Shown piece after piece: positions 1 through 35,496 of a DNA stretch of 35,496 nucleotides. This DNA comes from a virus. The stretch is taken from positions 1 to 35,496 of IMG/VR virus record IMGVR_UViG_3300020442_001101; one strand, 5' to 3'. Each line of letters opens with the position of its first letter. Positions within the stretch are counted from its first letter, which is position 1. The translations under genes and the position numbers were made by a program. Below the pieces are notes generated by a model. It was not told where the DNA came from. It saw only the letters and a list, made by a program, of their open reading frames with translations, and ran no database searches.

Positions 1-861
1 ATCGAGCGTACCTTCATACACAGTTTTCTTTTCGCCAACTTCAAGTTCACCAATGGCATCAAGCCTGTAAGTGTGTCGTTCTTCATATGTGTATTTACGA
101 TATAATTCTAAACTATCTAAATGCACTCTTCCTATAAAGTCATAGGTCTCAGCTGATTTGCCATACTTTTCATATTCACGCTTTTTAGGAAGTTGTTTCC
201 ATAAACAGAAACGTCTTGTGTCATCTTTGCTTAGAACTCTACTAACTCTATTTACCGTATAAGGAATATCATAACCTTCACTGTTCCAACCTGATATGAT
301 GTCTGCATCTTGGATTAAATCAAGAAATGCTTGAAGCATGTCTGCTTCTTTTTCAAACAATACACATTCATCTCCCCATTCCTTACACTGTTCTTTAGCT
401 TCTGCCATTGTAAGTGTTTTGGGAGGAACTGCAAGTGTGATTAGTGCATCAAGCCATTGTAAGTGTACAGTGATTGCAGTGATGGGCATGAATGGATCAC
501 TAGGATCAGCAAAGCCTCTTTCTGGATCAAAGTCAGTTTCAATGTCAAAGAATGCAATGTTTAGTTTAGGAGCATCTTGATTCAAATAGTTTTCACTCAA
601 GCATTGGAATATAGGATTGATATCACTTTCAAACAATTTCCGTTTGTTGTTAATAGCAAGTTCCTTACGGAAATCCTTTGTGCTTTTGCTTACAATTCTG
701 CTTATCGGATCGCCATATATGCTTTTATGTTTTCCTCTTGGATCATCATAATAAAAAGTATACTTGACCGGATATTCTGTATAAAGCCTTTTGCCGTCAT
801 TCCTTTCAACAACTCTAATTATATCTGCATCTCTATCAAAATATGCGTCTACGTAGCTCAT
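1..861 (-). CDS. 43: T4-like family B DNA polymerase (gp43), N-terminal part, cut by window edge
   Basis: Replicative DNA polymerase of the phage replisome. The 287 codons in the window cover the N-terminal domain and the start of the 3'-5' exonuclease. Exo I is visible as FFDIETDF (D107/E109, matching the catalytic D112/E114 pair of T4 gp43) and Exo II as SGWNSEGYDIPYTVNR. The ORF stays open to base 1, so the polymerase domain lies outside. The ATG at 861 overlaps the TGA of the upstream oxygenase gene (ATGA), so translation is probably coupled. The N-terminus (MSYVDAYFDR) resembles marine T4-like polymerases. Family assignment is secure; the rest of the gene cannot be judged here. Confidence 0.96.
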   Translation of the reverse strand, partial: MSYVDAYFDRDADIIRVVERNDGKRLYTEYPVKYTFYYDDPRGKHKSIYGDPISRIVSKSTKDFRKELAINNKRKLFESDINPIFQCLSENYLNQDAPKLNIAFFDIETDFDPERGFADPSDPFMPITAITVHLQWLDALITLAVPPKTLTMAEAKEQCKEWGDECVLFEKEADMLQAFLDLIQDADIISGWNSEGYDIPYTVNRVSRVLSKDDTRRFCLWKQLPKKREYEKYGKSAETYDFIGRVHLDSLELYRKYTYEERHTYRLDAIGELEVGEKKTVYEGTLD

Positions 862-1472
862 TTGTTATCCTCATATACTATGTCATTTATGTTTCCTGCC
901 AAAACATATCTTTTGCTGTTTGACGGATACACTTTATGATGTATCATCGATGGAAACATCACTATCATCTTATTATACACGGGTAAATGCATTTCGTCAA
1001 CATTATTAACGTCCAGTTTATCTTCAATTCTTTTTACGAATGTTAATGGTGCAGGTTCTTCTCCACAATCCAAATAATATACCCAACTGAATCTTGATAA
1101 CAACCCATGTTCATGTTGTTGACTAAATTGTCCAGGAAGATATTCTTGAAACCAGACATTTGCATCTATGTGTAAATTTTTTGGATCAATATATTCTTGA
1201 TTGGTTAAAAAATTTGGTCCTCTTGGTTGACATATATTTTTGCAATACCAAAGGTGAATTTGATCTAACAAATCAGATAAAACATCTTGATGATCGACAT
1301 GTGTCCACCAATTTGTTTTCCAAGGAATAGACGAATCAATATCTGATTGTTCTTCTTTTATTTTTGTGAAATAATCTATGACCGATTGGTCTTGTTCTTT
1401 TGTTCTTTGTAGTTGGCCATGTTTTATCTGAACAGGATGCGATATATAGAATGTGCTACAACTAAACTTCAT
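858..1472 (-). CDS. 2OG-Fe(II) oxygenase-like protein
   Basis: A 204-residue protein with the layout of the small putative 2OG-Fe(II) oxygenases common in marine T4-like phages. The double-stranded beta-helix core shows QQHEHG followed by SWVYYLDCG (candidate iron ligand H120 or H122), then FPSMIHHKVYPSNSKRYVLAGNI, in which H178/H179 would be the distal ligand and R188 the 2OG-carboxylate anchor. The usual HxD is replaced by HxH, as in other P4H-like phage members, so activity is likely but the substrate is unknown (protein hydroxylation is one option). The ATG at 1472 has a GGAG Shine-Dalgarno six bases upstream. The stop overlaps the DNA polymerase start, placing it in the replication operon. 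Confidence 0.75.
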   Translation of the reverse strand: MKFSCSTFYISHPVQIKHGQLQRTKEQDQSVIDYFTKIKEEQSDIDSSIPWKTNWWTHVDHQDVLSDLLDQIHLWYCKNICQPRGPNFLTNQEYIDPKNLHIDANVWFQEYLPGQFSQQHEHGLLSRFSWVYYLDCGEEPAPLTFVKRIEDKLDVNNVDEMHLPVYNKMIVMFPSMIHHKVYPSNSKRYVLAGNINDIVYEDNK

Positions 1473-1550
1473 TTCTTCTCCAAGTTGCTTATGGCCAACC
1501 TAACCTTACTACATGCCCGCCAATCGGCTTAGGGCGTATTAAAAAACCAA
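1473..1550 (-). promoter_or_regulatory. Structured leader between dsbA and the oxygenase-polymerase pair
   Basis: This 78-base gap is noticeably G+C richer than its surroundings. Read on the minus strand, 1535-1515 can fold as GCCC (bulge TAA) GCC-GATT-GGC GGGC. A second weaker pairing (GTTG...CAAC) lies between it and the ribosome-binding site of the oxygenase gene. No U-tract follows the stem, so it is not a standard intrinsic terminator. It could be an RNA processing or translational control element; T4 gp43 is known to repress its own translation through a leader hairpin, but the position here (one gene upstream) differs. Confidence 0.3.
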
Positions 1551-1811
1551 TTACTTGTCTTTACCTACTGTAACAACAAGTGTTTCAAGATCTTCAAACT
1601 CGTCTGCAACTTTATGCCAGTCGCTTTTGTGTGCAACTTTGATAGCTTTATTGATTAATGCAGTTTTAACATTAAGTTCTTCTGATACTGCTTTTACAGT
1701 TTCTTTCAAACCTTCTTGTAGATCCTGTATTTCTTGTAATACTTGTGCGCCTTCGTTAACCAGCCTCTCTAATTTTGCCTTTTCATCTTGTCCGTAAACT
1801 CGATCACTCAT
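1551..1811 (-). CDS. dsbA: DsbA-like dsDNA-binding late transcription regulator
   Basis: An 86-residue acidic, helical protein that fits T4 DsbA (89 residues), a double-stranded DNA-binding protein that enhances late transcription in vitro. The centre (EELNVKTALINKAIKVAHK) matches the T4 DsbA pattern of KDELGV..K.FN...ALYHKDN, and the C-terminal half is acidic as in T4. In T4 the gene sits with transcription and replication genes; here it lies next to DNA polymerase. The ATG at 1811 follows an AGGAG Shine-Dalgarno, and a consensus sigma70-type promoter lies directly upstream, so it is probably an early gene. Identification rests on size, pattern and context. Confidence 0.8.
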   Translation of the reverse strand: MSDRVYGQDEKAKLERLVNEGAQVLQEIQDLQEGLKETVKAVSEELNVKTALINKAIKVAHKSDWHKVADEFEDLETLVVTVGKDK

Positions 1812-1833
1812 AATATTCTCCTAAGTTTCCCTT

Positions 1834-1862
1834 ATTATACATGTTTTTGCCTTGTTTGTCAA
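1834..1862 (-). promoter_or_regulatory. Sigma70-type promoter of dsbA (perfect consensus)
   Basis: On the minus strand TTGACA (1862-1857), a 17-base spacer and TATAAT (1839-1834) match the bacterial vegetative consensus in both hexamers. The dsbA start is 22 bases downstream of the -10 box and has its own AGGAG. Host RNA polymerase should read this unaided, which marks it as an early promoter. Confidence 0.88.
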
Positions 1863-1909
1863 CTATTATATTTAATTAATGCACCAAAATGTAGATACAC
1901 TTCTGGACT

Positions 1910-2602
1910 CTATTTCACAAAGTAGCCCAATCTTATCTCATTCATATACGGTTCCAAATCATCCATCCAATCATCAAATGGATTGTTTATAAAAGTATAT
2001 CCTTGATTGTATAATTCATTTTTTGTAGATTTTGGTGTATCTTCCCATACTGGAATATATTCGTTCCATTTATCTTCATAAGTACCGTCTGGATTTCCAC
2101 TTGGTCTAAAGTGTATTTCTATAGGCTTATCTTCTTTAAATTCTACATTTATAAATGGCACATCTATATCCGCAATCACTTTGGGTAATTTTGGAACAAA
2201 ATCTTTTTTAATCCATTTCCTAAATTTTACAACATTAAATTTATCGTTCCAGCCTTGCCAATTGTGTAGACATTTCCATTCTCCATTTACTTTTTCGTAT
2301 GATGCAGAAAAATGTCTTCCCTCTAAGTATTCACACCAGAAATATCCAGGAGGTACACTTGTAATGTCACCTTTTTCTAAAGTTTTTATTGTGGTGCATA
2401 TACCCATTCCTGCAAGATTGTAAGTTGGCCGTATAACATATTCCCTGGTTTCTGGTATACTTGTACCGCCTGGGCCACACGAGTAACCCATTACTTCCGC
2501 AAGGTATAGTTTATTCCACCATTTGTGTAAATGAGGAAGTTTGAGCCATAAGTCTCTTTCTTCTATATGGAATTCTTCTCGTCTTTGGTTTTGTACTGCC
2601 AT
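1910..2602 (-). CDS. Conserved phage protein of unknown function (230 aa)
   Basis: No family recognised. The protein is rich in Trp, Tyr and Pro and has no signal peptide or membrane segment. Visible stretches include a Gly-rich segment, GYSCGPGGTSIPET, and RPTYNLAGMG near the N-terminus; the C-terminus is acidic and aromatic. An upstream GTG at 2626 is in frame but has no ribosome-binding site. The ATG at 2602 is preceded by AGGA eleven bases upstream and is preferred. It overlaps the end of the next upstream gene (2563-3213) by 40 bases in another frame, so the two are probably translated together and may work together. Expression likely comes from the late-type promoter near 3236. Confidence 0.75.
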   Translation of the reverse strand: MAVQNQRREEFHIEERDLWLKLPHLHKWWNKLYLAEVMGYSCGPGGTSIPETREYVIRPTYNLAGMGICTTIKTLEKGDITSVPPGYFWCEYLEGRHFSASYEKVNGEWKCLHNWQGWNDKFNVVKFRKWIKKDFVPKLPKVIADIDVPFINVEFKEDKPIEIHFRPSGNPDGTYEDKWNEYIPVWEDTPKSTKNELYNQGYTFINNPFDDWMDDLEPYMNEIRLGYFVK

Positions 2603-3213
2603 TCGTCGGTATGTCCTACTGACCACTTTGGGGTATTTTCAACTGTGTAATTTTGTGTGCAAACTTTAAAGTCTGGCATTTTCCTATCAGGATGTACCAT
2701 GCTTTGATCTGTAAAGATTATTCTGTTATTAGGTTGTGCGGCAAATTGTCCGTTGTTTAATTTTATTATGTTAAATGATTTGTGTTCTGGATCATGCTCT
2801 GAAAAGTTTGTATCAATTACACCCTTTTCTCTATGAGCATTATCTATAGTAAAAATGTACTCTCCTTTGTGCATTTTCTTATCCTTTCCAAAAAACTCAC
2901 AATCAGATAGCATTGATTTTTTAGTAACTGTGATATCGTAATCAAAGCAATCCCAAATCTGTAGAACATCTAATGGAAGTTGATCTTCTTTATCGTAATC
3001 TTCTTTCCAAACAAATGCAGATATTGGAAGTTTATCAAATAGAGCACCATAGTCAGTAAGTAATGTTTCAAAGTAAAGTGCTTTGCCCATTACACTTTTC
3101 ACTGTAATCCAGTAACCAGGAGTTAGTTCTCCATGACCTTTTTCCAGATCATACAGATATTCCTTCTTTACATATACAGGGATAATTGGTACGTTGTGTA
3201 CTAAAAAAGCCAT
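2563..3213 (-). CDS. Conserved phage protein of unknown function (216 aa)
   Basis: A soluble, charged protein of the kind carried as 'hypothetical' by marine T4-like phages. No domain is recognised. The N-terminus (HNVPIIPVYVKKEYLYDL) looks like a beta-rich fold, and a long middle segment carries EYIFTIDNAHREKG. It contains no transmembrane segment or nucleotide-binding loop. The ATG at 3213 follows AAAGGA, with a T4-late-like ACTAAATA box 20 bases further up. Its 3' end overlaps the start of the 1910-2602 gene, which makes the pair a two-gene late unit. The function is open; a virion or assembly role is the simplest guess from the promoter type. Confidence 0.75.
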   Translation of the reverse strand: MAFLVHNVPIIPVYVKKEYLYDLEKGHGELTPGYWITVKSVMGKALYFETLLTDYGALFDKLPISAFVWKEDYDKEDQLPLDVLQIWDCFDYDITVTKKSMLSDCEFFGKDKKMHKGEYIFTIDNAHREKGVIDTNFSEHDPEHKSFNIIKLNNGQFAAQPNNRIIFTDQSMVHPDRKMPDFKVCTQNYTVENTPKWSVGHTDEWQYKTKDEKNSI

Positions 3214-3232
3214 AGTTTTCCTTTAACTATGG

Positions 3233-3240
3233 TATTTAGT
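3233..3240 (-). promoter_or_regulatory. T4-late-like promoter (ACTAAATA)
   Basis: Minus-strand octamer ACTAAATA, a variant of the GATAAATA box found before other late genes here. It lies 20 bases from the ATG at 3213 with AAAGGA between. Confidence 0.45.
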
Positions 3241-3245
3241 ATATT

Positions 3246-3380
3246 TTATTTCTTCTTTTTCTTTCCAGCACAATGAGCTTTTTGACTAAAGCCCTTTGGA
3301 TTAGAACAGTTGATGCTTTTTTTATATTTTGCACTCCATTTTTCACGAAGTGCTATATTTGTTATTTGCAGTGTTCGCAT
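3246..3380 (-). CDS. 44-aa basic protein with CSNPKGFSQKAHC module
   Basis: A small gene overlapping the end of the Cys-rich gene at 3362-3469 by 19 bases in another frame. It begins ATG-CGA with AGG seven bases upstream and encodes 44 residues ending in a Lys5 tail. The core reads EKWSAKYKKSINCSNPKGF and continues SQKAHCAG. The pattern 'KW..KYK.SI.C.NPKGFSQKAHC' recurs as a C-terminal module of larger proteins in marine T4-like phages (recalled, not searched). The two cysteines and one histidine could bind metal or form a disulphide. A freestanding copy next to the putative head-protein island suggests an internal head or DNA-binding role. Confidence 0.7.
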   Translation of the reverse strand: MRTLQITNIALREKWSAKYKKSINCSNPKGFSQKAHCAGKKKKK

Positions 3381-3469
3381 TGGCAACCTGTGCAAATGTC
3401 ATTATGACATTCTGTACATTCTTTATCACAGTGGCAATTATGTCCACATTTTTCACACTTACATTCCAT
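3362..3469 (-). CDS. Metallothionein-like Cys-rich miniprotein (35 aa)
   Basis: A 35-codon gene with a strong AGGAG Shine-Dalgarno at proper spacing. It holds 11 cysteines and 4 histidines (Cys at 3, 5, 8, 12, 14, 18, 21, 26, 29, 31 and 34) in CxC, CxxC and CxxxC spacings, with almost no hydrophobic residues. This is what a metallothionein or multi-zinc miniprotein looks like. No signal peptide is present, so it acts in the cytoplasm or the virion. Metal buffering during infection, or zinc supply for the many Cys-containing proteins next door, are inferences. The leader up to the ATG is nearly identical to that of dsbA. Confidence 0.75.
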   Translation of the reverse strand: MECKCEKCGHNCHCDKECTECHNDICTGCQCEHCK

Positions 3470-3478
3470 AGTATTCTC

Positions 3479-3886
3479 CTAAGTTTTTACGTTCTTAGCC
3501 TTACCACGTCTGTCTGCATTAGGATCTTTTCTTCGCTTACGGGCGGCAGAAGTCTTTCTTTTCTTCTTGCCCATAGCATAAGCCTTAGAAGCTGGTAAAC
3601 ACTTTGGCTTTCCTTCACCTTCACTCCGTCCTCCACATGAGCCACGGACTTTACCATCAGGTCCAAAACGGACCCATTTTTGTTTAAACCATTTTTTGAG
3701 ATCTTCGTGTAAATCCATTTCCTCTGAAAACACAAGATCACCACAGTTTACACAATAATCAACATGCTCACGTTTCACACAATTAGGCACACGTTTACCA
3801 AACATGGTTTTCATGCCTTTTTTCTCGTAGCCCTTCCAGCAACGTGTTCCTTCGTCAACGATGTTAATTATATCTCTTAGATTCAA
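3479..3886 (-). CDS. Putative internal head protein with Cys/basic modules (135 aa)
   Basis: Begins with TTG at 3886 inside TTGA, overlapping the stop of the upstream gene by four bases. The N-terminus MNLRDIINIVDE resembles a T4 capsid-targeting peptide ending in a V-D-E processing site. Two modules follow that recur in marine T4-like phage proteins: CWKGYEKKGMKTMFGKR ending PNCVK (residues about 16-38), and KKWF...WVRFGPDGKVRGSCGG with KPKCLPASKAYAMG (about 64-105). A CVNCGD pair lies between them. The C-terminus is very basic (KKKRKTSAARKRRK). This is probably a packaged DNA-binding protein; no enzyme motif is seen. Confidence 0.8.
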   Translation of the reverse strand: MNLRDIINIVDEGTRCWKGYEKKGMKTMFGKRVPNCVKREHVDYCVNCGDLVFSEEMDLHEDLKKWFKQKWVRFGPDGKVRGSCGGRSEGEGKPKCLPASKAYAMGKKKRKTSAARKRRKDPNADRRGKAKNVKT

Positions 3887-4695
3887 CTCTTGTTACCCCA
3901 GTTCTTGGCACCTTTTTTACGGCACTGAACTAGAGCACCAGAGGCATAGGCGCTAGGCCAAACTTTATATCTGGCTTTTACCTTGTGATAGCAAGCATCT
4001 TTCTTTTCTGCGAGACGTTCAAACTCGTCTTCAGTGATAGGCTTACCTACTGATTCTTCTAATGTTTGGAATCTGTTATTCTTTTTTTTTAGATTTTCTG
4101 CAAGGCGATCTTTTAATTCATCTTCGTAAGTATAACTTTCGTCTTGCTTTTCTTTTTCTGCTTTATCTTTAGCATCAAGATCTTTTTCAATCTTATCGCT
4201 TTTTCCTAAGCTCTTTTTAAATTTTGCTATTGCTTTTTTGCCTGCTTCTCCAGTTCCAGGCTCAACCTTAGTTGGCTTCTTACCTGTTCTTTTCATGTAT
4301 TCAGCTGGAGTTTCTTTTTTCTGTTCGTCGACCTTTTTATCCTTTTTAGCTTCCTTGTCTTTTACAGCTTTTTTCATTGGTTCTTTTTTATTGCCATCAC
4401 CGTCGATATCAATGTAGTCTGGTTTAGCTTTTTTTCCTTCAGCTACTTCGTCAAACTTCATTTCATAATCCATGTTATGGTATACTGCACCAATATAATC
4501 AGATGCTTTAGTAATTTTAGATTGAACCCAACCTTCAAGGCCTTGTTCTTCTGTACGGCCTTTTAGCATCTCATGCAATTTGATTGCGTATTTTGCAATC
4601 TTGTATAGGTCAGCTCTTGCCATTTGTACTTCATGGTCAGCTTCTGCTTTGAAAGCCAATGTTGCTAAATCTTCTTTAAGGTCTTTTTCTCTCAT
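3883..4695 (-). CDS. Lys-rich modular phage protein with C-terminal YHKVKARYKVWPSAYASGAL module
   Basis: A 270-residue protein in three parts. Residues about 24-85 form a helical domain (ARADLYKIAKYAIKLHEML, then EGWVQSKITKASDYIGAVYH) widespread in marine T4-like phages. The middle is a long Lys/Glu-rich low-complexity region that includes DIDGDGNKKEP, an EF-hand/dockerin-like acidic loop. The C-terminus is a compact Cys module (CYHKVKARYKVWPSAYASGA, then LVQCRKK and NWGNKS). The N-terminus MREKDLKEDL is a poorer match to a capsid-targeting peptide than its neighbours. The ATG at 4695 has GAGGA upstream and a GATAAATA late box. It is probably a head-internal or structural protein; the biochemical role is unknown. 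Confidence 0.8.
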   Translation of the reverse strand: MREKDLKEDLATLAFKAEADHEVQMARADLYKIAKYAIKLHEMLKGRTEEQGLEGWVQSKITKASDYIGAVYHNMDYEMKFDEVAEGKKAKPDYIDIDGDGNKKEPMKKAVKDKEAKKDKKVDEQKKETPAEYMKRTGKKPTKVEPGTGEAGKKAIAKFKKSLGKSDKIEKDLDAKDKAEKEKQDESYTYEDELKDRLAENLKKKNNRFQTLEESVGKPITEDEFERLAEKKDACYHKVKARYKVWPSAYASGALVQCRKKGAKNWGNKS

Positions 4696-4712
4696 TTTAT
4701 CTTCCTCGTAAG

Positions 4713-4720
4713 TATTTATC
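4713..4720 (-). promoter_or_regulatory. T4-late-like promoter (GATAAATA)
   Basis: Octamer GATAAATA on the minus strand, 17 bases before the ATG at 4695 with GAGGAAG between. It overlaps the TAA stop of the gene at 4716-4937. Confidence 0.6.
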
Positions 4721-4937
4721 TCTTAACGGGTTTGCCACTCATAATATTGTTACTAATATCGAGGGCGTTTTTAGTAGTTCCATCTGGATTTTTCTTTTGT
4801 GGTGCTTGCGGTGCACCATATTTACCACGTTTTTTTGGTTTGTGATATGCGGCTGGCGGGCTTGCCACAGTTGCAATACTTCCTGCACTTGTGGAACCTG
4901 CTGTCGCTATCTCATTTATTAATTCTCTTATCAGCAT
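4716..4937 (-). CDS. Small putative internal head protein (73 aa)
   Basis: The N-terminus MLIRELINE is a close match to a T4 capsid-targeting peptide with I-N-E as the presumed gp21-type cut. The mature part would start IATAGSTSAGSIATVASPP, a small-residue stretch seen in several marine T4-like proteins, then a basic, Pro-rich tail (KPKKRGKYGAPQAPQKK). No enzyme motif is present. No clear Shine-Dalgarno precedes the ATG at 4937; instead a GGTAAATA late box ends five bases before it, so the late transcript may be almost leaderless. It is part of the head-protein island. Confidence 0.75.
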   Translation of the reverse strand: MLIRELINEIATAGSTSAGSIATVASPPAAYHKPKKRGKYGAPQAPQKKNPDGTTKNALDISNNIMSGKPVKR

Positions 4938-4941
4938 AATA

Positions 4942-6606
4942 CTATTTACCTTTCTTTTTACGGCCGCCCTTCATATTTGCACACCAGTGATACATCTTTG
5001 CACGTTCTCCAGATGCGTTTTTAGCCTTCTTACGTAGTTCAGTAACACTTCCTCCGCAACTTGCACCTGCTTTTTTGACTCTTCCTGGTCTGCTTTTTCC
5101 TTTTACTTTTCCATCCGCAAAGTTTTCAAGTAATCCTAATACTTCATCTTTTGTGTAAAGTCCGCTTTTCATAGCTTCAATAGCCATCTTTGTAGCTGTG
5201 ACATACATAAGTGATTCGAATTGCAGTCTTCTACGATCTAAACCAATCCTTAACACATATGAACCTTCTATATTCTCATCAAAATGTGAATCTTTATATC
5301 CGTCTGCATCTTGAACTGAATAACCTATACGTTTAAGGTTTTTCATCATATATTTCTTTTCTTTTTCTCCACCGTAAAACTGTATGAATATATCAGGCTT
5401 ATTTTTCTTTTGCACATCTGGTGGCATATCTTTTATGTTTGCCATATGTGTGCCTATTTTATACCAGTCATAAGCATCATCTCTTTTCACCAAAACAGAT
5501 CTTTGTGGATTTGCTAACAAGTTTCCTTCGTTAGCTGATTCTCTACCTGGAGCATCTATCTTCTTACCTTCTTTACGCTTTCTCATGTTTGTAGCGATTG
5601 CGTAAATTGCTCCTTCAGGATCCATGCCTCTTTCTTTTGCCCATTTGCCAATTGACTTTTTAGCTTTAGGTTTGTCCTTTATCTTGTCTGCTGTTTTATG
5701 AATCTTTTTTATTGAAGCTTTGCTCATATCTGCTTCTTTTGTATCCTGATCCATGTATTGTTTAAGGTTTTGTACAGTTCTTTCAAACTTGTGATCTTTG
5801 TGTTTAAAGCCAACACCGCCAGCGGCTTCCCATTTTGCTATGTTTTTACCAAAGTCATCTATTAATATGTTTGGAGTTCCATCTGGTTGTGTGGCATGCA
5901 CCGCCTTGTTGGAAGTTATTATAACATTGCTTGGAGGGAAAGACGATAAATTCTTTTTAATCCATTCTCTTTTATGTGGTTCAGAATTAGGATCATTTGG
6001 TAAAGGAGCACTTAATATATTGTACTTGCCTTTCAGCTGTTTGATTAAACTTAAGAGATTATTTGCATTTGATGTAACTGGAATGTTTAACCAAAAATCA
6101 TCCTTGTCTCTAATCTTTTGTAAAGCATCATCTAAGTCAGTAATTTCACGCCAATCCTTACCTACAAGTTTTTTCCAAGCACCAAAAAAGTCTGCAAGCA
6201 CACCATCCATGTCCACATATATTTCTGATTCCTTGCTTAGATCTTTAGCTGAAACTTCAATTATGCCTTCTTCTTTCTTTTTAGTTTCTGGATCATCATG
6301 ACTATAACCTGCCTTGTTTAATCTATCATGATGTTTCTTTTTAGTAGGAAATTTTGCTTTATAATCTTTTTTGGTTCCCTTGTACATCATGTGAGGTTTA
6401 TATTCTTCTTCTGCCATACCAAGGTTAAACAGAACATTTGTCTTAGACCCTTTTGTTTTCTTTGAATGCTCTTTGGGTTTGCCCTTGCCAAGTCCTAGTT
6501 TCTTAACGTTGGCATATTCACCGCCAACCGGAACATCCTTGGTAGCATTTTGTTTTGTAACAATTCCAACGCCAGCCGCTTCTTCTTTGAAATCACGAAA
6601 CTTCAT
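4942..6606 (-). CDS. Putative packaged HAD-family 5'(3')-deoxyribonucleotidase with Cys/Lys modules (554 aa)
   Basis: Modular protein. Residues 1-9 (MKFRDFKEE) resemble a capsid-targeting peptide. A basic linker follows to about residue 125. Residues about 128-270 are a HAD hydrolase of the 5'(3')-deoxyribonucleotidase type: motif I YVDMDGVLADF (D132, D134), motif II NILSAPL, a motif III lysine in HKREWIKKNL, and motif IV NILIDDFGKNI. All four motifs look intact, so it may dephosphorylate dNMPs. Then come the IGKWAKERGMDPEGAIYAIA module (about 318-340) and a C-terminal Cys/basic module (RPGRVKKAGASCGGSV ... KMYHWCANMKGGRKKK). The ATG overlaps the upstream stop (ATGA). It is inferred to be delivered into the host with the genome. 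Confidence 0.8.
   Translation of the reverse strand: MKFRDFKEEAAGVGIVTKQNATKDVPVGGEYANVKKLGLGKGKPKEHSKKTKGSKTNVLFNLGMAEEEYKPHMMYKGTKKDYKAKFPTKKKHHDRLNKAGYSHDDPETKKKEEGIIEVSAKDLSKESEIYVDMDGVLADFFGAWKKLVGKDWREITDLDDALQKIRDKDDFWLNIPVTSNANNLLSLIKQLKGKYNILSAPLPNDPNSEPHKREWIKKNLSSFPPSNVIITSNKAVHATQPDGTPNILIDDFGKNIAKWEAAGGVGFKHKDHKFERTVQNLKQYMDQDTKEADMSKASIKKIHKTADKIKDKPKAKKSIGKWAKERGMDPEGAIYAIATNMRKRKEGKKIDAPGRESANEGNLLANPQRSVLVKRDDAYDWYKIGTHMANIKDMPPDVQKKNKPDIFIQFYGGEKEKKYMMKNLKRIGYSVQDADGYKDSHFDENIEGSYVLRIGLDRRRLQFESLMYVTATKMAIEAMKSGLYTKDEVLGLLENFADGKVKGKSRPGRVKKAGASCGGSVTELRKKAKNASGERAKMYHWCANMKGGRKKKGK
4943..4950 (-). promoter_or_regulatory. T4-late-like promoter (GGTAAATA), very close to ATG
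   Basis: Minus-strand GGTAAATA ending five bases before the ATG at 4937. By the T4 late-promoter geometry, transcription would start at or next to the start codon. It overlaps the 3' end of the 4942-6606 gene. Confidence 0.4.
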
Positions 6607-6815
6607 TTTTTACGGCTCCTAAATTGTATAGGTCCATTAAGGTAAGGTTTTGAAAACCATATCTTAAACCAATCAGCATCACCTGGCTTAATTCCTAAAC
6701 GTTTTTCTTTGTCCTTTAATGCTTGTGCAGTATCACTTATGTTCTCTAAGCTCACAGGCTTGTAACCTGTAAATTCGTTTATCCCGGCAAGTTTTTTAAG
6801 AGTGTTTATATCCAT
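6603..6815 (-). CDS. Small putative internal head protein (70 aa)
   Basis: The N-terminus MDINTLKKLAGINE ends in I-N-E, a plausible gp21-type processing site after a short amphipathic leader. The C-terminal half, KPGDADWFKIWFSKPYLNG, is a motif that recurs in marine T4-like phage proteins (recalled pattern: 'G..EWF..WFS.PYL.G'). No catalytic motif is present. It overlaps the upstream nucleotidyltransferase gene by one base (TAATG) and the downstream HAD gene by four (ATGA), so the three are translationally coupled and probably made together for head assembly. Confidence 0.75.
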   Translation of the reverse strand: MDINTLKKLAGINEFTGYKPVSLENISDTAQALKDKEKRLGIKPGDADWFKIWFSKPYLNGPIQFRSRKK

Positions 6816-7708
6816 TAGTCAGCTCTTCTAATTTGATATTTTATTCCAAATCTGTCAAACAATTTTCCTGCCGTAGCAATATTTGTAAGAGCTTGTTTTA
6901 TTTGCGGAAGATATTCGTCATTTGCTTCTACCTTCTGCATAAATGCCTTAGCTTGATCTGGTTTAATAAACATTAACTTACCAGACCATGCGGCTCCTTT
7001 TCTATAAAAACTTAAAAAGTGTTCTCTGCCATCTGTTCTAGAAGACACCCAATCTAGCACTTTTAATTTATTAGGATCTTGTGCTTTGATAGAAGCATTA
7101 TCAACTTTGGATTTAAAAACATTTAATTCATTGACATCTTCTTCTGTAATGCCCATTCCTTGTCTTACTTTTGTGTACATCATTTTTGCAAGTTTTGGAT
7201 CTTTGACAGCAACACCACTTTCAAAAGAATCAAAATCTCCTTCAGTGGCCGCGGCTCTCATTTTTGAAGCACTCATGCCTTCTGCACCATCTGCATCAGG
7301 ATCACGTTCTCCAGCACTTACAACATCAATGCTATCAAATTGATAATCTTTTCCATTGTAATCGTTCAATAATTTTGTAAAGCTAGATACTCTATCGCTA
7401 CCTGCAACATATACTATATTTTTAAATCCAAGCTGTTGTAACTTTTGCATTGCTTGTATTATTGTTCTAACCTCGTTGTCACCTATACGGATTCCATCGC
7501 CAAAACTTTTTGTTGCAAAGAAAACTTTTTCAGCAAACGTTAAGGGATCTGTTTTAGGTTTTTGTGAATGTGTCAAAAATAGAAAAGGACTACCGTCTAT
7601 GCTCTTAACTTTATCCGCAAGTTTTTTATGTCCTATTGTAGGAGGGTTCATTCTCCCAAAGGCAAAAACTGCTGTACTAGGAGATTCTATCAGCTGACGC
7701 AGGCGCAT
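6815..7708 (-). CDS. HxGH-superfamily nucleotidyltransferase with putative capsid-targeting leader (297 aa)
   Basis: A nucleotidyltransferase of the NMN adenylyl-/cytidylyltransferase superfamily. The N-terminal strand-loop reads FAFGRMNPPTIGHKKL, with the (H/T)xGH nucleotide-binding motif as TIGH at 24-27. The second signature (ISxTxxR type) is MSASKMR at 145-151, after VAGSDRV. Both are intact, so catalysis is likely. The acceptor could be NMN, FMN or a phospho-sugar/alcohol. Residues 195-297 form an unrecognised second domain. Uniquely, the protein starts MRLRQLIE, a good capsid-targeting leader with L-I-E cleavage, giving a mature end at SPSTAVFAFG. A strong AGGAGG Shine-Dalgarno lies six bases before the ATG. 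Confidence 0.82.
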   Translation of the reverse strand: MRLRQLIESPSTAVFAFGRMNPPTIGHKKLADKVKSIDGSPFLFLTHSQKPKTDPLTFAEKVFFATKSFGDGIRIGDNEVRTIIQAMQKLQQLGFKNIVYVAGSDRVSSFTKLLNDYNGKDYQFDSIDVVSAGERDPDADGAEGMSASKMRAAATEGDFDSFESGVAVKDPKLAKMMYTKVRQGMGITEEDVNELNVFKSKVDNASIKAQDPNKLKVLDWVSSRTDGREHFLSFYRKGAAWSGKLMFIKPDQAKAFMQKVEANDEYLPQIKQALTNIATAGKLFDRFGIKYQIRRAD

Positions 7709-8024
7709 CTAGGTCCTCCTTAGGGTTTCTTTCAAAATCTAAAACTTTCGATGCAAGTTCTTGTCTATCTTCTGGTGGCATTAATTCATCTGGAGACATT
7801 GGAATATCGTATTTAAGACAGTAATGATTAATACATCTATCAACCATAGGCTTTAAATGTCCTTGTATAACTTGTTCATTGCGTTCACTGCGTATCTTAC
7901 TCATGCAAGGCAAATAAAACTTTCTATAAAACCCATCATCATTAAGCATATGAAAATGTATGTCATTAGGTACATCAAATGGCATTTCATCTTGAGGCAT
8001 TCTATGGAATTCTGATATCTTCAT
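7677..8024 (-). CDS. Conserved island protein of unknown function (115 aa)
   Basis: An in-frame ATG at 8096 exists, but it lies deep in the upstream gene. The ATG at 8024, one base after that gene's TAA, is preferred and gives an N-terminus MKISEFHRMPQDEMPFDVPN. This resembles the leaders of its neighbours (M-K-I-x-E-F) but lacks a clear [LI]xE cut. The body is charged and helical with a few Cys (PCMSKI, DRCINHYC) and an acidic C-terminus. No family is recognised. It overlaps the nucleotidyltransferase start by 32 bases, so the two are coupled. It is probably a partner or another head-internal protein. Confidence 0.7.
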   Translation of the reverse strand: MKISEFHRMPQDEMPFDVPNDIHFHMLNDDGFYRKFYLPCMSKIRSERNEQVIQGHLKPMVDRCINHYCLKYDIPMSPDELMPPEDRQELASKVLDFERNPKEDLDAPASADRIS

Positions 8025-8025
8025 T

Positions 8026-8403
8026 TTACCACTTTCTGCATGACCAATATCTTGCCTTAGTTCTTGGTCCTGGATTATCACAGTTATGTCTTGCACGGAA
8101 TGATCTTCTACGTGCTGGATTAGATTTCTTAATTTTCATATTAGGATCACCAAAGTTCACTTTTTTAATATTCTTTGTTTTAGGATCTCTTACGTAAACT
8201 TTGAACTTTTTGACATCACCTTGCATTGGTTTGCCAAGTTTTACTTTGCGTCCTTGATATTCTGCTTCGTCTAATGATTCATCATCTTCATTAAACCACA
8301 TATCTCCGTATGCATGGTAAAAATCATCACCATCATATGTTTCTTCCATCCAAATATTTTGTTCTTCTGTCTCGGCCAAATATTGTTTAAAAGTCTTAGT
8401 CAT
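8026..8403 (-). CDS. Putative internal head protein with RARHNC...YWSC module (125 aa)
   Basis: Starts MTKTFKQYLAE, the closest match in the window to the T4 internal protein III leader (MKTYQEFIAE), with L-A-E as the presumed gp21 cut. A very acidic middle (residues about 12-48) follows. The basic C-terminal module shows KKFKVYVRDPKTKNIKKVNF, then GDPNMKIKK, RARHNCDNPGP and YWSCRKW, a conserved marine-phage module. The switch from acidic to basic halves suits scaffold and DNA contacts. AGGGG precedes the ATG and a GATAAATA late box lies 33 bases upstream. It is the first gene of the island operon. Confidence 0.8.
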   Translation of the reverse strand: MTKTFKQYLAETEEQNIWMEETYDGDDFYHAYGDMWFNEDDESLDEAEYQGRKVKLGKPMQGDVKKFKVYVRDPKTKNIKKVNFGDPNMKIKKSNPARRRSFRARHNCDNPGPRTKARYWSCRKW

Positions 8404-8435
8404 ATTCGTAACCCCTATTATAATGCATTATAAAG

Positions 8436-8443
8436 TATTTATC
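8436..8443 (-). promoter_or_regulatory. T4-late-like promoter of the head-protein island (GATAAATA)
   Basis: Minus-strand GATAAATA in the divergent gap between the island and speD. It is followed by a roughly 26-base leader containing AGGGG before the ATG at 8403. It probably drives the overlapping genes down to about 4942. Confidence 0.6.
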
Positions 8444-8473
8444 AGAATAAGTAAAGTAGTAATACATCTAAGA

Positions 8474-8481
8474 ACTAAATA
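8474..8481 (+). promoter_or_regulatory. Possible late-type promoter of speD (ACTAAATA)
   Basis: Plus-strand ACTAAATA 20 bases before the speD ATG, with AAAAGGA between. The spacing resembles other late boxes here, but the match is one of the weaker ones. Confidence 0.35.
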
Positions 8482-8501
8482 GAAACCAAAAGGATTCGGC
8501 T

Positions 8502-8864
8502 ATGCTGAAACACAAACACCTAATAGTACGAGCAGACGTTAATAATCCACCTAAAGACGAGAATGCCATAGTCGAATGGGCCAGGAAACTAATCAATGAC
8601 ATTGGAATGAAGATCATGATGGGACCATATGCAAAATATTGTGAAATGGAAGGCAATAGGGGATTAACCTGCGTCACTATAATAGAAACCAGTCATATTG
8701 CCATACATGCTTGGGACGAAGTTAATCCTGGTCTAGTACAGCTTGACGTTTATACTTGCGGTGAATTAAAGAAACAATTGGTTTTTGATGCTATAAAAGA
8801 ATTTGATCCGATTAAGATTGATTTCAAGTATCTTGATAGAGAAAAAGATTTAACTACTTTATAA
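8502..8864 (+). CDS. speD: S-adenosylmethionine decarboxylase proenzyme homologue
   Basis: The AdoMet decarboxylase family makes the aminopropyl donor for spermidine and self-cleaves to form a pyruvoyl cofactor. The 120-residue length fits the small bacterial class. The processing region reads ETSHIAIHAWDE, where S64 would become the pyruvoyl group, H69 assists processing, and C86 in LDVYTCG is the expected proton donor. The residue before the serine is Thr (T63) rather than the Glu usual in this class, so cleavage should be tested. AAAAGGA lies seven bases before the ATG. It is one of only two plus-strand genes, and its end overlaps the minus-strand gene at 8854 by 11 bases. Confidence 0.82.
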   Translation: MLKHKHLIVRADVNNPPKDENAIVEWARKLINDIGMKIMMGPYAKYCEMEGNRGLTCVTIIETSHIAIHAWDEVNPGLVQLDVYTCGELKKQLVFDAIKEFDPIKIDFKYLDREKDLTTL

Positions 8865-10227
8865 ATCTGAAAGCAAATTTACCACCAATTCTTGAACTAT
8901 AATAGTTTTTACTTCCGTCTAATGCAACTGTTCCTTGGAAGTTTGGCGGATATACTGCGTCATATTTGCTTACAAATATGTCATTACCTTTTTTGCCTAC
9001 TCTTGTGTACAATTGAATGATACTCGCAGTGTTAAGAAGTCTAATTGCTTCTGTTGAAAAGTTTGGATTTTTATTTACTTCAATAGCTACCTTTTTTGCT
9101 ACCGCACTGGTCAATGCATAACCTGCATTGAATCCTTGCACATTAGTATCGAAGTTTACGCCTGTTATTATTTTTTGTGCTTCTTCACTTAATCCTTCAA
9201 ATGTACGTGCGCCTGCTGATATAAGTTTCTTTGTTTCCGTTCTTAATGCTGGTGTTGTGATTTCAAATCTTTCACCTAAAGAAAACGGTGCATCTTTTGC
9301 TGTTTCGTTGTTTATGATTTCAATAATAGGTTTAATGAATTGAACACTTTGCATTAACTTTTTATCATCTTTATTTTTGATTAGAGAATCATATAAGTTC
9401 TTTGCACTTGCGGCCGCACCTGCTCCGCCCTTTGAACTGATCAATATTTTCTTACCATCAGGTGCAACAAATACACTATCAGCTAAATTGTAGTTCATTG
9501 ACTGTGGCCAAAATATTTCTAAATCATTCCAGTTTGCGCCACCTGCCAAATCTTTTCTTGCTTGTTCTGCTGGTCCTAGTACTGCTCCGCCCATCATTGC
9601 TACCGGACCCATTATTTCTCCAAAGTAATCTCTGATTGCTTCCAACCTTTCAACTTGTCCTGGAAACTGTGCTAACTGTCCTGCGGCACTTGCTCTCAAA
9701 GCATCACCTAAAATCTTTTTGTCGTCTTGTGGTGCTTTGTTTTCCACATGTCTAATTACGCTATCAGAACCTCTAAAAAAGTTTTTTGTAGCAATTAGTG
9801 TTTGTGGATCTAATCCGGTTTGTAATTTTGTAGCACCCTTTGTTTTCAATTTCCAGCCATCTGGTATTGCATTGTTAGGCCATATACCTAACAAGTCATG
9901 AGCGTTTTGTTGTAGATATCTACCCCAATAAATTTTTTGTCCATCTGATGTTTGAATAACAGCGATACCAAATGCTAACATTCTTGCAGTTGGTTTATTG
10001 GTCCATGAAATTTCGTTTGGTTTAAGTCCGTTATTTGTTTCGAAGTTTTTTATTGCTTCGTCTCTTGCTTCTGGTGTTTCAAATTTTCCTCCATCTGTCA
10101 TTGGTGGATATGCTTCAACTCCGACAAATTCTGCCTGCACTCCGCCACGCTCGAATGGATCCCCTTGTTTTCTACCAAATACTCCTTTGGCCTCGAACAG
10201 AGGTTTTTTAATTTGATAAAAACGCAT
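8854..10227 (-). CDS. Large putative packaged protein, possible nuclease-like core (457 aa)
   Basis: No family is recognised with confidence. The N-terminus MRFYQIKKPLFEAKGVFG resembles a capsid-targeting leader with L-F-E as the cut. The central region (residues about 235-285) reads NYNLADSVFVAPDGKKILIS followed by SKGGAGAAASAKNLYDSL. A strand ending in S-S-K after an Asp-containing strand resembles the (D/E/S)xK half of a PD-(D/E)xK nuclease site, but this is only suggestive. The rest is helical and neutral. Its ATG overlaps the stop of the upstream 88-residue gene (TAATG). It may be another head-packed protein of the island, separated from it by speD. Confidence 0.75.
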   Translation of the reverse strand: MRFYQIKKPLFEAKGVFGRKQGDPFERGGVQAEFVGVEAYPPMTDGGKFETPEARDEAIKNFETNNGLKPNEISWTNKPTARMLAFGIAVIQTSDGQKIYWGRYLQQNAHDLLGIWPNNAIPDGWKLKTKGATKLQTGLDPQTLIATKNFFRGSDSVIRHVENKAPQDDKKILGDALRASAAGQLAQFPGQVERLEAIRDYFGEIMGPVAMMGGAVLGPAEQARKDLAGGANWNDLEIFWPQSMNYNLADSVFVAPDGKKILISSKGGAGAAASAKNLYDSLIKNKDDKKLMQSVQFIKPIIEIINNETAKDAPFSLGERFEITTPALRTETKKLISAGARTFEGLSEEAQKIITGVNFDTNVQGFNAGYALTSAVAKKVAIEVNKNPNFSTEAIRLLNTASIIQLYTRVGKKGNDIFVSKYDAVYPPNFQGTVALDGSKNYYSSRIGGKFAFRFIK

Positions 10228-10493
10228 TAAACACTAACCTCAATGTCAAAGTCGTTGTAACCTAGATCAAAAAGTTTGTTTGCTATTTTATTTGCTACAT
10301 CGTCTGACTCTTGTTCATCTAGTTGTACATGCGTTTCAACTGTAAGAACTGTTTTACCATCTTCTGTATCATAAAGCTCGTAGCCTGTTTCTTCTTCTAA
10401 TAAGGCATTTGATGCTGATGTTGCTACTTCGGAGACGACTATGTCATCCACTTCTTGTTTTGAGTCAAAAACGATATTGATAAAATTTTCCAT
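10227..10493 (-). CDS. Small acidic phage protein (88 aa)
   Basis: Not recognised. A strongly acidic alpha/beta-looking protein with a regular pattern (YELYDTEDGKTVLTVETHVQ, then ANKIANKLFDLGYNDFDIEV) like a small ferredoxin-type or ACT-type fold. It has no Cys, membrane segment or leader. AGGGA precedes the ATG, and its stop overlaps the start of the 457-residue gene (TAATG), so the two are coupled and it could be a partner or inhibitor of that protein. The pairing is inference. Confidence 0.65.
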   Translation of the reverse strand: MENFINIVFDSKQEVDDIVVSEVATSASNALLEEETGYELYDTEDGKTVLTVETHVQLDEQESDDVANKIANKLFDLGYNDFDIEVSV

Positions 10494-10502
10494 AGAACTT
10501 CC

Positions 10503-10844
10503 CTAATGATTCATTCTGATACTATTAATAGTACCGTCTGTGTACACAACTTTTGCTCTAATAAAAACAAAGTTTCCTGTGAAGTTTGCATATTTAATTG
10601 CAGTTTCTTGTGACGCTGTGTATGTGTGTACATCGAACCAATCAGTATCACCTGGACTGGTTGCTAATGTTGCTTGTATTGTAATGGTTCCTGTTAATCC
10701 AGTAAAATCATAAGAAACAGTATGAACACCGTCTGAATGACCATAGTAACCATCACCTCTAAAGTTGCTTCCGGTGATAGTTTCTGTTGTGCTATCTCCT
10801 GGATGCGTATTTGCTGATAAAATTATTTCACTACTACTTGGCAT
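10503..10844 (-). CDS. Beta-rich virion-type protein (113 aa)
   Basis: Thr/Ser/Gly-rich sequence with alternating hydrophobics (TGTITIQATLATSPGDTDWF, then FTGNFVFIRAKV and INSIRMNH at the end) that looks like a small beta-sandwich. Similar short proteins occur among virion structural proteins of marine T4-like phages. It has no signal peptide. The ATG has no Shine-Dalgarno. An AATAAATA box ends five bases upstream, partly made by the stop codon of the previous gene, so late, near-leaderless transcription is possible. It is probably a capsid- or fibre-associated decoration protein, but no specific family is claimed. Confidence 0.65.
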   Translation of the reverse strand: MPSSSEIILSANTHPGDSTTETITGSNFRGDGYYGHSDGVHTVSYDFTGLTGTITIQATLATSPGDTDWFDVHTYTASQETAIKYANFTGNFVFIRAKVVYTDGTINSIRMNH

Positions 10845-10848
10845 ACTA

Positions 10849-11532
10849 TTATTTATTCAAATCTGCTTCACTAACATACTTGACAATTTTTGAAATAGAA
10901 CCGCCTATTGCAATTTTAGCAAGCATTAAATAACGTTCATTCTTTGTAAAGAAGTAAAATCCTTCTGTGTAATGTCCAAGTTTTATTGCTTGCTTGGCCT
11001 TGCTTCCAATACGTATTGCATGTGAATTCGCTTCACAATAGTTAACAAAATTAGGATCGACTCTCTTTGTAAAGAACGCTTTGTATGGCCATTCAACATC
11101 ACCTTTGACTATTTGAGTATTTTTATTTTCAAGTAAAAAGTTAAGGTTATCGTCATTAGCAGGTTCATGGAATTCTAATGCACCTATTTTATCAGCAAGT
11201 TCTTCTAACCAAATATTTTCATTAGAATATATATCTAGTTTGTGTCCTTCTATCCTAACCATACAGTTATCTTTATTACGTTCTAACGCTTTATAGATTA
11301 CGCAATTATCCATAAAGGTTTCTAAAGTTATGTGTTTAGGATCTCCTCGCCAAGCTCTAAATGGACTCTTTATAGCCAAGTCGGCTTCTGCATCCATTTG
11401 CATTTCGTCAAGTTTAGTCTTGGCCCAGCCAAGATTCATTCCTCTATATATAGGAGCAATGGGATTTTGTAACCTAAGTTTAAAAACGTATTTGTTGTAA
11501 AACAGTTTAGTTGTTAGTAATCTCTGCAACAT
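10849..11532 (-). CDS. Conserved phage protein of unknown function (227 aa)
   Basis: Not recognised. A mixed alpha/beta protein with a basic, hydrophobic N-terminus (RLLTTKLFYNKYVFKLRL) that is not a clear membrane anchor. The middle reads DNCVIYKALERNKDNCMVRI, and the C-terminus YLMLAKIAIGGSISKIVKYV. It starts 26 bases inside the 3' end of clpA in another frame, with AAAAGG seven bases before the ATG, so it is made from the clpA transcript and may act with ClpA, for example as an adaptor. That link rests only on the overlap. Confidence 0.7.
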   Translation of the reverse strand: MLQRLLTTKLFYNKYVFKLRLQNPIAPIYRGMNLGWAKTKLDEMQMDAEADLAIKSPFRAWRGDPKHITLETFMDNCVIYKALERNKDNCMVRIEGHKLDIYSNENIWLEELADKIGALEFHEPANDDNLNFLLENKNTQIVKGDVEWPYKAFFTKRVDPNFVNYCEANSHAIRIGSKAKQAIKLGHYTEGFYFFTKNERYLMLAKIAIGGSISKIVKYVSEADLNK

Positions 11533-13765
11533 TTTCTACCTTTTGTTTAGTAGGTTTTAAGATAAGTTCGTTTTTCTTTACATCAATTTGTAAAGAACCG
11601 CCATTTCTTAGATCACCGAAAAGTAGAAGTTTACTTAGAGGACGTTTGATATGTTTGTCTATATATCTTTGCATAGGTCTTGCACCCATTTTGCTATCAA
11701 AACCGTTGTCAACTAAATGATCAAGTGCGTCATCTGTTATTTCACACACAACGTTTTTATCATCAAGCATTGTTCTAAGCTCTAACAAAAACTTACCAAC
11801 AATTTTTAACATAATTGGTTTGTCAAGTTTACCGAACGTAACAACGCCATCTAATCTATTTCTAAATTCAGGTGCAAAGAAACGTCTAAATTCTTCATCA
11901 CCATAATCGCCATCTACATCATGGCTGAAACCAATAGCATTTCTTTCTGCTTGTTCCGCACCAAGGTTTGTAGTAAGGATCAAGATGCAGTTTCTTGCAT
12001 CTGCTTCTTTACCGTCACTTCCAGTAATTTTTCCATTGTCCATAATTTGCAATAAAATCTGCGAAATATCAGGATGTGCTTTTTCTATTTCATCTAATAG
12101 CAATACACAGTTAGGATGTTCTTGTAGCTTGTTAATTAGTTGTCCTGAATGCTCATCATGTCCAACATAACCTGGAGGAGAACCAATCAACTTTGATACA
12201 CTGTGTTTTTCTTGATACTCACTCATATCAAATCGTGCAAGATGAATACTTAGATGTTTTGCAAGTTGTTTAGCAAGTTCTGTTTTACCAACACCAGTTG
12301 GACCCATAAACACAAAAGCACCAATCGGTTTATCTTCAGTTTTCAAGCCAGCTTGTGCAACAAGTATTTTGTCTACAATTTCATCAATAGCATTATCTTG
12401 CCCATACACATTTGCCTTTAGATTTTTGTTCAGTTTGTTAAGGTTATTTGTCTCCTTTTGTTGTATTTGTTCCGGAGGCAAATTAACAAATTTTGCAAGC
12501 TCAAACTTTATCTCGTCTGGAGTTACAATTTTGTTTTCTTCTTGATTGTTTACTTTAAATCTACTACAAGCAAGATCAATTAAGTCAATAGCTTTATCAG
12601 GAAGTTTTTTATCTGTGATATATTTTACACTTAATTTGACTGCTTCATCGATAGCTTCTTCAGTAATTGTTGTTTTATGAAATTCTTCATAATACTTTTT
12701 TATACCAATAAGAATATCTTTAGTTGTTTTCTTATCTGGCTCATCAATACTTACACGTTGGAATCTACGCATTAACGCACGATCCTTTTCAAAGTATTTT
12801 CTATATTCTTCCCAAGTTGTTGATGCAACTACTTTGATATCTCCCTTACCAAGAGCAGGTTTCAACATATTAGCTAGATCGTTTGAACTATTACCACCTC
12901 CTGTGCCAGCACCATTCATCATGTGTGCTTCGTCAATGAACACAATAGTTTTGCCTTGTTTCTTTATAGCTGATAACACCAGCTTGAATCTTTCTTCAAA
13001 GTCTCCTCTATATTTAGAACCTGCCAACATAGCACCAATGTCTAAATTGTATACACTATATTCTTCTAAAAATTTAGGGACTGCTTTATTAACAATTCTA
13101 TATGCAAGTCCTTCAGCAATAGCAGTTTTACCAACGCCCGGTTCACCAACTAACAATACATTGTTTTTACTTCTTCTACCGAGACTTAGACAAATGCTTT
13201 CTAACTCATCTTGTCTACCAATTACTGGATCAATTTTTCCGCTCTCAACTTCAATATTAAGATTGGTAGTAAAAGCCTTTAATGCTCTTTGTGCATGTCC
13301 TGCTAATTCTTCATCTTCTAAATTAGCAACATATTCTGTGTTTACATACTCATTAAATTTATTCTTTTCAATTCCTGAACTTGTAGCCAAATAACAAGCG
13401 AAAGATTTTTGTTCATTTAACAAGGATAAAAACACATCCGTTACATCAATGTGTGCTCTACCACTAAACAGCACTTGAGTAAAAGCACGGTTCATTACTC
13501 GTTCTACTGTTTGCGTTTTTTTAGGTTTAAACTTTGTTCCTTCTGCTACTTTAATCTCATCAAACTTTGTTTGTAAATGATTTAAAAGTTCGTCTTTCAT
13601 TGGCTTTGGATCGATACCAAAACCGTCTAAAACATTCATAAAATTTTCGCTACAAAGCATAGCAAAAAATAAATGCTCCAACGTAATATATTCGTGGTTC
13701 AGCTTTTTTGCATCTTTGATAGCTTTTTCGAATACTACCTGTAATTCATCAGATGGTTCTACCAT
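11507..13765 (-). CDS. clpA: ClpA-type AAA+ unfoldase (752 aa)
   Basis: Full-length Clp/Hsp100 ATPase of the ClpA type: an N-domain (residues 1-150), D1 with Walker A GEPGVGKT (207-214) and Walker B VFIDEAH, and D2 with GPTGVGKT (488-495) and LLLDEIEKAH. There is no ClpB/ClpC middle domain. An IGF tripeptide (611-613, in AERNAIGFSHD) sits where ClpA/ClpX carry the [IL]GF/L loop that docks on ClpP. The phage protein could therefore use the host ClpP. Arginine-finger segments (LMRRFQ, FRNRLD) are intact. A sigma70-like promoter lies upstream and GAGGAG precedes the ATG. It is probably early, and would redirect host proteolysis. Confidence 0.93.
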   Translation of the reverse strand: MVEPSDELQVVFEKAIKDAKKLNHEYITLEHLFFAMLCSENFMNVLDGFGIDPKPMKDELLNHLQTKFDEIKVAEGTKFKPKKTQTVERVMNRAFTQVLFSGRAHIDVTDVFLSLLNEQKSFACYLATSSGIEKNKFNEYVNTEYVANLEDEELAGHAQRALKAFTTNLNIEVESGKIDPVIGRQDELESICLSLGRRSKNNVLLVGEPGVGKTAIAEGLAYRIVNKAVPKFLEEYSVYNLDIGAMLAGSKYRGDFEERFKLVLSAIKKQGKTIVFIDEAHMMNGAGTGGGNSSNDLANMLKPALGKGDIKVVASTTWEEYRKYFEKDRALMRRFQRVSIDEPDKKTTKDILIGIKKYYEEFHKTTITEEAIDEAVKLSVKYITDKKLPDKAIDLIDLACSRFKVNNQEENKIVTPDEIKFELAKFVNLPPEQIQQKETNNLNKLNKNLKANVYGQDNAIDEIVDKILVAQAGLKTEDKPIGAFVFMGPTGVGKTELAKQLAKHLSIHLARFDMSEYQEKHSVSKLIGSPPGYVGHDEHSGQLINKLQEHPNCVLLLDEIEKAHPDISQILLQIMDNGKITGSDGKEADARNCILILTTNLGAEQAERNAIGFSHDVDGDYGDEEFRRFFAPEFRNRLDGVVTFGKLDKPIMLKIVGKFLLELRTMLDDKNVVCEITDDALDHLVDNGFDSKMGARPMQRYIDKHIKRPLSKLLLFGDLRNGGSLQIDVKKNELILKPTKQKVENVAEITNN

Positions 13766-13797
13766 TTACAATATTCTCCTCAATATTATTTAAGCAT

Positions 13798-13826
13798 AGT
13801 ATAACGTATATTTTATACAAAGTCAA
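13798..13826 (-). promoter_or_regulatory. Sigma70-type promoter of clpA
   Basis: On the minus strand TTGACT (13826-13821), a 17-base spacer and TATACT (13803-13798), each one mismatch from consensus. The clpA ATG is 32 bases downstream of the -10 box, after GAGGAG. Early-class promoter. Confidence 0.8.
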
Positions 13827-13827
13827 C

Positions 13828-14676
13828 TTAAATCTTACTTTTTATTTGTTCAATTGCATTTAGGTCATCGCCGCCTAAATTGCGTGGTGTTTCGCCTATT
13901 ATCCTAACAAGTATGTTTCCGTTTCTTCCTGTCTTTCTGTTTGGTAAGCCTCTTTGTGCAATACTAAAAACGGTGTTAGGTTGTGTGCCTTTTGGAATGT
14001 TTAGACTAACTGTTTTACCATCCGGAATAAGAACATCTATTCTAGCTCCTGTTATCAAATGAAGTGTGCTAATTCTACGCACCGTGTGTAAGTCGTTACC
14101 ATGCACTTCATATTCAGATCCGTTTTGAATCTGTATCATAACATACAAATCACCTGCAGGAAGATTTGGATTGTCTTTTTGCCCCATGCCTGTATATCTA
14201 ATTTTATCGCCTTGATTTATGCCTACTGGTACTTTTATGTCTACAGTTTGTTCTAATCCGTTGTTAAGCCTATATGTTGCAATGACATTTTTACCAGTAT
14301 ATACTTCTGCAATCGATATTCTACATCCGATTGTGATATCTTGGTTTTGCATTTGTCTTTGCCCGAATCCTCCAAAACCAAATTGCCCCATTAAATCATT
14401 AATGTTGATGCCGCCTTGAAACCCATCAGAAGTAAAATGAAAGTTTTGGAATCCTTGCGGACCTGCTTTTTGCGGATCAGCAGTGCCATAAGTGTCATAC
14501 ATTTGGCGTTTTTCTTTATTGCTTAAAACTTGGTATGCTTCGTTTATTTCTTTGAATTTAGCATCGTCACCGCCTGTTCTATCAGGATGATGTTGCATAC
14601 TTTTCTTTTTGTATGCAGACTTTAAATCCTTTTCCGAAGCTGACTTGGGAACACCGAGTATTTCATAGTAGTCCAT
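13828..14676 (-). CDS. dnaJ: DnaJ/CbpA-like J-domain cochaperone (282 aa)
   Basis: Residues 1-65 are a J-domain (DYYEILGVPKSASEKDLKSA) with the essential HPD at 30-32, which stimulates DnaK. A Gly/Phe-rich linker follows (GGININDLMGQFGFGGFG), then two substrate-binding beta domains with the CbpA/DnaJ C-terminal pattern (VPVGINQGDKIRYTGMG; HLITGARIDVLIPDGKTVSL; GLPNRKTGRNGNILVRI). No CxxCxGxG zinc repeats are present, so it is a type II (CbpA-like) J-protein. It should work with host DnaK in head/tail assembly or replication. A CCTAAATA late-type box lies just before the ATG and no Shine-Dalgarno is seen. It stands beside clpA, making a proteostasis pair. Confidence 0.9.
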   Translation of the reverse strand: MDYYEILGVPKSASEKDLKSAYKKKSMQHHPDRTGGDDAKFKEINEAYQVLSNKEKRQMYDTYGTADPQKAGPQGFQNFHFTSDGFQGGININDLMGQFGFGGFGQRQMQNQDITIGCRISIAEVYTGKNVIATYRLNNGLEQTVDIKVPVGINQGDKIRYTGMGQKDNPNLPAGDLYVMIQIQNGSEYEVHGNDLHTVRRISTLHLITGARIDVLIPDGKTVSLNIPKGTQPNTVFSIAQRGLPNRKTGRNGNILVRIIGETPRNLGGDDLNAIEQIKSKI

Positions 14677-14685
14677 ACTACTACT

Positions 14686-14693
14686 TATTTAGG
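14686..14693 (-). promoter_or_regulatory. Possible T4-late-like promoter of dnaJ (CCTAAATA)
   Basis: Minus-strand CCTAAATA ending nine bases before the ATG of the J-protein gene, which lacks a Shine-Dalgarno. A near-leaderless transcript is implied if it is used. Confidence 0.4.
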
Positions 14694-14696
14694 TTT

Positions 14697-15083
14697 TTAC
14701 TTCTTAGAACGTGATCCGGTATAAAGTCCAAACCATGCCGCGCCAGCACCAACTACAATTGAAACAAGTCCTGATTGTTCCATACTAGGTGCTTCTAACG
14801 CCATGTACCAAAGGACGACTTTGTACAAAAGGTAGATGTATGTTGAAATGAAAATACGTGGAAAAATTCTCCAGCTGTCTACAGCTCTTGCCATGTGAAT
14901 TATTTTGGCATAAGGATTGGGTCCAAGATCTTTTACACTTGTATCTACTTCAAGATCTAATTTTACCTTTTTACTTACACCTGCTTCACTTGCCGGCACT
15001 ACAACTTTTGCATCTGGCTTCTTTGCCTCATTTTCAAAAGTCTTATCTTCTGCAACCAAATCTTCAGGTCTCTTTCTTGGCAT
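14697..15083 (-). CDS. Membrane protein, holin candidate (128 aa)
   Basis: A soluble charged N-terminal half (residues 1-65) is followed by two hydrophobic segments: RIFISTYIYLLYKVVLWYMA (about 74-94) and SGLVSIVVGAGAAWFGLYTG (about 104-123). It ends in the basic tail SRSKK. Two close membrane spans with a short polar turn and a basic C-terminus are the layout of class II holins. It stands first downstream of a group of membrane and spanin genes leading to the endolysin. GAGGGAG precedes the ATG, which overlaps the upstream stop by one base (TAATG). It is the best holin candidate here, but the assignment is contextual. Confidence 0.65.
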   Translation of the reverse strand: MPRKRPEDLVAEDKTFENEAKKPDAKVVVPASEAGVSKKVKLDLEVDTSVKDLGPNPYAKIIHMARAVDSWRIFPRIFISTYIYLLYKVVLWYMALEAPSMEQSGLVSIVVGAGAAWFGLYTGSRSKK

Positions 15084-15538
15084 TATTTTCTCCCTCTTAG
15101 TTTATCAATTTCTTTTTTGTTTTCTTCAATGCTATCTCTATTCTTTCCTATCTTGGAATCTTGAGCTTTATCTATAAGTTCTTGCATTCTAAGACCTCGC
15201 TCAATATCAGAATCGAGATGTAAATCTTTGTTTATAATTTTCTCTAATTTTAGATTTGGTATCTTATCATTTGCAACATATCTCCAAGTGTAACCACGAG
15301 AGCCGTAGCATCCAAATACAGTTTCACGCAATCCTATTTTTACAATAATTGATTGCTCTCCGTCTAGTAATACTTCATCGCCTTCGTTGAATGCAGGATT
15401 GAATCTAAACTTCAAACCTTGCATGAAATTTGTGGCAAAATCTTTGAACCAGAAAGCGGCAGAAATACTGATAAGGATAGCAATCCAAGGTACCAACATG
15501 CTTGCAACATCCAAGCCCATCTTGTCAAATGCTTCCAT
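15083..15538 (-). CDS. Small MscS-like membrane protein (151 aa)
   Basis: One hydrophobic segment (SMLVPWIAILISISAAFWF) runs into KDFATNFMQGLKFRFNPAFN, then GDEVLLDGEQSIIVKIGLRE. This resembles the pore-lining TM3 and beta domain of small-conductance mechanosensitive channels (MscS), where the TM3 helix is followed by '..F.P...GD.V.L.G..G.V..I...'. The N-terminal TM1-TM2 and the C-terminal vestibule are missing; the remainder is a coiled, charged tail. It could form a pore, act as an osmotic adjuster, or serve as a holin-like protein. GGAG precedes the ATG. It is tightly coupled on both sides within the lysis region. Confidence 0.6.
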   Translation of the reverse strand: MEAFDKMGLDVASMLVPWIAILISISAAFWFKDFATNFMQGLKFRFNPAFNEGDEVLLDGEQSIIVKIGLRETVFGCYGSRGYTWRYVANDKIPNLKLEKIINKDLHLDSDIERGLRMQELIDKAQDSKIGKNRDSIEENKKEIDKLRGRK

Positions 15539-15823
15539 TTATTTCTCCAATCTTTTGATCCGTGCTTCCAATTCATCTATCTTTTTTGTTACGTGTGGAT
15601 ATTTTTTGCGCCATGCATCATCTGGTTGTTGTAACCATGTCCACCCCCAACGCTTTACAAGATAATCTACAGTGAGATCAAATTTAGCATACAACCACAA
15701 ACCTATTCTAGTGCTTTTAAAATATGTCGAAAATGCTAGACCAAAGAGTGACCCTACCAAGGCTGTGTATATCCACAACCTATCAGTTGCCATTCTACCG
15801 ATCATATCCCATACTGTTTCCAT
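15539..15823 (-). CDS. Single-span membrane protein in lysis region (94 aa)
   Basis: A hydrophobic segment near the N-terminus (LWIYTALVGSLFGLAFSTYF, about 16-35) is followed by an aromatic amphipathic stretch (GLWLYAKFDLTVDYLVKRWG) and a coiled-coil-like charged C-terminus (KKIDELEARIKRLEK). It has no lipobox or enzyme motif. It may partner the MscS-like protein, whose tail is also coiled-coil-like, or serve as an antiholin; both are guesses. A GATAAATA box ends six bases before the ATG and no Shine-Dalgarno is visible, so a late, near-leaderless message is possible. Its stop is followed directly by the next ATG. Confidence 0.65.
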   Translation of the reverse strand: METVWDMIGRMATDRLWIYTALVGSLFGLAFSTYFKSTRIGLWLYAKFDLTVDYLVKRWGWTWLQQPDDAWRKKYPHVTKKIDELEARIKRLEK

Positions 15824-15829
15824 CAGTAG

Positions 15830-15837
15830 TATTTATC
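15830..15837 (-). promoter_or_regulatory. T4-late-like promoter (GATAAATA), six bases from ATG
   Basis: Minus-strand GATAAATA just upstream of the 15539-15823 gene. The box is a perfect copy of the window's late consensus, but is so close to the start that little or no 5' leader would remain. Confidence 0.5.
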
Positions 15838-15848
15838 GTAATATTTGA

Positions 15849-16007
15849 TTAAAATGAGCAGGACACGCTCGCGCCGGGTTCTATGTCAACACTTCTTTCG
15901 CTGATTTCTACTTTGGGCTCGGGTTTTGCTTCACAATCTACTTTCCTGACGCAACTACTTGTCGTCAGTATTATCGTCAGTATCAACAGGCTGAACAGCT
16001 TTTTCAT
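15849..16007 (-). CDS. Small lipoprotein nested over the o-spanin gene end (52 aa)
   Basis: Reads MKKLFSLLILTIILTTSSC, a textbook lipoprotein signal with Cys19 as the lipidated residue after TTSS. A 33-residue mature part follows with two further Cys (VRKVDC, SVSCSF at the end) and a Pro/Glu-rich centre. Its first 53 bases overlap the end of the 15955-16341 lipoprotein gene in another frame. No Shine-Dalgarno is seen, so translation may depend on coupling. It resembles Rz1-type o-spanins in size and Pro content, or it may be an accessory outer-membrane lysis factor. It was missed by a 60-codon length cut-off. Confidence 0.7.
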   Translation of the reverse strand: MKKLFSLLILTIILTTSSCVRKVDCEAKPEPKVEISERSVDIEPGASVSCSF

Positions 16008-16341
16008 AATATAATATAATTGCTTTTTGCTGTTCTATATAACGTCTTAGTTCGGCAAAGTTTTTTGATAGATTTTCGTAGTCTTTTATGCTAATTGCAA
16101 CATATGAATCTCCGCCATTTTTGGCTTCGAACTCTTTCTTGAATTCTTCAAAGTTTTCACTTGGTGAAACAACATAAATTTTTATGTCGTTCATTTGCAC
16201 TGGCTTAGGCATTGGTTGGATAGGTACCACTGTTTTTTCTATCTTTGTAACAACTTTTATTTCTGGGTCAGGTCTAAAAGAACTGCAACTACTCACTAGG
16301 AGTAGCACCAGTAATAGACTCAAGATCTTTCCATAGTGCAT
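15955..16341 (-). CDS. Lipoprotein, putative o-spanin (128 aa)
   Basis: The N-terminus MHYGKILSLLLVLLLVSSC is a lipoprotein signal with the lipidated cysteine at 19. A short Pro-containing segment follows (PIQPMPKPVQ), then an alpha/beta domain (IYVVSPSENFEEFKKEF; YVAISIKDYENLSKNFAELR) and a coiled region ending in an acidic tail. The gene starts inside the 3' end of the i-spanin gene in another frame, the classical Rz/Rz1 arrangement. It is therefore likely the outer-membrane half of the spanin that fuses the membranes in the last lysis step. It is longer than typical Rz1 proteins. A second, smaller lipoprotein overlaps its end. Confidence 0.75.
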   Translation of the reverse strand: MHYGKILSLLLVLLLVSSCSSFRPDPEIKVVTKIEKTVVPIQPMPKPVQMNDIKIYVVSPSENFEEFKKEFEAKNGGDSYVAISIKDYENLSKNFAELRRYIEQQKAIILYYEKAVQPVDTDDNTDDK

Positions 16342-16681
16342 CTGTTTTACCTTGCATTCGTTTTTCTATCAAGCCTGGCTTTTTATTTGCCAAGTGTGTT
16401 AGATTATGTTTGTTAAGTGTTGCACGAAGCTCGTCTCCGTACTCTTCTGATTTTTTAAGATCAACATTTAATTGATCAGTAATTTTATTAAGTCTTTCAT
16501 TATCTGCTTTAAGTAATGCTAGACTTTGTTCACTTGTTTCAACGGCAACCTCCAGTTTAGCAACATTGGCTTTCGCTACCTCAAGATTGGCTTTCAAGTT
16601 TTTGACATACAAGAAGCCACCTCCTGCACTGGCAAGAAGCCCCACTACTAGGAGTATTTTTAAACCGCTGAAGATACCCAT
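16289..16681 (-). CDS. i-spanin, Rz-like (130 aa)
   Basis: The N-terminal signal-anchor LKILLVVGLLASAGGGFLYV is followed by a long periplasmic coiled coil (residues about 30-110: NLKANLEVAKANVAKLEVAV, then LNKITDQLNVDLKKSEEYGD), the standard layout of an inner-membrane spanin. An in-frame ATG at 16759 would add 26 residues lying within the endolysin gene; the ATG at 16681, with AGGA eight bases upstream, gives the proper anchor position and is chosen. It pairs with the overlapping lipoprotein gene at 15955-16341. It follows the endolysin gene by five bases. Confidence 0.82.
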   Translation of the reverse strand: MGIFSGLKILLVVGLLASAGGGFLYVKNLKANLEVAKANVAKLEVAVETSEQSLALLKADNERLNKITDQLNVDLKKSEEYGDELRATLNKHNLTHLANKKPGLIEKRMQGKTDALWKDLESITGATPSE

Positions 16682-16686
16682 ACCTT

Positions 16687-17535
16687 TTATCCTAAGAGCT
16701 TTCCCAATGTTTTTGGTCCAACAATACCATCTGCTACCAAGCCGTTTGAACTTTGCCAATTTTTAACAATTTTCTCTGTGCCTGGACCAAAGATGCCATC
16801 TGCTGGACTTATGTCTAATTTTTCTTGTACTTCTGCTACAAGTGGTCCTCTCGAACCTTTTCTAATTGTTTGGTTATAGTCTGTTTTAGGTTCCTCGTAA
16901 TCTCCACCTAACACATCAATTGCATGTAGGTAATGTTTCTTACGATCGTCTAATCCTATAGTTCCACCGTTTATTCTTTTGGTAGCACCTACAACATCCA
17001 TATCGTCACACCATTTGTTAATGTTGTTTGTGTCCCAAAACCAACAAGCTGAATCTAACGCACCTTTTTTGGTACGCACATAGTCAACTGCTTCTTCTGG
17101 TGACATCTCCATTGCTTTTCCGAATTGTGTGTAGTTGTATCTACCAGTGAGCTGTAATATGCCGCCGCCTCTGAAACGCCAGCCGTCACCACTGTTGGTA
17201 TCGCCATTGTCCATCCTGTTTGCATAAATGACATTAGCAATTTTTTCTGGTTGTCTATGGTATTCGTTTGCATCTCTTCCTGCCCTCCTAAAGTATTTAG
17301 GAAAAATTGTGTTAAGTGCTTTGGCGCTATAGTTTAAGTTTTCACTCATTACTCTAAAGCCGCCGGACTCGTGTCCACACTGGGCAATAAACATAGCAAC
17401 TCTTTCAATTGTGTCTACTTCCCATAAAGGAAGTATTTCGCACATTGCTTCGTACCAATCTTTCCAGTCGTCTCTATGGATAAGCTCTTCTGCCATCCAC
17501 TCTTCAAAATCAAATTTAAAATGTTCTTTAGCCAT
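16687..17535 (-). CDS. GH19-type endolysin with C-terminal peptidoglycan-binding domain (282 aa)
   Basis: Lysozyme/chitinase of glycoside hydrolase family 19, which cuts the murein glycan. The catalytic region shows RVAMFIAQCGHESGGFRVMS, with E56 as the likely acid, and RFRGGGILQLTGRYNYTQFG, the family's substrate-cleft segment. Residues about 212-282 form a PG_binding_1 domain (RKGSRGPLVAEVQEKL; DGIFGPGTEKIVKNWQ; DGIVGPKTLGKLLG). There is no signal peptide, so export needs a holin. The ATG at 17535 with AAGGA is preferred to the earlier in-frame ATG at 17580, which lies within the preceding small gene. It is followed by i-spanin and lipoproteins in a lysis cassette. Confidence 0.92.
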   Translation of the reverse strand: MAKEHFKFDFEEWMAEELIHRDDWKDWYEAMCEILPLWEVDTIERVAMFIAQCGHESGGFRVMSENLNYSAKALNTIFPKYFRRAGRDANEYHRQPEKIANVIYANRMDNGDTNSGDGWRFRGGGILQLTGRYNYTQFGKAMEMSPEEAVDYVRTKKGALDSACWFWDTNNINKWCDDMDVVGATKRINGGTIGLDDRKKHYLHAIDVLGGDYEEPKTDYNQTIRKGSRGPLVAEVQEKLDISPADGIFGPGTEKIVKNWQSSNGLVADGIVGPKTLGKLLG

Positions 17536-17680
17536 TATTCGTATCCTTTTGTTGACATGCTTCACATCTGCATTGTTCACATACTTTGATATTTATGATT
17601 TTATTGTCACCGTCTGTCATATCTTTATATAGTGGTGTTCCACAATGTGATTGATTTCCACAGTTTCGACAGTTGCTCAT
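17528..17680 (-). CDS. Cys-rich zinc-binding-like miniprotein (50 aa)
   Basis: The ATG at 17680 follows directly on the TAG of the previous gene and has AAAGGA upstream. The 50 residues contain CRNCGNQSHC near the N-terminus and VCEQCRCEAC near residues 33-42, seven cysteines in all, the spacing of a small treble-clef or zinc-ribbon protein. The CxxCxCExC element is shared with the metallothionein-like protein at 3362-3469. Its last eight bases overlap the endolysin start. The function is unknown; metal binding is inferred from the cysteines. Confidence 0.72.
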   Translation of the reverse strand: MSNCRNCGNQSHCGTPLYKDMTDGDNKIINIKVCEQCRCEACQQKDTNNG

Positions 17681-18379
17681 CTAAATCCTTTTGAGCTGAA
17701 GTTGGTATCCTTGGTTTTCTAGTACAAGATTTTTGCCATACTTTGTTATATTATAGTCACCTAAATACTTCGTAGCCCATATAACTTCAGCCATATCTTC
17801 CATATTGATTGTTTCTTTAATTTCTAAATCTTTACCAAAATCAACAACCTCAAATTTTACTGGTTGCTGAAATGTATTTTTTACTTCTAATATATCACTC
17901 TTTAAAACTATGCTTTCTGCATAGCTGTTACTAAAAAAATTCTTGTAGTTTTCTAAATGTGTTTCTGTAGTGAGCCTAGTGTAAGCATCTTTGTCCATTG
18001 GAATCGATACTAAACTTTCTTCGTCCAGTGGCATACTTTTAAAATTTTTATAATATCTAAACCGCAAATTATCTACATCTGCTAATTTTCTTACTCCGTC
18101 TGCTATTTCTAAAATATGCATTGGAGCATCTTTGTCTCTTTCCATTTCAACAAAAACTTTATAAGAACCATCTGATTGTTCTCCACTTGATACATCTGCA
18201 TCAAGTACAAACGAATATCCTTTTTCTATGAAGTTTTCTAAATCTTTTGCTGGTTCATTTCCGTTGACTGAAAATGCTAGGGTAATTATATCTTCATCGT
18301 TACCCATTTTTGATTTGTATGAATCTATTTCTATTATATTATCTACTAAAAATTGTAAATCGTTTTTAAGTAATCCCAT
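17681..18379 (-). CDS. Conserved phage protein, probably virion-associated (232 aa)
   Basis: Not assigned to a named family, but the start (LLKNDLQFLVDNIIEIDSYK) is a pattern seen in a pair of proteins conserved among marine T4-like phages. The protein is acidic, alpha/beta, without Cys or membrane segments. Its ATG overlaps the stop of the upstream partner gene at 18379 (one base, TAATG), so they form a two-gene unit behind a late-type promoter. A structural or assembly role is likely from promoter type and neighbourhood. No catalytic motif is seen. Confidence 0.7.
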   Translation of the reverse strand: MGLLKNDLQFLVDNIIEIDSYKSKMGNDEDIITLAFSVNGNEPAKDLENFIEKGYSFVLDADVSSGEQSDGSYKVFVEMERDKDAPMHILEIADGVRKLADVDNLRFRYYKNFKSMPLDEESLVSIPMDKDAYTRLTTETHLENYKNFFSNSYAESIVLKSDILEVKNTFQQPVKFEVVDFGKDLEIKETINMEDMAEVIWATKYLGDYNITKYGKNLVLENQGYQLQLKRI

Positions 18380-18912
18380 TATACTACTTCTCCTGCAGGT
18401 TCTGCTCCTGCTCCTGCATCAGCTGTAGCTTCTGCTGGTTGTGTTTCTGCTGGCACAGTAGGTTGTGTAGCAGGTTCTACTTCGTATTCATGCATTGATT
18501 TATATCCGCCGTAAATGTCTGCAATAAGTTTTTTAGGCATCATTATTTCTACAACCCATATTGGGTGTGTATCTAACATACCTTTTTTTGTACCAGGACG
18601 GATATCTGTTGGTTTTCTAATTTTACGTGGTTTAATTATTAGGTCTTTTTTGTATGTAACCTTACAGTCGTAATCAATAAGTCTTTTGCCGCCCATAGGA
18701 TCTGGCATTTTATCTCTATCCCAAAAGAATCCGCATGTGACCCAGTGTCGTGATATGTTTGGTCCAAAAGCTAATTCGCCATCAGACCAATTATCGTATA
18801 CATAGATATCTAAGTCATCAAGCACTCTTTCAAAGTCTTTAAGAACCGTAAATGCAGTATCGCTTTCGTATATGCCTTGTATGTTCTTTATAACGTCTAA
18901 AATGTCTTTCAT
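18379..18912 (-). CDS. Conserved phage protein, probably virion-associated (177 aa)
   Basis: Residues 1-130 form a compact domain with conserved aromatic stretches (DIYVYDNWSDGELAFGPNIS; WVTCGFFWDRDKMPDPMGG; HPIWVVEIMMPKKLI) found in hypothetical proteins of marine T4-like phages. The last 35 residues are a Pro/Ala/Thr/Glu-rich low-complexity tail (PTVPAETQPAEATADAGAGA), probably disordered. It is the first gene of a two-gene unit with the 232-residue protein. A GATAAATA late box lies 25 bases upstream, with AGGA before the ATG. It is probably a minor virion or assembly protein; no known T4 counterpart is claimed. Confidence 0.72.
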   Translation of the reverse strand: MKDILDVIKNIQGIYESDTAFTVLKDFERVLDDLDIYVYDNWSDGELAFGPNISRHWVTCGFFWDRDKMPDPMGGKRLIDYDCKVTYKKDLIIKPRKIRKPTDIRPGTKKGMLDTHPIWVVEIMMPKKLIADIYGGYKSMHEYEVEPATQPTVPAETQPAEATADAGAGAEPAGEVV

Positions 18913-18936
18913 TTTGTGAATCCTATATGCTATTAT

Positions 18937-18944
18937 TATTTATC
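18937..18944 (-). promoter_or_regulatory. T4-late-like promoter (GATAAATA)
   Basis: Minus-strand GATAAATA 24 bases before the ATG at 18912, with a TAGGA ribosome-binding site between. Divergent from the phoH promoter some 40 bases away. Confidence 0.62.
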
Positions 18945-18982
18945 CTTAAATTGTCTGTGTGCTTTTTACCTTGGCTAGATCA

Positions 18983-19012
18983 TATAAATATTTTTGTAGC
19001 AAAGAAAGCTAC
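18983..19012 (+). promoter_or_regulatory. Late-type promoter of phoH with 5' hairpin
   Basis: Plus-strand TATAAATA (18983-18990) is an exact match to the T4 late consensus. About seven bases on, the presumed RNA start coincides with a hairpin GTAGC-aaagaaa-GCTAC (18996-19012), which could protect the 5' end. The leader then runs 27 bases to the phoH ATG and carries AAAGGAGG. Confidence 0.6.
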
Positions 19013-19039
19013 TAGAAGTACAATAAAGGAGGACACTTC

Positions 19040-19762
19040 ATGAGTGCAAAGCGAGCTCGCAAGAGCAAGAACTTTCACAATAATGTTGTTCATATTAACC
19101 AGTACCTTCCAGAAAAGAAAAAAGAAGTTAAGATTTACCCACGTAATAGATCGCAAGAAACCTATCTGCTTACATTGTCGGATTCGGGAAAAGACGTAGT
19201 CTTTGGCATTGGTCCGGCTGGTACAGGTAAAACCATCATTGCGGTTTTAACTGCGGTAAAACTTTTCAAAAAAGGTACTATTGACAAGATTATTGTAACA
19301 AGACCTGCTGTTTCTGTAGACGAAGATCTAGGATTTTTACCTGGAACTTTAGAAGACAAAATGGCTCCGTGGACAAGACCAGTATTTGACGTACTTAGAG
19401 AATACTTTAATTCTAAAGAGATTGAAGGTATGATAGCAGAAGGTGTTATTGAAATAGCACCGTTAGCTTACATGCGTGGACGAACGTTTAAACGTGCATA
19501 CATCATAGCAGACGAAATGCAAAACTCTACAGCAAGTCAGATGAAGATGCTTCTTACACGGTTAGGAGAAGGATCTAAAATGGCAGTCACAGGTGATTTG
19601 AATCAAGCTGACAGATTAAAAGATAATGGACTTATCGATTTTATCAATCAGCTTAATAAACATGGTTCAGCTAATAGGATTGCTTGTGTATCTTTTGGAC
19701 ATAAAGACATCGAAAGGCATGAAGCTGTTAAAGAAGTGTTAGAAGTCTATGGTGACGAGTGA
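19040..19762 (+). CDS. phoH: PhoH-like P-loop ATPase
   Basis: A 240-residue PhoH-family protein, a common signature gene of marine phages. Walker A is GPAGTGKT (58-65), Walker B is in AYIIADEMQN, and the family segments VTRPAVSVDEDLGFLPGTLE and AVTGDLNQADR are present. The biochemical role is uncertain; bacterial homologues are ATPases, some acting on RNA, and phage copies are not reliably linked to phosphate stress. A strong AAAGGAGG lies before the ATG. It is one of two plus-strand genes, and its end overlaps the end of thyX by 16 bases, so the transcripts are antisense to each other there. Confidence 0.95.
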   Translation: MSAKRARKSKNFHNNVVHINQYLPEKKKEVKIYPRNRSQETYLLTLSDSGKDVVFGIGPAGTGKTIIAVLTAVKLFKKGTIDKIIVTRPAVSVDEDLGFLPGTLEDKMAPWTRPVFDVLREYFNSKEIEGMIAEGVIEIAPLAYMRGRTFKRAYIIADEMQNSTASQMKMLLTRLGEGSKMAVTGDLNQADRLKDNGLIDFINQLNKHGSANRIACVSFGHKDIERHEAVKEVLEVYGDE

Positions 19763-20433
19763 GTTAACTCTTTCGTCATAGGAAAAATTTTGTTGATTAC
19801 TTCGGCGCAAGCGTGAGCGATAAGCATGTGTTCTTTTTGCGTACCGTTTGCACCGCGTAATTCTATGTAATGGATCCAACTTCTTAAGGTTCCATTCATG
19901 TATAGTCGTGTTTTGGTATTACCTTCGGGTAAAACTACACGAGCTTGCTCTTTCGCGATTCCGTTATGGATAGCCCATTCATACACTGACCTTGCTTTAT
20001 CAATAACTTCACGTTGTTTCTGTCGCCACTCGTAATGCAAGTCGCTTTCGTCATGAAGTTCTATTGAATTTTGTCTGTTTTTAGGATCTTGTAATCTTGC
20101 TTCTCTAGTTGTAAATGTATCACCCATAGAGTCAGGGTCAGCATATCTTTGGCTAAACTCCTGAAATGAGAAGCTTCTGTGCCTTACTATTTGATGTGCA
20201 ATGTCTCTTGTAGTTTCAATTTCTAAACAAGCATTAGCCATTTCTAATGGAGACCAGTGTTGGTGTTTTATTAGATATTTGATTAACTTTTCACTTGTTT
20301 CAGTATTCATTTGATTACTGGGATTACTTACTCTTGCACAATAGGCAATTAAATCTAAAACATTATCATTACTCATTCCTTCGGTTACAAAGTTCAAAGT
20401 AGGCCTTGAATAACTTACTAATCTTACATTCAT
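19747..20433 (-). CDS. thyX: FAD-dependent thymidylate synthase
   Basis: Flavin-dependent thymidylate synthase, which makes dTMP from dUMP for phage DNA synthesis. The ThyX signature RHRxxSxxxxSxRY is present as RHRSFSFQEFSQRY (84-97), preceded by HWSPLEMANACLEIETTRDI. The flavin- and dUMP-binding C-terminal part (ARVVLPEGNTKTRLYMNGTL, RSWIHYIELR) is intact. The 228-residue length is normal. It is the last gene of the long operon that begins near 24507, and it sits one base after the upstream oxygenase gene. Its 3' end overlaps that of phoH. Confidence 0.96.
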   Translation of the reverse strand: MNVRLVSYSRPTLNFVTEGMSNDNVLDLIAYCARVSNPSNQMNTETSEKLIKYLIKHQHWSPLEMANACLEIETTRDIAHQIVRHRSFSFQEFSQRYADPDSMGDTFTTREARLQDPKNRQNSIELHDESDLHYEWRQKQREVIDKARSVYEWAIHNGIAKEQARVVLPEGNTKTRLYMNGTLRSWIHYIELRGANGTQKEHMLIAHACAEVINKIFPMTKELTHSSP

Positions 20434-20434
20434 T

Positions 20435-20968
20435 TTAAAACTCCATATCTGCGGCTACAATAAATCTATCTTCCATAGATTGTACAACACCAGGACGGTG
20501 CCATACCTTTCCTGGATATATCATCCAGTGTCCTGTTTTCCAAGGAACAAAAAAGTTTCCTTCTCCTTCAGGGTTAATAGGTGCAAGCTCTGTGCCTGCT
20601 TTGTCTAAGTCCTTAACGTCATCAGGTAATTGCATGTAATAAACACCACTTACTGTTGTCGTTGCAGTGTTATGATTATGATGATGCCAAAGTTTATCTC
20701 TATCTTCTTCGTGCTTTAAACTTGTTTGAAAACTCCAACTTTGTATTTGCTTAATTTGTACTTCTCGTCCTAAATACCTAAAGCATGACCAAATAAAACT
20801 CATTTTTAAATCTGTGAAATCTTGGAATACATTCCAGTTAGTTTGATACTTCGGACTATTATGCCAAAACTTTCCCGCTTTAATTCCTAAAGAGACAGTG
20901 CTGACCATGCTCTTTCTATCTTTTTCTGTGATTAAATTATTCCAATCATAGTATTCATATTCTATCAT
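20435..20968 (-). CDS. 2OG-Fe(II) oxygenase, P4H-like (177 aa)
   Basis: Putative 2-oxoglutarate/Fe(II) dioxygenase. The core shows WHHHNHNTATTTVSGVYYMQ (candidate ligands H97-H99), then HWMIYPGKVWHRPGVVQ with H157 as the distal ligand, and R168 in EDRFIVAADMEF as 2OG anchor. It is the canonical marine-phage type with 'HxHxxxxxSGVYY', clearer than the relative at 858-1472. A longer in-frame start at 21001 would extend into the peptidyl-prolyl isomerase gene; the ATG at 20968, overlapping that gene's TAA (TAATG), is preferred. The substrate is unknown. Immediately downstream is thyX. Confidence 0.85.
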   Translation of the reverse strand: MIEYEYYDWNNLITEKDRKSMVSTVSLGIKAGKFWHNSPKYQTNWNVFQDFTDLKMSFIWSCFRYLGREVQIKQIQSWSFQTSLKHEEDRDKLWHHHNHNTATTTVSGVYYMQLPDDVKDLDKAGTELAPINPEGEGNFFVPWKTGHWMIYPGKVWHRPGVVQSMEDRFIVAADMEF

Positions 20969-21288
20969 TAACCTGTCCTTACGACTATATGCACTCCCCA
21001 AGGACTAACAATTGGAGGACCTATCGTATCCATTGGTATGACTTTTACTGCGTTTGCGAAATCAGGATGAAAATGTTCTTCTTGTTGCCAGCCTAAGTCA
21101 CCGCCATGCCTAGGTCCACTTGCACACGCACTATATTTTCCAGCGGCATCTGTCCAACTAATCTGTCCTGATTTAATTTCTTTGATGAGAGTTTCTGCTT
21201 CAGTCATAGCCGCACCTAATGGTCTTTCGTGTGAACTATTTTCAGCATCTTTGTGACTTAATAAAATATGTTTACATTTAAATTTCAT
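20968..21288 (-). CDS. ppiC: Parvulin-type peptidyl-prolyl cis-trans isomerase (106 aa)
   Basis: Rotamase of the PpiC/parvulin family, which speeds proline isomerisation during folding. The fold pattern is complete: KHILLSHKDAE at the start, a helix AETLIKEIKSGQISWTDAAG, KYSACASGPRHGGDLGW, then F..A.........GPPIVSPWGVHIVVRTG. The length equals a single parvulin domain with no signal peptide, so it is cytoplasmic. Its targets are unknown; with dnaJ, clpA and the GroES-like gene it suggests that this phage carries its own folding toolkit. It follows the ferredoxin stop without a gap (TAAATG). Confidence 0.9.
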   Translation of the reverse strand: MKFKCKHILLSHKDAENSSHERPLGAAMTEAETLIKEIKSGQISWTDAAGKYSACASGPRHGGDLGWQQEEHFHPDFANAVKVIPMDTIGPPIVSPWGVHIVVRTG

Positions 21289-21630
21289 TTAATCTCCCTT
21301 GCCTGGCTTTTCAGAAAAGTATTCCATTTTGTTTTCTTTATCTGCCCATTCTTCAGCATCTGCTGGCACATCTTCGGGACGTTTTTGTGATATGTTAGGC
21401 CATTCATTTGACCATTTGAAATTCAAATCATACCATTTATTATCTGTATCGTTGAAATCCTGTATAATTGCATCTACTGGACATTCAGGTTCGCATACTC
21501 CACAGTCAATACATTCATCTGGATTTATCACAAGCATGTTTTCACCTTCATAAAAACAGTCTACAGGACATACTTCGACACAATCCATGTGTTTACATTT
21601 AACACATTTGTCATTGACTAGGTATGTCAT
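21289..21630 (-). CDS. fdxA: 7Fe ferredoxin, [3Fe-4S][4Fe-4S] (113 aa)
   Basis: Bacterial FdxA-type ferredoxin. The cysteines match the Azotobacter FdI scheme: C9, C17 and C50 for the 3Fe-4S cluster and C21 (CP), C40, C43 and C46 for the 4Fe-4S cluster, within [17 protein letters not shown] and [19 protein letters not shown]. The 60-residue C-terminal extension with [13 protein letters not shown] is also typical of alpha- and gammaproteobacterial FdxA, which suggests acquisition from such a host. This differs from the plant-type petF ferredoxins of cyanophages. It could feed electrons to a host or phage reductase. The start overlaps the upstream stop of neither neighbour by more than four bases, as expected in this operon. 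Confidence 0.92.
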
Positions 21631-22037
21631 AAATCTCCTTTTTCACGCATTTCAGCACGAATATTAGTAGCACTAATACTATGTATCTCTTTACCTAAAT
21701 CGTGTTCAGTAAATGTGTATCCTACACCACGCCCATAACTTATGTCTACAATGTTAGGAACTTTCATCACAATGTATTCTTCATTCATCTTGTATCCATG
21801 TTCTTCTAAAGCATTACGAATGCTTACTACAACTTTTGTAAAATCAAAAGGATTGTCGTTTTGTACTAAAGTCCTACCTCCTCCAGCATCTTCACCTATA
21901 ATGCCACCAACATCACGCACCATAATTATGACCTGTCCAGTTTCAGCTAAAGCCCGTTTAAAAAGTTCAGTATGCCCGTCATGCCATGGTTGCCATCGAC
22001 CAAGCATTTGTGTTGTAGGTTTTTTCCAATCAAACAT
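21627..22037 (-). CDS. HxGH nucleotidyltransferase (cytidylyl/adenylyltransferase superfamily, 136 aa)
   Basis: A small nucleotidyltransferase: [20 protein letters not shown] carries HxGH as HDGH (19-22), and ISATNIR (121-127) is the second signature that binds the nucleotide triphosphate. The middle is family-typical ([24 protein letters not shown]). The acceptor is unknown; NMN, glycerol-3-phosphate-type alcohols or sugar phosphates are options. It overlaps the preceding kinase gene by eight bases, so a kinase-then-nucleotidyl-transfer pathway is likely. It differs from the packaged transferase at 6815-7708 by lacking the leader and C-terminal domain. Confidence 0.85.
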
Positions 22038-22455
22038 TATTTCTCTCCATCCAAGTTTGTACTACTTGAAGTAATTGTGCATGAGTGTCTTCAAACCATT
22101 TACTTACATGATAATCACAGGAAGGTGGTTGTTCAAACATTTTATTTGTATCTTCAAACCTTCCTTCTTCTATTGTGTTCATCCACACTGTAAAGTCAGG
22201 AGCAAATTCTTGTCTTGCTCTTTCTGTAGGACAAACAAAATCTGCTATGGCAACTTTTCCTGCCATAACAACGCCATCTGCAAGATGTCTCATTCTTTGT
22301 GCTTGCCTCAAACGTCCTTCAGGACTGAAGTCCCAGTCTTTGTAACGTTCTCTTACTGCGTCTGCATTTATGTGTACGCCGTTAATTAATTCTGCAAAAG
22401 GTTTTGCTAATGTGGTTTTGCCACTGCCTGGCAAACCAAATATTAGTATCTTCAT
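22030..22455 (-). CDS. P-loop kinase resembling adenylylsulfate kinase (141 aa)
   Basis: A small nucleoside/APS-kinase-like enzyme. Walker A is GLPGSGKT (7-14), followed by NADAVRERYKDWDFSPEGRL, matching the 'DGD.VR......FS...R' region of CysC APS kinases, then MAGKVAIADFVCPTERARQE in place of the CysC 'VSFISP...R' motif. It is shorter than typical APS kinases (about 200 residues) and lacks the far C-terminus. The overlap with the nucleotidyltransferase gene suggests the two handle successive steps (phosphorylate, then nucleotidylate). The substrate is unknown. The ATG overlaps the gp44 stop (ATGA). Confidence 0.8.
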   Translation of the reverse strand: MKILIFGLPGSGKTTLAKPFAELINGVHINADAVRERYKDWDFSPEGRLRQAQRMRHLADGVVMAGKVAIADFVCPTERARQEFAPDFTVWMNTIEEGRFEDTNKMFEQPPSCDYHVSKWFEDTHAQLLQVVQTWMERNNV

Positions 22456-23369
22456 TTCATTCTCGCTAATCTAATCATTGTTGCCGCCAAATTTATTTCT
22501 GGATCAGCAACCAATGTATGATCTACAAGTCCTTGTTTAATGATTAAGATAGCACTTTCTTGTTTTTCTTCATCACCAAACAGTTCTATATTATCATACA
22601 ACCATTTGTAAACATCTTCCATTTCGTCTGGACGAGCTTGACTACAAACAAGTTTTCTTGCTTTTGAAATTTGTCCTGCTTTGAATAGTTCTGTCATTTC
22701 AAGTTTCCAGTCACTTTCACCAGCATCGCTTTTTTCTGGCGGAAGTAATGATCCACTTACACTATTCATTTGCACCATGTTAATACATTTACGTAAATCA
22801 GGATACGTTGCCTTTACGTATGTATCTAGTGTATCAATGTCTGGCGTAACTTCTTCAGCAATAAGTATTTCAGCAACACGAGCTGTAAACTCTGTTTGAT
22901 CTATGCGTTCGATATGAAAACCTTGGCATCTACTATGTAGTGCTGGAATAATTCTGTTGGGATAATTACAAGTCAAAATAAATCTGCTTGTAGTGTGATA
23001 CTCCTCCATTACACCACGCAACGCCGCCTGTGCGTTAGGTGACAAATAATCTGCCTCATCTAGTAATACAACTTTAAATGCTCCGAACGGAATCATTTGT
23101 ACAAAGTTTACAATCTTGTCACGAACGTCTTCAACTGAGTTTGTGCGACTTGCATTAATTTCTAATACATCAAGATCGTTAACTTCTAATTGATTAAGCA
23201 GTATCTTTGCAAGTGTTGTTTTACCAATACCTGCGTTACCTGAAAATAGTAAGTGTGGAATAGTACCATCTTTTATCCATTGTTGTACTTGTTGTTTTTG
23301 ATGTTCATCTCTAAATACATATCCATCAACTGTATTAGGACGATATTTTTCTACCCATAATTCTTTCAT
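22452..23369 (-). CDS. 44: Sliding-clamp loader ATPase subunit (gp44)
   Basis: T4 gp44-like clamp loader, an RFC-family AAA+ protein that opens the gp45 ring for the polymerase. Numbered from the ATG at 23369 (305 residues): Walker A SGNAGIGKTT (43-52), Walker B VLLDEAD (101-107), the sensor/SRC motif in HSRCQGF (arginine finger, about 146), and the family start ELWVEKYRP. A GTG at 23381 is also in frame but lies within the AGGAGG ribosome-binding site, so the ATG is preferred. The partner subunit gp62 is not evident in this window. The start overlaps the upstream stop (ATGA). Confidence 0.95.
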   Translation of the reverse strand: MKELWVEKYRPNTVDGYVFRDEHQKQQVQQWIKDGTIPHLLFSGNAGIGKTTLAKILLNQLEVNDLDVLEINASRTNSVEDVRDKIVNFVQMIPFGAFKVVLLDEADYLSPNAQAALRGVMEEYHTTSRFILTCNYPNRIIPALHSRCQGFHIERIDQTEFTARVAEILIAEEVTPDIDTLDTYVKATYPDLRKCINMVQMNSVSGSLLPPEKSDAGESDWKLEMTELFKAGQISKARKLVCSQARPDEMEDVYKWLYDNIELFGDEEKQESAILIIKQGLVDHTLVADPEINLAATMIRLARMK

Positions 23370-23677
23370 TTGCCTAACCACCTCCTTGCCGCATCAATTG
23401 GATTTCTCAAGCCTTCATAAGTCTTTTCGATAAAGTCTATATGTTTAGTTAGCTTGTCATTTAGTTCTTTGATTCCAGTCTGAATCTCTGTGATTTGTTT
23501 TTCATCGACAGGTTGCCAATACTGAAACTTTTTATTTGTATTTGTACCTATATATGCCTGGCCAGTTTCCATATCAATAATTTTCCATTTGCTAGGACAT
23601 TTGGTTTCAATTAATAGTTTGATAGGCTGATCCAATTCTTGTGCTTCACGCCCATCTATTAGTTTTCTAGTTTTCAC
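23366..23677 (-). CDS. Small conserved protein of unknown function (103 aa)
   Basis: Not recognised. The N-terminal half is a beta-rich domain (PIKLLIETKCPSKWKIIDME, then TGQAYIGTNTNKKFQYW), and the C-terminal half is a helix with coiled-coil character (EIQTGIKELNDKLTKHIDFI) ending basic. It sits between the exonuclease (11-base overlap) and gp44 (ATGA overlap), that is inside the replication operon. A replisome accessory role is plausible but unproven. It is too different from T4 gp62 to call it that. Confidence 0.7.
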   Translation of the reverse strand: MKTRKLIDGREAQELDQPIKLLIETKCPSKWKIIDMETGQAYIGTNTNKKFQYWQPVDEKQITEIQTGIKELNDKLTKHIDFIEKTYEGLRNPIDAARRWLGK

Positions 23678-24215
23678 GTTCTACTCCAAAATGCTTATAT
23701 GTTGATTGCACACACTTGGCTTGATAATAGCAATCAGCTAATGCATTGTGTGCCGCTTGTTGTATTTTCTTTCTTGGATCATAAGGAAGCATTTTGAATA
23801 GTGTTCTGCTATCTCTAATCTGCCAATAGTTCCAAGGTGTAGGCTTACCGATATTTTTATACAAGTCTTGCAATATCACAAAATCAAATGTAGGTCCTTG
23901 ACACCAAATATAGTCTAAACCTACACACCATTTGTTAAGTTGTTTTGTTAACGAATCCATACTTACACGTTCATGTTCTTCACCAAACGCTTCGTCTTGT
24001 ATTTCTTGTGGTTGCTTGCCCCACCATGCTAAAGTATTGTCGTCAATAGTTCGACCTAAGGTAGTGCTTTGTTCTTCTATATCACAACGAAGGTACAAAG
24101 GAGCATGTGGTTCAGCTTGGCTAAACGGATTAAACTTTACTGCACCTATTGTCATTAGTACACTATCAGGATTTACACCTAGTGTCTCTAAGTCAATCAT
24201 TCCATGTGTTGCCAT
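23667..24215 (-). CDS. dexA: DexA-like 3'-5' exonuclease (DEDDh, 182 aa)
   Basis: A DEDDh exonuclease close to T4 DexA and the Rv2179c/RNase AS family. The four acidic residues and His are all visible: D8 and E10 in MIDLETLG, D111 in CQGPTFDFVILQ, H156 and D161 in AHNALADCYYQ. T4 DexA degrades single-stranded DNA and perhaps RNA; the substrate here could be either. The 182-residue length is a little shorter than T4 DexA (227). It is preceded without a gap by a tiny membrane-protein gene. It is part of the early-promoter operon that contains gp44. Confidence 0.87.
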   Translation of the reverse strand: MATHGMIDLETLGVNPDSVLMTIGAVKFNPFSQAEPHAPLYLRCDIEEQSTTLGRTIDDNTLAWWGKQPQEIQDEAFGEEHERVSMDSLTKQLNKWCVGLDYIWCQGPTFDFVILQDLYKNIGKPTPWNYWQIRDSRTLFKMLPYDPRKKIQQAAHNALADCYYQAKCVQSTYKHFGVEREN

Positions 24216-24341
24216 TTATACCAACTTCATTAATATAATAACTTGTAAAACTAAGACAGCAATCGGTACAATAGTTCTTACTAATTCCATTGTATGATTA
24301 TACTCGTCTAGTTTTCTTTCAAGTTTGTTTCTTCTTGCCAT
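24216..24341 (-). CDS. Small single-span membrane protein (41 aa)
   Basis: Reads MARRNKLERKLDEYNHTMEL, then a hydrophobic segment from about residue 21 to the end (RTIVPIAVLVLQVIILMKLV). The charged N-terminus followed by one span is typical of tiny phage membrane peptides. An AAAGGG ribosome-binding site precedes it. Its TAA is followed at once by the dexA ATG, and its own start lies one base after the 54-residue gene, so the pair is made first in the operon. The function is unknown; host-membrane modification or superinfection exclusion are possible. Confidence 0.6.
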   Translation of the reverse strand: MARRNKLERKLDEYNHTMELVRTIVPIAVLVLQVIILMKLV

Positions 24342-24342
24342 A

Positions 24343-24507
24343 TTACCCTTTCCTATTTTCTTGGCCCATTGCACTTATTATAAGCAATATATAAAGTATA
24401 GGCCAAGCCCAACCTGTGATTGTGCCTGTTAAATGTAGGACCATAAGAGCAACTCCAGTTGCTCCTGTAGTTCCTATACCGCTAGATTGTGCTTTTGGAA
24501 ACTTCAT
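24343..24507 (-). CDS. Small two-span membrane protein (54 aa)
   Basis: A first hydrophobic segment, GIGTTGATGVALMVLHLTG (about 10-28), is followed by WAWPILYILLIISAM (about 33-47), and the protein ends in NRKG. An AGGAG Shine-Dalgarno is well placed. It is the first gene behind the TTGACA-17-TATTAT promoter and is immediately followed by the 41-residue single-span gene. Early expression of two tiny membrane proteins fits host takeover, but no family is recognised. Confidence 0.65.
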   Translation of the reverse strand: MKFPKAQSSGIGTTGATGVALMVLHLTGTITGWAWPILYILLIISAMGQENRKG

Positions 24508-24527
24508 TGTACACTCCTATAATGTTA

Positions 24528-24556
24528 ATAATAACATCATTAACACGGAATGTCAA
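24528..24556 (-). promoter_or_regulatory. Sigma70-type promoter of the 24507-19747 operon
   Basis: Minus-strand TTGACA (24556-24551), a 17-base spacer and TATTAT (24533-24528). It lies between mazG and the small membrane-protein genes, 20 bases before the ATG at 24507. It probably drives the membrane proteins, dexA, gp44, kinase, ferredoxin, isomerase, oxygenase and thyX. Confidence 0.75.
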
Positions 24557-24566
24557 CTACTTTTGG

Positions 24567-24968
24567 CTATAGATCACCTTGTTTTCTGTTTTCCGAATAA
24601 TGGACATCAAATTCGCCACCTGGATATCTTGCCTTGAGCTTGTTAACATTTTCTTCAATTACTTCGTTAGGATCAATACCCAACGCTCTGCATGAATTAA
24701 TCCAATACCAAATAATATCACCAAGTTCTCGCTTAATATGAAATTTGGTATCGTCATCCATAGGTTTACCTTGGAAAACACACTTTTTAACAATTTCAGC
24801 ATATTCGCCGCCTTCTGATGCGATGCCAATTGCACCAGTTAACAATAGTGCAACATTGACATCATCGTTGAGTTCGTGTAAGCGGGCTTGTAAGAAAGCC
24901 CAATCATTTGATTCATCGGAGGTCACACCCTCCACGAATTCTTTATACTTGTTTAAGTCTACTTGCAA
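24567..24968 (-). CDS. mazG: MazG-like nucleotide pyrophosphohydrolase (133 aa)
   Basis: MazG-family enzyme that hydrolyses NTP/dNTP to the monophosphate and pyrophosphate; marine phages commonly carry it. The metal-binding pattern EExxE...ExxD appears as SEGGEYAEIVKK (E52, E55, E58) and HIKRELGDIIWYW (E81, D84). The single-domain length of 133 is normal. No ATG is available before Met70: the start is a TTG at 24968 with AGAGGCG upstream, just after the cochaperonin stop. It may balance nucleotide pools together with the HAD nucleotidase and thyX. Confidence 0.88.
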   Translation of the reverse strand: MQVDLNKYKEFVEGVTSDESNDWAFLQARLHELNDDVNVALLLTGAIGIASEGGEYAEIVKKCVFQGKPMDDDTKFHIKRELGDIIWYWINSCRALGIDPNEVIEENVNKLKARYPGGEFDVHYSENRKQGDL

Positions 24969-24979
24969 TTTCGCCTCTT

Positions 24980-25381
24980 CTAATTTGTAAATTCTTCTGG
25001 TCTAATATCTGCAGGACCATCACTGTATTCATATCCTATACGATGATCAGATGGTCTTTCATCTGAGTACGCAAGAATGCTTTCAGCTTCTACCATTCTA
25101 AGTGTCATATCTTCGTCACCTAAAGTAATAGACAATCCTCTTGTCCAACGTCCGTGTTCAACAAGGATCCATTGTCCTTGTTCGTAAGGGTCATTGTTCT
25201 TAGGACCCTTTCTAAAGACTTTACACCATCTTGGGTAAATGCCTCTAGTGGTGCCATCATCACTACGGATAATAATTCCGCCCTTTGTAACTTGTTCACC
25301 AAATTCCATATCAGAAACAATTACTCTGTTTCCAATCGCTTTTATGTCGTCTGCTTTTACGGATACTAGGTTAGTTCCCAT
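24980..25381 (-). CDS. GroES-like cochaperonin, gp31 analogue (133 aa)
   Basis: A GroES-fold protein. The start is IKAIGNRVIVSDMEFGEQVT, then KGGIIIRSDDGTTRGIYPRW, in which the segment around TKGGIIIRSDDGTT corresponds to the mobile loop that docks on GroEL. It continues with EQGQWILVEHGRWTRGL. T4 gp31 replaces GroES to fold the major capsid protein gp23, and marine T4-like phages carry similar genes. It is longer than GroES (about 97 residues), with an acidic C-terminal tail (PSDHRIGYEYSDGPADIRPE). Its ATG overlaps the upstream stop (TAATG). With DnaJ, ClpA and PpiC it completes a folding set. Confidence 0.82.
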   Translation of the reverse strand: MGTNLVSVKADDIKAIGNRVIVSDMEFGEQVTKGGIIIRSDDGTTRGIYPRWCKVFRKGPKNNDPYEQGQWILVEHGRWTRGLSITLGDEDMTLRMVEAESILAYSDERPSDHRIGYEYSDGPADIRPEEFTN

Positions 25382-25785
25382 TATTCACCTCTTTTTACGA
25401 AATTACCATCAGCGTCTTCTACCCAATCATCTTCTTGTTTAGATTCTGCTTTTGTCTTGCCAGGCTTTGCCTTAGTAGATGAAGTTTTAGGTTTTGCTTC
25501 TTCAACTTCAACTGCAAGTTCAGGTTCAACAATTGGTTCTTCAATCGGCTTACCTGTAGGCTCTTCAAACTGTGTAGGTGGAGTATTATCTTCGTAATAG
25601 TCTCTTAGGACTTCTTCACGTTTTTTGATAATCTTTCCGCCAGGACCGAGTTCGTCACCCCTTGCATTTACTCTAACGTTGCCAACAGCAGGAGTTAATT
25701 CATTTCTTTGTCTAAGCAAATCCATATCAATTGCTTTACCTTGCATTGTTTTGTATTGCTTGCGACCTGTTTGTCTAACTGCCAT
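25381..25785 (-). CDS. Conserved T4-like marine phage protein, likely virion-associated (134 aa)
   Basis: The N-terminal 65 residues (GRKQYKTMQGKAIDMDLLRQ, then PAVGNVRVNARGDELGPGGK) are a pattern conserved among marine T4-like phages. The rest is a Pro/Glu/Lys-rich disordered tail ending DDWVEDADGNFVKRGE. No enzyme motif or membrane segment is seen. A good AGGAGG Shine-Dalgarno precedes the ATG at 25785, with TATAAT-like bases (ATATAATAAAGG) just above but no good -35. It is coupled to the cochaperonin. I recall the family mostly as hypothetical or structural. Confidence 0.7.
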   Translation of the reverse strand: MAVRQTGRKQYKTMQGKAIDMDLLRQRNELTPAVGNVRVNARGDELGPGGKIIKKREEVLRDYYEDNTPPTQFEEPTGKPIEEPIVEPELAVEVEEAKPKTSSTKAKPGKTKAESKQEDDWVEDADGNFVKRGE

Positions 25786-25812
25786 AATTGACCTCCTTTA
25801 TTATATACTTAC

Positions 25813-26334
25813 TTATCTCAAGAACTCACGGTAGTCTAGGTCATATTGGATTGAGTTTACCTTGTGTATACCAATTTTGTACAACACATAGCTTGCTACA
25901 CTTGATCCTCTTCCTACTCCCCAGACAATGTTATTTGCTCTCATAAAATCCACGAGATATACCATATATCTAAGTAGATTGTACATGTTTCTTGATTCAA
26001 ATTCAATTAGTTCTGCTTCTACTCTTTCAATTTCTTTATCTGTCTTACATTTTTCTATGAGAAATCTTTCTATATCTAATGCTTTATAATTGTCAGGCAT
26101 AAACCATTCTTCCTGGCATATCTCATCAAACTTGTTTATATCAACATCAACTGGTTCATATAGCTTTAAAGTCTTATTGCCTTGTTCAGTTGCAAATTTA
26201 TTGAACTTTTGTATTTCAGGATTTGGTTCACAGAGAACTGTATGACATTTCTCAATATGGCCATCATAGATCATATCGATAAGATCATCATTCGTGAATC
26301 TGGGTATACCTAATTTGTCAGTCTTCATTAGCAT
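25813..26334 (-). CDS. DNA polymerase III alpha-like fragment protein (173 aa)
   Basis: The C-terminus VWGVGRGSSVASYVLYKIGI, then HKVNSIQYDLDYREFLR, matches the family C (DnaE) segment 'GVGRGSA..SLVAYLLGIT..DPL.YDLLFERFLNPER'. The protein stops just where DnaE would go on to the catalytic PDFDxD aspartates, so it cannot be a polymerase alone. The N-terminal 120 residues are helical and not recognised. Similar stand-alone proteins occur in T4-like cyanophages. Possible roles are host replisome interference or a scaffold. ATG codons at 26334 and 26328 both lack a Shine-Dalgarno. A TTGACA-type promoter lies just upstream. Confidence 0.72.
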   Translation of the reverse strand: MLMKTDKLGIPRFTNDDLIDMIYDGHIEKCHTVLCEPNPEIQKFNKFATEQGNKTLKLYEPVDVDINKFDEICQEEWFMPDNYKALDIERFLIEKCKTDKEIERVEAELIEFESRNMYNLLRYMVYLVDFMRANNIVWGVGRGSSVASYVLYKIGIHKVNSIQYDLDYREFLR

Positions 26335-26341
26335 TTAATAT

Positions 26342-26370
26342 ATTTTACGATATATTAATTAAATTGTCAA
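26342..26370 (-). promoter_or_regulatory. Sigma70-type promoter of the DnaE-like gene
   Basis: Minus-strand TTGACA (26370-26365), a 17-base spacer and TAAAAT (26347-26342), inside the end of the 26345-26578 gene. The start of the DnaE-like gene is eight bases past the -10 box, so the transcript would be almost leaderless from the first ATG. Confidence 0.62.
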
Positions 26371-26578
26371 GATCTAAATCGCCATTTTCTTGGGTTTCTA
26401 GCCGATTTTTTTCTTCTTTTATTCTAGCTTCTTGTTTATAGTATTCGATGAACGTAGAAATTTGTTCTCTAACCTGCGGATTGGTAGCTTGGAAATACTT
26501 TTTGGTTAAATCGGAAATCTTCTCTTGTAATTGAGAGACAGTTAAATTTGTTGTATCCTCTGAAAAAGGATGTAGCAT
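26345..26578 (-). CDS. Small helical phage protein in fibre block (77 aa)
   Basis: Mostly helical and charged (LTVSQLQEKISDLTKKYFQA, then REQISTFIEYYKQEARIKEE), with coiled-coil character and an acidic C-terminus (DLDLDNLINIS). No family is recognised. It starts one base into the stop of the 190-residue structural gene (TAATG), so it is the last gene of the fibre/baseplate block and may be a chaperone or small connector of that block. The downstream early promoter begins within its end. Confidence 0.7.
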   Translation of the reverse strand: MLHPFSEDTTNLTVSQLQEKISDLTKKYFQATNPQVREQISTFIEYYKQEARIKEEKNRLETQENGDLDLDNLINIS

Positions 26579-27150
26579 TATTCAAAGTAACCTAAATAGT
26601 TTGCCCAAACATTTGCACCAGCATCATAACTTGTAAATTCAAAAATGTAAGTCCTTGTATTTGGCAAATCAATTAATGCTGTAGTATCGCTTGAAGGCCA
26701 AGTGCTAACTCTTTTGAATGTACCTGCTCCTGCATTAGAAGAAAAAGTAATTGTTCTTGCTACTGTGTCACAGTTTAAATACACTCTGATAGTTCCAGCT
26801 TTACCTGTTGCTGGCCAAGCAGAAAGTGTAAGAGTTACATCTGCACCAACAGTGAACGATTGGTGAGTACCATTTGAGAAGTTAATGTTTTGGCTTGTGT
26901 TTACAGTTCCTCCTGCAAAATAACCTTCGCTGTTATTAATAAGTTCTGCATTTTGAATCTTGTTTCCAAGGAAATTGTTATCAGCATTTAGTTTTGCTGT
27001 GTTTGTTTGTAAAGTTTCAATTTCACTCTTTGCCGCAACAAAGTTAGAACTGATTACGCTAAAGTTATCTCTAAAGCCTTGTGAATCATTATCTTCACCA
27101 GCTCTTGGATATTCTGTATTTACGCCAGTTTCGTTAATATTACTTGCCAT
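26578..27150 (-). CDS. Virion structural protein, fibre/baseplate type (190 aa)
   Basis: The N-terminus NINETGVNTEYPRAGEDNDS, then QGFRDNFSVISSNFVAAKSE, is a pattern shared by baseplate/fibre-attached proteins of marine T4-like phages ('...AGxDNDSQGFRDNF..I..NF..A..EI..LQ'). A short coiled-coil segment (IETLQTNTAKLNADN) follows, then a Thr/Ser/Asn-rich beta domain ending WANYLGYFE. The same start logic is seen in the 31119-31817 protein (NDGTGDDLREAFVKVNNNFS). A GATAAATA late box and GAGAGGA lie upstream. It is probably a trimeric fibre or attachment protein. Confidence 0.82.
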   Translation of the reverse strand: MASNINETGVNTEYPRAGEDNDSQGFRDNFSVISSNFVAAKSEIETLQTNTAKLNADNNFLGNKIQNAELINNSEGYFAGGTVNTSQNINFSNGTHQSFTVGADVTLTLSAWPATGKAGTIRVYLNCDTVARTITFSSNAGAGTFKRVSTWPSSDTTALIDLPNTRTYIFEFTSYDAGANVWANYLGYFE

Positions 27151-27167
27151 ATTTTATCCTCTCATAT

Positions 27168-27175
27168 TATTTATC
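27168..27175 (-). promoter_or_regulatory. T4-late-like promoter (GATAAATA)
   Basis: Minus-strand GATAAATA 17 bases before the ATG at 27150, followed by GAGAGGA. One of the clearest late boxes in the window. Confidence 0.65.
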
Positions 27176-27179
27176 AGTA

Positions 27180-30100
27180 TTAAACATTGAACTGGTAATT
27201 CGCGAATGGAATATATTGTTCATTACTATTGCCATTTGTACTGTCTATATTGTATCTATCTATTTCAATATTGATGTTTTTAAAGTCAAATCCACTGTTT
27301 TTGATATTCAAAATCACTGAATCTGCTTGTCCTGGTTTACAGTAACATAACGGAACAGCTAATACATACCCTAATTCTGCTTCTCCTGTAGATTGGGCAG
27401 TCCTCATCCACAACGGATAAAATTCTCTCAAGTTGTTACCTACTGCACGTATTCTTTCACGCATGTTTGATATATTACTGATGTATTTCTTTTGATCTTT
27501 AGACTCACTAACGTTGATAGCATTACTGTCAATTTTAATTGTATTTGTCTCAGGACGTAATCTAATTGGATCCGAGTTAATACTATCATCGATATTTGCT
27601 ACAACAATTTTCGAACCGTTTTGTAGTATCAAAGGAATTGCATTTCCTGGAGCAAATAAAATAGGACCAGTTCTTGCAAACAAAGTCACCGTACCTGTGG
27701 ATGCTGGTGATTTAGCACTGCCTCCTCTTAAAACGATATCAAAGAAACCTTCTCCTGTACCTACACCTGTGTTATCATCTGTTACTGCAAATTGAACACT
27801 ATCAACAGTGATCTTATTTTTTGTGATTGCATCAAATGTCAATGCAGTTTTTCCTGCTGTCGGTTCTGCAGGGTCTATTAAGTCTAAGTAAATTACTTCA
27901 TAAACGGTATCGTTACTTCCAGGATTCTTAGCAATAGCTTTTTTTATTGCTCCAAACTTGTATTTTTTTCTTTTATGGTTTCTAGCCGCGGCCGCAACAT
28001 AATCTCTTACATCTTTAGTTTCTATTCCTGCATAGGCTAAAACTTTAATGTTGTCTTGTAAACCAAATGTAGAATCATTAGGTCTATAAATTGATTCTGG
28101 TGTGAATATGGTAGGATCCGAAATAAAGTTTCTAAACGTAGTCCTATCATTTTGTTTCAATAAAGGAATCATAGAAATATTACTGTAAAGTAAATCATCT
28201 GGATCAGTAGTAGTAATTGTAAATGTTCTTGTTGTTGCACTGAATCCAAATTGGTCTTGGGCCTTTACTGTAAAGGTATATGATCTATCAATAGTCGTTG
28301 TAGCACCATCTAAAGTAAATGCACCTGTGGCTTTATCAATAGTAGTCAATCCTGGTAATCCTGTAGTACCAAACTGTCTTATCTTTCCTTGTAACTGTCC
28401 GTCGATACCTAGTGTGATACCTGGAGGTAATCTTCCACTATCTAATGTATAAATTAAAACAGCATTTGGGACATTGCTTGACGCACTGACACTTAAAGTA
28501 GAAACAAAGTTTGCTCTTAAATTTCCTAATGCTGAATCTGTGTTCCAGTTGATTGTGCTTTCTACTTCTCCTAATAATTTTACACTAAATGTTTTGTCTT
28601 TAGCAACAGTTCTGTTTGTTTCAGATGTTGTTCTTTTTGTAAAATTATAAAAGCTCATTGTTACAACTTTATTTGCTGTAACTTGTCCTGCTTTGTCAAA
28701 CGTTCTGTAACCAACATCTGTAACTGTTCCTACAAAAGTATCTCGTATGTAATCCTCAAACCCAACATCAATAGTTGTTACAGCTGAATCGTTGAACGTT
28801 GCTATTACTCTTCCTGCACTTACGACCCATACTTTTTTACCAACTATATTACTTGCCACATATTGTGGATTGTCTGATGCATCAGCTTCTGTAACTCCTA
28901 CCTCATTGAAAACTATCCAACCTGTTTCGTCATTACCTCCAACGAATTGTGCTTCTGCAAAATTAAAGAAAGGAACATTATTTTCTCCTGACCACTCTTG
29001 AGCGACACCTATATTATTTGCAAAATATTGTGTTGAAGTACTTGTTGCAGAACCTAGTTGCCTTAATGCTTCGACAGTAAATTTATATTCTTTTGTTACT
29101 GCTGGCTGATATGGAATTCTTCCAGCTATTTCACCATTAGTTGAATCTAATGCCATACCAGGTGGCAAAGCACTTGCAGTACCATCTGGATTAGCTGGTT
29201 TCACACTAAAACTAATTATTCCTTGGTTGCTTGTAGGATCATATACGTCTAGGAATAAAGTGACATAGTTGTTTGCTCTTCTAAAACCTAAATCGCCAGG
29301 TGTAAGCCATACCGGTGCTCTAAGAAAAGTATTATCAGCTGTGAACAATCCTGTTCCAACCTGCATTATTGTATTATCTGTTCTTAAGAAATCATCTCCT
29401 ACAAGATAAATTTGAAACTTTCTTTTTGCAATTACTACCCCGTCACTGGCACTTACTGTAAATTCGTAATACCTATTTAATTTTTTTGGACTCTGTGTTG
29501 GAACAGCATAATCATAAAAAGTAGTATCATAATAAAAACTTTCAAATCCGTTAAAACTTTTTACTCCAAAATCAAAAGGATAATTTCCGTAACTGTTTGT
29601 ATCAAAGTAACCAGATCCTGCTCTTTTCTCTAATGCAAGAACAGGCTCTACTACACCTGTTAGTTTTCCTGTAGTTCTTCCTAACTCAATACCAGGAGGC
29701 AATTCTCCATCATTTTCTCCGATATAATATTCTATACGATCACCTGCGGGCAAATCAGGATCTATTAATTGTAATTGAAAATCTACTGGACTGCTATCTA
29801 GAATATAAAATGCATTGTTAGGTCCTAAAGGCAAACTACCTTCATTGGTTATCCATTGTGGTGCGTCTGCACCATCAATAGTAAGTGATAAAGTCCTATC
29901 TTCAATGTCGTTTCCTTTTCTAGCTCTTAATACAAAAGTAAATGTCTTTAACAATTTTACTTCATATGGAGTGCCTACAAGATTAAGATTATTTTCAATT
30001 CTTAATCCTCCAGGAAGTTCACCACCTATCAGGGTTAAACTATCTACAGAGTTTACTGGTAAAGGAATTGTTTGTGTTATTGCTTCTTGAAAGGTTCCTA

Positions 30101-31091
30101 AACTATGATTGTTTCCTACAGTCCATAACAAATCCTCTGGTAACTCCGTGCTACTTGGAACAAGCATTTGTGTTTGTCTTACTTGTTTTGTTTCTTCTCC
30201 AAAAATATATGGATAGGCAGGTACGCTCAAGTTTCCGCTTTCATAAGTCAAGAAGTAAGCGTATGTTCCATTAGGATATTCAGGAGTCACACAAAATCTA
30301 CCATTGTATGAATCCAATGTTCCTGCATTTAAAATATATTCATAATCATTAACAAATGTGCCTGCTGGTTTAGTTTGATAACTGTATCCACGTCCTGATG
30401 CTTCGTTTGTTTTTGTTCTATATGAACTTAATTGTTGACTAACTCCACTGGTTGAATCTGTTGCTATTGTATATCCAAATGGACCATAAACTGGATAGCC
30501 GTCAAAGCAGTATCCTATAATTTTACTATGTCCGTCAGGATGTCTAAACTTATCGTTATTGAAGTTTGAAGAGTTATAATAATCATTTGCTTGTGAAACC
30601 TTTTGATGATTCCAGCCGTCGGATAAAAACTTACCACTGTGATAATGATACTCTCCACTTTGTTCTGGATGTCCCCCAGCAAGGTCTGCACCTAGACTGC
30701 TTTGATTGAAAACAGCGTTGTAAGTAAATCCAGGAGCAGGAATATCATCACTTCCTGGAAGTGGTCCTGCTTGTGTGTTAGGATTGAACAGTACCACACC
30801 ATTGGTTGCTATACCGATAGCGCCTAAAGTTGTTCTTTGTGGATTGCTGGTATTTGTTCCGCCTCTATAGGTAAAACTAAAACTATGATCTTGCTCTGTA
30901 ATATTATTTGGATTATTGTTAAAAATCCTTGGAGAAACTCCATCATTGGTCATTGTAGACCCAGCTTTTGCAGGATAAGGATCACCGTCACTTATTACAG
31001 TTAAAACACCGTTTACTAATGTGATTGTAGTTGTACTTGGGTATCTTCCTGTTAAATCAGAAATACTGGTTGTATTTGGGTCAAATGCCAT
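27180..31091 (-). CDS. Giant YHYH-domain fibre-like structural protein with Ig repeats (1303 aa)
   Basis: The largest gene here. Residues about 110-300 are a YHYH domain: SGEYHYHSGKF, then DGHSKIIGYCFDGYPVYGPF and YEYILNAGTLDSYNGRFCVT. Next come at least four putative Ig (He_PIG-type) modules with the hallmark LPxG...G.L.G (GGELPGGLRIENNLNLVGTP; GELPPGIELGRTTGKLTG; SALPPGMALDSTNGEIAG; GRLPPGITLGIDGQLQG). The C-terminal 400 residues are unrecognised. Such proteins are surface-exposed and are candidate receptor-binding or virion decoration proteins. The ATG has AGGAG and a CATAAATA late-type box upstream. It sits amid other fibre-type genes. Confidence 0.87.
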   Translation of the reverse strand: MAFDPNTTSISDLTGRYPSTTTITLVNGVLTVISDGDPYPAKAGSTMTNDGVSPRIFNNNPNNITEQDHSFSFTYRGGTNTSNPQRTTLGAIGIATNGVVLFNPNTQAGPLPGSDDIPAPGFTYNAVFNQSSLGADLAGGHPEQSGEYHYHSGKFLSDGWNHQKVSQANDYYNSSNFNNDKFRHPDGHSKIIGYCFDGYPVYGPFGYTIATDSTSGVSQQLSSYRTKTNEASGRGYSYQTKPAGTFVNDYEYILNAGTLDSYNGRFCVTPEYPNGTYAYFLTYESGNLSVPAYPYIFGEETKQVRQTQMLVPSSTELPEDLLWTVGNNHSLGTFQEAITQTIPLPVNSVDSLTLIGGELPGGLRIENNLNLVGTPYEVKLLKTFTFVLRARKGNDIEDRTLSLTIDGADAPQWITNEGSLPLGPNNAFYILDSSPVDFQLQLIDPDLPAGDRIEYYIGENDGELPPGIELGRTTGKLTGVVEPVLALEKRAGSGYFDTNSYGNYPFDFGVKSFNGFESFYYDTTFYDYAVPTQSPKKLNRYYEFTVSASDGVVIAKRKFQIYLVGDDFLRTDNTIMQVGTGLFTADNTFLRAPVWLTPGDLGFRRANNYVTLFLDVYDPTSNQGIISFSVKPANPDGTASALPPGMALDSTNGEIAGRIPYQPAVTKEYKFTVEALRQLGSATSTSTQYFANNIGVAQEWSGENNVPFFNFAEAQFVGGNDETGWIVFNEVGVTEADASDNPQYVASNIVGKKVWVVSAGRVIATFNDSAVTTIDVGFEDYIRDTFVGTVTDVGYRTFDKAGQVTANKVVTMSFYNFTKRTTSETNRTVAKDKTFSVKLLGEVESTINWNTDSALGNLRANFVSTLSVSASSNVPNAVLIYTLDSGRLPPGITLGIDGQLQGKIRQFGTTGLPGLTTIDKATGAFTLDGATTTIDRSYTFTVKAQDQFGFSATTRTFTITTTDPDDLLYSNISMIPLLKQNDRTTFRNFISDPTIFTPESIYRPNDSTFGLQDNIKVLAYAGIETKDVRDYVAAAARNHKRKKYKFGAIKKAIAKNPGSNDTVYEVIYLDLIDPAEPTAGKTALTFDAITKNKITVDSVQFAVTDDNTGVGTGEGFFDIVLRGGSAKSPASTGTVTLFARTGPILFAPGNAIPLILQNGSKIVVANIDDSINSDPIRLRPETNTIKIDSNAINVSESKDQKKYISNISNMRERIRAVGNNLREFYPLWMRTAQSTGEAELGYVLAVPLCYCKPGQADSVILNIKNSGFDFKNINIEIDRYNIDSTNGNSNEQYIPFANYQFNV

Positions 31092-31110
31092 TCGTAAACT
31101 CCTATATACA

Positions 31111-31118
31111 TATTTATG
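31111..31118 (-). promoter_or_regulatory. Late-type promoter (CATAAATA)
   Basis: Minus-strand CATAAATA, one mismatch from the T4 octamer, 19 bases before the ATG of the giant YHYH gene and followed by AGGAG. Confidence 0.5.
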
Positions 31119-31817
31119 CTATGCGGAGAATGTACCCATATCAGCAACTGGCAAAGATGATACTTCTGTAAATGTACTTGATCCGTCGTCATAATCAATT
31201 ACCATTTGATGGACAAGATAATCTAAGCTGTTATTGAATGTTGTAGGATTGAATTCACCTTGATCAAATTTTAAGTAAGGTGCTACTCCAGAAATATCAC
31301 GTATATCAACTCCATAAACATTACTTTTTATGTCGCTTGTATTTGTTATTTCTTTTCCGTTTCCGTTTAAGTTTCCACCTAAAGTAGGAGTAGTATCTGT
31401 AATCAAAGAAGTTTCGGCGGTAATTGTTATTGTAGACCCGCTTAAATTGGTAGTAACAAGGTTACCACCTGCTAACGTGAGTGATGTATTGTTAGAATCT
31501 AATGTAATGTTATTATTGTCTGCAAAAACCTGTAAACTAGGAAGTCCTGTTGCTGTACTGTTAATCGTTATTGCATTTCCGTCACTTGTTAAAGTTACAG
31601 CAGTACCACCTACAATTTTTTTAAATTGCATTTCTGCACCACTTAACTGTGCAAAGACACCTTCTCCTGCTGAACCTAAATTTGCGCCTGTAGTTTTTTC
31701 AGGTTGTCTTAGGTCTAACTCTGAGAAGTTATTATTGACCTTTACAAACGCTTCTCTTAGATCATCACCTGTACCGTCGTTTGCAATAGTTCCTATGTTT
31801 ACTGTTTGAATTGCCAT
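31119..31817 (-). CDS. Virion structural protein, fibre/baseplate type (232 aa)
   Basis: Starts VNIGTIANDGTGDDLREAFV followed by KVNNNFSELD, the N-terminal attachment segment common to fibre and baseplate proteins of marine T4-like phages. The rest is Thr/Asn/Gly-rich beta structure (TLDSNNTSLTLAGGNLVTTN; TDTTPTLGGNLNGNGKEITN), the latter a recurring phage-fibre pattern. There is no catalytic motif. The ATG is preceded by AAGGA and a GGTAAATA box that overlaps the end of the upstream protease gene. It is probably a tail-fibre or adaptor component. Confidence 0.83.
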   Translation of the reverse strand: MAIQTVNIGTIANDGTGDDLREAFVKVNNNFSELDLRQPEKTTGANLGSAGEGVFAQLSGAEMQFKKIVGGTAVTLTSDGNAITINSTATGLPSLQVFADNNNITLDSNNTSLTLAGGNLVTTNLSGSTITITAETSLITDTTPTLGGNLNGNGKEITNTSDIKSNVYGVDIRDISGVAPYLKFDQGEFNPTTFNNSLDYLVHQMVIDYDDGSSTFTEVSSLPVADMGTFSA

Positions 31818-31835
31818 ATCATTAAGTCCTTATTG

Positions 31836-31843
31836 TATTTACC
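31836..31843 (-). promoter_or_regulatory. Late-type promoter (GGTAAATA)
   Basis: Minus-strand GGTAAATA 18 bases before the ATG at 31817, overlapping the last codons of the protease gene and followed by AAGGA. Confidence 0.5.
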
Positions 31844-33428
31844 TTGTTTTCCTTAAACCAAAAACATTGCTTGTGAATGGTACAGCTTTATTATATCTGT
31901 TAAACAACATCCTGTTGTTACCTCCACAGATATCTGTTGTATCACCATAATTGGTGGCATTGCTTTCGTCCTTCAAAACTGCTAGAGCATCTTTCTGTAA
32001 TTTGTCCTGTAACTGTGCAGGAGTCAAACTTGGATCAGCTTGTAAATATAAAGCACCAACACCACAAACTTGAGGAGATGCCATAGACGTACCTCCTATT
32101 GTTCCTTGTCTAAATGAACTGTTACCCCAGTATGCCGCATCTGTATAAGCATTAGACGTGCTGAAACAACTTAAAATATCTGTGCCTGCGGCAAATATAT
32201 TAACACCAGGACCCGTTGAGCTAGAGCTGACTTTTCTTTCTACTGTAGCACTCTGTGGAGTCGAATCCATGTTACCTACCATCAATGCTCCTTCGTCAAA
32301 AGGAGAACTTCCTCTGTGATAATAATTATTACTGCCTGTGCCATAGAAAACAATGTTATTATAATCAGCACCAGGTCCTACTGAAGTATCTATTTTAAAA
32401 CTATTATTTCCAGCCGCAATGCAAATATGCACTCCAGCATCTATGCAATCTTGAACATCTGCATCTACACTTGCCACTCTAAGTGGAAATCGGTAAGAAG
32501 GAAATCTATAGTATGGATAAAATCCGTATGTATCTCTCATGTGCGAATTGGGTGAGCTAGAAAAACTACTGTCATTCCCAGAACTATAAGTTGTACCTCT
32601 ATAATTAATACTGGTTATTCCTGAACTTATACTTGCACTATATCCCCAACTTGCATTTACTATTGTTGGTCTTTTGTATCCAGTATTAGGATCAACAGGT
32701 TTATTTTCATGCCAACCTTTTATTACATCAAAGCAACTGTTAATGCTTATGCCGCCAGTATCTCCACTACCTTCTAGTCCACCTACCTTTACACTATACA
32801 CCCTTGCATTAGAAGCCCAACCAAAATGTAATCCAGTTGCTGTTCCTCCACAGTGGGTTCCATGTCCATCAGTGTCTCCATAATGACTTGCACTTTGTGA
32901 ACCTGTTACACCTGAAGCTGAAAACCAATCTATTTGCTGTACTCTACTTACACCATTTGCATCATTGAATTCTGGATGATCTACTTGCAGACCGCTATCT
33001 TGTATAACAATATCAACTCCTGTACCGTCCATTGAATATGGTCTTGCATAACTTGATAAGTTATCTCCAGTACCATAAACATTTTCAATAATAGAATGTC
33101 TTATCTTGCCCCAATCAGTTCTATTGCCGCTTTCTAATGTTGATTTAGAAAAGTCTCTTATCTGTGTTGCTTGGAATCCTATTTCAAGATCATCTCTAAG
33201 GTCAGGTCGAATCTGTACATCTGTTACTCTTGAATCATTTCTTAATGCTTCTGCTTCGGCATCAGTTAATGCGTAATGTGTATTCCTTGTAGACTTTTGT
33301 CTTGGATCTGCAACGTCTACTGTTCTATTAGGAATGTCTCCTGCTCCAGTCGAAGCAATCATTTCCTGATTAAATTGTGCGTAGTCTACTCCTTTGTTTA
33401 GAGTTACAATGTATTCTTTTTCACTCAT
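31839..33428 (-). CDS. Subtilisin-like serine protease, probably virion-associated (529 aa)
   Basis: A peptidase S8 (subtilase) with an intact catalytic triad: D144 in DIVIQDSGLQVDHPEF, H189 in GDTDGHGTHCGGTATG, and S448 in GGTSMASPQVCGVGAL, plus the oxyanion Asn341 in CIAAGNNS. Residues 1-120 look like an inhibitor-type prodomain (EYIVTLNKGVDYAQFNQEMI), as in secreted subtilases, but there is no signal peptide. It lies inside the fibre block, 9 bases after the 644-residue fibre gene, with AGGAG before the ATG. It could mature fibre proteins or attack the host surface during adsorption. The C-terminal 60 residues lack a known domain. Confidence 0.92.
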   Translation of the reverse strand: MSEKEYIVTLNKGVDYAQFNQEMIASTGAGDIPNRTVDVADPRQKSTRNTHYALTDAEAEALRNDSRVTDVQIRPDLRDDLEIGFQATQIRDFSKSTLESGNRTDWGKIRHSIIENVYGTGDNLSSYARPYSMDGTGVDIVIQDSGLQVDHPEFNDANGVSRVQQIDWFSASGVTGSQSASHYGDTDGHGTHCGGTATGLHFGWASNARVYSVKVGGLEGSGDTGGISINSCFDVIKGWHENKPVDPNTGYKRPTIVNASWGYSASISSGITSINYRGTTYSSGNDSSFSSSPNSHMRDTYGFYPYYRFPSYRFPLRVASVDADVQDCIDAGVHICIAAGNNSFKIDTSVGPGADYNNIVFYGTGSNNYYHRGSSPFDEGALMVGNMDSTPQSATVERKVSSSSTGPGVNIFAAGTDILSCFSTSNAYTDAAYWGNSSFRQGTIGGTSMASPQVCGVGALYLQADPSLTPAQLQDKLQKDALAVLKDESNATNYGDTTDICGGNNRMLFNRYNKAVPFTSNVFGLRKTR

Positions 33429-33437
33429 TATATACTC

Positions 33438-35372
33438 CTAGTGTAGATCTACCCATGCACCGTTTGCGTATCCTTGGAATTTGTTTGTTGTTGAATTGTA
33501 AATCATGTCTCCGTTACCAGGTGTTAGATTTCCTCTTTCTGTAGTTGTATAAGATGCAAGTCTTAAAGGACTTTGTGTAATTCTAACTTGATCTTGTGCC
33601 GCAAGTTCTATTGAGCTTGCACTATCTATCGTAGGAACACCTGTACCTTGACTTTGGAAACTGTTTGCAGATAATGCACCTGATACATTTAATGATCCAT
33701 CTACTTGTAAATTACCATCGACTTCTGCATCACTTTGCATTGTCACAGGCTGTTGGATTAAAATTGTTGAGCTGTCATCTGTTGCTATGGTGCTTGCACT
33801 TAAAGTGAAGTTACCAATTGTGTCGCCTGAAGTGCCGTTTACCCAAGCTGTTCCAGACCATTTTAAAACTTGATTTGTTTGGACACTTGATATGGAAACA
33901 TCACTCAAGTTGTTAATACTTTCTGTTGTTATTCCTGTGATATAACCTGCTCCGTTTGTTAGCTGATTATTATTGGTAGGAATAGTAGGTTTATTTGTAA
34001 TAGTAGAACCAGTGTAGTCAATGGTTACTCCGGTAATAGCACTGAATGGAATATCTGTAAGGTTAGCACCACTTCCATAAAAGTTTGTTGCGTATGCCTT
34101 TGTCCAATAGTTGTTTGATGAACCCAAACTATAAGTATTTGCTTGGAATGGTGTTACGTTTCCAAGTGTTACTGAATTGCTTGTTTCGCTTCCCTCTGTT
34201 GTAACAGTGCTTAAAGTTATTCCTGTAAGATTTGAACCTCCACCGTAGAATTCAGTTGCACCAACATCTCCGCTTACACTCAAAGATCTAGTAGGATTAG
34301 AATTGAAAATACCAACTCTCTTTGTTCCTGTATCAATCTTAATTGCTGTCTCAGTACCTGTGATCGGTTTGACTTTTATGTCTAAATCTTGTTCGGTCAC
34401 CAAATTTTCTATTACAGTGTTTCCACCAGATACATGCATTTTTATTCTTGGTGTCGAACTTCCACCTACTGTAATACCATTATCGTCATTAAATATTACA
34501 GCACCATTTTGAGTATAACTTGAATTGTTTGAAATCGCATCAGTTATGCCATACCCAGAAAGTGTAGTTGGTGTTCCAACTAACGAACTCCATTGCGAAT
34601 CAAAAGGTGTAGGTTTGTTCGCAAAGTTGTTGTAGTCAAGGTAATAAGATCCATCAAATCCATCGAGCGTATCGGCATTCAATCCTCCACCGCCAGATGT
34701 AATATCATCTGCAGGAGCCCAATTAGCTCCGTTCCATTTTAAAACTTGTCCTGTTTGGGGTGCCGTGCTCTGCGTATCCACATCGGCTAAATCACTTATG
34801 TCATCAACTAGACTTGGCTTGTTAAGCAAATCGTTGTAACTACCTGTTGAAGCAACCGTAGCAAAACTAGGCGTTCCTACAAGTTCTGAATAATTTACAC
34901 TTCCGTTAACCCAAGCCGCTCCTCCTCCTTGAGCTCCCGTAGTTGAATATTTTAATACTTGATTGTTTGCAAGTCCTGTAAAGTTAGTTGTAAGACCATC
35001 GCCTGATCCACCGCCGCCTCCTGTTGCTGTGATAGTGATTGTTCCGCCTAAGTCATCGTATACAATATCAATTCCTGTGCCTTCTCTTAGTATTGCGTTA
35101 ACACGATCATCAACTCTTTCATTTGTAAAATATAAATTTGTACCTTCTGGCAGTTCAGTAGTGTTTGCGGCAACGCTTGGTTTGTCTGTAAGATCGTTAT
35201 AACTTCCGCTGAAAGGATTATAGCTTACATTGTTAATTGTTAAACCAGTTGCTTGTATGTTACCAGCACCAACTATACCTGATCCTGTTAGGTCTAGGTT
35301 ATCACCTACTGGTAATTCTTTTAGTTTATTTTCATCGTCTCTATCAACTATAAGTGGTATTCTGTTTGCCAT
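33438..35372 (-). CDS. Tail-fibre-like structural protein with short repeats (644 aa)
   Basis: A Gly/Ser/Thr/Asn-rich repetitive protein. Repeats include SYNDLTDKPS / SYNDLLNKPS / NNFANKPT, QVLKYSTTGAQ / QVLKWNGANWAPAD / QVLKWSGTAWVNG, EFYGGGSNLTGI / NFYGSGANLTDI, and LNADTLDGFDGSYYLDYNN, the recurrent phage-fibre motif. The end GDMIYNSTTNKFQGYANGAWVDL is also typical of phage and microbial fibre proteins. It is probably a long trimeric beta fibre attached to the baseplate. The start IPLIVDRDDENKLKELPVGD is the marine T4-like structural type. AGGAAAAGGA and a GATAAATA late box lie upstream. Confidence 0.87.
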   Translation of the reverse strand: MANRIPLIVDRDDENKLKELPVGDNLDLTGSGIVGAGNIQATGLTINNVSYNPFSGSYNDLTDKPSVAANTTELPEGTNLYFTNERVDDRVNAILREGTGIDIVYDDLGGTITITATGGGGGSGDGLTTNFTGLANNQVLKYSTTGAQGGGAAWVNGSVNYSELVGTPSFATVASTGSYNDLLNKPSLVDDISDLADVDTQSTAPQTGQVLKWNGANWAPADDITSGGGGLNADTLDGFDGSYYLDYNNFANKPTPFDSQWSSLVGTPTTLSGYGITDAISNNSSYTQNGAVIFNDDNGITVGGSSTPRIKMHVSGGNTVIENLVTEQDLDIKVKPITGTETAIKIDTGTKRVGIFNSNPTRSLSVSGDVGATEFYGGGSNLTGITLSTVTTEGSETSNSVTLGNVTPFQANTYSLGSSNNYWTKAYATNFYGSGANLTDIPFSAITGVTIDYTGSTITNKPTIPTNNNQLTNGAGYITGITTESINNLSDVSISSVQTNQVLKWSGTAWVNGTSGDTIGNFTLSASTIATDDSSTILIQQPVTMQSDAEVDGNLQVDGSLNVSGALSANSFQSQGTGVPTIDSASSIELAAQDQVRITQSPLRLASYTTTERGNLTPGNGDMIYNSTTNKFQGYANGAWVDLH

Positions 35373-35391
35373 ATCCTTTTCCTATTTGTAA

Positions 35392-35399
35392 TATTTATC
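35392..35399 (-). promoter_or_regulatory. T4-late-like promoter of the fibre block (GATAAATA)
   Basis: Minus-strand GATAAATA overlapping the stop codon of the partial gene upstream and 19 bases before the ATG at 35372. Confidence 0.62.
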
Positions 35400-35496
35400 C
35401 TGTTGGTGCTACACTCTTGTATGGGTGACTTACAGGTAAAAGCGACTCTGCACCCCATTTGTGTGCTACATATCCTTCTGCCTCTTCTATGTAGGT
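35395..35496 (-). CDS. C-terminal end of an unidentified gene, cut by window edge
   Basis: The last 33 codons of a minus-strand gene that enters from the right edge and ends in TAA at 35395-35397. The visible end reads TYIEEAEGYVAHKWGAESLL, then PVSHPYKSVAPTG. The frame is open to the window edge and the stop overlaps the late promoter of the next gene, as is usual in this compact genome. It lies in the structural block, so a baseplate or fibre component is likely, but 33 residues are too few to name it. Confidence 0.6.
   Translation of the reverse strand, partial: TYIEEAEGYVAHKWGAESLLPVSHPYKSVAPTG

What the first reader, a model, noticed from the sequence alone, without database searches (positions are those of the whole stretch)
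3479..10227. Island of proteins with T4-type capsid-targeting leaders: a candidate injected-effector set
Seen: seven genes in close succession encode N-termini of one kind, a short amphipathic leader rich in R/K, L/I/F and D/E ending in [LIVF]xE: MTKTFKQYLAE, MRLRQLIE, MDINTLKKLAGINE, MKFRDFKEE, MLIRELINE, MNLRDIINIVDE and, after speD, MRFYQIKKPLFE. Known: T4 internal proteins and Alt carry about ten-residue leaders (IPIII: MKTYQEFIAE) that direct them into the prohead and are cut by gp21 after [LI]xE. Inference: this phage loads its head with a large set of proteins, some enzymatic, which enter the host with the DNA. An ordinary annotation would list most as hypothetical.
Basis: partly seen in the sequence, partly recalled or inferred. 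Interest (0 to 1): 0.88.

Follow-up and report, generated by a model that had tools for sequence, protein, structure and literature searches.

The report
Marine phage genes for head-packed proteins
A run of genes in a T4-like ocean virus that infects bacteria makes proteins carrying a short removable tag, which most likely sends them (enzymes among them) into the virus head to be cut there and delivered with the DNA; the tag type is known from phage T4, but its wide use on enzymes and on long cut-up proteins in marine phages appears not to have been described.

Summary
The N-termini are as reported and enriched in the island: 8 of 10 genes match the loose motif, against 7 of 37 elsewhere (p=0.0006). 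Relatives show that they are removable modules.

In five unrelated families the leaders differ, but [LIVMF]-x-E stays fixed at the junction with a conserved body. The same site recurs inside 1.1-1.8 kaa polyproteins. One body begins with the cassette E|xATAG[AS]TSAG that also forms the propeptide junction of the relatives' major capsid protein (gp23), aligned to T4's E65|A66 site.

The closest relative found (up to 93% identity, syntenic) encodes a gp21 protease. The mature products are basic. Homologues of the cytidylyltransferase occur in cyanophage virion proteomes. In S-CREM2 the virion-detected kinase, SAM lyase and cytidylyltransferase carry an exact IPIII-type leader.

Verdict: a T4-type capsid-targeted cargo set processed by gp21. 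Packaging and cleavage are well supported but not directly shown. Injection and host function are inferred. New variant of a known kind.

The parts
3479..3886 (-). Cargo gene A: basic Cys/Lys/Arg-rich protein (GTRCWKGY domain plus K/R-rich tail); leader MNLRDIINIVDE| encoded by 3851-3886; TTG start
   Evidence: Leader junction E|GTRCWKGY in 16 of 17 distinct N-terminal leaders (P3 hydrophobic in 16) and in 12 of 12 internal copies; mature pI 10.1; PHROG_727-like, unknown function
3883..4695 (-).
   Evidence: LKE kept in most homologues (MREKDLKE, MKHDELKE, MNKKQLKE); mature pI 9.1
4716..4937 (-). Cargo gene C: 73 aa protein, leader MLIRELINE| (4911-4937), then cassette IATAGSTSAGSIAT as at the gp23 cleavage junction, then a basic tail
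   Evidence: 54 of 54 distinct cassette contexts have E at P1, 46 of 54 hydrophobic at P3; the same junction is in gp23 of relatives; mature pI 10.4
4942..6606 (-). Cargo gene D: 554 aa, leader MKFRDFKE(E)| (6580-6606), NT5C/HAD nucleotidase domain (aa 129-265), basic C-terminal Cys domain
   Evidence: Pfam NT5C E=6e-7; 8 of 8 distinct leaders in relatives end in phi-x-E before GVG(L/R)IV; mature pI 9.7
6603..6815 (-). 70 aa protein MDINTLKKLAGINE...: leader status undecided
   Evidence: Glu14 not conserved in homologues, LKRLAGI core is; but LKKLAGINE|FATAG and related sequences precede the cassette in some polyproteins
6815..7708 (-). Cargo gene E: cytidylyltransferase/NMNAT-like enzyme, leader MRLRQLIE| (7685-7708), motif GRMNPPTIGH intact
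   Evidence: PHROG 3041 E=4e-56; every leader-bearing homologue recovered has E directly before the body (22 distinct variants), and leaderless homologues exist; homologues found in virions by MS
7677..8024 (-). 115 aa acidic protein MKISEFHRMPQDE...: amphipathic start but no consistent cleavage site; probably not a cleaved cargo
   Evidence: Homologue N-termini vary without a fixed phi-x-E; pI 5.1
8026..8403 (-). Cargo gene F: 125 aa basic protein, leader MTKTFKQYLAE| (8371-8403), closest in form to T4 IPIII
   Evidence: MTKTFKQYLAE / MSKTFKDYLKE| in homologues; exact IPIII-type core; phrog_7595 C-terminal domain, also found at the C-terminus of the Melnitz cytidylyltransferase protein
8854..10227 (-). 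Cargo gene G: 457 aa protein of a family without a solved relative, leader MRFYQIKKPLFE| (10192-10227)
   Evidence: Residue E12 invariant in a 17-sequence alignment; 11 of 11 distinct leaders and 11 of 11 distinct internal polyprotein junctions are phi-x-E before the conserved body; AlphaFold model mean pLDDT 82.7, residues 1-19 unordered
8436..8442 (-). ATAAATA (in GATAAATAC), T4-type late-promoter-like element upstream of gene F
   Evidence: Nine of nine minus-strand ATAAATA in the window lie 5-32 nt upstream of a start codon (chance about 4% each)
4713..4719 (-). ATAAATA (in GATAAATAC), late-promoter-like element upstream of gene B

Best explanation
The island encodes the head-internal cargo of a T4-type marine myovirus. 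Each of at least six, probably seven, late-expressed basic proteins begins with an 8-12 residue capsid-targeting leader. Its two hydrophobic residues three apart dock the protein onto the prohead core, and its terminal phi-x-E is cut by the gp21-type prohead protease during head maturation (inferred from T4 IPIII, where residues 4 and 7 target and 8 and 10 are processed). The mature proteins, which include an NMNAT/cytidylyltransferase, an NT5C-type nucleotidase and several basic Cys-containing modules, remain among the packaged DNA and most likely enter the host with it to act before phage gene expression (inferred). Relatives rearrange the same bodies into long polypeptides that keep the phi-x-E sites internally, so cutting there would release several cargo proteins from one chain. 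Shown here: leaders, junction conservation, modularity, gp21 in relatives, basic charge, late-promoter-like elements. Shown by others for homologues: presence in virions. Inferred: targeting, cutting, injection, function.
For: Leader enrichment in the island. phi-x-E fixed at the body junction across unrelated families and diverse leaders: cyt 22 leader-bearing variants, with leaderless relatives in G006, P-HM1, SHEFM2K and PAC2; gene G family 11/11 N-terminal and 11/11 internal; gene A family 16/17 and 12/12 with E; gene D family 8/8; gene C cassette 54/54 with E. The cassette is also the gp23 propeptide junction in relatives, aligned with T4 gp23 E65|A66. gp21 in Melnitz and in G001, G002, G006, G016, G018, G024, G025, G026; G024 is up to 93% identical and syntenic with the window. 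T4 gp24 MAKINELLRE and IPI MKTFKEF...TITE as positive controls. T4 targeting and processing residues and the L/I-x-E motif (PMC9026906). Virion MS of homologues: S-SM1 GC190 with leader MKKFSAFLNE (PMC3037559); S-SCSM1 NMNAT; S-CREM2, where 5 of 15 MS-detected non-structural proteins have the exact IPIII core against 3 of 128 undetected ORFs, p=0.0003. Mature products pI 9.1-10.4. Late-promoter-like ATAAATA.
Against: The window is a fragment without gp21 or gp23, so the protease is inferred from relatives. No virion data exist for this phage. MS detection in cyanophages could include carry-over, as the authors of PMC10665884 and PMC9602691 say themselves. Counts of distinct leaders are not phylogenetically independent. 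A leader-like start lacks a site in gene 7677-8024, and one listed leader is not conserved. Nothing here tests injection.
Confidence: 0.82

Rival explanations
1. They are prohead core or scaffold components (gp67/gp68/gp22-like): targeted to the core and cut by gp21, serving head assembly rather than delivery to the host; the fragments stay or leave before infection.
For: T4 core proteins have similar short N-terminal phi-x-E starts (gp67 MEGLIE, gp22 MLKEQLIAE); several island proteins are low-complexity and Lys-rich; the gene C cassette copies the gp23 junction.
Against: Two of the proteins have intact enzyme domains. In the relatives the island lies far from the gp20-gp23 head cluster. Content is variable and shuffled. 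Homologues stay in mature virions.
Confidence: 0.2
2. They are uncleaved structural proteins (neck, tail or fibre-associated), and the N-terminal similarity is a common amphipathic helix for binding another structural protein, not a cleaved leader.
For: Some leader-like starts (7677-8024, MRFNELKK forms) have no conserved phi-x-E.
Against: Glu is fixed exactly at the junction in five unrelated families, also internally and in gp23; P2 and P4-P6 are free; leader residues 1-19 are unordered in the model.
Confidence: 0.06
3. Chance or translation-start bias: short amphipathic N-termini with LxE are common, and the reader selected them.
For: 7 of 37 genes outside the island match the loose pattern.
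Against: Enrichment p=0.0006 in the window and 3e-12 over six genomes; junction conservation in relatives.
Confidence: 0.02

Closest known systems
T4 internal proteins IPI, IPII, IPIII with the capsid targeting sequence (CTS)
   Same: Short N-terminal leader with hydrophobics three apart and a terminal L/I-x-E; basic mature proteins; non-homologous bodies sharing only the leader; gp21 encoded by the phage group
   Different: Bodies are unrelated to IPI-III, include enzymes, are more numerous and clustered, and recur inside polyproteins; leaders here are mostly 8-12 residues, often M-x-phi-x-x-phi-x-E
T4 Alt (injected ADP-ribosyltransferase, cut by gp21)
   Same: A leader-bearing enzyme packaged in the head; Alt loses a 7-residue propeptide (PMC9026906)
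   Different: Here NMNAT-like and NT5C-like enzymes, no ADP-ribosyltransferase found
T4 gp24 vertex protein leader (MAKINELLRE|ST)
   Same: Leader sequence very close to MKVNEILE|, MKINEITE| and similar
   Different: gp24 is a shell protein; the island bodies are not shell proteins
Cyanophage virion-associated cytidylyltransferase/NMNAT (S-SM1 T4-GC190, S-SCSM1 ORF91, S-CREM2 ORF154)
   Same: Homologous enzyme; S-SM1 and S-CREM2 copies checked here carry the leader (MKKFSAFLNE|A, MKNFSSFLTE|A); detected in virions by MS; entry into the host was suggested by those authors
   Different: No targeting leader or cleavage mechanism was found described for them in the library; S-SCSM1 was not checked for a leader here
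Ejection proteins of giant phages (phiKZ, SPN3US) cut by a gp21-related protease
   Same: Large sets of head-packaged proteins cut after Glu
   Different: Different motif (S/A-x-E) and protein families (PMC9026906)

Membership tests
T4-type CTS-bearing internal head proteins | Short N-terminal leader with paired hydrophobics and a terminal L/I-x-E | tested here: met
   Six of seven listed plus one missed
T4-type CTS-bearing internal head proteins | Leader is modular: the same type on non-homologous bodies, and absent from some homologues | tested here: met
T4-type CTS-bearing internal head proteins | gp21 (Peptidase S77) encoded by the phage | tested here: inconclusive
   Absent from the 35 kb fragment; present in the closest syntenic relatives G001, G002, G024
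T4-type CTS-bearing internal head proteins | Cut site matches the phage group's own gp23 maturation site | tested here: met
   gp23 of relatives: phi-x-E|xATAG..., same cassette as gene C
T4-type CTS-bearing internal head proteins | Basic mature protein | tested here: met
   pI 9.1-10.4 for 7 of 7, against 6 of 40 other window proteins at pI 9 or above, p=3e-5
T4-type CTS-bearing internal head proteins | Late expression | tested here: inconclusive
   ATAAATA elements upstream of genes B and F; no expression data
T4-type CTS-bearing internal head proteins | Present inside the mature head | not testable with these tools
   Only published MS of homologues (PMC3037559, PMC10665884, PMC9602691)
T4-type CTS-bearing internal head proteins | Cleavage observed; injected into the host | not testable with these tools
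   Needs N-terminal peptide MS and delivery assays
Phage cytidylyltransferase/NMNAT family (PHROG 3041/395) | HxGH-type nucleotidyltransferase motif and profile match | tested here: met
   PHROG 3041 E=4e-56; GRMNPPTIGH present; Pfam PF01467 below cut-off
NT5C 5'(3')-deoxyribonucleotidase | Profile match with the DxDG motif | tested here: met
   PF06941 29.9 bits over the 24.8 cut-off; YVDMDGVLADF present

The most novel reading that the evidence does not exclude
Marine T4-type phages share a sequence-readable code for head-delivered cargo. Any body placed after a leader, or after an internal gp23-like phi-x-E cassette in a polyprotein, is loaded into the prohead, cut out by gp21 and delivered. 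The phages shuffle enzymes (NMNAT, nucleotidase, SAM lyase, kinase, amidoligase, ATP-grasp) through this slot as preloaded host-takeover or counter-defence agents.
Probability: 0.4. Interest if true: 0.87.

Novelty: new variant of a known kind. Interest (0 to 1): 0.74.

Why it matters
It would turn a large class of hypothetical proteins of abundant marine phages into predicted head cargo, with predicted mature ends that existing virion MS data could test. It offers a mechanism for the repeated, unexplained detection of enzymes in cyanophage virions. It extends the T4 internal-protein idea (all three T4 IPs are now known to inhibit type IV restriction enzymes, PMC12373910) to enzymes and to protease-released polyproteins.

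Tried and rejected
Megablast of the window against the phage collection gave nothing. A PWM trained only on the cyt-family leaders was too narrow to recognise the MKTF/MKKF type; outside that family its best hits in G001 and G002 were mostly other island genes. Gene G has no Pfam, PHROG or PDB relative and no PDB fold match at E<=0.001; the only structural relatives are phage proteins, including S-PM2 T4-GC 841. I suspected a PD-(D/E)xK nuclease from its SSKGG motif; nothing confirmed it. The chance and uncleaved-helix explanations were rejected on the junction data. MDINTLKKLAGINE was not accepted as a leader. One cassette scan used a wrong pattern and was replaced. Gene starts in the metagenome contigs come from a home-made caller, so the genome-wide counts are approximate.
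Full report
WHAT IS THERE. The window is a 35.5 kb fragment of a virus record with no near match among phage genomes. Its genes are syntenic with marine T4-type myovirus contigs (36-37 of 47 genes in G001, G002 and G004), and it has homologues in Kyanoviridae such as the OM43 phage Melnitz. All seven N-termini in the finding exist where stated.

MORE THAN CHANCE. The loose pattern [LIVMF]xE in the first 14 residues is in 8 of 10 island genes and 7 of 37 others (p=0.0006). A stricter leader definition over six genomes gives 23/72 in syntenic islands against 53/1136 elsewhere (p=3e-12), with 2.3% in shuffled N-termini. The seven leader-bearing products, with the leader removed, have pI 9.1-10.4; only 6 of the other 40 window proteins are that basic (p=3e-5).

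THE LEADERS ARE MODULES WITH A FIXED END. In the cytidylyltransferase family the leader-bearing homologues recovered (22 distinct variants) all have Glu immediately before the body (MLLRELFE|A, MRLRHVFE|A, MLITEILE|A, Melnitz MKKFSEIIE|A). Leaderless versions begin straight at the enzyme core in G006 (MSKTVFAFGR), P-HM1, an E. coli jumbo phage and a Pseudomonas phage. In the gene G family the leaders run from 8 to 14 residues (MRFYQFKE|, MRAKEFIIE|, MRFFEFKQTQVIE|, MFLKELLFENDLTE|), and the Glu is one of the invariant columns of the alignment. Gene A: MKVNEILE|GTRCW, MKLRQIIDIVDE|GTRCW and others. Gene D: MRWHEISE|GVG, MKLRQLYE|GVG and others. P1 is Glu, P3 is hydrophobic, and P2 and P4-P6 are free. 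This fits the L/I-x-E specificity of T4 gp21, and the IPIII leader, whose residues 4 and 7 govern targeting and 8 and 10 processing (PMC9026906).

INTERNAL COPIES. Eleven distinct gene G relatives lie inside proteins of 1.1-1.8 kaa, and all eleven keep phi-x-E directly before the same body (KSILAE|AKGLMGR, VRSLIE|SKGIMGR). One such polyprotein has an amidoligase-like domain upstream. GTRCWKGY domains also sit internally after Glu (12 of 12). The simplest reading is a cargo polyprotein cut at several places by the prohead protease; this is inferred.

LINK TO THE CAPSID. Gene C continues after its leader with IATAGSTSAGSIAT. All 54 distinct contexts of this cassette have Glu before it, and 46 have hydrophobic P3. 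Two of these contexts are the major capsid protein of G001 and G002 (RKWLNE|TATAGSTSAGNVATLNRVILPVIRR). In an alignment with T4 gp23 this segment falls in the region of the known T4 site FLTE65|A66. gp23 of five further relatives has the same kind of junction (HLNE|NATAG, YLAE|AATAG, YLSE|QATAG, HLQE|SATAG, HLSE|AATAG). So the island reuses the junction of the best known gp21 substrate.

THE PROTEASE. gp21 (PF03420) is in Melnitz and in contigs G001, G002 and G006 and G016, G018, G024, G025 and G026. G024 is the closest relative found: its island is syntenic, several proteins are 63-93% identical to the window's, and its leaders are MHLRQLFE|A, MRIRELITE|Y and MREKDLKE|D. The window itself does not reach the head cluster.

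VIRION EVIDENCE FROM OTHERS. The S-SM1 cytidylyltransferase (T4-GC190) was detected in purified virions (PMC3037559); I find that it begins MKKFSAFLNE|A. An NMNAT-like protein was detected in S-SCSM1 virions (PMC9602691). In S-CREM2 (PMC10665884) virion MS found a SAM hydrolase, an APH-like kinase, a Cas9-like nuclease and a cytidylyltransferase. In the deposited genome these begin MKDFDSFLEE, MKRFDAFLTE, M...LRFASFMAE|AA and MKNFSSFLTE|A. Over the ORFs I could read, 5 of 15 MS-detected non-structural proteins carry the exact IPIII-type core against 3 of 128 undetected ones (p=0.0003). Those authors suggested that such proteins may be carried into the host, but I found no mention of a leader.

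EXPRESSION. Nine of nine ATAAATA on the minus strand lie 5-32 nt upstream of starts, including those before genes B and F. That is the shape expected of T4-type late promoters (own knowledge for the consensus).

WHAT THE CARGO MAY DO (inference). The cytidylyltransferase/NMNAT-like enzyme could restore NAD; the NT5C-like nucleotidase could act on deoxynucleotides; the small basic Cys-containing modules may bind DNA in the head. The T4 parallels are Alt and IPI-III, which act on entry (PMC9026906; PMC12373910). No step of this was tested here.

VERDICT. Six of its seven leaders are upheld, one is undecided, and one was missed. Packaging and cutting are very likely; injection is likely but unshown. 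It is a new variant of a known kind.

Noticed in passing
L399:3837-5081, 7704-10313, 10310-10546, 10579-12846 and L400:4302-5015, 21609-22469 (S-CREM2, OR473000): Virion-detected SAM lyase, Cas9-like nuclease, kinase, cytidylyltransferase and two small proteins carry T4-type capsid-targeting leaders; a virion-carried SAM lyase would be an immediate anti-restriction agent.
   Followed up: partly
L001:82-1131; L002:15855-16523; L001:13281-14528 (Melnitz MZ577097): RimK-like ATP-grasp (MTQKFSQFITE|E), an AAA_33/zeta-toxin-like P-loop protein (MKTFAELQE|G) and DUF6267 (MINFSKYITE|D) carry leaders, so they may be head cargo.
   Followed up: partly
L165:275-5353, L172, L178: 1.1-1.8 kaa polyproteins with an amidoligase-like domain and internal phi-x-E sites before a gene G-like body.
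   Followed up: partly
window 21627-22037: A second small nucleotidyltransferase-like protein ([10 protein letters not shown]) without any leader, next to a P-loop kinase-like gene (22030-22455); a natural leaderless contrast to gene E.
   Followed up: no
window 11507-13765 and 13828-14676: ClpA/ClpB-like and DnaJ-like chaperone genes lie next to the island, also in the syntenic relatives G001, G002 and G004.
   Followed up: no
window 31839-33428: A subtilisin-like serine protease (GTSMASP motif) among the tail-fibre-like genes.
   Followed up: no
window 6603-6815: LKKLAGINE-type sequences precede the ATAG cassette in some relatives' polyproteins, so this short protein may be related to an inter-domain linker.
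   Followed up: partly
C-termini of genes at 3479, 3883, 4942 and 8026: Small Cys-containing Lys/Arg-rich domains are shuffled between different proteins in relatives (e.g. MYHWCANMK at the end of gene D here and of the cytidylyltransferase in G001).
   Followed up: partly

Follow-up and report, generated by a model that had tools for sequence, protein, structure and literature searches.

Does a phage-encoded ClpA serve the protease of the host, or one belonging to the phage itself? This question is raised by the window analysed here, which is the whole of virus record IMGVR_UViG_3300020442_001101 (35,496 bases) and is read as a fragment, with relatives of up to 357 kb. Its clpA gene (11507..13765, minus strand) encodes an AAA+ unfoldase of 752 aa; the plus strand across 11507-13765 is full of stops. 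A sequence-only reading of the window, in which neither ClpP nor ClpS was seen, had proposed that the phage might capture the ClpP of its host.

Upstream of clpA lies dnaJ (13828..14676, minus strand), encoding a 282-aa protein with a J domain (HPD) and a C-terminal domain (Pfam DnaJ 2e-23, DnaJ_C 4e-30). Comparison was made with 80 relatives from IMG/VR having 66-84% ClpA identity, which gave 81 loci with the window, and conservation was counted over 69 distinct phage ClpAs, the window's included. A dnaJ gene adjoins clpA with 0-1 gene between in almost all relatives; a peptide deformylase gene occupies the position between them in about half, and in L071 and L073 it is replaced by a 434-aa radical-SAM-like gene identified by eye. 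A Shine-Dalgarno-like AGGAG (13776..13780, minus strand), read directly, is found 10 bases before the clpA ATG. Downstream of clpA is an ORF of 227 aa (10849..11532, minus strand), and next in the row a 113-aa ORF (10503..10844, minus strand; phrog_13657, 1e-13), which has a weak match to phrog_14467 'virion structural protein' (8e-6) and is syntenic in 76 loci. A tRNA scan and an Rfam search of the window both returned nothing. Elsewhere in the window, genes resembling AdoMet decarboxylase (8502-8864, plus), parvulin (20968-21288, minus), GroES (24980-25381, minus) and subtilase (31839-33428, minus) were recognised by eye, which together with DnaJ and ClpA make up a rich protein-handling set.

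The 752-aa product matched phrog_4871 'ATP-dependent protease' (E 9e-248) and contains, in order, the Pfam domains Clp_N, AAA, AAA_lid_9, AAA_2 and ClpB_D2-small. Phmmer aligned its residues 6-735 with residues 4-743 of E. coli ClpA in one continuous alignment (E 3e-191), whereas ClpB and ClpC aligned in two pieces. The layout is that of the class I Clp/Hsp100 proteins, an N-domain followed by two AAA+ modules without a long M-domain. ClpB, a DnaK-coupled disaggregase, differs in having an M-domain inserted into D1 and in lacking an IGF loop; a ClpB identity is ruled out by the continuous D1 alignment to ClpA and the presence of IGF. E. coli ClpA (ClpAP/ClpAPS; PDB 1ksf, 1r6b, 6w1z and 6uqe) resembles the window ClpA in length, domain order, lack of an M-domain, Walker A and B motifs, pore loops (KYRG and GYVG), Arg finger, sensor 2 and the position of the docking loop. 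The two are 42.4% identical and differ in the docking tripeptide (IGF in the window, IGL in E. coli) and in gene neighbourhood, phage clpA having dnaJ and often deformylase as neighbours and no clpS beside it. Hexamer formation, stimulation of ClpP and substrate degradation are predicted for a protein of the ClpA class.

The full N-domain and the two ATPase sites described in the sequence-only reading were borne out by Pfam, by phmmer and by motif counts over the 69 ClpAs. The D1 Walker A motif GEPGVGKT (residues 207-214; 13124..13147, minus strand) occurs as G[DE]PGVGKT in 69/69 and that of D2, GPTGVGKT (residues 488-495; 12281..12304, minus strand), as GPTG[TVC]GKT, also in 69/69. The Walker A and Walker B motifs, sensor 2, both pore loops and the Arg finger of D2 are conserved over the 69 ClpAs, except that the Walker B motif of D1, IDE, reads VEE in one relative. 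The N-domain (residues 1-143; 13337..13765, minus strand) was delimited by Pfam Clp_N (E 3e-7) and the phmmer alignment, and corresponds to the ClpS-binding domain of E. coli ClpA. The positions aligned with E. coli H22, T26, E28, H29, T81, R86 and R90 are invariant in relatives and that aligned with E23 is nearly so; the positions around the E. coli ClpS contact region are mostly invariant.

The tripeptide IGF is encoded at residues 611-613 (11927..11935, minus strand), in register with I617-G618-L619, the IGL tripeptide by which E. coli ClpA docks onto ClpP. Among the 69 distinct ClpAs the triplet is IGF in 65, VGF in three and LGF in one, so that G and F are invariant and I is nearly so. 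The mean majority-residue frequency is 0.98 for the triplet, compared with 0.69 for the eight residues before it and 0.49 for the eight after. Conservation of the triplet is therefore above chance, and we conclude that the predicted ClpP-docking triplet of phage ClpA is under strong selection. IGF is also found in the remote isolates PA5oct, Paride, Phosso and Atu_ph07; in some isolates the triplet is weak or lost (MNM in Munch, IGG in Hallingskeid).

A search of the 35-kb record found no ClpP, and none of the ORFs that were read or scanned is a ClpS; the earlier observation of their absence stands for the record but carries no information on the phage, relatives of which encode both. The two genes are probably missing from the window because it is a 35-kb fragment. 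The nearest checkable relative (G015; ClpA identity 84%), a 67-kb contig, encodes ClpP (E 3e-75) and ClpS (E 2e-28), both flanked by genes matching phage families. ClpP was present in seven and ClpS in seven of 15 large relatives; 43 mostly small fragments had two ClpPs and no ClpS, as expected for pieces. One or both genes were lacking on the long fragments G001 (156 kb), G008 (165 kb) and G010 (147 kb), and G006 (330 kb) had ClpS only. G002 has neither, whereas the longer G003, which has a matching ClpA locus with the same match figures, has both; absence from a fragment is thus weak evidence. In relatives clpA is distant from both clpP and clpS, which do not share an operon with it. We infer that the phage of the window carries clpP and clpS outside the 35-kb fragment.

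The isolates checked that carry such a ClpA encode full-length ClpP in 13/13 and a ClpS-domain protein in 13/13, twelve over the Pfam cut-off and that of XaC1 under it, although the 13 fall into about five lineages and are not 13 independent cases. By comparison, 11 large phages without such a ClpA had no ClpS (0/11) and full-length ClpP in only one, Bacillus phage G; partial ClpP matches in two of them, KVP40 and phiR1-37, were left out of the full-length count. The reverse test, starting from ClpS, found ClpP in 12/12 phage contigs and ClpA in 6/12, all of them fragments; one 278-kb ClpS contig without ClpA is either a real exception or incomplete. A record labelled 'Acinetobacter phage MD-2021a' (L103, CAKLQF020000008.1) was left out, having argC, aroF and bioH on the contig; it looks like host chromosome within a phage collection.

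The ClpP and ClpS of relatives were compared with the E. coli sequences and pocket positions. S97, H122 and D171, a complete Ser-His-Asp triad, are kept in all eight aligned ClpPs, and the hydrophobic docking positions L23, L48, Y/F62, F/Y82, M92 and L114 are mostly kept in seven, the ClpP of L100 being divergent. These alignments establish for close relatives a phage ClpP with a predicted intact triad and a mostly conserved docking pocket. In six aligned ClpS proteins N34, D35, M40 and H66 are kept. The PHROGs name would make this ClpP merely a head-maturation protease, a label rejected on its match to true ClpP over 180 residues (PDB ClpPs, E 1e-65). Five of the eight ClpPs have an insert of about 10 residues after the catalytic His loop (MIHRVSSGT...VHVQELQFEDA; L091, L092, L096, L099 and L101). 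The ClpP of L096 shares 65% identity with that of PA5oct-like phages, as does the ClpP of relative G007 with those of PA5oct and Paride. A second, divergent ClpP-like gene was seen in L100 (6690-7256, minus), G059, G069 and G070, in some beside an ordinary ClpP.

Comparable sets occur in known phages. Agrobacterium phage Atu_ph07 encodes ClpA (gp292), DnaJ (gp293), ClpP (gp676) and ClpS (gp708) (PMC6102473). Like the window it has a phrog_4871 ClpA with the IGF triplet and DnaJ directly upstream, and like the relatives its own ClpP and ClpS; it differs in a ClpA identity of 40%, ClpX- and ClpB-like genes, lack of the 227-aa neighbour and a different phage lineage. The Pseudomonas jumbo phages PA5oct and Paride share the DnaJ-ClpA row with PhoH close by and the IGF triplet, and have their own ClpP and ClpS, but their ClpA is 42% identical, structural genes flank DnaJ-ClpA and the 227-aa neighbour is lacking. 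The RaK2-like enteric jumbo phages (121Q, RaK2, CBB, GAP32 and Munch) have a ClpA of the same kind, their own ClpP and a ClpS-domain protein; they differ in that clpA, located between tail or structural genes, stands by itself on the opposite strand, the ClpS domain lies inside a protein of about 185 aa, and the docking triplet drifts (IGM, IGV, LGM and MNM).

On this evidence we propose, with good confidence, that the clpA product is the putative unfoldase subunit of a protease, ClpA-ClpP-ClpS, which large T4-like phages own themselves, the likely partner of the phage ClpA being phage ClpP rather than host ClpP. Against this stands the fact that ClpP and ClpS were seen in relatives and isolates and not in the window. 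That phage ClpA instead docks host ClpP and redirects host proteolysis, alone or besides phage ClpP, appears unlikely: an IGF loop is generic enough for a bacterial ClpP, bacterial and phage ClpPs have closely similar folds, and some relatives show no ClpP on long fragments, but ClpP and ClpS co-occur with such a ClpA in the nearest checked relative and in every isolate checked, and a phage with its own ClpP has no need for capture. The premise of host capture is lost because it rested on a truncated contig. The clpA finding is real, well conserved and largely of a known kind, and a phage-owned ClpAPS is the better reading.

In the phage-owned protease, ClpA would dock onto phage ClpP through its IGF loops and thread unfolded proteins into it for degradation, while ClpS would hand N-degron proteins to the ClpA N-domain for feeding to ClpP, the three proteins presumably forming one complex. 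Over a long infection the protease may dispose of proteins that are misfolded or come from the host, and DnaJ, acting through host DnaK, could present or refold clients. If this is true, the phage brings its own selective protein-disposal system, and a loose guess at host ClpP hijack gives way to a testable reading in which phages seem to carry a full ClpAPS protease. Cultured Paride or PA5oct on P. aeruginosa would give access to what such a protease degrades; host takeover, counter-defence and quality control in long infections are possible roles to tell apart.

Another possibility is that phage ClpA, together with DnaJ, serves virion assembly, mainly by chaperoning or remodelling and without proteolysis. 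The presence of dnaJ near clpA in nearly all loci, the structural genes flanking clpA in PA5oct and 121Q, and the translocase or assembly roles proposed in a review (PMC7824862) are consistent with it. However, an invariant GF in the docking loop would be unneeded without ClpP, and the DnaK-coupled ClpB has no docking loop and has the M-domain that the window ClpA lacks; we regard such a role as very unlikely.

The 227-aa ORF overlaps clpA by 26 bp (11507-11532), exactly as first noted, and its start overlaps clpA in most relatives. It is present in 76/81 loci, missing from one clade (L005, L006, L007, L009 and L010) whose ClpA is otherwise normal. The product had no Pfam or PHROG match and no match in 50,697 phage records. 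An AF2 model (pLDDT 96.6) has two alpha/beta halves; Foldseek against the PDB gave no clear fold match (best E 5e-3, TM 0.18), the best VIA hit (Z 6.0 over 62 residues at 5.5 A) was read as no assignment, and BFVD matches were uncharacterised phage proteins, one from Atu_ph07. The suggestion that this product is a dedicated adaptor delivering substrates to ClpA, for which coupled translation suggested by the overlap and fast divergence (23-56% identity among relatives, beside 66-84% for ClpA) might speak, is highly improbable given its absence from five relatives, the gap of about 450-640 bp to clpA in L038 and L060, the lack of any recognisable ClpS, MecA or SspB fold or sequence, and the existence of ClpS elsewhere in relatives.

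The gap between dnaJ and clpA contains a sigma70-type promoter, TTGACT-N17-TATACT (13798..13826, minus strand; 10/12 matches), a feature already named in the sequence-only reading. Such sites number 29 in the region against 38 in shuffles, fewer than shuffled, and the scan alone is weak. Comparison with relatives upheld the promoter: in 18/18 of those with a dnaJ-clpA gap of 40-110 bp, the window included, a site scoring 10-12 was found, of the form TTGAC[AT]-N16/17-(TATAAT-like), against a background of 4.7% of 910 other ORFs. In loci where the two genes are separated by one for peptide deformylase, a similar promoter is found inside the deformylase gene, about 155-190 bp before clpA (L005, L006, L009, L016, L024, L026, L035, L042 and others). 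Codon bias was testable in 93 columns of 34 deformylases, and the three columns where it is strongest coincide exactly with the -10 and -35 bases (CTT GAC ... ATA), with Ile as ATA in 23/23, Leu as CTT in 31/34 and Asp as GAC in 30/30, a clean case of DNA-level selection within coding sequence. Where dnaJ abuts clpA the promoter lies inside dnaJ (ten sequences, a weaker test). Among loci of the first of these kinds, L020, L029, L030, L031, L062 and L064 are without the promoter at that place. Exact matches to the T4 late promoter TATAAATA number just one in the window, below the chance expectation, with none near clpA. Conservation across relatives and the deformylase codon bias indicate that clpA is selected for its own sigma70-type promoter, and we conclude that this conserved predicted promoter belongs to clpA itself. 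It would allow early transcription by the host sigma70 polymerase.

Phage ClpA, and the full Clp set in Atu_ph07, are already known: ClpA beside DnaJ, with ClpP and ClpS, was described in that phage in 2018 (PMC6102473). A 2021 survey listed ClpP, ClpS and ClpA in jumbo phages and proposed recruitment of host ClpAP by ClpS and a helping role of ClpA in assembly (PMC7824862), and moraphages have ClpA among their core genes (PMC12619734). The literature searched held no statement of a tight ClpA-ClpP-ClpS linkage or of a conserved promoter, and nothing on point about Clp function in PA5oct or Paride; the tight linkage and the conserved clpA promoter may be new. With moderate confidence we suggest that ClpA, ClpP and ClpS make up a complete N-degron protease of bacterial type that occurs as a linked functional set in a large clade of aquatic T4-like and jumbo phages, with clpA under its own host-sigma70-type promoter kept even inside the upstream deformylase or dnaJ.

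The tree places phage ClpAs on deep branches that are distinct from the bacterial ones, the branch separating the bacteria having a support of 77/99, which is not full. Identity to true bacterial ClpAs is no higher than about 40-46%, and with the phage proteins on deep branches of their own, a host of origin was therefore not found from ClpA. There is nothing to suggest that the protein was recently acquired from a host. MAGs assigned to unrelated bacteria and to an archaeon gave matches of 50-69% (L128, L130, L131 and L132); these were rejected as bacterial or archaeal ClpAs, being probably wrongly binned phage contigs. On the phage contig L093, bilin reductase-like (phrog_7278) and heme oxygenase-like genes (16626-17925, minus) lie beside clpS and hsp20, and CHASE2/cyclase-like (phrog_35576), FecR-like, curlin-repeat-like and CsgG-like genes stand in a row (9206-16205, minus), called by eye except for the PHROG matches.
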